Below, piece after piece: positions 1 to 64,000 of a DNA stretch of 64,000 bases; the first letter of the stretch is position 1, and each line of letters opens with the position of its first letter. The notes under the pieces are model-generated. The model was not told the DNA's origin. It ran no database searches and was given only the letters and a program-made list of their open reading frames with translations. The DNA comes from Adhaeribacter pallidiroseus (GTDB taxonomy: Bacteria > Bacteroidota > Bacteroidia > Cytophagales > Hymenobacteraceae), in the NCBI RefSeq assembly GCF_003340495.1, contig NZ_QASA01000001.1:4774001-4838000 (forward strand), in the 5' to 3' direction. A program made the position numbers and the translations under genes.

Positions 1-213
1 CGTAACGTACTGGATGTAACAATAACCAAACGCTTAACCAATTTTGTGGATTTGCGCCTGGGAGTTCAAGATCTGTTAAACAATACCTACCGCTTACGCC
101 AGGACACCAACGAAGACGATGAATTAACCAATAATTCTAAAGGCGACGACAATATTTTAAGCTACAAACGAGGCAGCTATTTTACGGTTGGCTTCTTATT
201 TAATCTCCGCTAA
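1..213 (+). CDS. TonB-dependent outer-membrane receptor, C-terminal fragment
   Basis: The first 70 codons are open from the window edge to TAA at 211. The encoded tail has the last strands of an outer-membrane beta-barrel: alternating residues, the phrase LRLGVQDLLNNTYR (usual for the penultimate strands of TonB receptors), and an ending in FTVGFLFNLR with an aromatic-rich last strand. The gene starts outside the window. The next gene, 51 bases downstream on the same strand, is a lipoprotein often paired with such receptors, so the two are probably co-transcribed. The substrate cannot be told from this fragment. Confidence 0.8.
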   Translation, partial: RNVLDVTITKRLTNFVDLRLGVQDLLNNTYRLRQDTNEDDELTNNSKGDDNILSYKRGSYFTVGFLFNLR

Positions 214-264
214 TTATCACACCATTTTAAAAATTAAAACCAACCAGATTATTTAAAATTTTTT

Positions 265-1656
265 ATGAAAAACTTGCAAAAAATTACGTGGTTCTTCCTT
301 GCCCTCTTGCTGGCATTTACGGCCTGCGATGATAACGACAATGACAATGACGGCGGAACAGACCCGAATCCAGTAGATCCAACTGCTTTTGCTATTACGG
401 CTAATGCCACCACTAATTTAAACGAGATCACCGGTGATTTAAAAACGGGCACTATCACTTTAGAAGCTTCTAAGAAGTACTTGTTAAAAGGGTTTGTTAA
501 GATTGGGGATGGCGCTACTTTAACTATTCCGGCCGGCACTATTATTAAAGGTGATTTTGCTTCGAAAGGAACGCTTATTATTGAAAGAGGCGGTAAGATT
601 ATGGCGGAAGGCACCGCGGCGCAACCTATTGTTTTTACTTCTAATGCGGCAAAAGGATCGCGTGGTCCTAGTAACTGGGGTGGTATTGTAATTGCGGGTA
701 AAGCTCCTATAAACCAAGCAGGTGGCGAGGCTGAATTTGAAGGAGGTTACAAAGTAAAATTTGGCGGTACCGAGCCTAACGATAACTCCGGAAAATTAAA
801 ATACGTGCGCATTGAATTTGGTGGTATTGCTTTATTACCCAACCAGGAAATTAACGGTTTAACTATGGGAGGTGTTGGTGCTGGTACCGAAATTGATTAT
901 GTGCAGGTTTCTTATTCCGGTGATGATGCTTTTGAATGGTTTGGAGGTACCGTAAATGCCAAACATTTAATTGCATACCGCACGTTAGATGATGATTTTG
1001 ATTCGGATTTCGGCTACAGTGGTAAAATACAGTATGCCGTAGCCTCCCGTGATCCGTTAAATGCAGACCAATCTGGTTCCAATGGTTTTGAATCAGATAA
1101 CGACCCAACGGGTACAGATGCTACGCCTAAAACCTCGGTTATGTTTTCTAATGTGAGCTTGTTTGGCCCTTACAAAACAACCGGCATGTCCATTGATCCT
1201 AACTTTAAGACGGGTGTTCATATCCGCAGAAACTCCGCGATGTCTTTATTAAACAGTGTGGTTGCGGGTTATCCTACCGGCCTGTTAATTGATGATGCCA
1301 AATCAGAAGCAAATGCTACGGCTAATGCCTTACAGATTAAAAACACGATTATTGCGGCGGCTACTACACCTCTGGCAGTTAAGAGTGGCAGCACTTGGGA
1401 TATTAACACCTGGTTTAATACCGCCGGGTTTGGTAATTCTATTGTAACTGCTAACGCCGATTTAATGATGGCGGGTGACCCCTATGGCTTAACAACTCCT
1501 AACTTTCAACCGGCTGCTGGTTCGCCATTATTAACCGGCGCTAGCTTTACCGGCTTAACCGGATTTGACGCAGTTACTTACCGGGGTGCATTTGACGGTA
1601 CCACCGACTGGACGGCCGGCTGGGCTAACTTTAACCCCCAAAACACCGACTATTAA
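265..1656 (+). CDS. Beta-helix-like surface lipoprotein paired with TonB receptor
   Basis: A 463-residue protein with a lipoprotein signal: a positive N-terminus, a hydrophobic stretch LLLAFTA, then C21 followed by an Asp/Asn/Gly-rich linker (residues 22-40). The body has the pattern GTIIKGDF..GTLIIERGGKI..A..PIVFTSN...G..NWGGIVIAGKAPIN, which resembles a right-handed parallel beta-helix. This family is widespread in Bacteroidota and is sometimes misnamed multidrug transporter; nothing here looks like a transporter. It follows a TonB-dependent receptor directly, so it is probably an outer-membrane partner in uptake or surface binding. The ligand is unknown. Confidence 0.75.
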   Translation: MKNLQKITWFFLALLLAFTACDDNDNDNDGGTDPNPVDPTAFAITANATTNLNEITGDLKTGTITLEASKKYLLKGFVKIGDGATLTIPAGTIIKGDFASKGTLIIERGGKIMAEGTAAQPIVFTSNAAKGSRGPSNWGGIVIAGKAPINQAGGEAEFEGGYKVKFGGTEPNDNSGKLKYVRIEFGGIALLPNQEINGLTMGGVGAGTEIDYVQVSYSGDDAFEWFGGTVNAKHLIAYRTLDDDFDSDFGYSGKIQYAVASRDPLNADQSGSNGFESDNDPTGTDATPKTSVMFSNVSLFGPYKTTGMSIDPNFKTGVHIRRNSAMSLLNSVVAGYPTGLLIDDAKSEANATANALQIKNTIIAAATTPLAVKSGSTWDINTWFNTAGFGNSIVTANADLMMAGDPYGLTTPNFQPAAGSPLLTGASFTGLTGFDAVTYRGAFDGTTDWTAGWANFNPQNTDY

Positions 1657-1750
1657 TAACTAAAGATATGGTGGTGCATCGGAATGGGTGAGAATATGAT
1701 GTTACCATCTATTGCTAAAGCAGCTTAGTCTCCTGCTTTAGCGGCCTAAA

Positions 1751-1776
1751 GCCTGCCGAATTCGGCAGGCTTTTTT
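1751..1776 (+). terminator. Rho-independent terminator after the lipoprotein gene
   Basis: A perfect palindrome GCCTGCCGAATTCGGCAGGC is followed at once by six T. It lies 95 bases after the lipoprotein stop and would end the receptor-lipoprotein transcript. The rest of the 310-base gap (1657-1966) is AT-rich and shows nothing else I can name. Confidence 0.85.
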
Positions 1777-1966
1777 GTTTGTAAATATGGTGTACTAATC
1801 GCAGGCGTTTTACAAAACAAAAATTGGTAAGCATTGAATTACTTTATCTTTTTAAATCAAAAGGATTGCTTAAGTAGCCTGTACATATGTAAATACAAGA
1901 AAGATCTGCTGATTTAAATCATTTTTTTAAATTTAGAGCATTCTTGCACCTTTAAGCATTACGTAC

Positions 1967-2464
1967 ATGAGTACTTTAATTACCCCCATGCGGGAACAAG
2001 ATTGGCCGGCAGTAGCCACTATTTACCGCGAAGGAATGGCAACCGGTAATGCTACTTTTCAAAAAGAAGTACCTACCTGGCCGGAATGGGATAAAAGCCA
2101 CGTGCCGGATTGCCGCTTTGTGGCTAAATTAGACGAGGAAGTAGTAGGTTGGGCAGCGCTTTCGCCAATTTCTTCGCGTTGCGTGTACGGGGGCGTAGCG
2201 GAGGTAAGCGTATACATTAAACAAAATAACCGGGGTCAGCGCATCGGCGAAAATTTGCTGAAGCACTTGGTAACGGCCAGTGAATTGACCGGCTTCTGGA
2301 CTTTACAAGCCAGCATCTTTCCAGAAAATACGGCCAGTATCCGGATTCACGAAAAAGCTGGGTTTAGTGTGGTGGGCCGGCGGGAGCGAATTGGTAAAAT
2401 GGACGATACCTGGCGGGATACCATCCTTTTAGAAAGACGCAGCGCTACTGTAGGCATAGATTAG
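1967..2464 (+). CDS. GNAT N-acetyltransferase, phosphinothricin-acetyltransferase-like
   Basis: A 165-residue single-domain GNAT enzyme that would transfer acetyl from acetyl-CoA to an amino group. It has the layout of the Pat/Bar and methionine-sulfoximine acetyltransferase family: N-terminal MREQDWPAVATIYREGMATG..TFQ, central GWAALSPISSRCVYGGVAEVSVY, the acetyl-CoA pyrophosphate loop NNRGQRIGENLL (residues about 88-99), then ASIFPENTASIRIHEKAGF. Length is normal for the family. It stands alone between a terminator and the convergent ars operon. The natural substrate cannot be told from sequence; activity on phosphinothricin itself is not implied. Confidence 0.85.
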   Translation: MSTLITPMREQDWPAVATIYREGMATGNATFQKEVPTWPEWDKSHVPDCRFVAKLDEEVVGWAALSPISSRCVYGGVAEVSVYIKQNNRGQRIGENLLKHLVTASELTGFWTLQASIFPENTASIRIHEKAGFSVVGRRERIGKMDDTWRDTILLERRSATVGID

Positions 2465-2528
2465 GAGTTTTTAAAACCCAAAATAAAAAGTTCTTGTTAC
2501 CTCATAAGAACTTCCATTCCACTATTTA

Positions 2529-2553
2529 GGCTCTCCCCGAAGTTTCCGGGAGC
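2529..2553 (+). terminator. Possible terminator between acetyltransferase and arsC
   Basis: An imperfect stem (GGCTCTCCCCG...CGGGAGCTTT) lies between two convergent genes, with a run of eight T about 15 bases after it on the plus strand. The stem is short and mismatched, so this is tentative. Confidence 0.3.
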
Positions 2554-2555
2554 TT

Positions 2556-2984
2556 TCAGTAGTCTCTTTTTTTTAAATTTTTTACTACAAACTGCTCACA
2601 ATAAGCTTTAATCTGCTCCCGCACTTTTCTAAAGGCAGCGTTTACTTCTTCTTCGGTTCCGGTTGCTTGAGCAGGGTCCGGAAAATTCTGATGCAGCCGG
2701 GTAGCATTTGCTGGGAAATAAGGGCAATTCTCCTGCGCATGGTCGCACACTGTAATTACGTAATCAAAAGAAATTTCCCGGTATTCATCGATGTGATTAG
2801 AGGTTTGCTGGGAAATATCAAGGCCATCTTCGGCCATGGTGGCAATAGCTCGCGGATTAACGCCGTGAGTTTGAATACCCGCACTGTAGATCGTGGCCTC
2901 GCCCGGGGCAAAATGCCGCAAATACCCTTCTGCAATTTGGCTGCGACAAGAATTGCCGGTGCAAAGTACCAGTATGCTTTTCAT
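2556..2984 (-). CDS. arsC: Arsenate reductase, low-molecular-weight phosphatase type
   Basis: A 142-residue protein of the LMW tyrosine phosphatase fold used by thioredoxin-linked arsenate reductases. The N-terminus holds the catalytic loop CTGNSCRS (C8, R14; C-X5-R), followed by QIAEG and SAGIQTHGVNPRAI. Further Cys in the VITVCDHAQENCPYFP segment (about residues 78-90) fit the Cys relay that lets ArsC reduce As(V) to As(III) with thioredoxin as electron donor. It is the last gene of arsR-DUF6428-arsC on the minus strand. No As(III) exporter (Acr3 or ArsB) is visible beside it. Confidence 0.9.
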   Translation of the reverse strand: MKSILVLCTGNSCRSQIAEGYLRHFAPGEATIYSAGIQTHGVNPRAIATMAEDGLDISQQTSNHIDEYREISFDYVITVCDHAQENCPYFPANATRLHQNFPDPAQATGTEEEVNAAFRKVREQIKAYCEQFVVKNLKKRDY

Positions 2985-3028
2985 AGAAGTACACTTTTGG
3001 TTTCAATTTATTTTAAAAAATCAAGTCC

Positions 3029-3598
3029 TTAGCAGCAACCTGAACCAAGGGCACAACTGTTAGCATCCATATTAATTAATGGCATTTTTATTTTCTGTGG
3101 CTTTACTTCGGCAACAGAAGCGCAGCACTCCTCTCCTTTATGGCTGGTTCCGCAACTTCCGCCGCGTTCCATGGCTTTACATTGCACCAGGTCTGGACTC
3201 AGGTTTACAATTAAATTATTTTCCGAAACCAGAAACGCACCGGGGTCCATTTGGCGGGTATCGAATTGCGAATTGCCAAACTCAATTTTAACAATGCCCA
3301 ACGGATTTAAAGGCAATACTTTTTCCACAACCGCAATAATCGACCATGCTTTACTTACAAGCATGGCCTCTTTACCAGTATTCAGTTCCGGTTCCCAGAG
3401 TTGCACGATAATTTCGGTCCAGGAATTCATAACGCCGCCACAATCCACCGAAACAATGGGAGCTTGTTTAATTTCGGTAATATGGTAAGAGGCATCCACT
3501 AAGTTTTCGGCGGTATACTGAAACTGCAGGTGCAAATCCGGATGTTGCAGTAAGGTATTTTTAAAATTTTGCCAGGTTACATGATTTGTCTGGTTCAT
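3029..3598 (-). CDS. DUF6428 family protein with Cys-rich tail, in ars operon
   Basis: A 189-residue protein between arsR and arsC, 44 bases before arsC. Residues 1-130 are a compact domain seen in Bacteroidota arsenic operons (DUF6428; family assigned from memory of its sequence pattern and context). The C-terminal third carries two Cys groups: CKAMERGGSCGTSHKGEECC and the terminus CALGSGCC. The paired thiols would suit As(III) or soft-metal binding; that role is inferred from residues and operon context, not known. No signal peptide is visible, so it should be cytoplasmic. Confidence 0.75.
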   Translation of the reverse strand: MNQTNHVTWQNFKNTLLQHPDLHLQFQYTAENLVDASYHITEIKQAPIVSVDCGGVMNSWTEIIVQLWEPELNTGKEAMLVSKAWSIIAVVEKVLPLNPLGIVKIEFGNSQFDTRQMDPGAFLVSENNLIVNLSPDLVQCKAMERGGSCGTSHKGEECCASVAEVKPQKIKMPLINMDANSCALGSGCC

Positions 3599-3635
3599 AA
3601 CATCGGTATTTTACGATTAATTACTCTAAATTTTT

Positions 3636-3986
3636 TTAACAACAATTATTTGTGTGCGCTACTTTGCCCGTAAACAAAAGCAAGAAAGTAGCTCTTACTT
3701 CTTCCCACTTTTCATGATCAATGCAATAACACACACTGGTACCCTCCACGTTGCCTTTAATTAAACCTACAGCTTTTAGTTCTTTCAGGTGCTGCGATAT
3801 GGTAGCTTGGGCCAAGGGTAATTCTTCTACTAAATTGCTGCAAATACAAGTCTGCTGTTTTAATAAATACTGCAGAATAGCTATTCTGGCCGGATGGGCC
3901 AAAGCTTTGGCGTAATTAGCCAATTGATTTTGCGCTTCGGTAAAGTGTTGTGCTTTTGTAGCTCCCATAAAATATTTAATAACCAT
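3636..3986 (-). CDS. arsR: ArsR/SmtB family metalloregulator
   Basis: A 116-residue winged-helix repressor and the first gene of the ars operon. It has the ArsR core LANYAKALAHPARIAILQYLL, then CICSNLVEELPLAQATISQHLKELKAVGLIKG. The CIC pair sits at the usual As(III)-binding start of the recognition region, and the protein ends in two further Cys (NNCC). An inner Met at residue 7 (MGATKAQ) is an equally good start. By analogy with the family it should repress its own operon until As(III) binds; the operator would lie just upstream, at about 3987-4030. Confidence 0.88.
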   Translation of the reverse strand: MVIKYFMGATKAQHFTEAQNQLANYAKALAHPARIAILQYLLKQQTCICSNLVEELPLAQATISQHLKELKAVGLIKGNVEGTSVCYCIDHEKWEEVRATFLLLFTGKVAHTNNCC

Positions 3987-4671
3987 CGCAATATTACGAT
4001 TAATACTTAAAAAAGTAAACCCGCAATGCCATATTAATTTTATTTAACTATTAAATTCTAACAACTACTAACCCGAAGTACTCCGGAATTTAAAAAAGAA
4101 GAAAAAGAGATGTTACCCTATTTTTTAAAAATTAACTATCTTTTACTCACTTAAAAAATTTCAAACTACTACCCCTATCCCGGTTAAGCAAGCAAAAGCC
4201 AAACTGGCCTTTTAGGTTAATCTGTTTCCGCCTCGTCCGGAACAGGCGTTGTATTTTATCCTTACGATAAAGGAACTTGCGAAATTTGGCCGATAACTCG
4301 GTACAGTCATTAGCTACCAGCATTATAGTTAGGCCGCAATTAGAGCGGGCTGGCCGCTGTTTAACAGAAGTGTACTTATCAGGACCAGAATGAATGGCTA
4401 CTGGAACAGGACAGGTATTAAAAAATGCTATACGTCAGTTCAACACGCCGTATAGTACACACTATTATCCATTAAGTGCAATTATTTCTATCATAATAAC
4501 TATTAAATAACAAAATATAGAAATAAATACCTAAGATTAGGTATTGTACGAAGATTTCAGAAGCCCTACCTTCAGCTAATTTAAACGGCAACCATTACAT
4601 CCAGTTTCCTGCTGGCTAAAGTCTGTACTTTATATTATCTATAAAATTCTGCTTCTACAACTAACTAGTTC
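3987..4671. other. 685-base gap without a recognised gene
   Basis: This stretch separates the divergent arsR and the large repeat gene, so it should hold both promoters. Bases 4200-4460 are less AT-rich than the flanks and contain two small hairpins: CTGTTTCCG/CGGAACAG at 4222-4245 and CTATACG/CGTATAG at 4428-4455. Reading frames there carry stops every 10-40 codons. It may be a decayed gene, but I could not match it to a family. Confidence 0.4.
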
Positions 4672-7600
4672 ATGCAAAACAAATTTACTCCTATCATTCA
4701 TTATCTACTTTATTCGTTTATAAACAACCTGTACTGGCTTTCTAGTGCTCTTATTTTCCTGTTAATTTTTGGTTTCAACAACCTGGCTACCGCTCAGAAT
4801 ATTATTTGGGATAAAACCATTGGCGGGGCAGATGATGAGGAATTAGCAACCATACAGCCAACCCGTGATGGCGGCTATATCTTGGGCGGCTTTTCCGAAT
4901 CTGGTAAAACCGGGGATAAAACCAGTACTTCCAAAGGTGATTATGATTATTGGGTAGTTAAATTAAATGCCGATGGCAGTAAAGCCTGGGACAAATCTTA
5001 TGGCGGGAAAGGACGTGATTTTTTAATGACAGTGCTACAAACCCAGGATGGCGGCTATATTCTCGGGGGTACTTCTGAGTCCGGAAAGAGCGGCGATAAA
5101 ACGGGCGATCCTAAAGCATCAGCAAATACTGATGGAAAATATCCTCCTGATTTCTGGATTGTAAAAATAAGTGCCAATGGTACCCAGGAATGGGATAAAA
5201 CATTAGGCACCACGGGATACGACTACTTTTTTGCTAATTTAGTGCAAACCCCAGATGGTGGCTATCTGCTGGGAGCAAATACGGAATTAGGTATTTCGGG
5301 GGATAAAACGCAAGCCAGTAAAGGATCAACGGATATCTGGTTGATCAAGTTAAATGCCATGGGCCACAAGCTTTGGGATAAAACCATTGGCGGCAGTGGC
5401 CCCGATCATATAGCCGACTTGCAGGTAACTCCAGACGGCGGGTATTTAATTGGAGGAAGCTCTAATTCCGGTATTTCCGGGGATAAATCACAGGCCAGCA
5501 AAGGGTTTTCTGATTTCTGGCTAGTAAAGTTAAAAGCCGATGGCAGCAAACTTTGGGATAAAACCATTGGCGGTAACCTGGATGATGGAATAGGTGTCGT
5601 TCAACAGACAAACGATGGGGGCTACCTGCTAGCGGGTTCTTCTAGTTCCGGCATCAGTGGTAACAAGTCGGAAGCCAATTTAGGAAAGCCGGATACCTAT
5701 GATATATGGGTAGTGAAGTTAAAAGCTAATGGCACCAAAGAATGGGATAATACCATTGGCGGGAATGGGAGAGAATACGTATCTTCTCTGCAATTAACTC
5801 AGGATAGCGGCTATATTCTCGGGGTACTTCGGACTCCGACGTTTCCGGAGATAAAACCGCACCTAACCTGGAGCCGACGATTCAGAGTGAATACCCCGGG
5901 TAGAGGATTATTGGGTAGTGAAACTGAAAGCAGACGGCAGCAAACAATGGGATAAAACCTTAGGCGGTACCGATACGGACCGGTTAACTTCGGTTCTACC
6001 AACCAGCGACGGCAGCTTTGTGGTAGGGGGCACTTCTATGTCCGGCGCTAGCCTCGATAAATCCGGAGCCTTAAAAGGGGGCAGATTTTATGGCGATATC
6101 TGGGTAGTAAAACTAGATAACGCTATCGGCAATCGCAAAGAACAAATTATAACTTTTAACCCTTGGTTAATCAGAATGTTCGAGATTCTCCCATTACCCT
6201 AAAAGCTACTTCCACCTCGGGCTTACCCGTAAGTTTTAGCGTAGTATCGGGCCCCGCCACAATAAAAAACAACCAACTTACCCTAACGGGTACCCGAATG
6301 GTTACTATTAAAGCGTTCCAGGCAGGCGATGCTACGTATGGTCCGGCAGCCGTTAGCCAACGCTTTCTGGTGTACAATTCCCCGGTAAGCCAGGTTTGGA
6401 ATAAAACTTACGGCGGGGTAGTAACCGATGAAAATCCGGATTCGCCCTGCGTGGAGGAATACCAAGATCTGTACGGCGCGTCCACTTTACGGGCCATGGT
6501 GCGTACTCCCGATGGGGGTTACCTCTTGGGGGCACCTCTGATTCCCGGCAAGGAAACGACAAAAGTACTACTTACCGGGGAGTGCTTACCGATGGTTGTT
6601 ATGGGAAGAATGCTATCAAAGATTACTGGATAATAAAAATCGATGCTAATGGCAAAAAGCTTTGGGATAAAACGTTTGGAGGTGATCAGGAAGAGATTCT
6701 AACTTCCCTGATCGCGACCCGGGATGGAGGTTACTTATTAGGGGGTATTTCGCAGTCAGGCAAGAGTGGGGATAAGAGTGAGCCGGCCCTAGCGAATGGC
6801 GATTACGACTACTGGCTGGTAAAAATAGATGCCGCCGGCAACAAGGTTTGGGATAAAACATTAGGTACTACTAATGCTGATTTTCTTACCTCCCTGATCG
6901 CTGCCCCAGACGGTGGTTATTTACTGGGTGATAATAATTTTTCGGTAACCAAGATTGATGCTACCGGGAAACTAACCTGGAAAAAAAGCTTTCTTAGCGC
7001 TACCAATTCTTTTAGTCCTAACCTGAAAGCTTTACTTCTTACCTCAGATGGAAACTATTTACTAGGTGGTGGTTCTTACATTAAGACTAATTATAATTAT
7101 CGGGTACTTAAACTAGATACCAACGGCGATCTAGTGTGGGATAAAAGCTACGGCGGCGCTTCCTCCGATCAATTGGAAGCGCTAGTGGCTGCTCCGGATG
7201 GTGGCTACCTCCTGGGCGGCACCTCTAATTCTACTGCAACTGGCGATAAAACGGATAATCCCAGAGGAACAGCCGGACAATCGGATTACTGGATTTTAAA
7301 AATTGATTCTAATGGTACTAAGGAGTGGGATCAAACTTTAGGAGGAGCACAAGCCGATGAACTAGCTGATCTGATTTCCACTCCGGATGGCGGCTATTTA
7401 CTGGGAGGTACGTCCACTTCTTCTAATAATGCTTTTAATATGTACGAAAAAAGTGAGCCTTTACGGGGGTATCGCGATTATTGGGTAGTAAAAGTAGATG
7501 GGCAAGGAAAAAAAGAGTGGGATAAAACAGCGGGCAGTTACCTACCCGACCTTCTTTCTACTATTATTGTTGATGCGAAAGGGGATTACCTGTTAGGGGG

Positions 7601-9267
7601 AACTTCGTATTCGGATATCGGCGGCGATAAAAGTGAAGCCCGTAAAGGATTACAAGATTACTGGGTGATTAAGCTCCAAGATAAAACACCGCTGGTTACT
7701 ACTACCTGGGACATGCGTTACGGGGGTTACGGCACGGATAACTTGAGCTCGCTGATCCAAACGGCGGATGGGGGTTACTTGAGCGGGGGGTACACCAACT
7801 CGGGCGCGACGGGGGATAAAAGCCAACCCAGCCAGGGCAAGAACGACTACTGGATCGTTAAATCCGATAAGAAGGGGCAAAAAGAATGGGATAAACGCTA
7901 CGGCGGTTACTCGGATGATTACTTGAACCAGGTGCTCCAGACCCCGGATGGCGGGTACCTTTTGGCCGGTTCTTCTTACTCCCAGCAGAGTGGAGATAAA
8001 AGCCAGGCCAGTAGAGGCGACCGGGATTACTGGATCGTGAAAACCGATAAGTGGGGGCAGAAAGAATGGGACCAACGCTACGGGGGCACGGGGAAGATGA
8101 ACTCCAGAAAGTGATCCCGCTGGCCTCGGGGCACTACCTCTTAGCCGGCAGCAGCAACTCGCCCCAGAGCGGCGACAAGAGCCAGGATAGCCGGGGTGGG
8201 CAGGATTACTGGGTTCTCCAGATCAACCCGGCTGGGCAGAAAGTCTGGGATCGGCGTTACGGGGGCAGCCAAGATGACGTACTCGCAGACGTAGCCTTAG
8301 CTCCGGATGGCCATCTGCTGCTGGGCGGCAGTTCTTTCTCCAGCTCGGGAGGGGACCGCACGCAAGGGAGCCGGGGAGGGAGTGATTTCTGGGTGGTCCG
8401 CCTGGATGGAAACGGGGAGAAAGGGTGGGACCGGCGTTTTGGCGGTTCCCGGGAAGATAAGCTGACGGTGCTGGGGACTACGCCTACCGGTAACCTGTAC
8501 CTGGCGGGTACGACGGCTTCCCAGTCCGGGGGCGATCTCACCTACCGCAGTAGAGGCTTTACGGATTATTGGTTTATAGAAATAACGAACAGCGGCACCA
8601 AAGTATGGGACAGGCTATTCGGCAGTAGCCAGCAGGAAGAACTGCGCGCCGTGCAGGTCACCCGGGATGGAAACTATTTACTGGCGGGCTCTTCTAGCTC
8701 CGGAGCTCATTTAGATAAAACCCAGCCGAGCCAGGGCGGCAGTGATTACTGGGTAGTGAAAATGAACCGTCCTTATGTGATCTGGGACAGGCGCTACGGG
8801 GGCAGCGCAGACGAGGAACTCCGGGCCATGGTACTTAATAATGATGGGAGCTTTTTGTTAGCCGGCCGCTCGAGTTCGGGGGGAGTGGCGATCGGAGCCA
8901 GCCGCGGCAAGGTGGTCCAGATTACTGGTTAATAAAGGGCCGTGAGCAAGCGGGTGCCAGGACCGTTGCCCGTACGGCCACCTCAGAGCCGGTTGCGGTT
9001 GCGCCACCCGCTACCTGGCAGGCTTATCCCAATCCCTTCCGGGAGCAAGTAACCGTTCGCTTTACCTTAGCCGAAACGCAGGCCGTTACCGTGCGGGTAC
9101 TCGATAGCCAAGGGCGCGCCATCACCACCTTAGGGCAAGAGGAAGCACAAGCCAATCAGCCCTACGAGCTGGAATGGCAAGCGGGTAAGCAACCAGCCGG
9201 CATGTACTTGTTGCAGTTACAAACTCCTACCCACCAATACACCCAAAAACTACTCTTAACCAAGTGA
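4672..9267 (+). pseudogene. Giant T9SS-exported repeat protein, six -1 frameshifts
   Basis: Read across its breaks, this is one gene of about 1,530 codons. It has an N-terminal signal peptide ending ATAQ, about seven repeats, an Ig/MBG-like insert (LKATSTSGLPVSFSVVSG, around 6180-6390), about fourteen more repeats, and a T9SS type A sorting domain (YPNPF near 9025 to KLLLTK at the end). Each repeat of about 48 residues runs WDKTIGG...DGGYLLGG.SxSG.SGDKS...KG..DYWVVK. The frame slips by -1 near 5821, 5896, 6162, 6530, 8086 and 8911, each at a G, C or T/C run. Sister repeats keep the longer run: 5063 has five G where 5821 has four. Function unknown; secretion to the surface is implied. Real decay and consensus errors are both possible. 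Confidence 0.8.
4800..8930 (+). repeat. About 21 tandem repeats of roughly 48 codons
   Basis: Anchor motifs W-D-K-x-x-G-G and D-G-G-Y-L-L-G-G recur every 140-210 bases. I count seven before the Ig-like insert at about 6130-6400 and fourteen after it. From about 7700 the repeats become visibly GC-richer (runs such as TACGGGGG, CCAGAGCGGCGAC) and switch from WDKT to WDRRYGG. That suggests this block was amplified or acquired separately. Confidence 0.8.
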
Positions 9268-9292
9268 TTTTTTTTAAAATTTTTCAGAAATT

Positions 9293-9330
9293 AAAAGCCG
9301 CCTGATGCTTAAAAGTATCAGGCGGCTTTT
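9293..9330. terminator. Strong bidirectional terminator
   Basis: AAAAGCCGCCTGAT and its exact reverse complement ATCAGGCGGCTTTT flank a 10-base loop. The A-run and T-run on either side make it work in both directions, between the repeat gene and the small minus-strand reading frame. Confidence 0.85.
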
Positions 9331-9347
9331 AATTAGCTATTCTTGCC

Positions 9348-9503
9348 TTATTCTGAAATAAGCTGATAAAATTTATCGAGGGAAATAGCTCTTTGTAAGG
9401 TAGAATCAAGCCCTCTAAAAAAAGTTTTTTCTTCTAGAAACCATCCCAAATGCTTATTTTGCCGGGTATGTTGTAGATAACGTTCGTGAGACCAAGATGG
9501 CAT
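9348..9503 (-). CDS. Small hypothetical protein, 51 residues
   Basis: A short frame starts at ATG 9503 with a good ribosome site (GGAGAG, about 6 bases upstream). It encodes MPSWSHERYLQHTRQNKHLG and continues to residue 51 (ending LDKFYQLISE). It lies between a terminator and the moxR stop, on the same strand as moxR. I do not recognise it. The Shine-Dalgarno and the fit to the gap support it, but conservation is untested. Confidence 0.4.
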   Translation of the reverse strand: MPSWSHERYLQHTRQNKHLGWFLEEKTFFRGLDSTLQRAISLDKFYQLISE

Positions 9504-9530
9504 TAGCAACTCTCCGATTATTAAACTAAT

Positions 9531-10526
9531 CTAGCTGATTGGTACTTTGCGCAGAATGGCTTCGATGAAATCTTTGGTTTTAATATCGTCGGCTTCGGCC
9601 TCGTAATTTAAAATTATACGGTGGTTAAGCACATCGGAGGCTACTTCTTTAATATCTTCAGGTAATACGTAATCGCGTTCGTCGAAAAATGCCATGGCTT
9701 TGGCAGCCAGGTTTAAAGCAATGCTGGCCCGCGGCGACACCCCAAACTGAATGTAATCGGCAAATTCATTTAAATCGTACTCCGCCGGTCGGCGGGTGGC
9801 AAATACCAGTTCGATGATGTACTTTTCGAGCACTTCGGAAATTTGCACCTGGTTTATCTCGTTGCGAATAGCAAAAATATCTTCTTTGGTTAAAATAGTA
9901 TTTACCGCCCCGGCAAACGACATATTAGCCATGCGGCGCATGACTTCTAACTCATCCGATTTTTTTAAATAATTCACGTAAACCTTCATCATAAAACGGT
10001 CTACCTGCGCTTCGGGCAAGGGGTAAGTACCTTCGTGCTCCACGGGGTTTTGCGTAGCCAGTACCAGAAAAGGCAGATCCAGTTTAAAGGTATGCTCGCC
10101 AATAGTTACCTGTTTTTCCTGCATCGCTTCCAGCAGCGCCGATTGCACTTTGGCCGGCGACCGGTTTACCTCATCAGCCAGAATTAAATTCGCGAAAATA
10201 GGGCCTTTTTTTACCTCGAACGCCGACGAATTCTGATTATAAATCATCGTGCCGATTAAATCAGAAGGCAGTAAATCGGGCGTAAATTGGATGCGTTGGA
10301 AATTTAAGTGCAATACCCGGCTTAAGGTATTAATGGTTAACGTTTTAGCCAACCCTGGCACGCCTTCGAGTAAAATATGGCCGCCGGTAAATAAGCCAAT
10401 TAACAGGCGGTTTACCATGTATTGCTGGCCCACCACTACTTTACCTACCTCGGCAAAAACCTGTTTAATCTTATTTTGATGTTCCTGGATGCGCTCCTGG
10501 TACGTTATCTGCGATTCAATTTCCAT
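9531..10526 (-). CDS. MoxR-family AAA+ ATPase
   Basis: A 331-residue AAA+ chaperone-like ATPase. It has Walker A GVPGLAKT (about residues 55-62), Walker B with LADEVNRSPAKVQSALLEAMQE, sensor 1 LATQNPVEHEGTYPLPEAQVDRF, and the lid motif VSPRASIALNLAAKA. MoxR proteins act in the cytoplasm with VWA-domain or DUF58 partners in metal-cofactor insertion or envelope stress. Those partners usually follow in the same operon, but here the gene stands without them: a DUF486 gene lies upstream and a tiny reading frame downstream. Function therefore remains general. Confidence 0.88.
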   Translation of the reverse strand: MEIESQITYQERIQEHQNKIKQVFAEVGKVVVGQQYMVNRLLIGLFTGGHILLEGVPGLAKTLTINTLSRVLHLNFQRIQFTPDLLPSDLIGTMIYNQNSSAFEVKKGPIFANLILADEVNRSPAKVQSALLEAMQEKQVTIGEHTFKLDLPFLVLATQNPVEHEGTYPLPEAQVDRFMMKVYVNYLKKSDELEVMRRMANMSFAGAVNTILTKEDIFAIRNEINQVQISEVLEKYIIELVFATRRPAEYDLNEFADYIQFGVSPRASIALNLAAKAMAFFDERDYVLPEDIKEVASDVLNHRIILNYEAEADDIKTKDFIEAILRKVPIS

Positions 10527-10582
10527 TACAAGACAGTAATTTTTAAATTTTAACGATGAAACGGAAACTACTGGTGTTTAGC

Positions 10583-10954
10583 CTACCATTTTTTAAAAAT
10601 AAAATAAACAGCCAGCACCATCAATAAAAACCCAATGATATGGTTCCAGGCCAGCTTATCGGTCCGGAAAATAAAAACGGTGATTAAAGTAAAAACTACC
10701 AGCGAAATCACTTCCTGAATAATTTTGAGTTCGAACATGGAAAAAGGCCCGCCGTTTTCTTCGAATCCAATTTTGTTGGCCGGTACCTGAAAAATATATT
10801 CAAAAAGCGCCAAGCCCCAACTAATAAGTATTACGCCTACTAAGCCTACCTGCTGCAGCCAGCTTATTTTTTTAAATTGTAGGTGCCCGTACCAGGCAAA
10901 CGTCATAAATACGTTAGACAGCATCAGCAAAATAGTAGTGTATATTCCTTTCAC
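10583..10954 (-). CDS. DUF486 / DMT-type small membrane protein
   Basis: A 123-residue protein with four predicted membrane helices (about residues 5-22, 35-52, 74-95 and 102-119). It contains SNVFMTFAWYGHLQFK and SWGLALFEYIFQVPANKIG, a pattern recognised as DUF486 and related to half-size drug/metabolite transporters. It sits 56 bases upstream of moxR on the same strand. The transported substrate is unknown. Confidence 0.78.
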   Translation of the reverse strand: MKGIYTTILLMLSNVFMTFAWYGHLQFKKISWLQQVGLVGVILISWGLALFEYIFQVPANKIGFEENGGPFSMFELKIIQEVISLVVFTLITVFIFRTDKLAWNHIIGFLLMVLAVYFIFKKW

Positions 10955-11361
10955 GGAGCCTCTGAATTTATTTAGTGTTAAAATTACATAAAAACTCGGG
11001 AATATAACCAGCGTTTACGATAACGTTCTCAATAACTCGTTAACGAGTAGTTTTCGAGGTTGGCTGTTCAAGGTTCGATATTTAATTAATACCAGGGCTT
11101 ACGCCAAAGTGGCCGTGCGAATATGCCCCTGGAACAGTGCCGTTGGTAATGTCCGCACATACAACTTTCGGTTTTTTAAATGTTAGAACATTTTAAAGAA
11201 CAAATTATTAAACGGGATTCTCGAACAACGAACAACGAACATCAAATATCGAATATCAAAGTTGGCAATTTCCGGAAAGTATAAGCGTTAACCTTGATAA
11301 AGTCGGCAAATTAATGCATTTTAGCGTATCCTTATACATTCACTTTAACTAACCAAGAACT
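10955..11361. other. 407-base gap; divergent promoter region with short repeat
   Basis: No gene is seen. A tandem AACGAACAACGAAC motif (about 11224-11238) has relatives in the opposite orientation near 15962 and 46446, so it is a dispersed simple repeat. Bases 11020-11060 hold GTTCTCAATAACTCGTTAACGAGT, whose ACTCGTTAACGAGT core is a perfect 14-base palindrome. Confidence 0.4.
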
Positions 11362-11916
11362 ATGATAATGAAACAATTAAGAGCAAGTCTGTTGCTGTGC
11401 TTATTTTTAGCGGTTACTACCCTCGCCTTTGGCCAGGATGATAAAGCCCAACGGCCAAGTCCGCCCGCTACGGCTTCGGGTAAAATTGGAGCAGCCCAGG
11501 TTACCATTAACTACAGTTCTCCGGCGGTAAAAGGCCGCAAAATGCTCGGCGAGAAAGAGCCTTACGGCAAAGTATGGCGCACCGGCGCCAACGAAGCTAC
11601 TACTATTACCTTCGATAAAGACGTAATGATTGAAGGACAAACGTTAAAAGCCGGAACTTATGCATTGTTCACCATTCCGAACCAAACCGAATGGACCGTT
11701 ATTTTTAACAAAACCGCCGAGCAGTGGGGTGCTTTTAAATACGACGAAGCGCAAGATGCTTTGCGCGTGAAAGTAAAACCAATAGCCAGCAAGGCATTAA
11801 CCGAACGCCTGAAATTTGAAGTAACTCCCAAAGGGAAAAATGCCGGCGTGGTTACCATGAAATGGGAAAACGTAGAGGTGCCGGTCCGGATTAAAACGGA
11901 TGGCGCTTCGGCCTAG
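11362..11916 (+). CDS. DUF2911 family secreted protein
   Basis: A 184-residue protein with a signal peptide (cleavage near LAFGQ, residue 25). The mature part follows the DUF2911 pattern: ASGKIGAAQVTINYSSPAVKGR, then YGKVWRTGANEATTITFDKDV, LKAGTYALFTIPN and EWTVIFNK. The family is common in Bacteroidota and is expected in the periplasm or outside the cell. Its biochemical role is unknown. It stands alone, with its own terminator 25 bases after the stop. Confidence 0.88.
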   Translation: MIMKQLRASLLLCLFLAVTTLAFGQDDKAQRPSPPATASGKIGAAQVTINYSSPAVKGRKMLGEKEPYGKVWRTGANEATTITFDKDVMIEGQTLKAGTYALFTIPNQTEWTVIFNKTAEQWGAFKYDEAQDALRVKVKPIASKALTERLKFEVTPKGKNAGVVTMKWENVEVPVRIKTDGASA

Positions 11917-11940
11917 TTATTTTTAAAAAATTAAAAAAAA

Positions 11941-11975
11941 GCGGCTTTGGTTTAGTTAACCAAAGCCGCTTTTTT
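11941..11975 (+). terminator. Rho-independent terminator after DUF2911 gene
   Basis: GCGGCTTTGG and its exact complement CCAAAGCCGC form a 10-bp stem with a 9-base loop, followed by six T and preceded by an A-run. Confidence 0.9.
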
Positions 11976-11988
11976 GTGGCTTGAATTA

Positions 11989-12032
11989 ACCCCTCCGCCT
12001 GCGGCACCTCCCCTAAAAACAGGGGAGGAGAT
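11989..12032 (+). repeat. 44-bp dispersed repeat, copy 1
   Basis: The unit begins ACCCCTCCGCCTGCGGCACC and ends with an internal hairpin CTCCCCTAAAAACAGGGGAG. It is identical, base for base, to the reverse complement of 41745-41788, and close to 40744-40786. Together with the next element it occupies most of the 354-base gap before the MOSC gene. Confidence 0.85.
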
Positions 12033-12070
12033 GAAGCTGTTACTTCCTTCTTCCTTTCCTTGCTCTGGTG

Positions 12071-12101
12071 CGGAATGCCTCGTGCCGCGGCACGTTCCCA
12101 C
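12071..12101. repeat. REP-like palindrome, degenerate copy
   Basis: CGTGCCGCGGCACG is a perfect 14-base palindrome followed by TTCCCAC. It matches the core and right arm of the REP palindromes around 56 kb. The left arm (GGAATGCCT) has diverged. A longer weak stem, CCTTTCC with GGAAAGG, encloses it. Confidence 0.6.
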
Positions 12102-12270
12102 AGGAAAGGCAGGATAGCGAGGGCGGAAGATCCAAACGAGGCCCGCCGGCCAGGAGGCAAAACTTGAAAGTAGCAAGTTAAATAGCACCAACGCTTGGAG
12201 GCGGAAACCGACTCCAAAGAACAGCTGTAAATTGCCGCAATTAGTCTATCTAAATAGTAAAGGCATCTGG

Positions 12271-12774
12271 CTATAAATTAATTCTAACCACGTCGCCTAC
12301 GTGCAAATGCCCTCCTTGCAGAATCTGCGCAGTTAAGCCACCGTGGCCGCGCATGGCATTGTAGCCACCCGGCCCCAAATTCGTTTCCATGCGGGAACAA
12401 GGATGGCACAAACCCGTGGTTTGCAGTAAAACTTCGCCTACCCAGAATTGCTGATCTTTCAAGGCCAGCAAATTAATGCCCCGTACCACCAGATTCCGCC
12501 GGAGTAATCCTGGGTCTATTTGGGGTGAATGCAACATAGAAGCCACTGCTGCAATATGCTCCGCTTGAATAAGGGTTATTTGCCGTTTGCTCCCCGGTTT
12601 ACCGTTAAAATGATCGCCAGCTAAACCCTGGTCGGTGACTGCTTCTACCGAGTCCAGGGATTGCAGCGGCGTCAAACGGGCGGGCCGGACACCAATCCAG
12701 GTAAGCGTGCCGGTCTGAGGCAAAGTACGAAGCAGATGCCCCAACTGAGAATCTTTAGATCTGAAAAAAGCCAT
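12271..12774 (-). CDS. MOSC domain protein
   Basis: A 167-residue protein with one MOSC (molybdenum cofactor sulfurase C-terminal) domain: LTWIGVRPARLTPL, then GLAGDHFNGKPGSKRQITLIQAEH, LRRNLVVRGINLLAL and the conserved Cys in TGLCHPCSRME. Stand-alone MOSC proteins handle molybdenum cofactor sulfur or molybdenum-dependent detoxification, for example YiiM and YcbX relatives. It lies 47 bases downstream of the FGGY kinase on the same strand and could share its transcript. Substrate unknown. Confidence 0.82.
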   Translation of the reverse strand: MAFFRSKDSQLGHLLRTLPQTGTLTWIGVRPARLTPLQSLDSVEAVTDQGLAGDHFNGKPGSKRQITLIQAEHIAAVASMLHSPQIDPGLLRRNLVVRGINLLALKDQQFWVGEVLLQTTGLCHPCSRMETNLGPGGYNAMRGHGGLTAQILQGGHLHVGDVVRINL

Positions 12775-12821
12775 TTATTTCAACCAGAATGCAACTACCG
12801 AGGTCTGTTTTTTAAATTTTT

Positions 12822-14354
12822 CTATTTCTGCAAGGCCGTAATGGCCGCAAAATCTTGTTTTAGCTTGGGGTATAATCCTTCGTAAATTTCGTATAGTTGC
12901 TGGTACGTCGCGTGATGCTCCGGTTTTGGGTGATACGTGCGGGCCACTGGTACCAACTTTTCTATCCCTTCAAAATCCGGGATTATTTTTAACGCCAGCA
13001 TGCCCATCATGGCGGCGCCCAGAGCCGAACTTTCGACACTCTCGGTTACCCTGATTTCCTGATTAAACATATCGGACAGCATTTGCACCCAGAAATCACC
13101 TTTGGCAAAACCACCGTTGGCGTAAATGACATCAATAGGGCCGGTAACCTGCATTAAAGCATTCGCCACACTGTACAGGCCAAACAAAACTCCTTCGAGT
13201 AAAGCGCGCAGCATATGCGCCCGGGTATGCGTTACATTTAAGCCAAAGTACACGCCGCGAGCATCCGCATCCCAAATAGGTGCCCGCTCGCCGAGCAGGT
13301 ACGGTAAAAACAACAAGCCATCCGATCCGGCCGGTATGGTAGCCGCTTTTTGCAAAAGCAACTCGTACGTATCCGCCGATAAATCGTGGGCTAACTGCGT
13401 TTCGGAGGCGCCGAACTGGTCGCGGAACCAGCGCAGCAAAATAGCCCCGTTGCTTACGGCCCCACCCAGCACATAATGTTCCGGAGTAAGAATATAACTA
13501 AAAATGCGTTCCTGCGAATCGGTGGCGGGTTCGGCGGAAATTACCCGGATGGCTCCGCTGGTGCCAATAGTCAGAGCCGCATGGCCCGGCCGGATGGCGC
13601 CACTGCCCAGGTTAGCCAAACAGCCATCGCCCCCGCCCAGAATAAACGGCACCTGCGGGTCAACGCCCAGGTAGCTGGCCGCCTCCAATGGTAATCCCTG
13701 CACCATATGCGTTCCCGGTACCGGGGTTGATAAATGAGCCTCGGTAATACCAGCCAGTTGCAAAGCCGGAGCAAACCATTGCAACGTAAAAATATCAAAT
13801 AAGCCGGTAGCCGAAGCAACCGAATAATCAATAACGTACTGCCCGAAAAGCCGGAAAAACACGTATTCTTTAATTGAAATAAATTTATAGGTTTGCTTGA
13901 CTAAGTCGGGCTGCTCGGCTTGCAGCCATACCAGTTTGCACAACGGCGACATCGGGTGAATAGGCGTACCGGTGCGGCGGTAAATATTATGACCAGCCGC
14001 ACTGTTTTTAATTTGCGCGGCCTGCGCATTACTCCGCGTATCGGCCCAGGTAATGCTGTTGGTAAGCAGATTGCCCGCTTCATCTACCGCTATTAAACTA
14101 TGCATGGCACTGCTGAAGCTAATACCCGCTAAGCCGGCCACCGTAAAACCGGTAGTGCGCATTGTAGATACTACCGCTTTAACGGTATCGCGTACGGCCA
14201 GTAATACTTCATCGGGGTTTTGCTCGCTGTACGCAGGTTGCGGCGTTAATAAAGGATACTCCGCGGCTTTTTCGGCCAGCACTTGGCCTTGTAAATTAAA
14301 AGCTACGGCTTTTGTGCTGGTAGTGCCCATATCAACTCCGATGATGTAATGCAT
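12822..14354 (-). CDS. FGGY-family carbohydrate kinase, gluconokinase-like
   Basis: A 510-residue sugar kinase. The N-terminal nucleotide-binding motif is GVDMGTTSTKAVAF (residues 5-18). The substrate region SFSSAMHSLIAVD...TWADTRS and RTGTPIHPMSPLCKL fit FGGY gluconate kinases better than glycerol or xylulose kinases. The C-terminal domain has GTSGAIRV, LPYLLGERAPIWDADARGVYFGL and YANGGFAKGDFWVQMLSDM. It should phosphorylate a sugar acid or pentulose with ATP in the cytoplasm. A divergent nucleoside-type permease gene lies 376 bases upstream. The exact substrate is not settled by sequence. Confidence 0.85.
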   Translation of the reverse strand: MHYIIGVDMGTTSTKAVAFNLQGQVLAEKAAEYPLLTPQPAYSEQNPDEVLLAVRDTVKAVVSTMRTTGFTVAGLAGISFSSAMHSLIAVDEAGNLLTNSITWADTRSNAQAAQIKNSAAGHNIYRRTGTPIHPMSPLCKLVWLQAEQPDLVKQTYKFISIKEYVFFRLFGQYVIDYSVASATGLFDIFTLQWFAPALQLAGITEAHLSTPVPGTHMVQGLPLEAASYLGVDPQVPFILGGGDGCLANLGSGAIRPGHAALTIGTSGAIRVISAEPATDSQERIFSYILTPEHYVLGGAVSNGAILLRWFRDQFGASETQLAHDLSADTYELLLQKAATIPAGSDGLLFLPYLLGERAPIWDADARGVYFGLNVTHTRAHMLRALLEGVLFGLYSVANALMQVTGPIDVIYANGGFAKGDFWVQMLSDMFNQEIRVTESVESSALGAAMMGMLALKIIPDFEGIEKLVPVARTYHPKPEHHATYQQLYEIYEGLYPKLKQDFAAITALQK

Positions 14355-14535
14355 AGGTTTGGTTGGTTCAGTAAAAATTAAACCGAAATATCGGAGTTAT
14401 TACCGATAACTGGATAGTAAGTTTTAATTTAAAAAGTAATTTTTCGCCTAAGTTTCAGGTAAGCGGCTACCCCTGGCATTCTTCTTTTTTTGGGTAGTTT
14501 ATCCGTAACCACTAACAACAAATATTTTAAAAATC

Positions 14536-14562
14536 GCCCTGATTTTCATTCAAAATCAGGGC
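14536..14562. other. Perfect 11-bp hairpin in kinase/permease gap
   Basis: GCCCTGATTTT and its exact complement AAAATCAGGGC flank a 5-base loop, between two divergent genes. Because both genes point away from it, it is not an obvious terminator; it could be an operator or part of a leader. The rest of the 376-base gap (14355-14730) shows nothing I recognise. Confidence 0.5.
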
Positions 14563-14730
14563 AGATCGGGCAAGATCAGTTTCGGAAGTATTTACCCGGC
14601 GCCAAAGCAAAAATTTTATCTCACTCCGCTTACCCGGGATAAATAATTGTCGAAACATTTTACTTGGCGGTGGCTCTTGCTTTGCTCCGATAATACTAGT
14701 ATGTTGTTTCTCAAATAAATTTAATAACCT

Positions 14731-15954
14731 ATGACTGGATGGGTGCGCGGGCAGCTTTCTGCCATGATGTTTCTGCAATTTTTTATTTGGGGCGCCTGGT
14801 ACGTAACCATGGGCACGTATCTGGCCAATGCTTTACAAGCCGACGGCGTAGCTATCGGCGATGCGTACAGCGCTATGTCCATTGCTACCATTATTTCGCC
14901 ATTTTTTGTGGGTATGATTGCCGACCGCTTTTTTGCCGCGCAACGTTTGCTAGGAATTTTACATTTGTTGGGCGCTGCCGTTTTGTATTATCTCACTACC
15001 ATCCAGGACCCGGATATCTTTTATTGGTTTATCTTGCTGTATTCCCTGATGTACGCCCCTACTCTGGCGCTGGCTAACGCTATTTCGTTTAACCAGATGC
15101 GGGAACCAGGCAAGCAGTTCGCCGCCGTGCGGGTGTGGGGCACAGTAGGTTGGATCGCTACGGGTTGGCTCATCGACCAGGTTTTTCACGTTACACCCTC
15201 CGATTTAGGTATTACTTTTAAAATGGCCGCCATTGCCTCAGTTGCTTTAGCGGTTCTGAGTCTTTTCTTACCCAACACCCCGCCTAAAGCCAAAGATGCC
15301 ACGGTGCGTACTTCCGAAATTATCGGCGCCGAAGCTTTTGTTTTATTAAAAAACCGGCCTTTCCTGGTGTTTTTCCTGGCCTCGATTTTAATTTGCATTC
15401 CGCTTTCGTTTTATTACAGCCAAACCAACCAGTTTCTGGTAGAATCGGGCATGGAACACGCTACCCGCAACATGACTTTCGGGCAAATTTCCGAAGCGCT
15501 TTTTATACTGGCTATTCCGTTTTTCTTCCGGCGGTTCGGGGTGAAGTACATGATTTTAATTGGTATGCTTACCTGGGTAATTCGGTTTTTACTGTTTGGC
15601 TTCGGCGGCCCCGACCAGATGTGGATGTTGTTTGGTGGCATTATCCTGCACGGCGTTTGCTTCGATTTCTTTTTTGTAACCGGCCAGATTTACACCGACC
15701 ACAAAGCCGGCGAAAAAATAAAAAGTTCGGCTCAGGGCATGATTACCATGGCCACCTACGGCATTGGCATGTGGATCGGCACCAAATTATCGGGTTACGT
15801 GGCCAAAAACTACACCATCTCGCCCACGGAACATTACTGGCAGGAAATCTGGCTGGTTCCGGCCGCTATTGCGGCCGTGGTATTTGTGCTATTCGCCGTA
15901 TTTTTCCGCGAAAAACAGCTCGACCGGAAACAAGTTGCTGCGGCGGTGCATTAA
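14731..15954 (+). CDS. MFS permease, nucleoside:H+ symporter type
   Basis: A 407-residue membrane protein with about 12 hydrophobic segments. The N-terminal signature QLSAMMFLQFFIWGAWYVTMGTYL and the conserved GTVGWIATGWLID match the NupG/XapB nucleoside symporter branch common in Bacteroidota, as do FYYSQTNQFL and the C-terminal GMWIGTKLSGY. It should import a nucleoside or related sugar compound with protons across the inner membrane. It is divergent from the FGGY kinase and MOSC genes and may serve the same pathway, though that is inference. Confidence 0.82.
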   Translation: MTGWVRGQLSAMMFLQFFIWGAWYVTMGTYLANALQADGVAIGDAYSAMSIATIISPFFVGMIADRFFAAQRLLGILHLLGAAVLYYLTTIQDPDIFYWFILLYSLMYAPTLALANAISFNQMREPGKQFAAVRVWGTVGWIATGWLIDQVFHVTPSDLGITFKMAAIASVALAVLSLFLPNTPPKAKDATVRTSEIIGAEAFVLLKNRPFLVFFLASILICIPLSFYYSQTNQFLVESGMEHATRNMTFGQISEALFILAIPFFFRRFGVKYMILIGMLTWVIRFLLFGFGGPDQMWMLFGGIILHGVCFDFFFVTGQIYTDHKAGEKIKSSAQGMITMATYGIGMWIGTKLSGYVAKNYTISPTEHYWQEIWLVPAAIAAVVFVLFAVFFREKQLDRKQVAAAVH

Positions 15955-16134
15955 ATAGTTGTTCGTTGTTCGTTATTAGTTGTTCGGCTAGCAAACATTT
16001 ATTAATTAGCAAAATGCAGGAAGTCATCATTAAAACTAGTTCTGCTTAAGCACTTGGTTTTAATTATTTCTTTTACCTGCCATGATCTCACCGATTTAGT
16101 ATGTACCATTTTTTAAATTTTTACCCTGACGCTT

Positions 16135-16497
16135 ATGCAATTTCAAGAAATCTACGACCGGGTACTGCCGTTGTGGGGCGATACCATCGATTTTTCGGAT
16201 GGATACATTATTCAACCCGAGAAAAAATTTAAAAATTTAAAGAAAGAAGCGGATAACAGCGATTACTTCTATTCGAAGAAACTAAGCAACCAGTGGAATG
16301 CCCTGGAAGCCGAAATAGCCGAAGAAGATGCGGAAGGCCGGTTAATGCTCTGGACCATGTTTCAGATATACCAGCAACACGCCCGTCAGAAATTCGAACA
16401 AAACGTACTGGCCTTTGCTCCGCAGGAAATCGATAAAGCAGAAATTGAAGAACAGTTTTTGAAAAATGTAAAGGAAGAAGAATGGGAAGATGAGTAA
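16135..16497 (+). CDS. Hypothetical protein, 120 residues
   Basis: An acidic cytoplasmic protein starting MQFQEIYDRVLPLWGDTIDF. It has no signal peptide or membrane segment, and its last third is rich in Glu and Lys (ending KEEEWEDE), probably helical. An AT-rich TTTTTTAAATTTTT stretch precedes it. I do not recognise a family. It stands alone between the permease and a secreted protein. Confidence 0.6.
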   Translation: MQFQEIYDRVLPLWGDTIDFSDGYIIQPEKKFKNLKKEADNSDYFYSKKLSNQWNALEAEIAEEDAEGRLMLWTMFQIYQQHARQKFEQNVLAFAPQEIDKAEIEEQFLKNVKEEEWEDE

Positions 16498-16570
16498 TGT
16501 TTCTACTAGCACATACCATCTTAAGATTTAATGATTGGTTGTCTCTATTATTTTAATACTATAAACCAAA

Positions 16571-17062
16571 ATGAAAAGACTAATACTTCTAATAATTGGA
16601 CTTTTAAACTTCGCCGTTTGCCAAGGACAGTCGGATTATGTAATTTTAAAAGACCAGTCTATAATTCATGACCTGATATCTACTTACAAAATTTTGCCTG
16701 AAGCAATGTTAGCTACAGAACTGTCCGAAGCAGAATTTAATTTGGCTAAGAAAATCTCATTAAAGACTATCGAAGATTATAATACTAAAGTAAATGAAGG
16801 CTTTAAGAAACGCGGAGAAAGCAGAAGATACGCTAAAATGTATCAAATTCGAGATTTAAAAAATTATAAGATCCAATACGTTCCTTATCTAAATGAAAAA
16901 AGAGAAAAGGAAATCTGGATTAATGGATTTTGTGATAGTTTTAACAAGGATTGGAGGAAAGAAATTATTCACGTATTTGATGGTGGAAATTGTTATTTTA
17001 CAATACGCTTAAATCTTTTAACTGGCGAATGCATAGCAGTCGGAACAAACGGATATGCATAA
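16571..17062 (+). CDS. Hypothetical secreted protein, 163 residues
   Basis: The N-terminus MKRLILLIIGLLNFAVCQGQ is a clear signal peptide; a Cys at 17 could even make it a lipoprotein, but CQGQ is not an ideal lipobox. The mature part is rich in Lys and aromatic residues, with FNKDWRKEIIHVFDGGNCYF near the end. I do not recognise a family. Its base composition is more AT-rich than its neighbours, as are the MazEF genes that follow, which hints at recent acquisition of this block. Confidence 0.6.
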   Translation: MKRLILLIIGLLNFAVCQGQSDYVILKDQSIIHDLISTYKILPEAMLATELSEAEFNLAKKISLKTIEDYNTKVNEGFKKRGESRRYAKMYQIRDLKNYKIQYVPYLNEKREKEIWINGFCDSFNKDWRKEIIHVFDGGNCYFTIRLNLLTGECIAVGTNGYA

Positions 17063-17110
17063 AACTTACTGTTAACCAAAATTTTACGCTCGATTACGAC
17101 CGTAACAGAA

Positions 17111-17356
17111 ATGGAAGTAGCAATCATTCAAATAGGAAATTCAAAAGGGCTTCGCTTAACCAAGTCTATCCTGGACCGATATAACATTAAAGATAAAGTA
17201 GAACTGATTTTGGAAGAAGGGCAAATTATTCTGAAACCAGTAGAGCAGCCCAGAAAAGGCTGGGACAAAGCTTTTCAGAAGATGTATGAAAACGGCGACG
17301 ATCAATTTCTAATGGATGATGTATTTGGTGAAGAAGATTTTGAGGAATGGAAATAA
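17111..17356 (+). CDS. MazE/AbrB-type antitoxin
   Basis: An 81-residue swapped-hairpin AbrB domain protein: MEVAIIQIGNSKGLRLTKSILDRY, then KVELILEEGQIILKP. The acidic tail (DDVFGEEDFEEW) is the usual toxin-neutralising segment. The reading frame overlaps the mazF start by 10 bases, as expected for a toxin-antitoxin pair. It would bind DNA at its own promoter together with MazF. The partner toxin is broken here, so this may be an orphan antitoxin. Confidence 0.85.
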   Translation: MEVAIIQIGNSKGLRLTKSILDRYNIKDKVELILEEGQIILKPVEQPRKGWDKAFQKMYENGDDQFLMDDVFGEEDFEEWK

Positions 17357-17664
17357 ACCAGTACGATATAGTGTTGGTAAACTTAGATCCGACTATCGGC
17401 AGCGAAATCCCAAAAACTAGGCCTTGTGCGGTTGTATCGCCTAACGAAATCAATCATAACCTACGAACTGTAGTAATTGCCCCATGACTATCAAAAGCCG
17501 CCATTATCCAACCCGCATTAAAGTAAGCCATAATAACCAAACGGGCTGGGTAGTAATAGATCAGAACAGTTGATAAAACCCGAATTATAAAAGTTTTAGG
17601 AAGTCTGAACCCAGCAGAGGTAGTTGCCTGCAAAAAAGTAATAAAGGAAACATTTGTTGATTAA
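17347..17664 (+). pseudogene. MazF/PemK endoribonuclease toxin, disrupted
   Basis: The frame starts at ATG 17347, inside the end of the antitoxin, as MEINQYDIVLVNLDPTIGSE, a standard MazF N-terminus. It runs in frame to VVIAP and then stops at TGA near 17485. One added base (CCAATGACT) restores TIKSRHYPTRIKVSHNNQTGWVV. A second break near 17566 removes about five bases, consistent with loss of one ATCAG copy from a GATCAGATCAG tandem, before RTVDKTRIIKVLGSLNP and the stop at 17662. Two independent lesions make true inactivation likelier here than for the single-base breaks elsewhere. Confidence 0.8.
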
Positions 17665-17700
17665 AATCAACTTACGCCATAACACAATACTTAAGAAACT

Positions 17701-18675
17701 ATGCAAACCATCCGTTGGGGAATAATTGGCTGCGGCGACGTAACCGAAGTAAAAAGCGGTCCGGCTTTTAATAAAATACCAAATTCAAAGCTGGTAGCGG
17801 TCATGCGCCGCGATGCTGCCAAAGCCGAAGATTATGCCCGTCGGCACAACGTACCCAAGTGGTATGCCGATGCTACCGCGCTCATTAACGACCCCGAAGT
17901 AGATGCCGTTTACATTGCCACGCCGCCCGGTTCGCACCACGATTATACCTTGCAGGTAGCCGCCGCGGGCAAACCTGTTTACGTAGAAAAACCCATGGCC
18001 CGCACCTACGCCGAATGCCAGGAAATGATCGCGGCCTGCGAAAAAGCGCAACTGCCTTTATTTGTGGCGTTTTACCGCCGTCGTTTGCCTTCTTTTTTAA
18101 AAGTAAAAGAACTGGTAGATACCGGGGCTATCGGCGAGGTGCGGTTCGTAAACATCCAATTGTATCATCCTTTACAAAATAATTTAGAAAAAGATAATCT
18201 GCCCTGGCGCGTACAGCCGGATATTGCCGGCGGCGGTTTGTTCTTTGACCTGGCTCCGCACCAACTCGATATTCTGGATTACATCTTAGGCCCCATTGCC
18301 TCGGCTTCAGGGCAAACTGCCAATCAGGCGAACCAGTACCCCGCCGAAGATATCGTAACAGCGCAATACCGTTTTGCTTCGGGCGTGTTAGGCAGCGGCA
18401 CCTGGTGCTTTACCGTAGCCGACAACCAACGCACCGACCGCATGGAGCTATTTGGCAGCCAAGGGAAAATTACGTTTGCGGCTTTCGATAAAGTGCCGGT
18501 TTTACTGGAGACGGCTGCGGGCAAACAAGAATTTGATTTGCCGCCGCCGCCGCATATTCAGCAGCCGTTCATTCAAACCATCGTGGAGCAACTAACCGGC
18601 CAAGGAGAATGCCCTAGCACCGGCGTTACCGCCGCCCGCACCGCCTGGGTAATGGACCAGATTGTAGGTAGGTAA
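17701..18675 (+). CDS. Gfo/Idh/MocA family oxidoreductase
   Basis: A 324-residue NAD(P)-dependent dehydrogenase. The N-terminal Rossmann domain starts RWGIIGCGDVTEVKSGPAF, then VAVMRRD and ATPPGSHHDYTL, with the catalytic-lysine motif EKPMART (about residues 97-103). The C-terminal alpha/beta domain carries GGGLFFDLAPHQLDILDYILG, with the His usual for the active site. Members oxidise or reduce sugars, inositols and similar polyols in the cytoplasm; the substrate is not evident. No signal peptide is present, unlike many Bacteroidota members of this family. Confidence 0.88.
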   Translation: MQTIRWGIIGCGDVTEVKSGPAFNKIPNSKLVAVMRRDAAKAEDYARRHNVPKWYADATALINDPEVDAVYIATPPGSHHDYTLQVAAAGKPVYVEKPMARTYAECQEMIAACEKAQLPLFVAFYRRRLPSFLKVKELVDTGAIGEVRFVNIQLYHPLQNNLEKDNLPWRVQPDIAGGGLFFDLAPHQLDILDYILGPIASASGQTANQANQYPAEDIVTAQYRFASGVLGSGTWCFTVADNQRTDRMELFGSQGKITFAAFDKVPVLLETAAGKQEFDLPPPPHIQQPFIQTIVEQLTGQGECPSTGVTAARTAWVMDQIVGR

Positions 18676-18827
18676 AATCCAGACACTAGTTGTGTGAAAT
18701 TATATAAGGTTTTGATATGCTCCCTAATTTAGATTTTAGTTAATGCAATTTGTGTTTATTACTATAGCTATACCTTGTCATCAATACAGCTCTATATTTT
18801 TAAAAAAGTATAATTGCATACTACCTC

Positions 18828-19391
18828 TTGTTTTCTCATTTCTCATTTCTCATTGTTTCTTGTGATTTTCACATGGAGAAGGTTCCTGTAGGAATTGATG
18901 TGGCTAAAAATATAAATAGATCTAAAGAATTAGGAATATTTATCAGTGAATTCTCGCCCAAAGAAGTTGTATTAAATGATAGCTTAAAATTTGAAATTGT
19001 AAGTGCTTGGGTAGAATATAATATTTACTCTACAGATGTTGAACATCAATTCCAGAAAGCTAAAAATTGGTCTGAAGGAAATCAATGGAAGCTAAAAGAA
19101 GACTTTGATCCAATAAATAAAGGTCATTTTTCTTTTTTAGTGAAAGGTCACTTTAAAGAAAGATTTAAAGACTATGGGGGAAATTGGAAGTTTGACTATT
19201 GTCAACTAATTGGAACTAGCGATACTACTATTTCAAATAATTACACTTATTTTAAAACTTACGGTCCAGTAAGCTATGATAGTTTAACAACAAAAATTAA
19301 GTTAAATTTTGAGTACTACATACATGCACAGGATACCACAAAGTATGGAAAATGGGTTGATTTTGGAGAGTTTTATTTAACCAAAAAATAA
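18828..19391 (+). CDS. Hypothetical protein, possible lipoprotein, unsure start
   Basis: A 187-codon frame opens with TTG. Its N-terminus MFSHFSFLIVSC lacks a basic residue but ends in a plausible lipobox (IVSC). The first ATG is at 18873 (MEKVPVGIDVAK). Three copies of the 7-base unit TTTCTCA lie at the very start (18832-18853), so slippage could have cut the true start out of frame. The body is rich in Tyr, Lys and Asp with no family I know. It is AT-rich and alone. Confidence 0.5.
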   Translation: MFSHFSFLIVSCDFHMEKVPVGIDVAKNINRSKELGIFISEFSPKEVVLNDSLKFEIVSAWVEYNIYSTDVEHQFQKAKNWSEGNQWKLKEDFDPINKGHFSFLVKGHFKERFKDYGGNWKFDYCQLIGTSDTTISNNYTYFKTYGPVSYDSLTTKIKLNFEYYIHAQDTTKYGKWVDFGEFYLTKK

Positions 19392-19446
19392 CTACACACA
19401 ATACAGTACATGATCAAAGCTGCTTAAGGTATGTGTTTTAAAAATT

Positions 19447-19782
19447 TCAGGCTTCATCCTGCTTACCTAGCCGTTTGTCAATAATAAAGTAATACAAAAT
19501 CAAACTTAAACCTCCGAGCATTACGCCCAGCGGCACTCCAATCGCGTATCGCCAAGGTATGAAATCCCCGATAGTCATACCCAAAACCACCGAGAAAATA
19601 ACCATGCCGTACTTGAGGGCTGTGCGGCGCGGCCGGAAAAAGTTCGGGTCCAAGCCTCGTTCTACCAAAGCCAATCGTTCGCGGGTGCGGGAAGTAAAAT
19701 ACAAATAACAAATACCGAAGATGGTGCCGAAGAATAAAATGGCAACAATAACGATGAGCACGGGGCCGAACATGTTTTGCAT
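19447..19782 (-). CDS. DUF6249-like small membrane protein
   Basis: A 111-residue protein with three membrane segments: residues 5-29, 57-75 and 79-101. Between the first two lies a basic cytoplasmic stretch RERLALVERGLDPNFFRPRR, the phrase typical of the DUF6249 family. It often accompanies ECF sigma factors in Bacteroidota, and here a sigma factor gene starts divergently 341 bases away. Role unknown; the link to the sigma factor is suggestive only. Confidence 0.7.
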   Translation of the reverse strand: MQNMFGPVLIVIVAILFFGTIFGICYLYFTSRTRERLALVERGLDPNFFRPRRTALKYGMVIFSVVLGMTIGDFIPWRYAIGVPLGVMLGGLSLILYYFIIDKRLGKQDEA

Positions 19783-19947
19783 AACTTTTAGATTTAAGTT
19801 TTATGCCCCTTGGACGCCGTGAAGTAACAGGCGGTTACAACTTATTCTGAGTAAATTTTAAATTATCGCTAAGGGTACCTTAACTAACCAAAACCTAAAA
19901 AACTCAGCCACAATCTATATGCGCAAATAAATAAACCTACATTATTC

Positions 19948-20005
19948 CGTCATTCAGGAGGAAACTATTTAGCTACGTTGCCAGATAGTTTCCTCCTGAA
20001 TGACG
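19948..20005. repeat. 21-bp perfect inverted repeat in divergent gap
   Basis: The left arm CGTCATTCAGGAGGAAACTA (plus T) is the exact complement of the right arm 37 bases later. A related half (TTCTTCCTGAATGAC) lies at about 44486-44500, so it is a dispersed element rather than a local operator. The rest of 19783-20123 shows nothing else. Confidence 0.65.
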
Positions 20006-20123
20006 CTTTTAAAAAACTGCGGATTTTTTTAAATTAATGCTAGCCCTTTACCGAATACTTTTCACTTAAAATCTACAATTTACTTGTAACCGCTTCTAAA
20101 GCAATGGCGTCTAATCGGCACAC

Positions 20124-20702
20124 ATGGAAAAGCAGCCTGATAACTACTACGTTCAGCAAGTGCTCCGCGGAAATACGGCGGCGTTTACCTTTTTGGTAGA
20201 TAAGTATAAAAGTCTGGCTGCTGCGATTGCTTATAAAATTACCGGCAATGCGCAGGATGCCGAAGAAGTGGCCCAAGATGCTTTTGTGAAAGCGTACCGG
20301 GCTTTACCAGGTTTTAAAGCTGAAGCTAAGTTTTCGACGTGGTTGTACCGCATTGTGTACAATACCGCCATATCTAAAACCCGCCGCAAAGTATTTTTTG
20401 CCATATCTCTGGAAGATGCCGAACTAACCGAAACCAACCTGGAACAAACCGGCTACCAGTTGCTAAACTTACAAGCCGCCGAACAAACCAAGTACTTGGA
20501 TTTGGCACTAGCGCAATTGCCTCCCGATGAAAATTTATTGTTAACCTTGTTTTATTTGCACGAAAAATCGGTGGAAGAAATCCAGGAGATTACCAGCTTA
20601 ACCAAAGCCAATATTAAAGTAAAGTTGTTTCGGGCGCGGCAGAAAATGTATAGTTACCTGCAAGGCCTGTTAAAACAAGAATGGAAGGAAATAATCGGAT
20701 GA
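20124..20702 (+). CDS. ECF-type RNA polymerase sigma factor
   Basis: A 192-residue sigma-70 family factor. Region 2 is seen at residues 12-80 (FTFLVDKYKSLAAAIAYKI, then AEEVAQDAFVKAYRALPGF and KFSTWLYRIVYNTA). Region 4 lies at about 125-180 (LALAQLPPDENLLLTLFYLHEKSVEEIQEIT...IKVKLFRARQKM). It should direct RNA polymerase to a small regulon in response to an envelope signal. Its stop overlaps the start of the next gene (ATGA), the standard link to an anti-sigma partner. Confidence 0.9.
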   Translation: MEKQPDNYYVQQVLRGNTAAFTFLVDKYKSLAAAIAYKITGNAQDAEEVAQDAFVKAYRALPGFKAEAKFSTWLYRIVYNTAISKTRRKVFFAISLEDAELTETNLEQTGYQLLNLQAAEQTKYLDLALAQLPPDENLLLTLFYLHEKSVEEIQEITSLTKANIKVKLFRARQKMYSYLQGLLKQEWKEIIG

Positions 20703-21106
20703 AAAAGGAAACAGAAGTAACCCGCGACCCGCTGACGCAACAGCTAATTACCAAAGCTACTCCGTTGCCGGAGCTTAAAGTCGATTTTACCGCCCAGGTT
20801 ATGGCGCAAATAGAAGTGCAAACACAAGCGCAACGGGCTAAAATATACGAGCCATTAATCCCTGCTCAAGTTTGGCGTTGGATCGTGATTGCCTTGAGCA
20901 GTATGGTTTTGTTAGTATTGGCTTTAAGTGCACTGGCTTTTAGGCCAACAGTAAGTTTTGGCTTTGGAAATGCGTTTAATTCTAGCTTAAAAGAGTTTCT
21001 GAGCTTTAGCCAATTAAGCTACTTACCTCAATTAATCCTAGCCGGCGTAATTTGTTTTTGCTGGTTGCTCCTAGATTATTTATACGGCCAGTTAAGAAAG
21101 AGCTAG
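20699..21106 (+). CDS. Putative anti-sigma membrane protein
   Basis: The start chosen is the ATG overlapping the sigma factor stop (ATGA at 20699). The resulting 135-residue protein starts MKKETEVTRDPLTQQLI. A soluble N-terminal part (residues 1-60) would face the cytoplasm. Two membrane helices follow (about residues 61-85 and 107-128). It has no Cys-rich zinc motif. Its role as anti-sigma is inferred from position and topology only. Confidence 0.7.
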   Translation: MKKETEVTRDPLTQQLITKATPLPELKVDFTAQVMAQIEVQTQAQRAKIYEPLIPAQVWRWIVIALSSMVLLVLALSALAFRPTVSFGFGNAFNSSLKEFLSFSQLSYLPQLILAGVICFCWLLLDYLYGQLRKS

Positions 21107-21118
21107 TTAGCACTCATT

Positions 21119-21885
21119 ATGGAAGAATTAACTGAAGAACAAATAAGGTTAGGATTTTGGTACTGGAACAGAGAACCAGACTTTCCTCCTGAATCTATAA
21201 CAAAAGTCGAAAACTATCACCCAAGATTAAGGCTGAACCTCTTTATCACACAATTAGATAAAACTCCTAAAGAGCAAAATAAGATTGTCGACCAATGGTG
21301 CGAACTTCTGCCGACTTTACAGGATATAAAATATTTATGGTTCTGCAGTAAAGTTAACCAGAAAATTTTGACGCAGCTTGCAAAGTGCCTACTTTGGAAG
21401 GGCTATACATTAAATGGAGCGGAATCAAGAACATAACTAACCTAAGCCAGTTAAAATCTTTAAAGCATCTGCATTTAGGTAGCTCTTCCCAAATGGAAAG
21501 CATCGACGTATTAAATGGATTAAGTAATTTAAGGACGCTTAATCTTGAGCAACTTAATAAAATTAGTAACTTCAGCCAACTTTCCAGTTTAGTCAATCTT
21601 CAAGGCCTCGGCATTAATGGAGGAGTGTGGACGGCCCAGAAGATTGCCTCGCTCAAGCCAATCGGAAGTTTAACAAAACTGAAGTATCTAACCTTAATCA
21701 ATACAAGAGCACAGGACAAATCTTTTGAGCCAATAATGCATCTTAAAGAATTGGTTCGTTTTAATTCCTCGTGGAATTACCCAGAAGCTGAATTCAAAAA
21801 ACTTAAATCATTGCCTAACTTAAAATATGGCAATGTGGAAACAAGTTTGAAGGAAATAAAGGAAAGTTTCCAGCGGCAACTGTAA
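21119..21885 (+). pseudogene. Leucine-rich-repeat protein, one -1 frameshift
   Basis: Two frames join if one T is restored in the TTTT run at 21366-21369, giving VNQKIFDAACKVPTLEGLYI across the break. The full product of about 255 residues has an N-terminal unique part (residues 1-75, MEELTEEQIRLGFWYWNREP). Leucine-rich repeats follow: LSQLKSLKHLHLGSSS, LNGLSNLRTLNLEQL, LSSLVNLQGLGINGG and SLTKLKYLTLINT. There is no signal peptide, so it should be cytoplasmic. The break may be a sequence error, since it matches the homopolymer pattern of six other genes here. Confidence 0.7.
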
Positions 21886-21967
21886 AAAAATAACGTGTGC
21901 TAACATTGCGCATAAGCCATGCCGCAGCCAACGACATCGCACGACTCATGCACGAGACCGAAAATAA

Positions 21968-22009
21968 CAGAACTAGCCAGCTCCCATTTACCGGAATTGG
22001 CTAGTTCTG
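21968..22009 (-). terminator. Terminator for the Hint-domain gene
   Basis: CAGAACTAGCCA and its exact complement TGGCTAGTTCTG enclose an 18-base loop, 33 bases after the Hint gene stop on the minus strand. TTATTTTC follows on that strand. The neighbouring leucine-rich-repeat gene converges on it. Confidence 0.65.
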
Positions 22010-22041
22010 TTGCTAAATCTAAATATCCAGAAAGGTAAGCC

Positions 22042-23037
22042 TTACTTCTGCAATACCATTACGTCGTTCATCATGAAGGTAGTACCGGCGGCAGCTTCAA
22101 TGTTGTATACTTTTTGCACGCCACCCGCGTATTCGGCTTTGTTTAATACCGTGAATGGTTCGTATTTGCCGGTTTTGCTGTTGTAGCACAATACTTCTTC
22201 CCCCAGGTTTATTTCGCCCATTTTGCGTTTTCCTTCGCGGGTTTGCATCGGGTGATTTGGAGTAGCTTCCAGCACTTTGCTGCTTAAGCTTACCTCTTTG
22301 CCCAGTTTACTCGTTTTTTCGGAAGCGCTGGCTACCAGTAAACGGGTGATGGCGTAGTTTTTAGCTTCGTGCGACACCAGTTCTTTTACCAGTACCGTCG
22401 TTGATTTTTTAGTAGCCGGGTCAATGGTTAAAACCTGATCGCCGGCTTTTACTTCTTTCAATAATTTTTGCTGGCCGTTGGCCATGGCTACCAACTGGTC
22501 GCCGGGGAAGCAGATATCATTGCCGTAGGTAGCCGATTCCGCTTTTAAATCTTTGCCCTGGTTTAAAGCTTTGTATTGCTGAAACGCCAGTTCTTTCGAC
22601 AACACGTAAGACAGCTTCAGCACAAAATTTTTTTCTTCTTTATCAATGGCGTGAATATCTTCGAAATAGTTTTCCCACACCTTGCCATCGGTAGTGAAGT
22701 TAGGCAACAGAGCTTTGTATAATTTGCCTTTTTCGTTGGTGTAAAATACCAGGGTACCGAGTTCCTGCATGCCTTCTTTGCTTACCAAGCGGTACAGATC
22801 CATGCGTTTTTTCAGGCCATCGTCGCCGGTAATAAAGTAGGGTTTGCGGCCTTCGTACCGGTCCAGGATATAAGCGTTTTCAATTTTAACGTAGGTATCG
22901 TTATCTAAATCTTTTACCGCAAAAGTTTTGGCTTTCTGGTATTCGGCCATGGTTAAAGGCCGCGATGTGCCGTTGCTTTGGGCGTGCGCCACGTACATGT
23001 TACCAATGAGTGCAAACGATAAGAATATTTTACGCAT
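22042..23037 (-). CDS. Secreted protein with C-terminal Hint (hedgehog/intein) domain
   Basis: A 331-residue protein with a signal peptide (cleavage near VAHAQ20). Residues 21-174 form an N-terminal domain I do not recognise. The Hint domain starts at C176 (CFPGDQLVAMANG) and continues KEVKAGDQVLTIDP, with the conserved TPNHP block at 259-263. It ends at VYNIEAAAGTTFMMNDVMVLQK. Autoprocessing Hint domains begin with Cys and normally end in His-Asn; here the matching place reads Leu-Gln. It could still make the N-terminal acyl shift and release the N-terminal domain, but not a standard Asn cyclisation. It stands alone. Confidence 0.75.
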   Translation of the reverse strand: MRKIFLSFALIGNMYVAHAQSNGTSRPLTMAEYQKAKTFAVKDLDNDTYVKIENAYILDRYEGRKPYFITGDDGLKKRMDLYRLVSKEGMQELGTLVFYTNEKGKLYKALLPNFTTDGKVWENYFEDIHAIDKEEKNFVLKLSYVLSKELAFQQYKALNQGKDLKAESATYGNDICFPGDQLVAMANGQQKLLKEVKAGDQVLTIDPATKKSTTVLVKELVSHEAKNYAITRLLVASASEKTSKLGKEVSLSSKVLEATPNHPMQTREGKRKMGEINLGEEVLCYNSKTGKYEPFTVLNKAEYAGGVQKVYNIEAAAGTTFMMNDVMVLQK

Positions 23038-23238
23038 AATTGTGAATGTTAAAATTTAAGATTTTTTAAAAAATGAAGCCTTCCCCTAAGTCATGATGCC
23101 TTTTTAAATCTTAAAATCAGCATAGGGCAGCGGACGCTTTTTGATATTGTTTTGTTTTTGTTTCAGGTAGTTTGCCCGGTTTCCGAGCAGGTTTGATTTG
23201 GGTTATTTTAAATACTTATCTGACGTAGCCTTTAACCG

Positions 23239-23308
23239 CTAGTGCGAGCTTGCAGCTCGTACCTTAATTCGACTATACTAATAATGTGGTACAAGCTACA
23301 AGCCCCCA
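23239..23308. repeat. Inverted dispersed element, GAGCTTGCAGCTCGTACC type
   Basis: GCGAGCTTGCAGCTCGTACC at the left and GGTACAAGCTACAAGCCCCC at the right are roughly complementary, with a spacer of about 30 bases. Together with the next repeat it fills much of the 360-base gap between the Hint gene and the aminotransferase. Confidence 0.45.
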
Positions 23309-23355
23309 CCTGCGAAGGCCTAAATCGAAGTAAAATTTAAAAAATTATAGCCTAA

Positions 23356-23397
23356 GCTCCCCTTCTCCCTAAAGAGAAGGGGCTGGGGGTTGAGGTC
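23356..23397. repeat. CCCCTTCTCC/GAGAAGGGG hairpin repeat, copy 1
   Basis: A hairpin (CCCCTTCTCC, then GAGAAGGGG) is followed by CTGGGGGTTGAGGTC. A fuller relative is at 32601-32696 (CCCCTTCTCTACCGGAGAAG followed by GGGCCGGGGGATGAGG). It abuts the aminotransferase stop codon at 23398. Confidence 0.7.
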
Positions 23398-24563
23398 TTA
23401 AGATATCTGGCGGAAGGCATCGGCAAACGCCTGCATTTCTTCCATGCGGCCAATGCTGATGCGGCACCACTCCTGGTTATTAAACTTCCAGTTACGTACG
23501 CCTACACCGCGTTTCATTAATTCGGCGACAAACTTTTCGCCTTCCATTTTTAGGGGGAACATCACGAAGTTACTCGACGACGGAATGTATTCGTAGCCTT
23601 CTTTCTTCAGTACATCGTACAAAAAGTTTTTAGAAGCCATGGTTTTCTTTAAAGCATCCTGCAAAAAGGCTTTATCCTGATAAGCAGCTAAAGCAGCTTG
23701 TACCGAAGGAGCCGAAATGCTCATGCCACCGGCGGCATATTTGCTTAATTCTTTTACTACCTCGGGCTGGGCAATAATGTACCCTACGCGCAAGCCGGCA
23801 AAGCCATAAAGTTTCGAGAAAGTACGGGCAATAATTACGTTTTGTCCTTTATTCACGCAGTCCATCATCGAAGCGGCTTTGGGGTCTGGTAAATAATCAA
23901 TGTAGGCCTCATCAATAAATACAGGCACTTTTTTAGAAACTCTTTCGCAGAAAGCCCGGAGCTTACCCGAATCTACTACAGTACCGGTAGGGTTATTCGG
24001 GTTACAGATGTACATCAGCGACGTGCTGGCATCTACCTTTTTTCCATGGCGTCCAGGTCTAACTTGTAGTCCGCGGTTAAGGGCACTTTGTTCCAGGTAG
24101 TGTTAAAATCAGAAGCGTCGCGGGGTAAGCTGGCGTAGGTGGGGTCGCCGGAAACAATATTAGAACCTTCTTTTTTGCTGTAATACATGGCGGCGGCCAA
24201 CAACAAAGGTCCGGAACCGGCATCCATTAATACATTCTCTAGCTTTACGCCTTCGTAATCCGCAATTTTCTGGGCCAACTCCCGGGTATATTTCATGGGG
24301 TATTGGTAGCTGGTGTTCAGGGCATCCATGGCGGCTTTTTTAGCCTTTTCCGAAGGTCCGAAAGGATTTTCGTTGGCATTCAGGCGAGCTTTTAGTTCGG
24401 CCGGAGCACCCAGAATAATACTTTCTTCCGTAACTTTCTTCTCGAGGGTACGGGCAACCGGCTTAGCTACCAGCTGATTGATTGAGCCGGAAAAGAAAGT
24501 AATTCCTCCAGCTAAAAAAGCACTGGACTTGAGCCAGTTACGTCTGTTCATTGATTTTTCCAT
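23398..24563 (-). pseudogene. Tat-exported HisC-like PLP aminotransferase, one -1 frameshift
   Basis: Reading through a single lost A in the A-run at 24038-24043 gives an enzyme of about 388 residues. The N-terminus MEKSMNRRNWLKSSAFLAGG is a twin-arginine signal, so it would fold in the cytoplasm and act in the periplasm. The rest is a fold type I aminotransferase close to histidinol-phosphate aminotransferases: LNANENPFGPS, CNPNNPTGT, FIDEAYIDY, the PLP-lysine motif ARTFSKLYGFAGLRVGY, and WCRISIGRMEEM. An exported enzyme is unlikely to serve histidine synthesis. It lies 64 bases downstream of the amine oxidase on the same strand. A half-site of the nearby inverted repeat precedes it. Confidence 0.8.
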
Positions 24564-24581
24564 GAGAGTAAAAGTGCGTAT

Positions 24582-24592
24582 AAGTGTAAATT
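24582..24592 (-). promoter_or_regulatory. Half-site AAGTGTAAATT upstream of aminotransferase
   Basis: The 11 bases AAGTGTAAATT match one arm of the perfect inverted repeat at 26286-26330. They lie 19 bases before the aminotransferase start. The shared sequence suggests a common regulator; this is inference from sequence match only. Confidence 0.35.
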
Positions 24593-24627
24593 AAAGTTGA
24601 AAGTTTATTTTTGATTAAGAGAGAATT

Positions 24628-26216
24628 TTAGCCTTTAGAAGTAACTGGGTATTGTACCCGTTGCTCCGCTAACCGGGAGTGAATGGAAGCTACCACGCTG
24701 CGGGCCGATTCAAAAGCGCCGGCCATCCAGGCGGTTAAATAGGTAGTGTGTTCGCCGGCGAAGTACACGTTTTGGTCGGGTTTGAGCAGCGCCGGATATA
24801 AGGTTTTGCGGGCTTCGCTGTTGTACACGGCCCAGCCGCCCAGGTTGTATTTGGTTTTGTGCCAGCTTACCGAAAACGAGGTTTCAAATTCTTGTTTGTA
24901 CTGCGGATGAATAAGGCTGCCTTTTTCCAGGGCCAGTTTTTCCCGGTCAGCCATGGATAAATCGCCGACCATTTTGGCTTTCTCGTTAAAGTTATAATAC
25001 CCCAGCAGAATGCCTTTTTTACTTAGGTAATCGTACGACGGGTAAAAAATCTGGGTAAGCTCGTTGTTGGTGTGCGTAATGCCGCCGTAAATCTGCTCGT
25101 CTTCTTCCCAGAAGCGCCGTTTAAACTGTAAGCCTATTTTGCCGGTTTGGATGTAAGGCACAAAATCAATGGCGCGGCTCACATCCGAAGCAAAATTATG
25201 ATCAATGTTACTGAGCACCGGTAAGGGCAAAGTGCAAATGCATATATCGCCGGTTAACTCGTGCTCGCCTTGTTTATCTTTATAAATAACTTTTACGCCG
25301 GTGGGCACATTTTGCACGGTTTTTACCTCGGCTCCAAGCTTTAGGGAACCCGCCACTTTCTTTTCCAGGGCTTTGGCAATATTATCCATGCCGCCTACGG
25401 CCTGGAACATGGTCATTTGCAGCTCATAGGTGTACTCGGCTACATTATAAAAATCCGGGTCCAGCAAACCAGATTGGATAATATCAGCCAGTTTATGTGG
25501 GTCACCTACTTTCCCGGACTTTTCACCGGCCCCGGCGATTCCAGGTAACCCCGGCGTGCGGAAGCTTTGTATAACTTATCTATATCCAGGCCGCCTTCGG
25601 CGCGCAAGTATTCCAGCACTTTGGCGGCGTCTTCCTTATTTAAAGCTAAATCCAGTTTATCCTGGTCCAGGGCTTTGGCGAGCAGCTCGGTCATGTAGCC
25701 GCGCATGTCGTTGTGGATTTCGCGGGCGCGTACTTTTTTATTCGATAAAGCGCCTTTGCCTTCGCTGAAGTAATAAGTGCCTTCGTTTACATTATTATAT
25801 ACCTCCAGCGGTACGCCTAACTCTTTACAATAATGCATGGTGAGCTGGTGGTGATGCGGAATACGCGACGGGCCGGCATTATAATATAAGCCATTGTCGA
25901 AATTAGCAGTTTGCACCGGTCCGTCTCCTTCCTGGTGGGTAGATCCTTTCCGGACACTAAATACGCGACCGCCGGCCCGGGTTCGGGCTTCCAGAATAGT
26001 AGTGCGGTAACCTAATTTATTTAACTCGTAAGCAGCCGTCATGCCGGCTAAACCACCACCCAAAATCAGGACGTGTTTGCCTTTACCATCACCGGATAAA
26101 TTAAAAGCATGCGCCGGAGCACCGGGCAATAAACCGAGCGCCATCATAGCCGGATAAGCACTTCCGGCAAGCATTGCGCTCTTACTTAAAAAAGCTCTTC
26201 GGGATAGATGTTTCAA
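24628..26216 (-). pseudogene. Tat-exported flavin amine oxidase, one -1 frameshift
   Basis: Restoring one G in the G-run at 25513-25515 (plus-strand CCC) joins two frames into an oxidase of about 530 residues, bridging SPGPVKSPGKVGDPHKLADI. The start is TTG at 26216 (MKHLSRRAFLSKSAMLAGS), a twin-arginine signal ending near APAHA. The FAD site is VLILGGGLAGMTAAYELNKL...LEARTRAGGRV (about residues 48-82). The C-terminal FAD motif is YFAGEHTTYLTAWMAGAFES. The family (monoamine and L-amino-acid oxidases) oxidises amines to imines with release of hydrogen peroxide. It is divergent from an exported RidA, which would hydrolyse such imines. Confidence 0.82.
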
Positions 26217-26285
26217 ATTAATTATATTTAAATTTTACTAAAACTCCATGTCTAAAGGTAAAAATTTTATAGTATATTGCCGAAA

Positions 26286-26330
26286 AAACAAGTGTAAATT
26301 TCAACATATACCTAAAATTTACACTTGTTT
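26286..26330. promoter_or_regulatory. Perfect 16-bp inverted repeat, likely operator
   Basis: AAACAAGTGTAAATTT and its exact complement AAATTTACACTTGTTT flank a 13-base spacer. The site lies between the divergent amine oxidase (start 26216) and RidA (start 26511), so it cannot terminate either gene. It is best read as an operator or as a hairpin in one of the leaders. The same half-site appears before the aminotransferase gene. Confidence 0.55.
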
Positions 26331-26510
26331 CAATGAAAAACATGTATTTTTTACTTAAGTGCCTTAAAATTTAAACTGTTTATAATAAAACCATCTGTTT
26401 TTACCAGATCGTTGTTTAATTTAAATCGTACAATCTGGTGCAGCAGCTTAAAAAATGATTAATTCTTTTACTTTTCTTATAGAGTCGTTACCTTTTAACC
26501 TGATTTATCC

Positions 26511-26975
26511 ATGAAAAAGTGTTTTTACCTATCCTGCGCTGTTGTTTTGTTATCGGCTACGGCCAGCTTTGGACAAACCGCGGGCACCCAGCCCGAAAAG
26601 AAAATTATTAAAACCGACCAAGCTCCTCTACCAGTAGGGCCTTACAGCCAGGGCGTATTAGTAGATGGTTTTTTGTTTGTAGCGGGGCAAGTGGGCGTTA
26701 ATCCGCAAACCCGCCAGTTAGCGTCGCAAAGTTTTGAAGCCGAAACCGACCAGGTGCTTAAAAATTTACAGGCGATATTAAAAGGAGCCGGCATGGATTT
26801 CCGGCACGTCGTTAAAACTACTATTTACTTAAAAGACATGGGCCAGTTCGCGAAAGTAAACGAGGTGTATGGTAAGTACTTTACCGTAGAGCCGCCCGCT
26901 CGTGAAACAGTGCAAGTATCTAATTTACCCAGCAACGCCAACGTAGAAATCTCGGTTATTGCCGCTATGCATTAG
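26511..26975 (+). CDS. RidA family imine deaminase with signal peptide
   Basis: A 154-residue RidA/YjgF protein. The first 22 residues (MKKCFYLSCAVVLLSATASF, then GQ) are a signal peptide, so it is exported. The RidA core follows: KTDQAPLPVGPYSQGVLVDG, FLFVAGQVGVNP, then VVKTTIYLKDMGQFAKVNEVY. The ending PPARETVQVSNLP carries the Arg that binds the substrate carboxylate. Family members hydrolyse reactive enamines and imines from PLP enzymes or flavin oxidases to ketoacids and ammonia. Three Tat-exported enzymes that could make such intermediates are close by, which suits a periplasmic clean-up role. Confidence 0.88.
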   Translation: MKKCFYLSCAVVLLSATASFGQTAGTQPEKKIIKTDQAPLPVGPYSQGVLVDGFLFVAGQVGVNPQTRQLASQSFEAETDQVLKNLQAILKGAGMDFRHVVKTTIYLKDMGQFAKVNEVYGKYFTVEPPARETVQVSNLPSNANVEISVIAAMH

Positions 26976-27073
26976 TTGTTAGTCCATGGTCGATGGTCGA
27001 TAAACCATAGTCTACAGTTGTAACAGAGCGTATGTTTGTTAATTTTAAATTAAGAAACGCTTCATAAATCTAA

Positions 27074-27230
27074 ACTGGCGCCAGTCTTAGCGTAGCGAGA
27101 CTGGTGACTAATGAACAAATGCCAGTCTCCGGACTGGCGAAAGTATCTGATAATATGTTTACGGAAGTCAGGAGACTTCCTTTTGTCTATCAAGCACCAG
27201 TGACGCTTCGCTTAACACTGGCGCTAGTTG
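27074..27230 (+). repeat. Multi-hairpin dispersed element, copy 1
   Basis: Within about 157 bases lie three palindromes: GCCAGTCTCCGGACTGGC (27121-27138), GGAAGTCAGGAGACTTCC (27163-27180) and CCAGTG...CACTGG (27197-27222). An outer arm ACTGGCGCCAGTC lies at the left. A second copy with the same order is at 39130-39278, and its third stem has changed in a paired way. It fills most of the gap after ridA. Confidence 0.8.
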
Positions 27231-27253
27231 CTTTAGTTAGTAGTTCTTAAAAT

Positions 27254-27310
27254 AAACCGGCCTGCCTTTCTTCCTTAACATATTGGTTAGGAAGAAAAGC
27301 AGGCCGGTTT
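27254..27310. terminator. Bidirectional terminator between ridA and class V gene
   Basis: A long interrupted stem pairs AAACCGGCCTGC and TTCCTTAAC with GTTAGGAA and GCAGGCCGGTTT. It is followed by T-rich sequence on both strands and sits between convergent genes. Confidence 0.85.
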
Positions 27311-27354
27311 TTAAATTTTACTGGGCTAAGCTCCGATAAATCCTTTGCTATAAT

Positions 27355-28686
27355 TTATTTGCTGCTGGTGCGGTTAGCGGCGGTCACGTTTTCTTTGGCA
27401 ATGGCGTGAATGGTATCTACTAAGCGGTCTAAATCTTTAATGGGAGTATATATGTGCGGGGTAATGCGCACACCACTAATATTTTCCCAAACCGTGGCCG
27501 ACGTATGAATGCGGGCGCGTTTAAATAATTCGCTGGCTACCTGCCCGGGCTCCATGCCTTTTAAGGCGAAAGTACATAAAGCTCCCGAAAACTCGGGTTT
27601 TAGGGAAGTTTGCGTGGAAAAACCCGGTACGTTCAGACATTTCTCTACCCAGTAATTTTTTAAAAAATGCAGCCGTTTCTGCTTGCGCTCGTTCCCGATG
27701 GTGTTGTGAAAATTGATGGCATGGCCAATCGCCATTTCGGTCGGGAAAGAGCGGGTACCCAGCCGTTCGAACTTGCGAATATCGGGGCTTTGCGGATCTT
27801 CGGGCGCCAGGAGCGGCCATAAGTCCTTGATACGAGCTTGCTTTACGTACAACATGCCGGTGCCAAACGGCGAGCAAAGCCATTTGTGTAAGCTGGTGCC
27901 GTAGTAATCGCCTTCTAAATCCGGAATTTTGTAATTAATATGGGCAAAAGAATGTGCCCCATCGATTATTACTTGAATGGTCGGACTGTGTTTTTTAGCG
28001 GCCCGGCTAATCAAAGCCGCCGGTAAAATTTGCCCCGACCAGTTCATCAGGTGCGTAATCATGACGGCTTTAGTTTGGGGCGTAAAAGCTGCTTTAAATT
28101 TGCTAACAATCAATTGATTATCCTCGATGGGTAAGTCCAGGGAGATAAATTTTAAAATTATGCCGTCGCGCTTTTCGCGTTGCTTCCAGGCGTTAATCAC
28201 GTTGGGGTAGTCTTGCTTAGTCAGGACCACTTCGTCGCCGCGTTGCAGGTTTATGCCGAAAATAATAGTTTCCAGAGCTTCGCTGGCGTTGCGGTTAATG
28301 GCAATTTCTTCGGGCGAGCAACCACCCAGATCGGCTAATTTCATCCGGACTGCTTCGCGGGCTTCGTCTAAGGTGCGCCACATGTAATAGCTGGGGGCTT
28401 CGTTGCTCAGGCGGTTATACCGGTCGAGGGCATCCTGCACCACAATAGGCTGTGGACTTACCCCACCGTTGTTCAGGTTAATAATGTTGGGCGAAACCGA
28501 ATAGGCTTGCTGAATAAAACTCCAGTAATCTTCGTCGCGGGTTACATCTTCGGCCGCGGCAACTTCCGGAATAATTAAACCCGTTTCGGTTTTCCAGGCT
28601 ACCAACGCCGGACTAACGCTCAGCAAACCAGCCAAACCACCTATTTTTCGAACAAAGTTTCTTCTGGAATTTGAGTTATCCGGCAT
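27355..28686 (-). CDS. Tat-exported class V PLP enzyme, isopenicillin-N-epimerase-like
   Basis: A 443-residue aminotransferase class V enzyme. The N-terminus MPDNSNSRRNFVRKIGGLAG is a twin-arginine signal. The body has INLNNGGVSPQP, ATEAL-type INRNASEALETIIFGI, MITHLMNWSGQILP, the PLP-binding DGAHSFAH, and the PLP lysine in GTSLHKWLCSPFGTGMLY. The ending ISGVRITPHIYTPIKDLDRL is typical of the CefD/NifS-like branch. Related enzymes epimerise, desulfurate or beta-eliminate amino acids; the reaction here is not settled. It is the third exported PLP or flavin enzyme in the cluster and ends 45 bases from a terminator. Confidence 0.85.
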   Translation of the reverse strand: MPDNSNSRRNFVRKIGGLAGLLSVSPALVAWKTETGLIIPEVAAAEDVTRDEDYWSFIQQAYSVSPNIINLNNGGVSPQPIVVQDALDRYNRLSNEAPSYYMWRTLDEAREAVRMKLADLGGCSPEEIAINRNASEALETIIFGINLQRGDEVVLTKQDYPNVINAWKQREKRDGIILKFISLDLPIEDNQLIVSKFKAAFTPQTKAVMITHLMNWSGQILPAALISRAAKKHSPTIQVIIDGAHSFAHINYKIPDLEGDYYGTSLHKWLCSPFGTGMLYVKQARIKDLWPLLAPEDPQSPDIRKFERLGTRSFPTEMAIGHAINFHNTIGNERKQKRLHFLKNYWVEKCLNVPGFSTQTSLKPEFSGALCTFALKGMEPGQVASELFKRARIHTSATVWENISGVRITPHIYTPIKDLDRLVDTIHAIAKENVTAANRTSSK

Positions 28687-28965
28687 GAGAATTACTGATT
28701 TTTAGTGGTAGGTTTTCCGTTTTAAAAATGATTTTTATTATAATTCAACTGCTCAAAGCCTCAGCTATACTTCTTCTTACATTAATATAAAAATAATTTG
28801 CTACAATAACGACTAGTTATCTAATTAGAAGGGAAATCAACTACACCAACCCTTCCTTATCTAAGGCGGGGAGCTTTTTTTCAGATGCCATTTACTAGAG
28901 TAAGTTTGTGGAAGTTATCCTCCCCCTACCCCTTCCGAAGCGGAACTAGTACGTTCTAATTCTAT

Positions 28966-29411
28966 CGCGAGCGTCCTCGCTCGTGATGACCATCGTTCGG
29001 CCTCTGGCCGGTGGTAAGTTTAGGTTGTTAGCCTTTTATTCAAGTTTATCGGTTTGCCCGGCCAGAGGCCTCCTACATAGTAAGACACGAGCGAGGACGC
29101 TCGCGCCAGCGTGGATTAGTATGGCAGCAATTAGTTTTTTAAAATTGTGCTAGCTAGCTATGCAACATACAGCCTAAGCCCGGTGCAAAAGAATGACGCT
29201 AAACTGTTCGAGCGTTCAGCGAGTTTTTAGCGTCTTGACTTTTTTGGTTCTTTTTGTGTCAAGACAAAAAGAACAAATACCTAAACTATGAAACAACATC
29301 ACTAGGATACCAATGCTACAGTCTCCGCTATGCGAACAATGATTTTAGATTTATCTGCCTTGATCTGATTTAAAAGTCACGGAAGTAACTTCCGCGCCAT
29401 AGTATGCTATA
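28966..29411. repeat. Composite dispersed repeat, copy A
   Basis: Three blocks occur in the same order as at 44209-44774. (1) 28966-29105 has perfect 20-bp terminal inverted repeats starting CGCGAGCGTCC, with a nested 11-bp pair CCTCTGGCCGG/CCGGCCAGAGG. (2) 29194-29297 starts TGACGCTAAACTGTTC and holds the hairpin GTTCTTTTTGT/ACAAAAAGAAC. (3) 29373-29411 starts AAAGTCACGGAAGTAA. It fills most of the 763-base gap 28687-29449; no gene is seen there. Confidence 0.75.
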
Positions 29412-29449
29412 CTTTGCTTTATCTCTTAAAGAAGTTTAAGGCTAACGAC

Positions 29450-30574
29450 TTAACTCCGCATTCCCATCATCGCATCATTTAATGCAGCAATTACAATCTT
29501 AGTTTGCTCCGGATTAGGAGTCGTGTTCCAGTTATTGCGAATCGCATTGCCGCCCAGCACTAAACCATCTTTCCGGGGAATAATATACCCGTTGGGCGTG
29601 CTTAAGCGGTAATTGATTTCGGGTTGCGGAATCAGGAAAGATAATTGACCCGAAATAGGCATTAAGTTTTGGTCGTTGAACAAGGTTTTGGCACCTAGGC
29701 CGGTGCAGTTTACGACGCAATCTTCCCACAAAGCATCCACCTCTTCCAGGGTTTTAAACTCCTGCACTTGAATTTTGCCGCCAAATTTTAAAAAATCATC
29801 GGTGAGCAGGCGCAGGTAAGCCGGAATGTTGAAAACCATGTTGGGTTGGTTCACCACTTCTTTGGCCCGGAACGGGTGTTCACGGCGGGTTAGCTCGATG
29901 GGTTCTGGCAATTGTCCTTTAATGTGCAGTTTAGGTTCTTCTTTGTGCGTGCGACCGCCAATGATAAAATGATCGATCCAGGTAACAATATCGCCTAAAC
30001 CCAACAGGTTTTGGTACGTCCGGAAAGAATAGGTGCAGGCTTGCTCCCACAAAGCTTTAAATTCTGGAGTAACGTGCTCGTCCTCGCAGAGCAAATGCGC
30101 CGGCGACCAGGTGCCGGTAGCCATGCTGGACGTAACTTTTGGCCATAATTCTTTGTCGTAAATGGTGACAGTTTTGCCTTGTTCTTGGAGCAAACGGGCG
30201 GTAGTTAACCCCACAATGCCACAGCCAATTACCGCAATTTCTTTTTTACCGGTAGCCGCAGCGTTATTGGCGGCAATCTGGCCGGTGCCCCAGGAAAGCG
30301 AGAAGCCGCTGCCGCCGTGCCCGTAATTATGCACAATGGTTTTGTTACCCAGCATTTCTACGTCCAACCGGGGACCCAGAAGCCGGTAAGGCCGCAGCCC
30401 TACCGTTTCTTTCACGACCCGGTCCGGCGAAATCCGGACGCGCGGCAAGCGCCGGGAGCCCGCACTGGTGGCGCTACCGCGGTAAAGATTATTGGCCGGC
30501 GCACAAGAACCAGCCCCCATGGCCAAAGCCAGCCCGAGTGCCCCGGATTTTAACAGAAAATCTCTTCTATGCAT
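29450..30574 (-). CDS. Tat-exported D-amino-acid-oxidase-like protein, circularly permuted
   Basis: A 374-residue FAD enzyme. MHRRDFLLKSGALGLALAMG is a twin-arginine signal, with a possible lipobox at AGSC24. The FAD motif IAVIGCGIVGLTTARLL is not at the N-terminus but at residues 113-129. Before it lie GLRPYR (59-64) and VHNYGHGGSGFSLSWG (81-96), which in ordinary D-amino-acid oxidases come at the C-terminus. The protein ends just after PNGYIIPRKDGLVLGG, the substrate-Tyr segment that normally precedes the GxRPxR motif. So the motif order equals a circular permutation. It would oxidise D-amino acids or similar to imines. It lies 20 bases after a lipoprotein gene downstream of SusD/SusC. Confidence 0.85.
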   Translation of the reverse strand: MHRRDFLLKSGALGLALAMGAGSCAPANNLYRGSATSAGSRRLPRVRISPDRVVKETVGLRPYRLLGPRLDVEMLGNKTIVHNYGHGGSGFSLSWGTGQIAANNAAATGKKEIAVIGCGIVGLTTARLLQEQGKTVTIYDKELWPKVTSSMATGTWSPAHLLCEDEHVTPEFKALWEQACTYSFRTYQNLLGLGDIVTWIDHFIIGGRTHKEEPKLHIKGQLPEPIELTRREHPFRAKEVVNQPNMVFNIPAYLRLLTDDFLKFGGKIQVQEFKTLEEVDALWEDCVVNCTGLGAKTLFNDQNLMPISGQLSFLIPQPEINYRLSTPNGYIIPRKDGLVLGGNAIRNNWNTTPNPEQTKIVIAALNDAMMGMRS

Positions 30575-30594
30575 GTTGGGTAGCGTTTTTTAAA

Positions 30595-31035
30595 TTATTT
30601 TACTACTACCCGACTTGTTTTGGTAAAAGCCTGTCCTTTGTGCGAACCCGACCATTCCAGCACTAGGAATTTACCGGCTGTGGGAGCAGCTAATCCCAGT
30701 TCGGCCCAGGTTTTTTCCATGCTTACCTGACCCGCTGCATCGGTGGTTAGCTCGGTAATGGCCGCATTATTCAGCATTACTTTCACAGCTAAACCAGTTA
30801 CCGGGATAGTATCGATGCCTACCTTGTTATCCAGAATGCCACTTTTATCTAGTTCGTAAATGCCCGTGGTTACTTTTACCGGCTCGGTAGCCAAAAAGCT
30901 GGACCCAGATACGGTAACTAATACCGGCGATACTACCCGGTCTACTACCAGTTCGTCTTCTTTTTCGCAGCTCATTAAGAAAAAGCTCAGGGCAAAAAGC
31001 AGGGTATAAAATTTATGCAGATGATTTATTTTCAT
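30595..31035 (-). CDS. Small lipoprotein downstream of SusD
   Basis: A 146-residue protein with a lipoprotein signal: MKINHLHKFYTLLFALSFFL then M-S-C23-EKEDE. The mature part is a beta-rich domain with three VKV or VTV-type strands, one near LVTVSGSSFLATEPVKVT, and a tail KGQAFTKTSRVVVK. I do not recognise a family; an Ig-like fold is plausible. It lies 47 bases after susD and 20 before the oxidase gene, so all are likely one transcript. Probably an outer-membrane accessory of the SusCD pair. Confidence 0.7.
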   Translation of the reverse strand: MKINHLHKFYTLLFALSFFLMSCEKEDELVVDRVVSPVLVTVSGSSFLATEPVKVTTGIYELDKSGILDNKVGIDTIPVTGLAVKVMLNNAAITELTTDAAGQVSMEKTWAELGLAAPTAGKFLVLEWSGSHKGQAFTKTSRVVVK

Positions 31036-31082
31036 GATTGATACGCTTAGAATTTAAAATTTTTAAATTTTTACCAGGCTAA

Positions 31083-32552
31083 CTACTCTACCCACCACAT
31101 TTTGGTTTTTTTGTCGTCGGCGCCGCCGTTTAAAGAAATGCCGGCATCTAACTGAGATTTGTTCAGCGAGTATTCGGTAGATGGATACTGCAAACGGGTA
31201 GGCAATACCCCATCGTTCAGGAAGATAGCCCGGGTATCGGGGTTAGGCAGAACCGGGTAACCGGTGCGGCGGTATTCGGTCCAAGCCTCAATACCTTGAC
31301 CAAACAGCGCAATCCATTTTTGAGTGAGAATGTTTTCTTTGGTGGCCGATCCGGCCGTTGCCAAATAATCGGCGGGCATGGTTAAACCGTACTGATTAAA
31401 GGAAGCGGCAATAGCTTGTTCGTAATACATCTGAGCATCACCGGTAATGTCGCCGTCAACGGCAGCTTCGGCCAGGGTAAAGAGCAATTCGGAATAGCTC
31501 ATGATAACACTGGGCGTGGTAGTCTGCAAGAAGTACGTTCCAATCTTGGCGCTGGTAGCCAGGTAAGTGGTGGCAATCGCATCGGGCAAACCGTTCGGGA
31601 TGCCAATGTATTGGTTATTCACCGGCTGGCCGTAAACCGCTAAGCGCGGATCGTTCAAGGCTTGCAGTTTATCTACCAAGGTTTTGCTCAAGTTCCAGTC
31701 AGTACGGCTTTCCTGAATCATTACCTGGTTCCACTCGTTGTTGCTGGGTAAACCGTTGGCGTTTTTCAGCACTGCGTAATCGGCGTTGCTGGAGAAAATC
31801 GGGTATTTGGCCGGATCGCCTAAAATTTCGGCCATAATAGCCCGCGACTCGGCTGGCTTTTTGGCAGCTTGCCGGTTGGCTAGTTTTAAACGCAGCGAGT
31901 TGGCAAACTTCTTCCACATGTCAATTTTGCCGCCGAACATAATGTCTCCCGAAATAGCCGGACCACCAACCGTTAACTTTTCGTTGGCAATTTTTAAAGC
32001 TTCCAGCAAACCGGCATAAACCGCTTCCTGCGAATCGTACTTCGGTGTGTAAATCGGGGTTTCGGCGGTACCTTGTAAAGCTTCGGTATAAGGAATAGCG
32101 CCGTAAATATCGGTTAATAACGAAAATACCCAGGAACGCATTACCAAGGCGGCGCCTTCGTAGTTGGCATTCGGTGCGGTTCCTTCCGGGCCGGATTGCA
32201 CAATAATCCGCTGGAAGTTTTGCAGGGCGTCGTTGTAAAAGCCTTTCCAGTTATTGGTGTAATAAGCCGGGCTCATGTTGTAGTTATCGCCTTCGTCGGA
32301 GTAAATATTGCGGGCCAGGTACTGCACCCACAGCATGCCGCCATCCAGGTTGATGCGCTCAAAACGCGCCCGGTGTCCCCAGTAACGGTCCACGCTCGAC
32401 TCAATGCCGTTGGGCAGCAATACCGCCGAACTTACCGCCGAGGGTTTGTTGGGGCTCACGTTCATGGATTCGAAGTCTTTGGTACAGGCACTCGCCATAA
32501 AAGCTCCGGCAACTACGTACGAGGCTATTTTGATTTTGGAATATATTTTCAT
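31083..32552 (-). CDS. SusD/RagB-like outer-membrane lipoprotein
   Basis: A 489-residue nutrient-binding lipoprotein. The signal ends VVAGAFMASAC23. The family pattern is clear: SPNKPSAV near the start, helical TPR-like stretches, SYSELLFTLAEAAVDGDITGDAQMYYEQAI, then WIALFGQGIEAWTEYRRTGYPVLPNPDT and PTRLQYPSTEYSLNKSQLD (SusD-like_2 type). It would sit on the SusC barrel and hand it a ligand. The exported amine enzymes downstream hint at a nitrogen-bearing ligand such as a peptide or amino compound; this is inference. Confidence 0.9.
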   Translation of the reverse strand: MKIYSKIKIASYVVAGAFMASACTKDFESMNVSPNKPSAVSSAVLLPNGIESSVDRYWGHRARFERINLDGGMLWVQYLARNIYSDEGDNYNMSPAYYTNNWKGFYNDALQNFQRIIVQSGPEGTAPNANYEGAALVMRSWVFSLLTDIYGAIPYTEALQGTAETPIYTPKYDSQEAVYAGLLEALKIANEKLTVGGPAISGDIMFGGKIDMWKKFANSLRLKLANRQAAKKPAESRAIMAEILGDPAKYPIFSSNADYAVLKNANGLPSNNEWNQVMIQESRTDWNLSKTLVDKLQALNDPRLAVYGQPVNNQYIGIPNGLPDAIATTYLATSAKIGTYFLQTTTPSVIMSYSELLFTLAEAAVDGDITGDAQMYYEQAIAASFNQYGLTMPADYLATAGSATKENILTQKWIALFGQGIEAWTEYRRTGYPVLPNPDTRAIFLNDGVLPTRLQYPSTEYSLNKSQLDAGISLNGGADDKKTKMWWVE

Positions 32553-32600
32553 CGGATCTGTCTTTTTAAAATATTTAGATTTTAATGGTAGAAGGTGTTG

Positions 32601-32696
32601 GCCCCACCCTAAATCCCTCCCCGGTGGAGAGGGACTTGAAAAAGCTCCTTGGCTGGCACCCCTTCTCTACCGGAGAAGGGGCCGGGGGATGAGGCT
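32601..32696. repeat. Double hairpin repeat between susC and susD
   Basis: Two hairpins lie side by side: CCCTCCCCGGTGGAGAGGG (32615-32633) and CCCCTTCTCTACCGGAGAAG followed by GGG (32659-32681), then CCGGGGGATGAGG. The second matches 23356-23397. It separates the SusC stop from the SusD start and could lower readthrough from susC to susD, as hairpins between such genes often do. Confidence 0.7.
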
Positions 32697-32703
32697 GCCA
32701 TTT

Positions 32704-35700
32704 CTAGAATTTCACATCCAGGCTCATCCCGAAGCTGCGGCTATTTGGCAACTGGCCGTAAGTAAAACCTTGCGCGTTACCACCTTGTGAATCTACTTCC
32801 GGATCAATGTGCGGGGTATTCTTGAACAAAATAGCCAGGTTACGACCAACGAACGAGATACGGGCAGATTGCGCTCTAATGGATTTAGTTAGGAATGCCG
32901 GCAGTTGGTAGCCTAAGCTTACTTCGCGTAATTTCACGTAGCTGGCATCAAAAATCGCGGATTCGTGGTAGGTACGCGGATTGTTGTAGCTGTAGAAAAG
33001 TTTGGCATCGGCAATTACATCGTTGGGCACGTAAACCGGAGCATCGGCAGTTCCTACGTTTTTCACACCTTTACCAATTACGCCTTCTTCGCGACCTACG
33101 GCCGTTTCGGCATATTGGCCGGTCCAGCGGGCAGTGCCGGTTCCTTCGTCGTAAATATCACCGCCTTTCCGAACATCAATTAAAGCGCTTAGCGTAACAC
33201 CTTTAAAAGTGAACGAGTTAGAAAGACCACCAATCCAATCCGGCTGAATGTTGCCCAGTACTTTTTGACCTGGCGCTACTAAGGGCGTACCGCGTTCTTT
33301 GTCATATACAATCTGGCCATCGGGAGAGCGTAAAAACGCGGTGCCGTAGAAAGTACCGTAAGGCTGACCAACCCGGGCTTCGGTAGAAAGTCCGCGGGTG
33401 GTGTAAAGCGTGTAAGTGGTTAAACCTTCGGCCAGTTCTACTACTTCGCTGCGGTTACGGGCGTAGTTTACCGAAACATCCCACTGGAAGCTGTTGGCTA
33501 ATTGCACCGGCGTACCGCTTAACATTAATTCGACGCCTTTGTTGGTAACCTCACCGGCATTTAAAAAGCGACGGTTATAACCGGTAGCCTTGGAAATTTC
33601 TACCCCTAAAATCTGGTCTTTGGTGCTCTTAGTGTAGTAAGTCGCGTCTAAGCTAATTTTGCCTCCTAAGAAACGAAGATCCGCCCCTATTTCCTGACCG
33701 GTCGTAATTTCGGGTTTTAATGCGGCGTTGTTAATATCAGTGCTTTCGCCAAAGCTCGGCACAGCGCCGTTCCACGGCGATTTTGCATCGTATACCTGGT
33801 ACAACTGGTACGGATCAGCATCGTTCCCTACCTGCGCCCAGCTGGCTCGTACTTTCGCAAAAGATAAAGCCTTGCCGCTGATACCCAGTAAATCGGTAAC
33901 TACCGCGCTCACCGACACGGATGGATAGAAGAAGGAATTTTTGTTGATGGGTAGGGTACTCGACCAATCGTTACGGCCGGTTACATCCAGGAACAAAGAG
34001 TTACGGAAGCCAAACTGAGCCGCGGCAAAAAGGCTTTGTACGTTAAACTCCTGCGTTTCGCTTTGATTAGTATTAGGGCTAGCATTATTGTTGAGCGTAT
34101 ACAGCCGATCGATTACTAATTGCTCTACTTGCGCAAAGCTTCGTTTGTAGAAATTGCTGCGGTAAATACCGCCCACCTGGCCATTAAACGAGAAATCTGG
34201 TCCAAAATCTTGCTTGTAAGTCAGCATAGCATCGTGGTTGGTTTCCTGGCTGCGCAGCACTTCTTCGTTAAATTGGCCAGCCCGGAAGTTGCCACCCGAA
34301 ATCCGTTCGAAGCGAGTAACATTGGTTCGGGTATCGCTCCAGAAGTCCGTACCGCTTCTAATCATCAAGCTAAATTTATCGTTGAAATCATACGAAATAG
34401 ACATATTCCCCCGTATTCTGTCTTTGTCGTTGGCATAGGTAAGAAACTCCTCGTTGTAAAAGGGATTAACAAAAAAAGTATGTTGCCAGTTAGGCGGCAG
34501 GTTATCGCCGGGTAATTGGTTATGCACCCCCACGTAATCGCGCCAGTTCTTCAACTGATCCCAGGAAACGGAGCGGTGCGCCCAAATAAAATCCTGACTC
34601 GACTGAAAAGATCTATTATCAGATCCTGATTTGATATACTCGGCACTAACAGTAGCCTTTAATTTAGAAGTGAGATTATAAGAAGAGTTCAGGTTAATAT
34701 TGTTTCTTTTAAAATCGTTGTTAAACATTATACCCTTTTGATCCAGGCGACCTATTGACAAACGAAAGCTGCCTTTATCGTTGCCTCCGACCAGGGCTAC
34801 TGAATTAAAAAACGTCTTTCCAGTTTCCCAATATTCTTCCCAGTTATCGGGATGCGGCGTTAAAGGGGCTACATTATCACCGGTCCACCATTGGCGCACC
34901 AAGCGGCCATCCATGGGCGCTCCCCAGCTTTCGTCGGTACCTTCGGTACCGTTCAATGGGGCATTGGGGCCATAAGCGGCGCGGTATTGCTCTATTTCCA
35001 AAGGATCGGTGATAGCACCGCTGCGGCCATTGTTAAACCACGTGCGGTAGCCATTACCACCTCCATAAGTATCCTGAAAATCTGGCTTTACTAAGGGTCG
35101 CTCGAAGGTGGCGCTGGAGCTAATTTCTACCCCAATGCCTTTGGTACCCGCTCCGTTTTTAGTTGTAATTAAAATAACACCGTTGGCCGCCCGGGAGCCA
35201 TATAAAGCCGCCGCATTAGGCCCTTTCAGGATAGACATGGAAGCAATGTTTTCCGGGTTAACTTCCGAGATACCACCCCCAAAGCGGCTTTCATTTCTGG
35301 TGCGCTGTCCGGTTGTTGGATCAACTCCTAACGTATTAGCTTGTTGAATAGGCACCCCATCTACAACCACTAACGGCTGGTTGTTGCGGCTTACTGAGCC
35401 CATACCCCGAATAACGATATTCGAACTGCTTCCCGGTCCGCCATTGCTGTTTACCTGTACCCCGGCCACCCGGCCCGATAGATTATTTACCACATTAGAA
35501 GATTTTACTTCGGCCAGTTTACTGCCGCTCACTTCCTGAATGGTATAACCCAAGGCTTTTTTCTCTCTTTCGATACCAAAGGCAGTTACTACTACTTCGC
35601 CTAATTGGGTAGCATCGGTAGCTAGGCTTACGTTAATGCTAGTTTTACCACCAACGGCAATTTCCTGGGACGTATACCCAATAAAAGAAAATACTAAGGT

Positions 35701-35901
35701 GCTGGTAGGCGGGCATTCTAAAGAATACATTCCTTCTGCGTTACTAACGGTTCCGGTGGTAGTACCTTTTACCAACACGGTTACTCCTGGTAAGGGTAAA
35801 TCAGCATCTACTATTTTACCGGTGACTTTAATGGGCTGCTGCGCCAGTACCGGCGACAGGGCTAGGGTAACAAGGGCATACAAGAGTAGTAATCGCTTCA
35901 T
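32704..35901 (-). CDS. SusC/RagA-family TonB-linked outer-membrane transporter
   Basis: I chose ATG 35901 (MKRLLLLYALVTLALSPVLA), a proper signal peptide; an upstream in-frame start at 36009 would put a charged leader ahead of it. The product is about 1,065 residues. It has a CarboxypepD_reg-like domain (VTGKIVDADLPLPGVTVLVK, then FSFIGYTSQEI), the plug domain (LGEVVVTAFGIEREKKALGY, IRGMGSVSRNNQPLVVVDGV, MSILKGPNAAALYGSRAANG), and a beta-barrel ending FGMSLDVKF. It imports a ligand with TonB energy, with SusD as partner. The operon susC-susD-lipoprotein-oxidase is on the minus strand. Confidence 0.92.
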   Translation of the reverse strand: MKRLLLLYALVTLALSPVLAQQPIKVTGKIVDADLPLPGVTVLVKGTTTGTVSNAEGMYSLECPPTSTLVFSFIGYTSQEIAVGGKTSINVSLATDATQLGEVVVTAFGIEREKKALGYTIQEVSGSKLAEVKSSNVVNNLSGRVAGVQVNSNGGPGSSSNIVIRGMGSVSRNNQPLVVVDGVPIQQANTLGVDPTTGQRTRNESRFGGGISEVNPENIASMSILKGPNAAALYGSRAANGVILITTKNGAGTKGIGVEISSSATFERPLVKPDFQDTYGGGNGYRTWFNNGRSGAITDPLEIEQYRAAYGPNAPLNGTEGTDESWGAPMDGRLVRQWWTGDNVAPLTPHPDNWEEYWETGKTFFNSVALVGGNDKGSFRLSIGRLDQKGIMFNNDFKRNNINLNSSYNLTSKLKATVSAEYIKSGSDNRSFQSSQDFIWAHRSVSWDQLKNWRDYVGVHNQLPGDNLPPNWQHTFFVNPFYNEEFLTYANDKDRIRGNMSISYDFNDKFSLMIRSGTDFWSDTRTNVTRFERISGGNFRAGQFNEEVLRSQETNHDAMLTYKQDFGPDFSFNGQVGGIYRSNFYKRSFAQVEQLVIDRLYTLNNNASPNTNQSETQEFNVQSLFAAAQFGFRNSLFLDVTGRNDWSSTLPINKNSFFYPSVSVSAVVTDLLGISGKALSFAKVRASWAQVGNDADPYQLYQVYDAKSPWNGAVPSFGESTDINNAALKPEITTGQEIGADLRFLGGKISLDATYYTKSTKDQILGVEISKATGYNRRFLNAGEVTNKGVELMLSGTPVQLANSFQWDVSVNYARNRSEVVELAEGLTTYTLYTTRGLSTEARVGQPYGTFYGTAFLRSPDGQIVYDKERGTPLVAPGQKVLGNIQPDWIGGLSNSFTFKGVTLSALIDVRKGGDIYDEGTGTARWTGQYAETAVGREEGVIGKGVKNVGTADAPVYVPNDVIADAKLFYSYNNPRTYHESAIFDASYVKLREVSLGYQLPAFLTKSIRAQSARISFVGRNLAILFKNTPHIDPEVDSQGGNAQGFTYGQLPNSRSFGMSLDVKF

Positions 35902-37115
35902 AAATCTTAATTTTAATGATGGGTGTTGTTTTTGTGTAGACAAGTAATTAATGGCAATGCGTAAACCGCACTCCTTTCCAGCGAAAGGCTTTAAAACATA
36001 GGTTGGCATCCGGGTTATGGCGTATTACAATGGGCAAAAATTATCTGACTCCCGACAAAAGCTGCCTGAGAATAGGAAATAACCGGAAACGTGGCGCGTA
36101 AAAATCAGGACTGAATCAACTCCGGATAACAGAATTGTTCAAAATAGCACGAAACTGTTTGTACCGGACAAGAACCAAATTAACCTTCAGGTTAACAGTT
36201 CTTAATAATAGATATTAGTAGCTTTTTACAAGATTTATTTTTCAAATCAATTCAAGGATTTTACCATTTTTGTTAATAGATCTAAAATTTACTTTTAGTA
36301 TCAGGTCCTTGTCTGCTTCGGGTTTTACAAAGCTACTGCTTTTTTGTTTTTACGGCTGGCTCGCCGGCCAGCATAAGAAGATTTGTACTTGTCTCTCCAT
36401 AATTTTCTCCCGGAAATAAAACTTTTTTTAATTTTTTAAAAAATCTGCCATAAACCACTCAGGTATAAAAAGCATCAACGTTGGCCAGACACAAAAGCTT
36501 TTCAGAGTTCTTAATAATTAAACAAATGTTTTATTGTTAATTATTGATTTGATACTATGCATAGTTACAAATAATTAATTAAAGTGAAAATATCATTGAA
36601 AAATTTACAAATCATCCAACTAACAGCTATAAAATTCTGACTTTAAAGTCCTTCGTTCATTATATTTCAGAAAACCCTTTAAAATCCAGCCCTATTTTTG
36701 AAATAATTCAAAAACATTCAACATTATATATTTTAAAATTATCGAAATACACCTTAAAATTTAAGGCCACTTACCTGATTTTTAATGTTTATTCATAAAT
36801 AACACACAAAATTTAAAGTGTATTTTATAAAATATATATGTTTACTTGATAGAATACTTAAAAAACAAATCATTACTTACTGATTTTTATCTATAAGTAT
36901 CATTACCCTGTCAAATAATAAAGCACTTCCGGTTTTTTTAGTTTTTTACTGGTGTTTACCTAAACTTAACTTAGGGGTAATATTCGGCTAATACTTCCTT
37001 CGTAGTTTTAAATGTTGAGAAATACAGCTGTTACGGTGTTCTGTTTGATCTCTTTTAAATCAAGCTTGTAATGGTAGAGCAGTTTCTTAATCAAAATTTA
37101 AAAATCGGAAGTACT
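35902..37115. other. 1.2-kb AT-rich gap without a recognised gene
   Basis: It separates susC from divergent plus-strand genes, so it should hold the susC promoter region. Bases 36200-36900 are very AT-rich with many short stop-filled frames. A small hairpin GCTGGC/GCCAGC lies near 36353-36373. I see no coding region, RNA gene or repeat family shared with the rest of the window. Confidence 0.5.
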
Positions 37116-37229
37116 ATGAAAGCATTCACCCGTTTATTCCGGCAATTAGTAGATCAATTTGTTCTGTATCGGCTCCATTCTTTTTATTCGGCGCTCAAGT
37201 CCGATCAAACCGGTCAACCAACTACCTAA
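37116..37229 (+). CDS. Small hypothetical protein, 37 residues
   Basis: A short frame starts with ATG, with CGGAAG 5-6 bases upstream as ribosome site. It encodes MKAFTRLFRQLVDQFVLYRL then 17 more residues. It lies 18 bases before the phosphoesterase gene on the same strand, so it could be a leader gene of that operon. No family recognised; it is basic and amphipathic at the N-terminal half. Confidence 0.4.
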   Translation: MKAFTRLFRQLVDQFVLYRLHSFYSALKSDQTGQPTT

Positions 37230-37247
37230 GGCTTTTACCCGATTATT

Positions 37248-38102
37248 ATGGGCTTAAAAAAAAGACCAGTAGAAGTAGTGGTTATTTCGGATGTGCATTT
37301 AGGCACTTACGGCTGCCACGCCAAAGAACTTCTGCGTTACCTGAAAAGCATTAAACCCAAAAAAATTATCCTGAACGGCGATATTATTGATATCTGGCAG
37401 TTTAGTAAAAGTTATTGGCCCAAAGCGCACATGCAGGTAGTGAAGTACCTGACCGGTTTAATCGCCAAAGGCGTGAAAGTGCAGTACATTACCGGCAACC
37501 ACGACGAAATGCTGCGCAAGTTTGTGGGGTTTAAAATGGGTTCGTTTACCATCCAGAACAAATTATTACTCGAGCTCGACGGCCGCCAGGCCTGGATTTT
37601 CCACGGCGACGTGTTCGACGTTACCATGCAGCATTCCCGCTGGCTCGCCAAACTGGGTGCCGCAGGTTACGATTTATTGATTTTGATTAATCGCTTCGTT
37701 AACTTTTTTTCGGTAAAGCTCAACGGCAACAAAATATCCTTATCCCGAAGTATTAAAAACCGGGTGAAAAGTGCAGTAGCTTTTATTAACAACTTCGAAG
37801 AAACCGCCGCTAATATTGCCATCGATAATGGCTACGATTACGTAGTTTGCGGCCACATTCATCAACCCGAAATAAAAGCCATTACTACCGAGGCCGGCTC
37901 GGTTACCTACCTGAACTCCGGCGACTGGATTGAAAACTTAACCGCTCTGGAATACTACGGTGGCCAATGGCATTTGTACCGCTACCACGATGATGCCACC
38001 ATGGCGCACCCAGAAGAACTCCCCGACACGGCATCGGAAGTACTTAATTACCCGGAGCTCATGCAAAACTTAATGCAGGAATTTAAATTAAAAGGCGCTT
38101 GA
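37248..38102 (+). CDS. LpxH-like metallophosphoesterase (UDP-2,3-diacylglucosamine diphosphatase type)
   Basis: A 284-residue calcineurin-type phosphoesterase. The metal-binding motifs are complete and in order: SDVHLG (D15, H17), NGDIIDIW, TGNHDEML, FHGDVFD, and GHIHQPE near the C-terminus. The family includes the lipid A enzyme LpxH, which cleaves UMP from UDP-2,3-diacylglucosamine, and Bacteroidota paralogues whose substrate is not known. The next gene overlaps its stop and encodes a MurG-like glycosyltransferase, which fits an envelope glycolipid role. Confidence 0.85.
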   Translation: MGLKKRPVEVVVISDVHLGTYGCHAKELLRYLKSIKPKKIILNGDIIDIWQFSKSYWPKAHMQVVKYLTGLIAKGVKVQYITGNHDEMLRKFVGFKMGSFTIQNKLLLELDGRQAWIFHGDVFDVTMQHSRWLAKLGAAGYDLLILINRFVNFFSVKLNGNKISLSRSIKNRVKSAVAFINNFEETAANIAIDNGYDYVVCGHIHQPEIKAITTEAGSVTYLNSGDWIENLTALEYYGGQWHLYRYHDDATMAHPEELPDTASEVLNYPELMQNLMQEFKLKGA

Positions 38103-39109
38103 AAATACTATACGCCGTACAGGGCACCGGCAACGGTCATTTAAGCCGGGCACGGGATATTATCCCCATTTTACAACAACGCGGTGAAGTAGATATTCTG
38201 GTAAGCGGCTGCCAGGCCGATGTATCTTTGCCTTACCCGGTGCAGCACCAGTTTGGTGGCTTAAGTTTTATTTTCGGCAAAAAAGGCGGGGTTGATTTTG
38301 TAAAAACCTTCGGAAAGTTAAACTCCCGGGCTTTTTACCAGCAAATGCGGCAATTGCCCATTGAGTCGTATGATTTAGTGCTGAACGATTTTGAGCCGGT
38401 CTCGGCCTGGGCTTGTTACTTTAAAAAGAAGCCTTGCGTGGCGTTAAGTCACCAAAGCGCAGTTTTGGCACCGCAAGCCCCGCAACCCAAAAAAGAAGAT
38501 GTTTTCGGTAAGTTTATTTTAAAAAATTACGCGCCGGCCACCCACCACTGCGGCTTTCACTTCGATCGTTTTGGCGAAAATATTTTTACGCCGGTAATCC
38601 GGTCGCAGGTACGCGAACTTACCCCGGACAACCTGGGCCACATTACGGTTTACCTGCCCGCCTACGACGACTGGAAGTTAATTGACCATCTGAAAAATTT
38701 TAAAAATACGGATTGGCAGGTGTTCTCGAAGCATAACAAAACACCTTTCCGGCACAAAAACATTCAGGTAAACCCGATTCAAAACGAAGCCTTCGTGAAA
38801 AGCATGGCTACCAGCGCGGGCGTGTTGTGCGGCGCTGGTTTCGAAACACCGGCAGAAGCTTTGTACCTGGGGAAAAAGTTACTGGCCATTCCCATGAAAA
38901 GTCAGTACGAACAACAATGCAACGCGGCGGCTTTAAAACGGATGGGCGTACCGGTTATCCCGTCACTCAAAACCAAGCATTTGCCGGTTATTCAGGAGTG
39001 GCTCGAAAACGGCGCGGTGATACCGGTAAATTACCCGAACGAAACCGAACAAATTATTGATCAGATTTTGCAGGAACACGCCGCGGATAAGTACCAGTCG
39101 GTGGTTTAG
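38099..39109 (+). CDS. MurG/UGT-like glycosyltransferase
   Basis: A 336-residue GT-B fold protein. It starts at TTG 38099, overlapping the upstream TGA by four bases, a tight translational coupling. The N-terminal motif MKILYAVQGTGNGHLSRARD, with GNGH, is the glycine-rich start of MurG-like enzymes. The C-terminal donor-binding region is AGVLCGAGFETPAEALYLGKKLLAIPMKSQYEQQCNA, typical of UDP-sugar glycosyltransferases. It probably adds a sugar to a membrane lipid. Cytoplasmic or peripheral; no signal peptide. Confidence 0.83.
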   Translation: MKILYAVQGTGNGHLSRARDIIPILQQRGEVDILVSGCQADVSLPYPVQHQFGGLSFIFGKKGGVDFVKTFGKLNSRAFYQQMRQLPIESYDLVLNDFEPVSAWACYFKKKPCVALSHQSAVLAPQAPQPKKEDVFGKFILKNYAPATHHCGFHFDRFGENIFTPVIRSQVRELTPDNLGHITVYLPAYDDWKLIDHLKNFKNTDWQVFSKHNKTPFRHKNIQVNPIQNEAFVKSMATSAGVLCGAGFETPAEALYLGKKLLAIPMKSQYEQQCNAAALKRMGVPVIPSLKTKHLPVIQEWLENGAVIPVNYPNETEQIIDQILQEHAADKYQSVV

Positions 39110-39129
39110 TATTTCAGAAACGGATGGTT

Positions 39130-39278
39130 CAAGAGTTAAGCGCAGCGTCTCTTGGACCAATAGACAAGAGCCAGTCTCCGGACTGGCGAAGTACCAGCTA
39201 GTTGGGATACGGAAGTCAGGAGACTTCCTCCTGTCTATAAAACACAAGTGTCGCTTCGCTGAACACTTGCGCTAGTTA
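39130..39278 (+). repeat. Multi-hairpin dispersed element, copy 2
   Basis: It has the same order as 27074-27230: GCCAGTCTCCGGACTGGC (39170-39187), GGAAGTCAGGAGACTTCC (39211-39228), then AAGTGTCGCTTCGCTGAACA followed by CTT. In the third stem CCAGTG/CACTGG has become CAAGTG/CACTTG, a paired change that keeps the stem. It lies right after the glycosyltransferase stop. Confidence 0.8.
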
Positions 39279-39357
39279 GGCTGATACCAAAAATTAAAAA
39301 ATTTAAAAAAACAGAAACGCTGGAAGCTTACTTCCGGCGTTTTGAGTAAATAACCAG

Positions 39358-40805
39358 ATGCAGCAAACTTTTTTAAAAAATACTACGGCCAATGAGGCGC
39401 GCACCAGCGAACAACCTTTAACCCGGGCGGCTTTCGGCGAAACGTTTCAGTGGGGGTATCTACAGCGGCGCACCAGATCGAAGGCGCGCATACCGCCGAC
39501 GGCAAAGGCCCTTCTATCTGGGACACATTTTCGGGCATTAAAGGCAAAATCCAATCGGGCCACCACGCCAACCATTCCTGCGATTTTTACAACCGCTACG
39601 GCGAGGATATTTGCCTCATGGACCAGATGAATATCCCGAACTTTCGATTTTCGCTAGCCTGGTCGCGCATTTTGCCAAAAGGCCACGGCCAGGCCAACCA
39701 AAAAGGCATAGATTATTATAACCGATTAATTGATGGTTGCCTGGAACGCAACATTGAGCCCTGGGTAACCCTTTACCACTGGGATTTACCCCAGGAACTC
39801 GAACACCGCGGCGGTTGGACCAACCGCGACATTGTTTCCTGGTTTCAGGAATACGCGCATTTGTGCGCCAGCCAATTCGGGGACCGTATTAAACACTGGA
39901 TGGTACTGAACGAACCCATGGTTTTTGTGGGAGCCGGTTATTTTTTAGGCGTACACGCGCCCGGCCGACGCGGCATTAAATCTTTCTTAGCGGCTACCCA
40001 CCACGCCGCCCTTTGCCAGGCCGAAGGTGGCCGGATTTTAAGAAATGCTTTGCCCCACGCCGAAATTGGCACTACCTATTCCTGCTCCCACCTGGAACCG
40101 TTTCGCCCTACGCTTATCCGCGACCACGGCGCTACCCGACGGGTAGATGCTATTCTCAACCGTTTGTTCATCGAACCCGGCCTGGGTCTGGGTTATCCCA
40201 TCGCCGACGTACCTTATTTGCGCCGCATCCAGGAATTTATGCGCCCCGGCGACGAGGCTTTGCTGCCCTTTGAATTTGACTTTATCGGCATTCAGAACTA
40301 CACCCGCGAAATGGTGAAATACGCTTTTTTCACGCCTTTTCTGCAGGCCGCCTTGGTGCCGCCTAAAAAACGCGGGGTAGCTTCCACCGTGATGAACTGG
40401 GAAGTATACCCGCCCGCGATCTATCACATTCTGCACAAGTACAACAAGTACCCGCAAATCAAGAAATTAATCATCACCGAAAACGGCGCTGCTTTCCCGG
40501 ACCAGGTCGTAAACGGCGAAGTAAACGATACGCAACGGTTGCATTATATTCAGGAACATTTAAAGCAAGTACTAAAAGCCAAGCAAGAAGGCGTAAAAGT
40601 AGACGGCTATTTCGTGTGGTCGTTCACGGATAATTTTGAATGGGCCGAGGGCTACCACCCCCGGTTTGGCCTCGTGTACGTCGATTTTGAAACCCAGCAA
40701 CGTATTGTAAAAGCTTCGGGCAAGTGGTATACGGAGTTTTTGAACCCCTCCCCCTTCTGGACCTCCCCTAAAAACAGGGGAGGAGATGCAGCGGCTGCTT
40801 TGTAG
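39358..40805 (+). pseudogene. GH1 beta-glucosidase, one -1 frameshift near the start
   Basis: Starting at ATG 39358 (MQQTFLKNTTANEARTSEQP) and restoring one G in the G-run 39452-39456 gives FGETFQWGVSTAAHQIEGAH, the normal GH1 N-terminus. The full enzyme has about 482 residues. Catalytic residues are present: the acid/base Glu in MVLNEPMVF, and the nucleophile in LIITENGAAFP. NFRFSLAWSRILP and TLYHWDLPQELEHRGGW also fit GH1. It has no signal peptide. The last 20 residues, after YTEFLN, are encoded by a 44-bp dispersed repeat that supplies a new C-terminus before the TAG. Confidence 0.85.
40744..40786 (+). repeat. 44-bp dispersed repeat, copy 2, inside the GH1 3' end
   Basis: ACCCCTC, a diverged middle (CCCCTTCTGG), then ACCTCCCCTAAAAACAGGGG and AGGAGAT. 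The right part is identical to 11989-12032. It is read in frame as the last residues of the glucosidase. Confidence 0.8.
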
Positions 40806-40942
40806 TAAGCTAGTTACTAACTGAGGTAAAAACCTATTTTTTTAAATTTTAGTTATTGCTATGGCGCGGATTTATTTCCGTGCTTTTCTCGCATCTCCGA
40901 GTAGTCGATTTCGAATGGGGATAACTTTAAAATCTGAGAAGC

Positions 40943-41105
40943 GCCAATCAGAAATTGATCGCACAAAAGGTACTTAGAGCACTTAGTTATGCGTAGAGTT
41001 CGCGAAGCGGTCTCTACGCATTTTCTGGAAAGCCAATCTCCCGATTGGCATTTACTAGTGTTTACATGCCAATCAGAGATTGGCGGCACAAAAAGTACTT
41101 AGAGC
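40943..41105. repeat. Paired direct repeats around two hairpins
   Basis: A 38-base direct repeat (GCCAATCAGA.ATTG...GCACAAAA..TACTTAGAGC) occurs at 40943-40980 and 41068-41105. Between them lie the hairpins GCGTAGAG/CTCTACGC (40991-41019) and GCCAATCTCCCGATTGGC (41032-41049). The latter is a paired-change relative of GCCAGTCTCCGGACTGGC. This fills the 381-base gap 40806-41186. Confidence 0.75.
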
Positions 41106-41186
41106 GCTACGCTAACTCTAAGCACAACAAAAACAAAAAAACTAGCGAATGTAGAATTTTGTTTTCTGATTCACAGAAATTAGTAA

Positions 41187-41579
41187 TTACTCTTGCCTAA
41201 AATGACTTTTTATTGTAGCTAATACCTTTTCTAAGTCTTTTATTATAGCAGAGTTGTCAAATCTTAAAACAATAAACCCCAGCTGCTTTAATCGAACATC
41301 CCGTTCCTGGTCGTTTAAGGTAATATCTTTTTGTTGATGCATCAATCCATCTAGTTCAATAATGAGCTTTTCCGAAGGGCAATAAAAATCGACAATGTAA
41401 TCCTCGATACTATGTTGCCGACGAAATTTCCGACCTACTAATTTATTTCCTCGCAAAGCTTGCCATAACCGGGCTTCCGCCGAAGTTAAATTTTGCCGTA
41501 ACTGTTTCCTGTTCTCCAATAAATAATCAACCGAATGAATTTGCCCTTGCCGCATTTTCCAAAATATTAAAAAAATCAT
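41187..41579 (-). CDS. DUF559 (Vsr-like endonuclease fold) protein
   Basis: A 130-residue protein of the DUF559 group. It has LRQNLTSAEARLWQALRGNKLVGRKFRRQHSI, then EDYIVDFYCPSEKLIIELDG (Asp and Glu of the nuclease-like core), HQQKDITLNDQERDVRLKQL and GFIVLRFDN. The fold resembles very-short-patch repair endonucleases. The cellular role of stand-alone members is not known, and they are common near mobile or repetitive DNA. The start may be Met-9 (MRQGQ) rather than Met-1. Confidence 0.82.
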   Translation of the reverse strand: MIFLIFWKMRQGQIHSVDYLLENRKQLRQNLTSAEARLWQALRGNKLVGRKFRRQHSIEDYIVDFYCPSEKLIIELDGLMHQQKDITLNDQERDVRLKQLGFIVLRFDNSAIIKDLEKVLATIKSHFRQE

Positions 41580-41744
41580 CTTAGAAAGTTTAATGCCAAA
41601 GCGAAATCAACTAAGAAAACTTTTATTATTTTATTACCTTCAAAATTAACTTCTAAAATGTAACATACTGAATACAAAACTCTTACAGCAATAATTATTT
41701 AAGCTAGTTAGTTGTAATACCCGCTGCTACGAAGCTTTACCAGC

Positions 41745-41788
41745 ATCTCCTCCCCTGTTTTTAGGGGAGGTGCCGCAGGCGGAGGGGT
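41745..41788 (-). repeat. 44-bp dispersed repeat, copy 3, inverted
   Basis: The exact reverse complement of 11989-12032 over all 44 bases. It lies in the promoter-side gap before the second sigma factor gene. Confidence 0.88.
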
Positions 41789-41866
41789 AATTTAAAATTT
41801 TTTTGTAACCATTCCCCAAACCCGCAGTTTCCCTTTCTGAATCTGAAAAACAAAACGCTGTTTCGC

Positions 41867-42427
41867 TTGGACGCACTTGCCGATAATGCTTTAATGCTGA
41901 AAGTTAAATCCGGAGACGTAGATCGGCTGGGATTGCTGTTCGACCGGTACCACCGGGTACTGTACAGCTTTTTCTACCAGTTTACATCGAGCAAAATGGT
42001 GAGCGAAGATTTGGTGCAGAACGTATTTATGCGCATCCTTAAGTACAAACACACGTTTACCGGCGACGGCAAATTTACGACCTGGATGTACCACTTAGCG
42101 CGCAACGTATACGCCGACCATTACCGCCGAGACAGCCGCCTGGGTTTTTCCGATGATTTTACTACCGTGGAAAACAGTTTGCACAATTCGTATAATATAG
42201 AGGAGCAAACCAAAAAAGACGAAGAAATACAGCTGTTACAAAAGGCCTTGAACCAGCTGAGTCACGATAAAAAAGAGGTGTTGATTTTGAGCCGGTACCA
42301 GGATTTAAAATACAAAGAAATTGCCGAGATACTGTGCTGCTCCGAGGCGGCAGTTAAAGTAAAAGTATTTCGGGCGATGCAGGATTTAAAAAATATTTAT
42401 ACCCAATTAGAGCGGCAAGAGATATGA
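41867..42427 (+). CDS. ECF-type RNA polymerase sigma factor
   Basis: A 186-residue sigma factor. The start given is TTG (MDALADNALMLKV); ATG at 41894 is an alternative. Region 2: LFDRYHRVLYSFFYQFT, SEDLVQNVFMRILKYKHTF and KFTTWMYHLARNVYADHYRR. Region 4: ALNQLSHDKKEVLILSRYQDLKYKEIAEILCCSEAAVKVKVFRAMQDL. It overlaps the next gene (ATGATGG), and two DUF4097 genes follow, a common Bacteroidota arrangement for an envelope-stress sigma unit. Confidence 0.9.
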   Translation: MDALADNALMLKVKSGDVDRLGLLFDRYHRVLYSFFYQFTSSKMVSEDLVQNVFMRILKYKHTFTGDGKFTTWMYHLARNVYADHYRRDSRLGFSDDFTTVENSLHNSYNIEEQTKKDEEIQLLQKALNQLSHDKKEVLILSRYQDLKYKEIAEILCCSEAAVKVKVFRAMQDLKNIYTQLERQEI

Positions 42428-43230
42428 TGGATGAGAAGTACATAGATTTAGTAACCGGTCACCTGGAAGGCACCTTAACCCTGCAGCAGGAAGCCGAACT
42501 ACAGGATTACCTGGAACAAGGCCATATAAAAGCCACCGAAATCCAGGAATTTAAAAATTTATATTGCCAACTAAGCGACATACCCGCTCCGGCTCCCAGC
42601 CCTTTTATGAAAGCGGATTTTCAGGAGATGCTGGCGGATTATAAAAAAGAAAACCCGCAGCGCGCCCCTAAAGGCAGTTTCTTTGGCAGTTGGTTGGCGC
42701 AGTGGAGCGTACCGCAGGTATTCGGACAAATGGTTTTCGGGGTAATGGTGTTGGCCCTTGGCGTAGGCATCGGCTTTCGGCTGACACCTGCGAAAACCTA
42801 CGAAAAAGAACTAAGCCACTTAACCGGCGAAGTACAAACCATGCGCGAAGTGATGATGTTGACTTTACTCAAGCAATCGTCGGCTACGGAGCGCCTGAAA
42901 GCCGTGAACCTGACCGGCGATCTGGAAACGGCTGATGCCAAAGTAATCCGGGCTTTGCTGCAAACCTTAAACAACGACCCGAACGTGAACGTGCGGTTAG
43001 CCACCATCGAGGCCTTGTACCAACACGCCAGCAACCCCGCGGTGCGCGCAGGCTTAATTGCCGCCATCAGTCAGCAAGATTCGCCGCTGGTACAAATTGC
43101 GCTCGCCGATATTATGCTGAGCTTACAGGAGAAAAAATCGGTAGGGGAACTGCAAAAACTCTTGCGCAAAAAAGACTTAAATCAGGCGGTAGAAGCTAAA
43201 GTAAAACAAACCATCAACGTACTTATCTAA
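42424..43230 (+). CDS. Anti-sigma-like membrane protein with HEAT repeats
   Basis: A 268-residue protein overlapping the sigma factor stop by four bases. Residues 1-85 form a cytoplasmic anti-sigma-like region (MMDEKYIDLVTGHLEGTLTL, an acidic zinc-less type). One membrane helix lies at about residues 100-120 (MVFGVMVLALGVGIGFRL). The outer part has HEAT-like helices: LLQTLNNDPNVNVRLATIEALY and LIAAISQQDSPLVQIALADIML. It would hold the sigma factor until an envelope signal releases it. Function is inferred from position and layout. Confidence 0.78.
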   Translation: MMDEKYIDLVTGHLEGTLTLQQEAELQDYLEQGHIKATEIQEFKNLYCQLSDIPAPAPSPFMKADFQEMLADYKKENPQRAPKGSFFGSWLAQWSVPQVFGQMVFGVMVLALGVGIGFRLTPAKTYEKELSHLTGEVQTMREVMMLTLLKQSSATERLKAVNLTGDLETADAKVIRALLQTLNNDPNVNVRLATIEALYQHASNPAVRAGLIAAISQQDSPLVQIALADIMLSLQEKKSVGELQKLLRKKDLNQAVEAKVKQTINVLI

Positions 43231-43242
43231 TCCATCAATCTT

Positions 43243-44109
43243 ATGAAAAAAATGTTACTTAGCCTGGCGGTACTCACGTACAGCGGGCTAACCCAGAATG
43301 CTTTTGCCCAGAAATTAACCGAAAACATATCGCGCAGCGTCAGCTATAACACGCCTACCGGTACGCACGTGCTCTACGTGCAGAATATCCAGGGCGATGT
43401 AAAAGTAGAAGGTTCTACCGGCGACAAAGTAGAGCTTACCGCCGAAAAAACCATTACGGCCAAAACCCAGGCCGATGCCGAAAAAGGCATGCGCGAAGTG
43501 CAGTTAAAAACCGAAGCCTCCGGCGACACCGTGTACGTTTACCTCGAAGCCCCATTTATTTACCGCCGCAAAGGCCGCATGCGCAGCATGAACATCGACC
43601 GCGACGAAGACGATTACAATTTCGCTTTTAATATTACCGTAAAGGTGCCCCGCAAAACCAACCTGGAAGTATCCACCGTCAACGACGGCGAAGTAACGGT
43701 AGCTAACACCCAGGGAACCGTTAAAGCCCACAACGTCAACGGTCCGATTAAAATCAGCAACATCGAAGGTACCACCAAAGCTAACACTGTAAACGGCGAC
43801 GTAGACGTAACCTACACCAAAAACCCCACCGGCGATTCTGACTTCCGGACGATTAACGGCAAGCTGAACGTGGTGTTCAAACCAAACTTATCCGCTGATT
43901 TTACTTTTAAAACCATGCACGGCGAGTTCTACAGCGATTTCGACAACCTGAAAACTTTACCCGCGCAAACCATCCAAAACACCAAAAACAAAGGCTCGGG
44001 TACCATATACAAAGTAGATAACCGCCAGGCCATGCGCCTCGGCAAAGGTGGCCCCACCTTTAGCTTCGAAACCCTCAACGGCAACGTCTACGTGCGGCAA
44101 GGGAAGTGA
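43243..44109 (+). CDS. DUF4097 family secreted beta-repeat protein, first copy
   Basis: A 288-residue exported protein; the signal peptide ends near NAFAQ (residue 23). The mature part is a DUF4097 beta-solenoid-like domain: VQNIQGDVKVEGSTGDKVEL, VKVPRKTNLEVSTVNDGEV, ANTQGTVKAHNVNGPIKISN, ANTVNGDVDVTYTKNP and LNGNVYVRQGK at the end. These proteins are often under ECF sigma control in Bacteroidota. Their molecular role is unknown; putative adhesin is a common label without proof. It lies 12 bases after the HEAT-repeat gene. Confidence 0.82.
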   Translation: MKKMLLSLAVLTYSGLTQNAFAQKLTENISRSVSYNTPTGTHVLYVQNIQGDVKVEGSTGDKVELTAEKTITAKTQADAEKGMREVQLKTEASGDTVYVYLEAPFIYRRKGRMRSMNIDRDEDDYNFAFNITVKVPRKTNLEVSTVNDGEVTVANTQGTVKAHNVNGPIKISNIEGTTKANTVNGDVDVTYTKNPTGDSDFRTINGKLNVVFKPNLSADFTFKTMHGEFYSDFDNLKTLPAQTIQNTKNKGSGTIYKVDNRQAMRLGKGGPTFSFETLNGNVYVRQGK

Positions 44110-44208
44110 GGGTTGAGGTTGGAAGTTGCAAGTTACAGGTTGAAAAGTTGGAAGGTTTGAAAGTTGCAAAGTTTAAAGGTTGTTAAAAATTTAAAAAATT
44201 CCTGCTGG

Positions 44209-44774
44209 CGCGAGCGTCCACGCTCGTGGCTACCATGTGGGAGGCTTCTGGCCGGGCGAACTGAAAGGCCTTAAAGTAAGGAATAACAATAATGGTACTA
44301 GTGCAAAAACCGAAATACGGTTAATCTACCACCAGCCAGAGGCCGGACGATAATCATCACGAGCGAAGCGTGCTCGCGATATAACCGGAACGTAATAGCT
44401 TTAATTTAAAAGAAAGAAAATTAACATGTAAACTTACGGAAAGGCTTATACTGATTGAACCTGTTCTGCTGTGTAGGTAAATAGGTTCTTCCTGAATGAC
44501 AAAATTTTAAAATTTTACTATTAATAACAAGGAACACTTAGTTGCTATAGAACAGTTAACCCTAGCCAGATGCAAGGATTGACGCTAAACTGTTCTGTTG
44601 TTCAGCGAGTTTTTAGCGTCTTGATTTTCGTTGGTTCTTTTTGTATCAAGACAAAAAGAACCAATACCTCAGCCATGAAACAACTGCACTTAGAAACTAA
44701 AACATTAACCGCAGCTATGCCAACAAATCTAATTAGAAAGTCACGGAAGTAAATCTGTGCCATAGTAGACTATA
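44209..44774. repeat. Composite dispersed repeat, copy B, inside an operon
   Basis: Same order as 28966-29411. (1) 44209-44378 has inverted ends CGCGAGCGTCCACGCTCGTG and CACGAGCGAAGCGTGCTCGC. (2) 44580-44684 starts TGACGCTAAACTGTTC with the hairpin GTTCTTTTTGT. (3) 44737-44774 starts AAAGTCACGGAAGTAA. The 747-base gap between the two DUF4097 genes is mostly this element. The short frame at 44570-44752 lies within it and I do not call it a gene. Confidence 0.75.
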
Positions 44775-44856
44775 ATCCTAGAAGCTTGCAGCTATGTCAA
44801 TCAGAATATCCGAATTAAAAAACTAAAATTTTAAAAATATTTAAATTATCTACATC

Positions 44857-45687
44857 ATGAAACGATTATTCTACATTCTAGCCTTTGCCTTACCCATTAT
44901 CATAAACCCGAAACCCGTTGCGGCCCAAAACAATAATAAAAACTTAGTAGTTAATTTAACCAAACCCGGCCAGCCCGGTAGCCTGAAAGTAGATTTAATG
45001 AGCGGCTCCATTAAAGTAAGCGCCCATTCCGGTAAGGACGTGATTATCGGCTATTCCGGTCGGGGCGACGACAACGACCGCCGGAGAGAACGCCACAACG
45101 ATGCCGCGGCTAGTGGCCTGCGCCGGATTCCGAACAACAGCATTGGCCTGGAAGCCAGCGAAGACAATAACCGCGTTGTAGTAAGAACCAACGCCATGAA
45201 CCGCGACGTAGATCTGGACATAAAAGTACCCCGCGATTTCTCGATGAAACTAAGCGCCATGAATAACGGAAAAATTATTGTGGAAGGCGTAAACGGCGAC
45301 CTGGAAATTAGCAACCTGAATGACGACATTAAACTAACCGATGTTTCCGGCTCGGTAGTAGCCAATACTTTAAACGGTGATTTGGAAGTAAGTTTAAGAA
45401 AAATCACCCCCAATGTGCCCATGGCTTTCAGCAGCATGAATGGCAAAATAGACGTAGCCCTCCCCGCCTCCGCTAAGTTCTCTACCAAAATGAAAGCCGA
45501 TAATGGCGAAATCTACAGCGATTTTGAAATGAACTTTAACAAAGGCGGCGATAAAGAAATGATGAAAGTAGGCGGCGGCAAAAGCGTAAAACTGGATAAA
45601 TGGCTCTACGGTTCGGTAAATGGCGGCGGCCCGGAGTTTATGTTCAAAAACTTTAACGGCAATATCTACATCCGAAAAGTGAAATAA
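44857..45687 (+). CDS. DUF4097 family secreted beta-repeat protein, second copy
   Basis: A 276-residue paralogue of the protein at 43243. The signal peptide ends near VAAQN. The body has LKVDLMSGSIKVSAHSGKDV, an Arg-rich loop (DDNDRRRERHNDAAASGL), DVDLDIKVPRDFSMKLSAMN, VEGVNGDLEISNLNDDIKL and FMFKNFNGNIYIRKVK at the end. The original operon was probably sigma-HEAT-DUF4097-DUF4097; a 566-base repeat element now separates the last two, so this copy may depend on readthrough or its own promoter. Confidence 0.82.
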   Translation: MKRLFYILAFALPIIINPKPVAAQNNNKNLVVNLTKPGQPGSLKVDLMSGSIKVSAHSGKDVIIGYSGRGDDNDRRRERHNDAAASGLRRIPNNSIGLEASEDNNRVVVRTNAMNRDVDLDIKVPRDFSMKLSAMNNGKIIVEGVNGDLEISNLNDDIKLTDVSGSVVANTLNGDLEVSLRKITPNVPMAFSSMNGKIDVALPASAKFSTKMKADNGEIYSDFEMNFNKGGDKEMMKVGGGKSVKLDKWLYGSVNGGGPEFMFKNFNGNIYIRKVK

Positions 45688-45738
45688 CTAGTATGCTAAA
45701 AAAGTATTCACTTGCATGGAATAACCGTTACATTTTAT

Positions 45739-46193
45739 TTAGTTTTTGAAATCTGTTTCCAATATCCGGCGCAAGTAATTGATCTGCCCTAAATGATACG
45801 AAAGATGCGCCGCTAAATGAATCAGGAAAAATCCGGTGGTCATAGGATAGCCCAAAGTTTCTTCGGGTAAGTGTTGGCTAATTGCGCGTTATCTAATTTT
45901 TGCAGTGCTGCTGCTACTACTTGCCGGGTTTCTTCTATTTGCTGGATTAATTTTTCTTGCGGTACGTTTTTTAAACTAAACTCCGCCTCCCGATCGCGTA
46001 CATACGCATTATTACCCAGGTTTTTGCCAATGTACGTTTTCAGGTTGCCGACCAGGTGCAAGCCCAGGTTTCCGGCGGTATTTGTTACCTGACCGGTAAT
46101 TCGCCACAAATTTGCTGCGGGCGTAAAAGCCTGGATTTCGTTTTTAAGCCGAATAAGGTCTCGGTCGTAGATAACAATAAAGTCAGCCAGCAT
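45739..46193 (-). pseudogene. DinB-family protein, one -1 frameshift
   Basis: Restoring one base in the run at 45865-45867 (plus-strand GGG) continues the frame as YPEETLGYPMTTGFFLIHLA, then AHLSYHLGQINYLRRILETD and a stop at 45739. The product of about 151 residues has the DinB four-helix pattern with three metal-ligand His: one in GLHLVGNLKTYIG near residue 46, and two in HLAAHLSYHLGQ. Many DinB-like proteins are metal-dependent thiol transferases; the substrate here is unknown. As it stands the protein is cut to 117 residues and loses two ligands. Confidence 0.75.
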
Positions 46194-46558
46194 AGGTAGC
46201 CCTTGAAAGATAAATGGTTTAGTAATTCGAAAGCCTATTCTCTACTTAGTTGTTGTTTTGTTTAAAATGTAATCATCCCGACAAACCAAAGCAACTGTTG
46301 AATTGTACCACTTTCGTTGAAGCAGCCATTTACAACAGCAACCTAAACCGGAATTTCTGTTTGGCTTTACCGGAAACGGACTAGATATAACCACTAAATT
46401 CTAAGAATTTTGATTTATCTCCAAGCTAAGTAGTTGGTCGTTTTTAGTTGTTCGTTGTTCGATCGTTAATAATTTTATCATCAAGTACTTAAACTTTGGT
46501 TTTTATCAATTTAATTTTGTCCTGTTACTTATCTTCTTACATTAGAAAAGTAAATTTT
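46194..46558. other. Gap before isomerase terminator, simple repeat only
   Basis: No gene is seen. TTAGTTGTTCGTTGTTCG at about 46445-46462 matches the simple repeat near 15962 and, inverted, near 11224. Otherwise it is AT-rich sequence. Confidence 0.4.
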
Positions 46559-46588
46559 AAAAAAGCAGGCCATTGAGCCTGCTTTTTT
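46559..46588 (-). terminator. Terminator for the TIM-barrel isomerase gene
   Basis: AAAAAAGCAGGC and GCCTGCTTTTTT pair around a 6-base loop, 18 bases after the isomerase stop on the minus strand. It is symmetrical and would work both ways. Confidence 0.88.
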
Positions 46589-46605
46589 AAAATTTACTTT
46601 TCTAG

Positions 46606-47496
46606 TTACGCAACATCGCAAATGCGTACCCCTTGATCCAGAGAGGCCAGAACATCGGTGCGTTTCGGGATAAACTCCTGCGCCACAAAACCTTTGAAAC
46701 CGGTTTCTACAATGGCTTTCATAATGGCTGGGTAATTTAACTCCTGCGTTTCGTCGATTTCGTTCCGACCGGGCACCCCGCCGGTGTGGTAATGCGAAAT
46801 GTAGGGATGGAATTTTTTAATAGTAGCAATAACGTCGCCTTCCATGATTTGCATGTGGTAAATGTCGTAGAGCAATTTAAACCGCTCGGAACCTACTTGC
46901 TGGCATAAGGCGGCGCCCCAAGCCGTATGATCGCACATGTAATCTTTGTGGTTTACTTTGCTGTTAAGCAGCTCCATTACCATGGTAACTTTGTACTTCT
47001 CGGCAGTGGGCATTAAACGTTTTAAGCCTACGGCACAATTTTTCAGACCTTCCTCATCCGACATGCCGCGGCGATTGCCCGAAAAACATATAATCTGGTT
47101 ATAACCGGCGGCCGCTACTAGCGGAATCACTTCTTCGTAGCTTTTTACCAGTTCGTCGTGCAGTTTAGGATCGTTAAAGCCTTGCTCAATGCCTTTACCT
47201 GCACCGTTAGGCATGGCACAAGTTAAACCGTATTTTTTAAGCGTAGGCCACTCTTTAGGGCCTAGCAATTCAATGGATTTAAGACCAATTTTTTTGGCCT
47301 CCTGGCAGAATTGGTCGAGTGGTACTTTATCGTAGCACCACTTACAAACCGAGTGGTTAATTTTTCCTTTTAATTCCGTTCCCATAGCTTGTTCAGCGGC
47401 AGCTACCCGGGCAGATAGCGTAGAGCCTACCGTAACGAGAGCGGCACTACCAGCGATTTTTTTTAACGCGGCGCGCCGAGAAGATGCTTGTTTCAT
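46606..47496 (-). CDS. Exported TIM-barrel hydroxypyruvate-isomerase-like protein
   Basis: A 296-residue sugar-phosphate isomerase/epimerase family protein. The N-terminus MKQASSRRAALKKIAGSAAL is a twin-arginine-type signal ending near RVAAAEQ. The barrel has KINHSVCKWCYDKVPLDQFC, IGLKSIELLGPKEW, YNQIICFSGNRRGMSDEEG, VTMVMELLNSKVNH, KLLYDIYHMQIMEGD, HYHTGGVPGRNEID and FVAQEFIPKRT; the Glu, Asp, His and Glu fit the metal site of hydroxypyruvate isomerases. Exported members are common in Bacteroidota and their substrates are mostly unknown. It has its own terminator. Confidence 0.85.
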   Translation of the reverse strand: MKQASSRRAALKKIAGSAALVTVGSTLSARVAAAEQAMGTELKGKINHSVCKWCYDKVPLDQFCQEAKKIGLKSIELLGPKEWPTLKKYGLTCAMPNGAGKGIEQGFNDPKLHDELVKSYEEVIPLVAAAGYNQIICFSGNRRGMSDEEGLKNCAVGLKRLMPTAEKYKVTMVMELLNSKVNHKDYMCDHTAWGAALCQQVGSERFKLLYDIYHMQIMEGDVIATIKKFHPYISHYHTGGVPGRNEIDETQELNYPAIMKAIVETGFKGFVAQEFIPKRTDVLASLDQGVRICDVA

Positions 47497-47683
47497 AATG
47501 ATACGTTAAAATTTAGGGGTAAAAACCTGTACTGGCTGGAATGTCTGACAAATCCGCCGATACGCAATGTAGCAAATACTTTGCTTAAACCGCTACACTT
47601 CGGCCAATATTTCGGCCCGCCGAAACAACTGCTTCTGGAAAACAGGCACCGGAACAACTCTCTTAATCAGATGTAAAATAAAA

Positions 47684-47711
47684 ATCCAGACAGCATTATA
47701 GCTGTCTGGAT
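47684..47711 (-). terminator. Terminator for the MFS transporter gene
   Basis: ATCCAGACAGC and its exact complement GCTGTCTGGAT enclose a 6-base loop, followed on the minus strand by TTTTATTTT. Confidence 0.85.
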
Positions 47712-47782
47712 GCAAGAGAGTTACTTCTATAAATGCCAAATAACGGCAGTTTTTAAATTTTATACTTGGCGGGAGTAAAAGC

Positions 47783-48949
47783 TTAATTTTCCAGCTTAGC
47801 CCGGGTAGCGAACACCGAAACGCACAGGCCCATAATCGCAATAATAAAGAAAGACACGCGTAAGCTGGTAGCACCGGCCACTAACCCGATTAACGGCGGT
47901 CCCAGCAGAAAACCTAAAAAGCCAATAGTGGAAACCGCTGCTAGAGCAACGCCCGGCGATAATACTTTAGATTTACCAGCCGCACTGTACACCAACGGAA
48001 TTACCGACGATACGCCGGCCCCTACGAGTAAAAAGCCCGCAATGGCGGTTCCCAAACCAGGCAAAAGTACCGCGATTAGTAAACCAGCCGCAATTAAAAC
48101 GCCGCTGAGCTGCAAGGTTTGCTTTAAACCAAATTTACTCGTAAACCAATCCGCTACAAACCGGCCCGAGGCCATGGTGGCCATAAACGCGGTATAACCC
48201 GCGCCTACCCAGGCCTGATCGGCTTGCACCACTTTCTGGAAATAAACCCCGCTCCAATCAAACATGGCGCCTTCGCAAATCATGGTACAGAAAGCAATAA
48301 TACCCAGCATGAGCAACGACTTATCGGGTTTCGCGAAAATAGGTTGGTCGGCTTGCCGGTTCGGATCTTCGGAAAGGGTAAAACGTGTACTTATCAGGGC
48401 GGCTAGCACTACAAAAACAGTAATAATTAAAAAATGCTGCACCGGCGCAATGCCTTCCCCAATCATCAGGGTACCCAGGGCTGCGCCGGTAAAGCCGGCT
48501 AAACTCCACATACCGTGGAACATACCCATAATCGGTTTTTTGTACAACGACTCTACCCCTACCGCCTGCGTATTTACGCCAATATTCATGAAATTGCCGC
48601 CGAAGCCAAACAATAACAAGTAGCTAATCAATTGAAAGGTATTCTGGGCCATTCCCAGCGTTATTAAGGTTAAGCTGTATAAAAAAACACCCAGCGTCAC
48701 TACTTTTTTACTGCCAAATTTGGCTACCAGCCAGCCCGTAATGGGCAGCGAAATCATGGAACCTACAGGAATAGCTAATAATACCGCGCCGAGTTGCGCT
48801 TCGGATAGATGTAGTGTTTTTTGAATAGTAGGAATACGCGATGCCCAACTGGCAAAACATAAACCCTGCAAAAAGAATAAGGTACTAACGGCCCACCGGT
48901 GCACCTTTTTAGAAACAGGTAAACTGGAGGATAAACTAAGGGAAATCAT
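47783..48949 (-). CDS. MFS transporter, YbjJ-like
   Basis: A 388-residue membrane protein with about 12 helices. It starts with a short soluble leader, then RWAVSTLFFLQGLCFASWASRIP, LHLSEAQLGAVLLAIPVGSMISLPITGWL, GVNTQAVGVESLYKKPIMGMFHGMWSLAGFTGAALG, and WVGAGYTAFMATMASGRFVADW. The ASRIPTIQ start and the FHGMWSLAG motif fit the YbjJ branch of uncharacterised MFS exporters and sugar-type carriers. The substrate cannot be told. It stands alone with its own terminator. Confidence 0.83.
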   Translation of the reverse strand: MISLSLSSSLPVSKKVHRWAVSTLFFLQGLCFASWASRIPTIQKTLHLSEAQLGAVLLAIPVGSMISLPITGWLVAKFGSKKVVTLGVFLYSLTLITLGMAQNTFQLISYLLLFGFGGNFMNIGVNTQAVGVESLYKKPIMGMFHGMWSLAGFTGAALGTLMIGEGIAPVQHFLIITVFVVLAALISTRFTLSEDPNRQADQPIFAKPDKSLLMLGIIAFCTMICEGAMFDWSGVYFQKVVQADQAWVGAGYTAFMATMASGRFVADWFTSKFGLKQTLQLSGVLIAAGLLIAVLLPGLGTAIAGFLLVGAGVSSVIPLVYSAAGKSKVLSPGVALAAVSTIGFLGFLLGPPLIGLVAGATSLRVSFFIIAIMGLCVSVFATRAKLEN

Positions 48950-49261
48950 AACAAAATATTTTAATGAAAAAGATTACTATTTACATGTACCACGAGGAGG
49001 TGTACAATTTTTATTCCAAAACAGAAGTTTGGTTGAAGATATTTTTATATAACGCAAATATAATTGAATATTTTTAAATTTAAAGGCATTAACGATGATA
49101 AATTTTTATTGTTTCATTGGTTTCATTAAATTATCCTTAATCCAAAAGTAGCTCCAAGCCTTTTTACCTTTGATTGAGCTTAATTACCGAGTGAATTACC
49201 GAAAGATGTATGCTGTTGTAGCGACCAGCGGTAGAAAAAGCAGTTGCATTTACCGCGGGCT
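48950..49261. other. 312-base AT-rich gap, nothing recognised
   Basis: It lies upstream of the MFS gene and downstream of the methyltransferase gene (both minus strand), so it should contain the MFS promoter. TTTAAATTTAAA near 49073 is the recurring AT motif. No gene, hairpin or shared repeat is visible. Confidence 0.4.
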
Positions 49262-49948
49262 TTATGCTAAAATTAACCGCGCCAAATACTGGTCTTGCTC
49301 ATCCTGGTATTGAATAATGGTGAGCCAACCTTCCTCGCCGGCTATTTCGGCTAAGGTATCCTGGTCGATGTACAGCCAACGGAACCACGGGCCTTTTTTG
49401 CCTTGATATTCATACTGGTAAGCTATCTCGCCGTAGTATTGCTCCCGGTCCGGCAAATTGCCTTCGTACAGGTAAGTAATGTCGGATGAATCGAACATGA
49501 GCTGGCCATTGGGGTTGAGCAGTTTTTTGGCATGTTGTAAAAATTGCCGCAAACCCGCCACATCACCCACCAAGCCAATACCGTTCATGAGCAAAAGTAA
49601 AGTGTCGTAGGTATCCTGAGAATAAGTAAATATATCCTGGTTAATGCTCTTTTTAACGCCGCGCTGCTGCATAATTTCCGCGGCCAGCGGCGAAATTTCT
49701 AAAGCCGTTACGTCTAAATCCAGTTCCTGCAAAGCCAGGGCGTGGCTGCCTACCCCGGCGCCAATATCCAGTACTTTGCCGTAACAGCAATTTAAAGCCT
49801 CTAACTCTACCTCCGACATTTCTTCTTCGTCCCGGAAAAATATATCCAAAGGCATTTCTTCCGGCTCGCCATAACTGGTGTGCAGCAGCAGTTTTTGGGT
49901 AAAATTATCCCGGTAAAAATCCCGTAGCGCTTCGCCAAATACATCCAT
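49262..49948 (-). CDS. Class I SAM-dependent methyltransferase
   Basis: A 228-residue methyltransferase. The SAM-binding motif I is GKVLDIGAGVGSHALALQE (about residues 55-73), followed by VTALEISPLAAEIMQQRG and motif IV-like DTLLLLMNGIGLVGD. The C-terminal part is beta-rich (YQYEYQGKKGPWFRWLYID). The acceptor is unknown. No signal peptide. It stands alone. Confidence 0.83.
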   Translation of the reverse strand: MDVFGEALRDFYRDNFTQKLLLHTSYGEPEEMPLDIFFRDEEEMSEVELEALNCCYGKVLDIGAGVGSHALALQELDLDVTALEISPLAAEIMQQRGVKKSINQDIFTYSQDTYDTLLLLMNGIGLVGDVAGLRQFLQHAKKLLNPNGQLMFDSSDITYLYEGNLPDREQYYGEIAYQYEYQGKKGPWFRWLYIDQDTLAEIAGEEGWLTIIQYQDEQDQYLARLILA

Positions 49949-50175
49949 TATCGTCGGATTTTAAAATTTGCGGGGCAAAAGTAGCTTTTCTTCCGCAGGT
50001 CACCAAGCCTCATCTCGAATCATCTGTTTTTACGCTCGCCCATGGGCATTCTTCCCCCATAATTAAGCAGGTTTTTTAAAAAATTACCGGCAAAAACCAG
50101 TACCTTTAAGAAGTAGCCACTTTATTAACATATTAATGAGTAGCTACTAACGAAGCAGGTTTAAAATTTAAAAAT

Positions 50176-50643
50176 ATGGATTTAATAACCGTTTTAATTT
50201 TAGTTTTTATTGGCCTGGTGCTCTTATTGGTCGAGCTGATTTTTTTACCGGGTACTACTTTCGTGGGTATTTTGGGTTTTCTGGTACTGGCCGGTGGCGT
50301 GTGGCTGGGCTACGAAAAGATGGGCGCGGCTAACGGCCATATTATTTTGAGTGTAGCGTTGGTGTTGAGCGTGGCGATTGTGGTATTTAGTTTCAAAGCC
50401 GATGTATGGTCGAAGTTTGCTTTAAAAGAGGTAAACCACAGCCGGGTAAACGAAAACGTAAGACCGCAATTGCAGGAAGGCGAAACGGGCAGTGCCTTAT
50501 CGGCCCTTCGGCCTTCGGGCACCGCTATGTTCCACGACCAACATTACGAAGTGCACACCAACGGCGAATTCCTGAATGCCGGTACGCCCGTTGTTATTAC
50601 CCGTATCAATCATCATAAAGTAATTGTAAAGCCGGTAAGTTAG
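50176..50643 (+). CDS. NfeD-like membrane protein
   Basis: A 155-residue protein with three membrane helices (about residues 3-25, 30-48 and 55-75) and a C-terminal OB-fold domain (GSALSALRPSGTAMFHDQHY, then ITRINHHKVIVKPVS). This is the short NfeD form that partners SPFH/flotillin proteins in membrane microdomains. The floA gene follows 125 bases later on the same strand, which matches the known nfeD-floA pairing. A TACCTTTA stretch near 50100 could be a Bacteroidota -7 promoter element. Confidence 0.85.
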   Translation: MDLITVLILVFIGLVLLLVELIFLPGTTFVGILGFLVLAGGVWLGYEKMGAANGHIILSVALVLSVAIVVFSFKADVWSKFALKEVNHSRVNENVRPQLQEGETGSALSALRPSGTAMFHDQHYEVHTNGEFLNAGTPVVITRINHHKVIVKPVS

Positions 50644-50768
50644 AATTAGTACAAAGGCTTCTGACACCAGATTTTTTAAATTTTATAATTAACTACCCGT
50701 CAGATTTTCTAACCTTTTATCTCTTCTTATTTACCAGCAACTAATAACTAACAACCAATAACCAAATC

Positions 50769-51773
50769 ATGGAGTTATCGCCTCTTTTTCTTCTCGTCGG
50801 TGGATTTATATTACTGCTGGTATTTCTGTATTTCGTACCCATTAACCTTTGGATAACCGCTTTATTTTCCGGCGTGAAGATAAATTTATTTGAATTAGTT
50901 TTTATGCGCATCCGGAAAGTACCGCCCAGTTTAATCGTTAATTCTTTGATTACGGCTACCAAAGCGGGTTTGCAAATAACCGGCAGCGAACTCGAAACCC
51001 ACTATTTAGCTGGTGGCAACGTACCCACGGTTATTAAAGCTTTAATTTCGGCGGATAAAGCCAATATTCCGCTTACGTTTAAGCAAGCCACCGCCATTGA
51101 TTTAGCTGGCCGCGATGTATTTGAAGCCGTTACTACTTCGGTAAACCCCAAGGTCATTAATACGCCTAACGTAGCCGCCGTGGCCCAGGACGGTATTCAG
51201 CTAATTGCCAAAGCCCGGGTTACCGTGAGAGCCAATATTGCGCAGTTAGTAGGGGGTGCCGGCGAAGAAACCATTCTGGCCCGGGTAGGCGAAGGCATTG
51301 TAACCTCTATTGGTTCGTCCTTATCGCACAAAGAAGTACTCGAAAATCCGGATAAAATTTCAAAATTAGTTTTACAAAAAGGCTTGGATGCCGGTACCGC
51401 TTACGAAATTTTATCCATTGATATTGCCGACGTAGACATTGGCGAAAACATTGGCGCCAAACTGCAAATTGACCAGGCCAACGCCGATTTAAAAGTAGCC
51501 GAAGCCCGCGCCGAAGAACGCCGCGCCATGGCCGTGGCGGTAGAACAGGAAATGCGCGCCCGCACCCAGGAAGCCAAAGCCTTGGTAGTGCAAGCCGAAG
51601 CCGAAATTCCCAAAGCCATGGCCGAAGCTTTCCGGTCGGGAAACTTAGGAATTATGGATTACTACAAAATGCGTAACATTCAGGCTGATACGGATATGCG
51701 CGACTCGATTGCGAATCCGAACACCGGTAATACCAGCAGCCGCGCGGGCCGCGACGAAACGAAACTTTCTTAA
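50769..51773 (+). CDS. floA: Flotillin-like protein FloA
   Basis: A 334-residue SPFH-family scaffold. One N-terminal membrane helix (residues 5-30) is followed by the SPFH domain: [40 protein letters not shown] and [20 protein letters not shown]. Then comes a long Ala/Glu-rich helical stretch ([40 protein letters not shown]). This matches the UPF0365/FloA family, which organises membrane protein complexes. It has its NfeD partner directly upstream. Confidence 0.92.
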
Positions 51774-51788
51774 AAAAACCAGCCCAAT

Positions 51789-51816
51789 GTAGGCACGCGC
51801 CGCGCCGCGTGCCTAC
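51789..51816. repeat. REP palindrome between floA and araC
   Basis: A 28-base element with 11-bp arms GTAGGCACGCG and CGCGTGCCTAC around CCGCGC. It ends 9 bases before the AraC start codon, so its hairpin overlaps the likely ribosome site region. Same family as the REPs around 56 kb. Confidence 0.8.
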
Positions 51817-51825
51817 CAGATAACC

Positions 51826-52971
51826 ATGAACATTGCTCCTTTAGACCTGATCTTATTACTCGGCAGCTTGCAAGGCATCATCTTGTTCTTTCTGTTGTGG
51901 TATAACCCGAAAGGCCCGCGTTTGCCCAACAAATTATTGGCTTCCCTGATGGGCTTAATGGGATTGATGAGTTTTGCGGTGGGTGTTCCGGTAGCCAATA
52001 TCTGGATCAGCCACATGCTGGATTTGCTGCCGTTTATTGTAGCCATGCCGTTGGGGCCACTCCTCTATTTCTACGCAAAAGCTTTGCTGCAACCCGATTT
52101 TCAGATGGGGCGCCGGGAGAAGTACCACTTTTACCCCGTGGTTATTGATTTTGGCGCGAAGCTAATCGGCTGGACTTTTATATTCGGCGTTTTGCTGGGT
52201 GCGTTTGATCCGCAAAATAGTTTGCCCTGGGCCAACGCCATGGATGCCTACAATACCTATTCCGATATTCCGCGTTGGATTTCGTTGACTACTTACCTGT
52301 GGTTTACGCACCGCTTGCTGTCGCGCCAAACCAAAACCGACGAGAACCTGCCCGAAGAACAGCAACACCACATTGGCTGGCTGAAACCTTTGGTGCGCGT
52401 TTTCTTTGTTTTTCAGTTGATCTGGTTGGTGCATTTAATTCCGTACATTATTCCGGCTACCCGCAACGGCTTACTCGACACTTTTGGCTGGTACCCGATT
52501 TACATTCCGATAACTATTTTAATTTATTGGATTGGTTTACGAGGCTATTTTCATACCCAGAAAAATTTTACAGCCAACAACCGCAAAGTTCCGGCTACTC
52601 TTTTACCCGCCGAAACGGCTAACGAAACCATTCACTTATTACAAAAAGCCATGGCCACCGACCAGTTGTACCTGGACCCCGAGCTAACCGTAGAAAAATT
52701 AGGGCGTCACGTGGGTATTCCGGCTAAAATTATTTCGGCGGTTTTAAACCAGCACCTGCAAAAAAGCTTTAACACCTTCGTGAACGGGTACCGGGTGGCC
52801 GAAATAAAAAAGCGTTTACTCGACCCGGTAAATCAATCCTCAACTTTGGTGGGCATTGCCTTTGATTGCGGCTTTAACTCCCAGGCAACTTTCCAACGCG
52901 CCTTCCGGAGCGAAACCAACCAATCGCCCAAAGAATTTATCGCGGGGCAGCTCCAAAATTTAAAAAATTAG
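51826..52971 (+). CDS. AraC-family regulator with multi-helix membrane sensor
   Basis: A 381-residue protein. The N-terminal 240 residues hold about seven hydrophobic helices (starting LDLILLLGSLQGIILFFLLW), a membrane sensor domain seen in many Bacteroidota regulators. The C-terminal 100 residues are an AraC HTH domain: LTVEKLGRHVGIPAKIISAVLNQHL, then FNTFVNGYRVAEIKKRLL and the second helix-turn-helix IAFDCGFNSQATFQRAFRSETNQSPKEF. It would bind DNA while anchored in the membrane. Targets and signal unknown; the M1 peptidase gene directly downstream is a candidate. Confidence 0.87.
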   Translation: MNIAPLDLILLLGSLQGIILFFLLWYNPKGPRLPNKLLASLMGLMGLMSFAVGVPVANIWISHMLDLLPFIVAMPLGPLLYFYAKALLQPDFQMGRREKYHFYPVVIDFGAKLIGWTFIFGVLLGAFDPQNSLPWANAMDAYNTYSDIPRWISLTTYLWFTHRLLSRQTKTDENLPEEQQHHIGWLKPLVRVFFVFQLIWLVHLIPYIIPATRNGLLDTFGWYPIYIPITILIYWIGLRGYFHTQKNFTANNRKVPATLLPAETANETIHLLQKAMATDQLYLDPELTVEKLGRHVGIPAKIISAVLNQHLQKSFNTFVNGYRVAEIKKRLLDPVNQSSTLVGIAFDCGFNSQATFQRAFRSETNQSPKEFIAGQLQNLKN

Positions 52972-53045
52972 CGCTCAAATCCGGATTTGAGTCGCTTTGC
53001 AGGGCCTAATTCGCGTGTATTGCTACCATAAGCAGTCCACGCATC

Positions 53046-55943
53046 ATGAAAAAGATTTTCCAACTCCCTTTTCTATTCACCTTTATTTTCCTGTATTACC
53101 TGGCTCCGCCCACCGTTGCGCAGGAAGCAAGCTTAACGCTTACCGGCAAAATTGTAAACGGCGAAACCAACGAGCCTGTTCCCTTTGCCAGCATCAGCAT
53201 CGGGAAGAGTGGAACCGGCACCAGTTCCAACGCGGAAGGTAAATTTACGGTTAAAATACCGGCGGCCCGGCAACAAGATACTTTGCTGATAACTTACGTC
53301 GGCTATACCGTATTTCGGCAAGCCATCCCGAAAATTAAAAATCAACCCTTACTCCTGAAATTAAAACCAGCGGGTATCACCTTAACCGAAGTAGTTATCA
53401 ATGGGAAACAGAAAACGGCATTAGATATCTTACGCGAAGCCATTGCGGCCATTCCCCTAAATTACGATACTACCTCGGTGCAACTCACCGCCTTTTACCG
53501 CGAAGATGTAAAACTCGAAGATTACCCGATTGCTTATAACGAGTCGGTGCTCGATGTGCGCAAACCGCCATACCATACCTTAACCGAACAAGAACAGGTA
53601 AGAATGATTAAAGGCCGCAAAAAACAGTATGATCATTCCCGTTTAAGGCTGCACGGCTATTTAGATATGCCGAACGGCATGCACCGTTTATTACGCGATG
53701 ATTTTGTAAAATACCAAATGGGTGCAGGCCCAGGTTCCTTTACAGGTAAAATTGCCCTGAAAGCCTATGCGTATAAACTACTCGGAATTGTTCCGGAAGG
53801 CAACCGGCGGGTATATGTGATTGAGATTATTCCGCGTAAAAACGCCCGCCATGCCCATATAGCCGGAAAGGTTTACATTGATGTGAACACCCTGGCGTTT
53901 ACCAAGGCGGAGTGGGTGCTGACGCAAAGAGGGATTGACTATGATAATAACCGTAATTTTTTGTTAAAACAGTTAAGTTACAAAGTAGCCAAACTGAGCC
54001 ATAAACTAACTTATTTAAAAGAAACCACTACTTACAGCTACCATAACAATAAATGGTACCTGAAAGATAAGCACCGCCACTACGAAATGCGGGTAAACAG
54101 CAAATCGCGCGGCATCCACAACCAACTATGGACGGCTGATACCGATATTACCATTACCAACATTGGCCCGAAAAACATACCGCCCTTCACCGAAGGCGAT
54201 ATTTATCAAACCCAAAACTCCCTGAACGGCTTAATCCAAAATGACGACGACCCGGCTTTTTGGGAAAACTATAATATCGTACAGCCTGCCGCGGATACTA
54301 TTTTCAGGGAGAAAGCGGAAGAAAAAACTACGGTGACATCCGCCAATATTCCCGCTATCAGAGTTTCCAACCGCACCAATGGCTTTACCAGGGCCGATAC
54401 TTTACGCGGCAAACTTACTACCTTGCGTAGCTACGACGTTCTGTTTTACCATTTAGAGGTAGCCGTAGATATCCCGAATAAATCGATCCGCGGCAGTAAC
54501 AAAATCCGGTTCCGGGTAACCGAACCCTTAGCTAAAATGCAGGTAGATTTATACGCCAACATGAACATCCATGCGGTAAAATACCGTGGAATGGAACTGA
54601 AATATACCCGCGAGTTTGATGCCGTATTTATTCAATTACCAGAAACCTTACCGGCCAATTCGCAGCACGAAGTAGAAATAGCTTATTCCGGACAGCCGCA
54701 GGTACCGAATTTTAAAATTCCGATGCACGGTGGCTTCTTGTGGGAGCAAGACCGCAACGGCCACCCGTGGGTGCAGGTAGCTTGTCAGGGTTCCGGCGCT
54801 AGTTTGTGGTGGCCCAACAAAGACCACCTCTCCGACGAACCCGACAGCATGCGCATCAGCGTAACGGTACCCAGTGATTTAACGGAAATCTCGAATGGTC
54901 GCTTGCTCCGAAAAGTACCCTTGGCCAACAACCAAACCCGCTACGAGTGGTACGTGAGCTATCCCATTAACAATTACAACGTTACCTTAAACATCGGCAA
55001 ATACACGCACCTGCAAGATACTTACGGTAACAGCCCTGCTTTAACCTTAGATTATTACGCCAAAACCGAACACCTGGATAAAGCCCGTTGGGTATTTAGC
55101 CAGGTAAAACCCATGCTGGCCACCCTCGAAAAACACTATGGCAAATACCCCTTCCCGCGCGATGGCTTTACCTTAATGGAATCGTTGCACCCCATGGAAC
55201 ACCAGAGCGCCGTTACCTTCGGCCGTTTGCCCGACGGAGAACTGGACTCCGTAAATACGATGAAATTAGTGTGGCACGAGGTGTCGCATGAGTGGTGGGG
55301 CAATAACGTAACTTGTAAAGATGTAGCGGATATGTGGCTCCACGAAGCCTTTGCTACCTACACCGAAGGAGTATTTTTTAAAAATAAATTCGGGAAAGAC
55401 GCGGAGTTAGGTTATGCGCAAAGCTTGCAGGAACAAGCCGTAAACCAGGAACCTATCATTGGCCAGTACGACGTGAACCATATTTTTTATAACATCGAAG
55501 ACATGTACAGCAAAGGTGCTTTAATGCTGCATACTTTCCGAAATGTACTAAACAATGATGATCTTTGGTTCGCGATCCTGCGCGGCATACAGCAGGAGTT
55601 TAGCTATAAAACGGTTACCTCCGCAGATATAATCCGGTACATTAACCAGCAAACCAAAACCGATTACAACTACTTTTTTAACCAATATTTAAAATTTACG
55701 AACATTCCTACTTTACAAGTAAAATTCGGGGCGCAAGGGCAAACTTTAGTGCTCCATTACCGGTGGCAAACGGATGTTCCCAATTTTAAAATGCCGGTAA
55801 AAGTTACCAAAGCTGCGGGGAAGTATAGCTTTATTTTTCCTACAACTGCCTGGCAAACCATGCGCTTGCCTAACCTATCTCCGGAAGATTTTGAAGTAGA
55901 CCAGAACCGGTTTTACATAAAAGTAGCACAAGAAGAAATGTAG
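53046..55943 (+). CDS. CarboxypepD_reg-like domain fused to M1 metallopeptidase
   Basis: A 965-residue exported protein; the signal ends near PTVAQE. Residues 30-115 are a CarboxypepD_reg-like domain (LTGKIVNGETNEPVPFASIS, LLITYVGYTVFRQAI). About 120-415 match the outer-membrane-associated region normally found with that domain in separate proteins, ending DDPAFWENYNIVQP. Residues 440-965 are an M1 aminopeptidase: the MEHQS exopeptidase-type motif in LMESLHPMEHQSAVTFG, zinc site HEVSH at 744-748 and Glu 767, then HEAFATYTEG. The TAG stop is formed by the first bases of a REP palindrome. It should trim peptides at or outside the outer membrane. Confidence 0.88.
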   Translation: MKKIFQLPFLFTFIFLYYLAPPTVAQEASLTLTGKIVNGETNEPVPFASISIGKSGTGTSSNAEGKFTVKIPAARQQDTLLITYVGYTVFRQAIPKIKNQPLLLKLKPAGITLTEVVINGKQKTALDILREAIAAIPLNYDTTSVQLTAFYREDVKLEDYPIAYNESVLDVRKPPYHTLTEQEQVRMIKGRKKQYDHSRLRLHGYLDMPNGMHRLLRDDFVKYQMGAGPGSFTGKIALKAYAYKLLGIVPEGNRRVYVIEIIPRKNARHAHIAGKVYIDVNTLAFTKAEWVLTQRGIDYDNNRNFLLKQLSYKVAKLSHKLTYLKETTTYSYHNNKWYLKDKHRHYEMRVNSKSRGIHNQLWTADTDITITNIGPKNIPPFTEGDIYQTQNSLNGLIQNDDDPAFWENYNIVQPAADTIFREKAEEKTTVTSANIPAIRVSNRTNGFTRADTLRGKLTTLRSYDVLFYHLEVAVDIPNKSIRGSNKIRFRVTEPLAKMQVDLYANMNIHAVKYRGMELKYTREFDAVFIQLPETLPANSQHEVEIAYSGQPQVPNFKIPMHGGFLWEQDRNGHPWVQVACQGSGASLWWPNKDHLSDEPDSMRISVTVPSDLTEISNGRLLRKVPLANNQTRYEWYVSYPINNYNVTLNIGKYTHLQDTYGNSPALTLDYYAKTEHLDKARWVFSQVKPMLATLEKHYGKYPFPRDGFTLMESLHPMEHQSAVTFGRLPDGELDSVNTMKLVWHEVSHEWWGNNVTCKDVADMWLHEAFATYTEGVFFKNKFGKDAELGYAQSLQEQAVNQEPIIGQYDVNHIFYNIEDMYSKGALMLHTFRNVLNNDDLWFAILRGIQQEFSYKTVTSADIIRYINQQTKTDYNYFFNQYLKFTNIPTLQVKFGAQGQTLVLHYRWQTDVPNFKMPVKVTKAAGKYSFIFPTTAWQTMRLPNLSPEDFEVDQNRFYIKVAQEEM

Positions 55944-56041
55944 GAACGCGCCGCGGCGCGTTCTTTCCGGACCATGCGTTCTCACCAGACCAAAGCGCGT
56001 TTTTTGGGGTCACGCAAGAACGCAGCGCGGCGCGTTCCTAC
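55940..56041. repeat. Two inverted REP palindromes upstream of the RAYT gene
   Basis: The first REP (55940-55963) contains the perfect palindrome GAACGCGCCGCGGCGCGTTC and begins with the GTAG that stops the M1 peptidase gene. The second (56016-56041) is its inverted relative, AAGAACGCAGCGCGGCGCGT and TCCTAC. They flank about 50 bases with further weak matches. This REP pair upstream of a tyrosine transposase is the usual RAYT/REP arrangement. Confidence 0.82.
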
Positions 56042-56093
56042 ATTTTTAACCGTGTGGCACAGTTTCATATTTTATAATCCATATATTTACTTT

Positions 56094-56771
56094 ATGGTTT
56101 ATAAGGAACACAAACAATACCGTTTACCAGGATATAAATACGACGCTACCGGTATTTATTTTGTAACTATTTGTGTAAAAGATCGCCTACCTGTTTTATC
56201 CACCGTAGGAACGTGCCGCGGCACGTTCCTACCAAGCCGCGGCATGTTCTCCCATGACCGCACGTTATTACCTGAAAATAACATTGCGCTCTCAACCTGT
56301 AAAACGTTGCTGCCGGATAATTACCAAGATCAAAATGCTATCGAATTAATCTTATCTCCCATCGGCGAGGTAGCTCAGCATTTCTGGCAGGAAATTCCAA
56401 ACCGTTTCCCAGCGGCAAGTCTGGATGAATGGGTAATTATGCCGGATCATGTGCATGGCTTAATTCAATTGGGTGATGGGTTAGAAACCGGTAAAAAAGA
56501 GAATGCGGAGAACGTTCCGCAGGGTGAGCACGCGCCACGGCGCGTGCCTACAGAAAAAGGCCTACAACCTTTGAAACGTGGCTCTTTGTCTTCCATTGTT
56601 AACCATTTTAAGGGCAATGTAAAAAGATGGTGCAATCAAAATGGGTACGAAGAATTTGCCTGGCAGCCGCGGTTCTACGATCATATCGTGCGAAACGATC
56701 AGGATCTTATTCGTATCCGGGAATACATCCGGCAAAATCCGGAACGATGGCTTATAAAAGATAATCCGTAG
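56094..56771 (+). CDS. REP-associated tyrosine transposase (RAYT), REPs within the frame
   Basis: I chose ATG 56094 (MVYKEHKQYRLPGYKYDATG), the normal family start, not the longer frame from 55974, which reads through REP DNA. The 225-residue protein has the Y1 transposase motifs: YFVTICVKDR near the start, the metal-binding His pair MPDHVHG (H119, H121), and the catalytic Tyr in RFYDHIVRN (Y195), then IREYIRQNPERW. Codons 38-53 (VGTCRGTFLPSRGMF) and 144-153 (GEHAPRRVPT) are REP palindromes read in frame. The TAG stop lies in a third REP. The enzyme should nick and join single-stranded REP hairpins. Confidence 0.87.
   Translation: MVYKEHKQYRLPGYKYDATGIYFVTICVKDRLPVLSTVGTCRGTFLPSRGMFSHDRTLLPENNIALSTCKTLLPDNYQDQNAIELILSPIGEVAQHFWQEIPNRFPAASLDEWVIMPDHVHGLIQLGDGLETGKKENAENVPQGEHAPRRVPTEKGLQPLKRGSLSSIVNHFKGNVKRWCNQNGYEEFAWQPRFYDHIVRNDQDLIRIREYIRQNPERWLIKDNP
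56205..56252. repeat. REP palindrome plus half-unit inside the RAYT frame
   Basis: A perfect 28-base palindrome (left arm GTAGGAACGTGCCG) is followed by a second half-unit GCCGCGGCATGTTCTCCC. The same full-plus-half layout is seen at 56768-56816. It keeps the transposase frame open. Confidence 0.85.
56524..56551. repeat. Second REP palindrome inside the RAYT frame
   Basis: GTGAGCACGCGCC and GGCGCGTGCCTAC arms around AC, 28 bases, with four mismatched positions in the outer arms. GAGAACGTTCCGC just before it (56509-56521) is a diverged half-unit. Read in frame as GEHAPRRVPT. Confidence 0.78.
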
Positions 56772-56816
56772 GAACGCGCCGGGGCGCGTTCCCACAAGAG
56801 CCGGGGCGCGTTCTTA
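56768..56816. repeat. REP palindrome plus half-unit joining two gene ends
   Basis: GTAGGAACGCGCC and GGCGCGTTCCCAC arms around GG, followed by the half-unit GCCGGGGCGCGTTCTTAC. The left end supplies the TAG of the transposase gene. The right end supplies, on the minus strand, the TAA of the osmC-like gene. Confidence 0.82.
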
Positions 56817-57245
56817 CACCTCTACCGAAACGGCGTTAATGGAAAAGGTATACGAAATTTGCGCGGTTTTATTTAAAATAGCCGTAACCGAGCAGTATTT
56901 GTCCATCGACAAATCAATGGCGCGTTTTACTTTTTGCTCATCCAGGTTACCCGACAAGGCATAATGAATGCGGATGTTGGTGAAAACCGCCGGCGTAGCG
57001 TTGGCCTCCCGGTCACCATCAATGTGAATGCGGAAGTCCGTAATTTCCTGCTTTTGTTTTTTTAAAATCAGGGTAATATCAATGGCGCTGCAACCACCTA
57101 AACCCATCAAAATCATTTCCATGGGACGGGCACCGGCATTGTTTCCGCCAACTTCGGGGTTAGCATCTATATTTACGGGTACGCCCGCTGCACCTACTGC
57201 CTCAAAATGGAAGGCATTATCGACGCGTTTTAATTCAACTTTCAT
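56814..57245 (-). CDS. OsmC-family protein
   Basis: A 143-residue OsmC/Ohr-type protein. It has MKVELKRVDNAFHFEAVG, GGNNAGARPMEMILMGLGGCSAIDI with the first redox Cys (about residue 52), ITDFRIHIDGDREANATPAVF, and KRAIDLSMDKYCSVTAILNK with the second Cys (about 117). Family members reduce organic hydroperoxides through this Cys pair, or have related thiol chemistry. Its stop codon lies in a REP element. It shares a strand with the dioxygenase gene upstream, 154 bases away. Confidence 0.87.
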   Translation of the reverse strand: MKVELKRVDNAFHFEAVGAAGVPVNIDANPEVGGNNAGARPMEMILMGLGGCSAIDITLILKKQKQEITDFRIHIDGDREANATPAVFTNIRIHYALSGNLDEQKVKRAIDLSMDKYCSVTAILNKTAQISYTFSINAVSVEV

Positions 57246-57399
57246 TTTATTTAGCTATAAGTATCAGGACAAAGGTATCAGAATCAAAACATCCGGACAT
57301 TAACCAGTGTACCTGCATTTCTTAACAATAATTACACCCAGTGGTTTTAGTCTTAAAACCCGGACACTTTGGCTCAACGCTAACGCTTACTGCCTGATC

Positions 57400-57921
57400 T
57401 TAACTGCTTTTTACCGGCGGCTCCATAACGGTACCGCAGTTTTTACAGGTCCGGTGTTCTTCGTTGGCAAAGAAATTATTCATCACTACCGGCAGTTGTT
57501 GCACAATATCGGTTACCACTAAATACTCCTCGTAGAGCTTATTGCCGCAATTCTCGCAGAACCACAGGAAGCCGTCCTGTTCCCCTTCGCGGCGGTAACG
57601 TTCCATTACCAAGCCCACCGTGTTGGCCGGTCGGCGCGGGGAATGCGGTGTACCGCCAGGTAACAAAAATATTTCGCCTTCCCGGATCGGAATATCCACG
57701 GGTTTGCCGTCTTCTATTACTTTGAGTACAATATCGCCTTCAAGCTGGTAAAAAAACTCTTCGCCTTCGTTGTAATGATAATCTTTGCGGGCATTGGGGC
57801 CACCCACTACCATTACAATAAAATCTTTATTATCCCGGAATACCTGGGCATTGCCAACCGGTGGTTTTAACAAATGGCGGTGCTCCTCAATCCAGGTATG
57901 AAAATTCAACGGTCTGATCAT
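57400..57921 (-). CDS. 3-hydroxyanthranilate 3,4-dioxygenase
   Basis: A 173-residue cupin dioxygenase of the kynurenine pathway that opens 3-hydroxyanthranilate on the way to quinolinate and NAD. It has the substrate and iron-site motifs GGPNARKDYHYNEGEEFFYQLEGD (His and Glu ligands) and LLPGGTPHSPRRPANTVGLV (third ligand His and substrate Arg). The C-terminal rubredoxin-like site has the Cys pairs CENCG and CKNCG. Length is typical for the bacterial enzyme. No other kynurenine pathway gene is next to it in this window. Confidence 0.92.
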   Translation of the reverse strand: MIRPLNFHTWIEEHRHLLKPPVGNAQVFRDNKDFIVMVVGGPNARKDYHYNEGEEFFYQLEGDIVLKVIEDGKPVDIPIREGEIFLLPGGTPHSPRRPANTVGLVMERYRREGEQDGFLWFCENCGNKLYEEYLVVTDIVQQLPVVMNNFFANEEHRTCKNCGTVMEPPVKSS

Positions 57922-58163
57922 AGGTGTTAGTCGTTATTAGATATTCGCTGCAGGTAATCTACGAAAAAAATCAGCTTGCAGTAATTTACAACTAAGATAA
58001 CAGCTCCTTTTAAACTATCCAATTACCGGTTAGTAGCTTGCTTACTGGTTGGTAGGATTATTCTTAAACAAAATAAGAAGCACTGCTGGCGGATAACCTA
58101 AAATAAAGCGCTTTTAACTACCTTGCTGCTTCTATAAAAATCGAAAATTTAAAAAATTGGTAC

Positions 58164-58628
58164 ATGCCGTTGGAAACTATCGCACTTGATGAACTTTATA
58201 TAATAGGCATTTCGGTTAGAACTTCTAACGCCAACGGGCAGGCCCAAACCGATATTGGCGAACTCTGGAGTCGGTTCTTCCGCCAGAATGTCATAAACCA
58301 GATTGCGGATAAAATCAGCCCGGATCTTTATTGCGTTTACACCGACTACGAGAGCGACCATACCGGACCCTACAACACGGTTTTAGGTTGTAAAGTACCT
58401 AACTTACAGGATATTCCAGCTGGATTAACCGGGATCACCATACCGGCGGCTAATTACCAGATTTATACTTCGCAGGGCAAATTACCCGATTGTGTGGGAG
58501 AAACCTGGCAGTCTATCTGGCAAAACGCCCAAAACCGAAGATACGCCGCCGATTTTGATGTATACGGTCCGGAAGCGCAAAATCCCGAATCGGCTATTGT
58601 AAAAACGTACCTTTCGGTTGTTACTTAG
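58164..58628 (+). CDS. GyrI-like effector-binding domain protein
   Basis: A 154-residue stand-alone GyrI-like (SHS2) domain: MPLETIALDELYIIGISVRT, IGELWSRFFRQNVINQIADK, YCVYTDYESDHTGPYNTVLG and QNPESAIVKTYLSVVT. In AraC and MerR regulators this domain binds small drugs; stand-alone forms may sequester or hydrolyse toxic compounds. No DNA-binding domain is attached. It lies 35 bases before the SDR gene on the same strand, so co-transcription is likely. Confidence 0.83.
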   Translation: MPLETIALDELYIIGISVRTSNANGQAQTDIGELWSRFFRQNVINQIADKISPDLYCVYTDYESDHTGPYNTVLGCKVPNLQDIPAGLTGITIPAANYQIYTSQGKLPDCVGETWQSIWQNAQNRRYAADFDVYGPEAQNPESAIVKTYLSVVT

Positions 58629-58663
58629 CTATCAAATTTTTAAAAATTTCCGTATAACCGGCC

Positions 58664-59452
58664 ATGGATTTAAACTTAAGTCAAAAAAGAGCGATTGTGT
58701 GTGGCAGCACGCAGGGCATCGGCAAAGCCATTGCGTTGGAACTGGCCCAAATGGGCGCTTCAGTTACCTTAATAGCCCGCAACGAAGAAAAGCTACGAGC
58801 TACTTTACCGGAACTAGATCAAGCAGCTGGTCAGCAGCACGATTATATCTGCGCCGATTTCGCGAACCCCGATGATTTAGCTGTTAAAATAAAAGCCTAC
58901 GTGGCCACTCAACCGTCAATCCATATTTTAATCAATAACACGGGTGGCCCCAGCGGCGGACCCATTATAGAGGCGGGTTTAGATGAGTTTAAACAAGCTT
59001 TTTCCAACCATTTAATTTGTAATCATATTTTGGTGCAGGCCGTGGTGCCACTCATGCAGCAAGCGCAATACGGGCGTATTATTAATATTATTTCTACGTC
59101 CGTAAAGCAGCCCTTGCCGGGCTTGGGCGTTTCTAATACTATCCGGGGAGCGGTGGCGAATTGGGCCAAAACGTTATCGTTGGAATTAGCGCCCTTTGGC
59201 ATTACCGTAAATAATGTTTTACCTGGGGCTACGGTTACGGCCCGCCATACGTCGCTCATCCAGACCAAGGCCGAAAAAACCGGCCAAAGCATTGAGCAAA
59301 TAGAATCAGAAATGCTGGCAGGCATCCCGGCTAAACGCTTCGGCAGTTCCGCGGAAGTAGCGGCCGCGGCCGCTTTTTTGGCTAGCCCGGCGGCGGCTTA
59401 CATTAATGGCATTAATATTCCGGTAGATGGCGGCCGAACCGGTAATTTATAG
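58664..59452 (+). CDS. SDR family oxidoreductase
   Basis: A 262-residue short-chain dehydrogenase. It has the dinucleotide motif CGSTQGIGKAIALELAQMGA (about residues 14-33), ILINNTGGPSGGP, the catalytic region IINIISTSVKQPLPGLGVSNTIRGAVANWAKTL, and NVLPGATVTARH. The usual catalytic Tyr-x-x-x-Lys is replaced: where YxxxK is expected the sequence reads SNTIRGA. This is seen in a divergent SDR branch (FabG-like, AKR7-type labels) that still carries the fold. It ends in a 6-base convergent overlap with the DUF2079 gene. Confidence 0.82.
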   Translation: MDLNLSQKRAIVCGSTQGIGKAIALELAQMGASVTLIARNEEKLRATLPELDQAAGQQHDYICADFANPDDLAVKIKAYVATQPSIHILINNTGGPSGGPIIEAGLDEFKQAFSNHLICNHILVQAVVPLMQQAQYGRIINIISTSVKQPLPGLGVSNTIRGAVANWAKTLSLELAPFGITVNNVLPGATVTARHTSLIQTKAEKTGQSIEQIESEMLAGIPAKRFGSSAEVAAAAAFLASPAAAYINGINIPVDGGRTGNL

Positions 59453-60922
59453 CAACTTTCTCTTGAATATGATTATCTGGGAATCTTCAAGAATTACCTT
59501 AAAAGCAAAGTTCTGCCGGAGTTCCGCTATTTTTTGGGAGTATTCAGCGGGGCTGAGCGGATACGTACCTTCTTCGGTATTTTTAACCAACAAAATAAAC
59601 AAAGCATCGCGGATTACCGGAAAGTGATACAGCTTTTCACGGTTTACTAAACGTGGAGTGAGGCACGAGGAAGCGCTAACCGGTACCTGGCCGGGAACTG
59701 CTTTTAAGATGTCATGCAGCTTCTCCCGTTCAAAAAGCGACCGGTAATGCATGGGCCGTTGAAACTGAACCAACGGTTTCATAAACCATTTTGATTTTCG
59801 TTTTACCAAGGTAACGCTGGTAGCGGCCAGCGTTAACCCTAAACATAGGAGTAAAAACCTCTTCTGCATTTTAGGTTTAAATTGGCTGGATAAATCAAAA
59901 GTAGCTAGGGCCAGTACGGGCGCAAACTCAATGGAATATTGGTAATTAATGCCCCAGAGCATAAAATCGTGCGTTAGTAATTTTTGGGCAAAAACCGGCA
60001 ATAGCATAAACAAATACCAGGGCCGGAACAGTAAAGCCACTCCCCCCGAAAGCAAAATCATCCCGTATAACTCAGCTTTAATAAAATTAAACTGCGGGTT
60101 GCCAGTTGTATTTAAAAATAAATGCGGAATTAATACTTGCGGGTGCTGCACGATATATTGCACAATACTACCCATAGATTTGCCTAAATGTTGGTACCGG
60201 ATTAACTGCGCAAACTGGTGGTGTGTGGTATTTAGTTGGGGCATAATTACCGACGTAACTACGATAAAATAGCCAGTGCTGAAAATGGCCAATCCGAATG
60301 CCACCTTGCGGGCAGATTGATCGGAGTAGTATTTACCCAGACAAGCTACCGCGATAAAAATGCCCCACAAGGCCATGTTCTCTTTGCTGATTACCAACAA
60401 CACAAAATAAACCAGCGCCTTCCGGTATTTCTGCCGACCGAAGTAATGTAAAAACCAAGGTAAAAACATAGCACCCACCACGTTATCGTGGTAATCATAA
60501 GCTAAGGCCGAATAAATGCCCCACATCAGATAAAATTGGGCCGTGACCACTAAAGGCAACCACGATAAGGTGGTTCGGTGCTGACAATAGACGTAAATGC
60601 CTATTCCGCCGAACAATACCGCCATAATCTGCACCAGCAGCATGGTGTACGACCCAAACAACCAATACAAGGGGGAGAATAAAACAGGCAATAAAGTAAA
60701 ATGCGATCCCAGAAAGTTCATGGGTGCTGCATCTAACAAAAGCGTGGAGTAATTTACCCGGAAGTGCGCGTAATCGTAAATAGCATGATTTACCAACCCC
60801 AGATCAAGCGCATAGGTACGGAAGTTATAATGATTTACCAGCGAAATTAGCCCGTAGATAATCCCGAATACGATCAGGAGCAGCAATAAACTTTTGTGGC
60901 TTTTAAGTGCCGGAGCAATCAT
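59447..60922 (-). CDS. DUF2079 multi-pass membrane protein
   Basis: A 491-residue membrane protein with about ten helices. N-terminal SLVNHYNFRTYALDLGLVNHAIYDYAH and FTLLPVLFSPLYWLFGSYTML are the DUF2079 signature, which resembles GT-C glycosyltransferases of the ArnT/PMT type (the Asp in the first outer loop). The C-terminal soluble part has VPGQVPVSASSCLTPRLVNRE. It may transfer a sugar from a lipid carrier on the outer face of the inner membrane; the substrate is unknown. Confidence 0.85.
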   Translation of the reverse strand: MIAPALKSHKSLLLLLIVFGIIYGLISLVNHYNFRTYALDLGLVNHAIYDYAHFRVNYSTLLLDAAPMNFLGSHFTLLPVLFSPLYWLFGSYTMLLVQIMAVLFGGIGIYVYCQHRTTLSWLPLVVTAQFYLMWGIYSALAYDYHDNVVGAMFLPWFLHYFGRQKYRKALVYFVLLVISKENMALWGIFIAVACLGKYYSDQSARKVAFGLAIFSTGYFIVVTSVIMPQLNTTHHQFAQLIRYQHLGKSMGSIVQYIVQHPQVLIPHLFLNTTGNPQFNFIKAELYGMILLSGGVALLFRPWYLFMLLPVFAQKLLTHDFMLWGINYQYSIEFAPVLALATFDLSSQFKPKMQKRFLLLCLGLTLAATSVTLVKRKSKWFMKPLVQFQRPMHYRSLFEREKLHDILKAVPGQVPVSASSCLTPRLVNREKLYHFPVIRDALFILLVKNTEEGTYPLSPAEYSQKIAELRQNFAFKVILEDSQIIIFKRKLL

Positions 60923-61046
60923 TTTTAAAAAAATAGACCGTAGTAATTGGTAATAAAACGTTGTAAAGATAAGGTTTGAATCCGGAGTTCTATTTTTTAA
61001 ATTTTCATCTTACTTGTTCTTACTTAGAGCTGGTTTCTGTTTCTAA

Positions 61047-61948
61047 GAGTATGTTTAAAAATTTAGTTAGGTACTCTTGCCAAAAGCATATCAATAAAAG
61101 CCAGCTGCAGAAAGCAGAGGGAAGAAGCGGTAGTTTTCTCATAATCCTTGCTCAAACGGCGAAAGAAGTTTAACCAAGCGAAACTTCTTTCTACCTGCCA
61201 TCTGCCTTTCTGGGGCACAAATCCCCTTTGACTTTCCGGCTTTTGCGTGATCTCTACTGACCACTCATAAAGCTGGGCACAGTCTTTAAAGTAGCCGCTA
61301 TAAGCTTGGTCAGCTCGAATCAAGGTGAGCCGATTAGAAGCTTGCTCCAGCTGCCAGAGCAGTTCCACCCCTGCTTGCCCATCGTGCTCTTGGGCCGAAG
61401 AAACATGTAGGGCCAGCGGTAAGCCCAACGTGTCCACGGCTAGATGCCGTTTGCGCCCATTCACGTTTTTACCGCCATCTATCCCTGTTTCCAGGGAAAT
61501 AAAACTGGCTTTCTTCACGCTCTGACTATCCACGGCCACGGCCGAGGCTTGCTCCTCTCGTTTTTGCCTTTGGCGCTCCTTTCTCACCAAGGCGGTTAAC
61601 ACTTGGGCCCAAGTACCATCGGCTTGCCACTTGCGAAAGTAGTAATACACTACTGGCCAGGGCGGATAAGCTCCTTCCAAGTTCCGCCATTGCAGGCCAG
61701 TACGGGTAATCCGTAGAATGGCTTGCACTACCTCCAACAAATTATGTTTACGTTTCCGGCCATTGTCAATAATTTCTTTTATAACTTGCCTTTGGGCAGT
61801 AGTCAACGCACAGAAGTGCTGACGGGTAAACTTTAGTTTCTTCTTCGGCATCGTAACTCGGATTTAGACACCCTTTGTTACTCGACTACTGCCTTTTTTG
61901 ATTTTATAATTCTGTTAAATTCCCCTTCCCTAATTTTTAAACATATTC
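61047..61948 (-). mobile_element. IS5-family insertion sequence, IS1031-like
   Basis: A 902-base element with one transposase gene. The ends are GAGTATGTTTAAAAATTTAG (left) and, as reverse complement of the right end, GAATATGTTTAAAAATTAGG: 18 of 20 match. The flanking bases are TAA on both sides (61044-61046 and 61949-61951), a 3-base duplication of TNA form typical of the IS1031 group. The intact gene and target duplication suggest a recent insertion. Confidence 0.82.
61063..61851 (-). CDS. IS5-family DDE transposase
   Basis: A 262-residue intact transposase. The N-terminal part has an HTH-like region (LLEVVQAILRITRTGLQWRNLEGAYPPWPVVYYYFRKW). The DDE residues are seen in AVDSQSVKKAS (first Asp), TLIRADQAYSG (second Asp) and GRWQVERSFAWLNFFRRLSKDYE (Glu with the Y-x2-R-x3-E-x6-K-like arrangement). 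NGRKRHLAVDTLGLPL is the common IS5 block. It fills almost the whole insertion sequence. Confidence 0.92.
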   Translation of the reverse strand: MPKKKLKFTRQHFCALTTAQRQVIKEIIDNGRKRKHNLLEVVQAILRITRTGLQWRNLEGAYPPWPVVYYYFRKWQADGTWAQVLTALVRKERQRQKREEQASAVAVDSQSVKKASFISLETGIDGGKNVNGRKRHLAVDTLGLPLALHVSSAQEHDGQAGVELLWQLEQASNRLTLIRADQAYSGYFKDCAQLYEWSVEITQKPESQRGFVPQKGRWQVERSFAWLNFFRRLSKDYEKTTASSLCFLQLAFIDMLLARVPN

Positions 61949-61981
61949 TAAGCTAACGATTTAAATTACCATTTAAACAGA

Positions 61982-62027
61982 AAAGCCATTCCGGGAACAA
62001 ACTTGTAATTGCTCCCGGAATGGCTTT
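61982..62027 (-). terminator. Terminator for the S9 peptidase gene
   Basis: AAAGCCATTCCGGGA and its exact complement TCCCGGAATGGCTTT form a 15-bp stem with a 16-base loop, 47 bases after the peptidase stop. The IS landed just beyond it, so it did not break the peptidase unit. Confidence 0.82.
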
Positions 62028-62073
62028 CCCATTGTGAAACAGCTTTAAAATTTAAAAAATTTGCCGTTCCTAC

Positions 62074-64000
62074 TTACAAATTCTTCAGCAGGAAATTAGT
62101 CATCATAGTGTATAAATGCAGGCGGGTGTTGCCGCCGGAAATGCCGTGGTTGCGATTGGGGTAATAAAACGACTCGAACTGTTTGTTGGCTTTAATCAGG
62201 GCATCTTCCATGGCTACCGCATTCTGGAAATGCACGTTGTCGTCGCCGGTACCGTGAATGAGCAGGTACTTGCCTTTTAGTTTATCCACGTGCGTAACCG
62301 GTGAATTTTCGTCGTAGCCAGCAGCGTTTTCCTGCGGACGCTTTAAATAGCGCTCGGTGTAAATATTATCGTAGTAGCGCCAGTTAGTAACGGGGGCCAC
62401 GGCAATGGCGGTTTTAAAATAATCAGCGCCTTTGGTTAAGGCCAGCGACGACATATACCCGCCGAAGCTCCAGCCCCAGATGCCTATCCGGCTTTTATCC
62501 ACGTAAGGTAAGCTCCCAAAATATTTGGCGCCTTCTATCTGGTCGATGGTTTCGTAATGGCCCAAGTTGGCGTACGTAATTTTCCGGAAAGCCGCTCCCC
62601 GTCCGCCCGTACCCCGGTTATCCACGCAGGCTACGATGTAACCTCGTTGCGCCAGCATCTGAAACCAAAAATAATTGCCGCTGTTCCACGAGTCGAGCAC
62701 TTGTTGGCTCCCCGGCCCGCCGTACACAAATAGCAGAACCGGATATTTTTTAGCAGCATCAAAATTGCTGGGCTTAATTACATACGCATTCAGTTTCACG
62801 TTTTCGGTGGTGTTAAACGAGATAAACTGCAACGGCGACAAATTAAACTGCTTTAGTTTAGCCTGCAGTTGGGTATTTTCTTCCAGGTTTTTCACCAGTT
62901 TCCCGCTCGGCGCGGCGTGCAAACTTACATTGGTGGGAGTATTGGCGGTGCTCTGGTAATCGAGGTAGTACGTAAAATCCGGATTCATGCTGATTCGGTG
63001 CGTGCCTTTCGCTTCGGTTAACCGTTTTTTATTACTACCTTTCAGGTTTACGCTGTACAACTGCTTTTCCATCGGCGACACCTCGGCGGCTAAATAATAG
63101 ACCAAACCTTGCTTTTCGTTGATGCCAACTACATCGGTTACATCCCAGTTGCCTTTGGTAAGTTGCTGTAATTGTTTGCCTTGTAAATCGTATAAATACA
63201 AATGGTTGTAGCCGTCTTTGTCGCTGGAAATAACAAACTGCTTCCCGTTTTTTAAATATTTTAGATCGTCGGTTATTTCAATGTAGGCTTTATCGGTCAG
63301 GCGTAACGCTACGTTTGTTTTACCGGTGTTCACGTCAGCGTGCAGAATTTCCAGGGTATTTTGCAAACGGTTCATCCGCTGTATCCAGAGCAAGTCTTTG
63401 GTTTCAGTCCAGCCAATACGCGGAATGTAAATGTCGGTTTCGGTGCCAATATCCTGACGGGTAGTTTTGTTGGTGTTTAAATCTACTACCGAAATGCTTA
63501 CTACCGAATTGGCTTCGCCGGCTTTCGGGTATTTAAAAGTATAATTTTGCGGATACAAAGGCCCCCACATTTGCAAGGTATATTGCTTTACCTGGCTTTC
63601 GTCGAAAGTATAGAAAGCAATCTTGGCCCCGTCCGGCGACCAGAAAAAGGCTTGTGCAAAACTAAATTCTTCTTCGTACACCCAATCGGTACCGCCGTTT
63701 ATGATTTTGTTGCGCTCGCCGTTGGTGGTAATTTGCTTTTCCTGGTTGCTGGCTAAATCCACGTAAAACAAGTTATTATCGCGCACAAAGGCTACCCGGC
63801 TCCCATCCGGCGAGAACGTAGCGAACATTTGTTTGCCTTTGGTGCTTAAAAGCCGGAGAGTTTTGGTTTTTACGTCGTATACATAGTACTGCGAACGCGA
63901 AGAATGCCGGTAAATAGGCTCGGTTTCGGTAGAGAACAAGATTCTCTGCTCGTCGGCACTGAAGGTGTATTCTTCAAAATCAATGGGCTTATCGCTACCC
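62074..64000 (-). CDS. S9 prolyl oligopeptidase / DPP-IV-like peptidase, start outside window
   Basis: The frame is open to the window edge (beginning GSDKPIDFEEYTFSADEQRI), so the true start and signal peptide lie beyond 64000. The visible 641 residues have the DPP-IV N-terminal propeller (FSTETEPIYRHSSRSQYYVY, FSPDGSRVAFVRDNNLFYVD) with the substrate Glu pair in GTDWVYEEEFSFAQAF. The alpha/beta-hydrolase domain carries the nucleophile in GWSFGGYMS, Asp in GTGDDNVHFQNA and His in YPNRNHGISGG. It removes N-terminal dipeptides, probably in the periplasm. The internal TTG at 63939 is not a start. Confidence 0.92.
   Translation of the reverse strand, partial: GSDKPIDFEEYTFSADEQRILFSTETEPIYRHSSRSQYYVYDVKTKTLRLLSTKGKQMFATFSPDGSRVAFVRDNNLFYVDLASNQEKQITTNGERNKIINGGTDWVYEEEFSFAQAFFWSPDGAKIAFYTFDESQVKQYTLQMWGPLYPQNYTFKYPKAGEANSVVSISVVDLNTNKTTRQDIGTETDIYIPRIGWTETKDLLWIQRMNRLQNTLEILHADVNTGKTNVALRLTDKAYIEITDDLKYLKNGKQFVISSDKDGYNHLYLYDLQGKQLQQLTKGNWDVTDVVGINEKQGLVYYLAAEVSPMEKQLYSVNLKGSNKKRLTEAKGTHRISMNPDFTYYLDYQSTANTPTNVSLHAAPSGKLVKNLEENTQLQAKLKQFNLSPLQFISFNTTENVKLNAYVIKPSNFDAAKKYPVLLFVYGGPGSQQVLDSWNSGNYFWFQMLAQRGYIVACVDNRGTGGRGAAFRKITYANLGHYETIDQIEGAKYFGSLPYVDKSRIGIWGWSFGGYMSSLALTKGADYFKTAIAVAPVTNWRYYDNIYTERYLKRPQENAAGYDENSPVTHVDKLKGKYLLIHGTGDDNVHFQNAVAMEDALIKANKQFESFYYPNRNHGISGGNTRLHLYTMMTNFLLKNL

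Follow-up and report, generated by a model that had tools for sequence, protein, structure and literature searches.

D-amino-acid oxidase (DAAO) is a textbook flavoenzyme, which is used in biotechnology and has been studied in brain chemistry. The solved members of the DAAO / D-aspartate oxidase group (PF01266; PDB 6rkf, 7ct4, 1an9, and 1c0i) carry GxGxxG, VNCTG, GQ, a YIIP-type Tyr segment, GG, the Arg of GxRPxR, and HNYGHGG. A protein encoded by Adhaeribacter pallidiroseus, hereafter pDAO, shares all of these elements and all can be aligned. It differs from these enzymes in that GxRPxR and HNYGHGG come first, and in that it has a Tat/lipobox-like N-terminus. The ThiO glycine oxidase (TIGR02352) and D-amino-acid dehydrogenase (PRK12409) families belong to the same broad FAD superfamily as pDAO and matched it weakly, with scores of 66.4 and 35.7 bits that lay far below the respective cut-offs of 250.8 and 494. 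To our knowledge, neither family has the HNYGHGG block. The sequence-only reading knew of no description of the permuted form, and this held for the open-access literature, in which no permuted D-amino-acid oxidase was found (a subscription paper could be missed). The kind of enzyme is known, and its permuted topology is new.

A second described system concerns imine removal, for which we draw on one paper whose first author we take to be Niehaus. Its main text (PMC4433059) reports that RidA hydrolyses imines made by L-amino-acid oxidase, that an Arg is essential for this hydrolysis, and that genes for FAD amine oxidases are found clustered with Rid genes. The locus studied here appears to follow the same logic, with a presumed imine producer next to an imine deaminase. 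Both proteins appear to be exported here, whereas the main text of PMC4433059 never mentions 'signal peptide' or 'periplasm'.

The pDAO gene was analysed within a window of 64,000 nucleotides, meaning the whole stretch of DNA under study, taken from a 6.43 Mb assembly with a completeness of 99.97%. The protein and its parts were located as follows.

29450..30574, minus strand: permuted D-amino-acid oxidase (pDAO), 374 aa, ATG start (ORF, PF01266, PDB matches, and profile tiling)
30503..30574, minus strand: putative Tat signal with a lipobox-like end, residues 1-24, twin Arg at 3-4 and Cys24 (conservation and pattern)
30263..30439, minus strand: transposed C-terminal block, residues 46-104, with R61 equivalent to pig R283 and HNYGHGG at 82-88 (6rkf match and profile)
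30209..30226, minus strand: FAD motif GCGIVG, residues 117-122 (its three Gly do not vary across the 42 permuted and 39 canonical rows)
29450..30247, minus strand: FAD/substrate core, residues 110-374, matching the portion that comes first in ordinary DAAO (PDB, blastp, and profile alignments)

The motif positions first read from the letters were correct, with GLRPYR at residues 59-64, HNYGHGGSG...SLSW at 82-95, GCGIVG at 117-122, and YIIPRKDG at 330-337. The same reading had the protein end just after PNGYIIPRKDG, and this was mistaken: 37 further residues (LVLGGNAIRNNW...) follow up to residue 374, a segment that ordinary DAAO likewise has after its Tyr segment. PF01266 (DAO) matched pDAO at E 2.2e-32 in two stretches, the best of which in Pfam was 113-367, illustrating that linear profiles cover permuted proteins just piecewise. 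Downstream of the gene, an imperfect long inverted repeat was noticed by eye at about 28965-29105 (GCGAGCGTCCTCGCTCGTG ... CACGAGCGAGGACGCTCGC).

The proposal that pDAO is a circular permutant of DAAO was supported by phmmer on PDB, blastp, and hhalign, each of which recovered two pieces in swapped order. Among all PDB chains, phmmer matched 17 sequences of DAAO or D-aspartate oxidase; two significant stretches were obtained for 15 of these, and the pieces were swapped in all five PDB alignments shown (the second pieces were weak for 1c0i). On 6rkf, residues 109-363 of pDAO aligned to chain positions 11-265 (i-E 1.4e-13) and residues 54-102 to 280-331 (i-E 2.3e-6). On the pig enzyme 1an9, residues 113-356 aligned to 3-254 and 48-98 to 270-323, and R61 fell on position 283. 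The same two swapped pieces were obtained by blastp against 18/18 canonical DAOs from other Bacteroidota. For hhalign, a profile of 51 permuted sequences was compared with a profile of 18 canonical sequences (312 columns). Permuted positions 110-367 paired with canonical 2-253 (E 1e-43) and positions 22-104 with 235-311 (E 1e-15); a third alignment had no significance. Together, the two swapped pieces covered the canonical profile almost wholly, with the moved block pairing with its final 51 columns. The N-terminal block scored 111.3, compared with at most 19.5 across 30 column-shuffled controls. The colinear order GxGxxG, Tyr, GxRPxR, HNYGHGG was absent from pDAO and, since its motif order is swapped, we class pDAO as a circular permutant instead of an ordinary DAAO member.

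Solved structures were searched for the permuted order as well. With the permuted profile, none of the 17 solved sequences of DAAO or D-aspartate oxidase gave a best stretch that ran from the block into the core, and the longest match of the block stopped at position 113 (best stretch per chain). A rhizobial-type query against PDB likewise gave no best stretch from the block into the core of solved DAAOs, and no structure with the permuted order was found in these PDB sequence searches, judged by the best stretch per chain. The flavin monooxygenase 8er0, which is not a DAAO, gave a weak phmmer match (E 1.2e-4) across residues 82-142. With the permuted profile it covered just 103-145, which is the FAD strand.

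A profile search of genome contigs with seven aligned homologues as the query returned 226 relatives, and the analysis continued with the 80 best. That homologues share the swapped order was confirmed in this set, the block lying ahead of the FAD motif in 80/80 loci. This count comes from the profile-based order; the motif pattern alone picked up 77/80, as variants including CTRPFR escaped it. Within the best 80 of 226, the closest relatives of pDAO were from Adhaeribacter (71-75% identity), most loci were, going by record titles, from Bacteroidota (e.g. Dyadobacter, Runella, and Larkinella), and Pelagicoccus (Verrucomicrobiota), Dyella, Frateuria, and a Steroidobacteraceae MAG were also included. 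Matches in a plasmid collection added Niveispirillum, Kozakia, Rhizobium, Bradyrhizobium, and Nonomuraea, and the Nonomuraea record extended the permuted form to Actinomycetota, beyond Bacteroidota, Verrucomicrobiota, and Pseudomonadota. Closer to home, the gene was present in 6/7 congeners, 0/17 genomes of the other genera of the family, and 1/14 of the other families of the order. The permuted form is not rare, though it is patchy.

A 99-position profile of the junction was next run against phylum draws with a cutoff of E 1e-12. In Pseudomonadota, 20/398 genomes matched (centre included); all 20 were permuted, with matches spanning junction positions 2-11 to 97-98. In Verrucomicrobiota the profile matched in 5/194 genomes, four permuted with the junction spanned likewise (centre included) and one canonical. 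Bacteroidota gave matches in 39/395 genomes (own genome included), 2 of which spanned the junction fully, and the 30 loci taken comprised 27 canonical, the 2 full-junction, and one permuted but divergent member (L147, from genome G181). When a canonical actinobacterial query was used at E 1e-15, it matched 2/150 Pseudomonadota genomes, and both matches overlapped permuted genes (G455 and G506). Since the canonical query matched just genes already known to be permuted, the permuted form may be commoner than the canonical one in Pseudomonadota, a statement limited by how stringent the cutoff was and how remote the query.

Some individual members deserve mention. L147 has a Tat lipoprotein-like start, a CYRPMR/CNYGHGG block, and the longest end branch in the tree. 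Two tandem permuted DAO genes (L033:2507-3652 and 3836-4978) were seen in a MAG labelled Thalassovita; their SusC/SusD neighbours are Bacteroidota-like, and the MAG is probably mis-binned. On a Mesorhizobium plasmid, a permuted homologue (L108:3872-4935) is annotated as two overlapping genes. A natural two-subunit split was considered for it and set aside: because the break sits at the GxGxxG motif, a frame-broken gene is more likely, and other rhizobia carry unbroken homologues.

To place the permuted proteins in a tree, the segments were re-set in DAAO order, and 81 thinned rows were used (42 permuted and 39 canonical). On one side of this de-permuted tree lay 41/42 permuted rows, with support of 94/93, and L147 was found on a very long branch among the canonical rows, outside the permuted group. 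All 42 permuted rows came together in just 4% of 200 bootstrap trees. Forcing them together cost 3.72 log units with a p-AU of 0.418, so that a single clade was not rejected. A quick core-only tree, from which the moved block was omitted, kept the 42 permuted rows together (SH-aLRT 87), with an SH-aLRT of 88 for the 41 rows other than L147. Judged from these sequence trees, a single origin of the permutation appears favoured, though unproven. It would most likely have arisen once, through tandem duplication followed by fusion and trimming. No intermediates with the block at both ends were found: among 176 ORFs with a block score above 40, none had a second copy scoring above 10.

The genes around pDAO in the window were the following.

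32704..36009, minus strand: SusC-like TonB-dependent receptor, named by eye (homologue beside SusD in 5/80 loci)
31083..32552, minus strand: SusD-like protein (PF12771, E 4.6e-99)
30595..31035, minus strand: small lipoprotein-like protein (by eye) between SusD and pDAO (no Pfam match)
27355..28686, minus strand: PLP enzyme with a twin-arginine N-terminus, Aminotran_5; the best NCBIfam match was PvdN, far under cutoff (Pfam and NCBIfam)
26511..26975, plus strand: RidA-family imine deaminase with an apparent Sec signal (by eye) and Arg 131 (TIGR00004 over cutoff; PF01042)
24628..26216, minus strand: flavin amine oxidase with a twin-arginine N-terminus, split in two ORFs (PF01593 in both pieces)
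23398..24563, minus strand: HisC-like aminotransferase with a twin-arginine N-terminus, split in two ORFs (ORFs)

The order is thus SusC, SusD, the small lipoprotein, pDAO, the PvdN-like PLP enzyme, and then RidA on the opposite strand, with the split amine oxidase and the split HisC-like aminotransferase beyond it. Two Adhaeribacter relatives (L029 and L030) have the same gene order with the genes unsplit, the amine oxidase and the HisC-like gene being single long ORFs at the same places. The split genes of the window are either pseudogenes or assembly frame errors. A homologue of the PLP enzyme lay downstream on the same strand in 6/80 loci, and a homologue of the small lipoprotein was found together with SusC/SusD in 5/80. 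Elsewhere in the window, a long repeat protein (GGYLLGG...WDKT units) lies in four ORF fragments at 4672-8932 on the plus strand. At 22042-23037 on the minus strand there is a 331-aa protein with a signal-like start, the C-terminal half of which looks Hint-type-like by eye (CFPGDQLVAM...).

A RidA-family gene was located at most 6 kb from pDAO in 30/80 loci as well as in the window. The chance rate of such a gene is about 1% per 13-kb stretch, as estimated from the 5 PF01042 genes in the 6.43 Mb of the own genome. In 19 Bacteroidota loci and the two Pelagicoccus loci, RidA adjoined pDAO and was divergent from it; in 7 Larkinella loci it followed immediately downstream in the same orientation, and in L029, L030, and the window it came right after the PvdN-like gene. 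These genera are few and related, so the 30 loci represent far fewer than 30 independent events. Pfam confirmed RidA for one representative from each of two large groups, the family Arg was kept in 31/31 aligned neighbours, and an apparent Sec signal was seen by eye at the start of most of them. RidA was not found near the other 50/80 loci, some flanks of which ended at contig ends, and 27 Dyadobacter loci had a gene of the Beta_elim_lyase family downstream instead (one member tested). For 30 Pseudomonadota/plasmid-collection loci, a number that includes duplicates, no RidA turned up in the flanks, which mostly measured 1.5 kb; in the same survey it was near 3/4 Verrucomicrobiota loci. Near canonical loci RidA was found in 0/50, with flanks of about 1.5-2 kb and in a set unmatched by lineage. 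In the clustering of neighbours, the pDAO of 78/81 sequences fell in one cluster; in L106 and L107, at least, the simple ORF caller took other frames. In Pelagicoccus (L102:4478-5791 and L104:4607-5932, minus strand), the divergent RidA gene encodes about 440 residues with three RidA domains by eye; this protein may be a RidA trimer joined into one chain.

The Tat signal attributed to pDAO by the sequence-only reading stood in part: the twin Arg was present in 80/80 relatives, whereas the Pfam match to PF10518 was weak (E 0.27). By pattern, the twin-arginine motif preceded the block in all of the best 80 of 226, and a lipobox-like Cys followed it in 73/80. R3, R4, S23, and C24 were invariant in the seven aligned homologues, and pDAO of the window has Ala at lipobox position -3. 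Of the 42 permuted rows retained for the tree, 37 carried the Tat pattern, a count that includes matches to upstream sequence; in the high-GC ORFs L121, L123, and L131 the pattern hit an upstream stretch that probably lies outside the protein. L130 starts at the block. L109, L110, L111, and L134 are permuted and have no signal motif, and their tree neighbour L137 has one. As one permuted branch mostly lacks the signal, permutation and export are separable, and Tat export becomes less plausible as the cause of the permutation. The amine oxidase of the window, which belongs to the same gene island as pDAO, is likewise an FAD enzyme and begins with a Tat-like signal, and unlike pDAO it has the ordinary FAD-first order; Tat export therefore does not require permutation. 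Canonical members mostly start no more than about 30 residues ahead of the FAD motif, which leaves little room for a signal. Longer open frames were seen among them in L023/L161 and L172.

Conservation of the active site was compared between the two forms. The three FAD glycines, R61, Y84, and G88 were invariant in 81/81 rows (42 permuted and 39 canonical). R61 of GxRPxR was Arg in 42/42 permuted and 39/39 canonical rows and corresponds to pig R283, which we take to be the carboxylate-binding Arg; G88, equally constant in both forms, corresponds to pig G313. Both pig positions were derived from chain positions in the 1an9 alignment, and the residue roles are those we presume for the pig enzyme. 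Within the HNYGHGG loop, the His was kept in 41/42 and the final Gly in 42/42 permuted rows. Y330, the equivalent of the pig active-site Tyr (presumably Y228), was Tyr in 26/42 permuted versus 38/39 canonical rows, and G341 was replaced by Q in 13/42 permuted rows. Permuted members therefore need not all be D-amino-acid oxidases, and some of the wider permuted family may have changed substrate or activity. The rows with such replacements that were inspected (L106, L112, L113, L128, and L130) were from Pseudomonadota. pDAO of the window has the complete set of Y330, R61, G88, the GG pair, and G341.

Several other explanations of these data were weighed. An assembly or annotation artefact could be suspected behind the swapped order, considering that two genes near pDAO are each broken into two ORFs. 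However, the same order was found in every one of the 80 related loci and in genomes from three phylum draws, which makes an artefact extremely improbable; an assembly rearrangement is excluded by these loci together with the further genome and plasmid-collection records. A different possibility is that the front block completes a neighbouring subunit in a domain-swapped dimer, so that the chain would not be a simple permutant in space. Whether the block is placed within or between subunits is here read from sequence, which leaves some room for this arrangement. The linker from HNYGHGG to GxGxxG was nearly constant nonetheless, at 35 residues in 22/27 rows, 36 in one, 39 in three, and 55 in one, as one fixed path predicts. 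A swap is still compatible with such a linker, and we regard it as very unlikely.

A more serious alternative accepts the permuted DAAO fold and gives it another job, that of a dehydrogenase or an amine/imino-acid oxidase passing electrons to cytochrome or quinone instead of O2. It would agree with the loss of the Y228 equivalent in 16/42 permuted rows. A cytochrome c gene comes directly after the Kozakia homologue, for which reason a dehydrogenase role is conceivable. On rhizobial plasmids, two signal-less homologues (L109 and L111) are flanked by a TPP enzyme on one side and an FAD-binding oxidoreductase on the other (in L109 of the BBE type), a context unlike that of RidA. However, pDAO of the window retains Y330, R61, G88, and the GG pair, and the nearby RidA fits a producer of imino acids. 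We consider this other job rather unlikely for pDAO.

The reading that we prefer, and hold to be probable, is that pDAO is a natural circular permutant of the DAAO family that acts as a Tat-exported, lipid-anchored D-amino-acid oxidase, with an exported RidA hydrolysing its imino product. The block that ends ordinary DAAO, made up of the carboxylate-Arg strand, the flavin-proximal HNYGHGG loop, and the final helix, is N-terminal in the pDAO sequence, where a connection of about 20 residues joins it to the GxGxxG strand, and the C-terminus of pDAO is the point where ordinary DAAO enters the block. Tat would export pDAO, probably already folded with FAD, and a lipidated Cys24 would anchor it in the membrane. 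Outside the cytoplasm, the enzyme is predicted to oxidise D-amino acids, with R61 gripping the carboxylate and FAD accepting the hydride, and the exported RidA would turn the resulting imino acid into a keto acid and ammonia. SusC/SusD beside the Adhaeribacter pDAO hint at substrate uptake, perhaps of peptides or cell-wall fragments.

On a wider scale, and with about even chances in our estimate, one ancient permutation may have founded a separate bacterial branch of DAAO that reaches at least four phyla and is possibly commoner than the ordinary form in Pseudomonadota. The main lineage of that branch would pair a Tat-exported lipoprotein with an exported RidA, forming a periplasmic module for D-amino-acid oxidation and imine clearing. 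If pDAO represents a natural, widespread permutant, then the last strand, loop, and helix of DAAO can enter from the front with the FAD glycines and the substrate Arg kept, and the permutant would give new termini for DAAO engineering. For environmental bacteria, pDAO points to extracytoplasmic D-amino-acid oxidation coupled with imine clearance.
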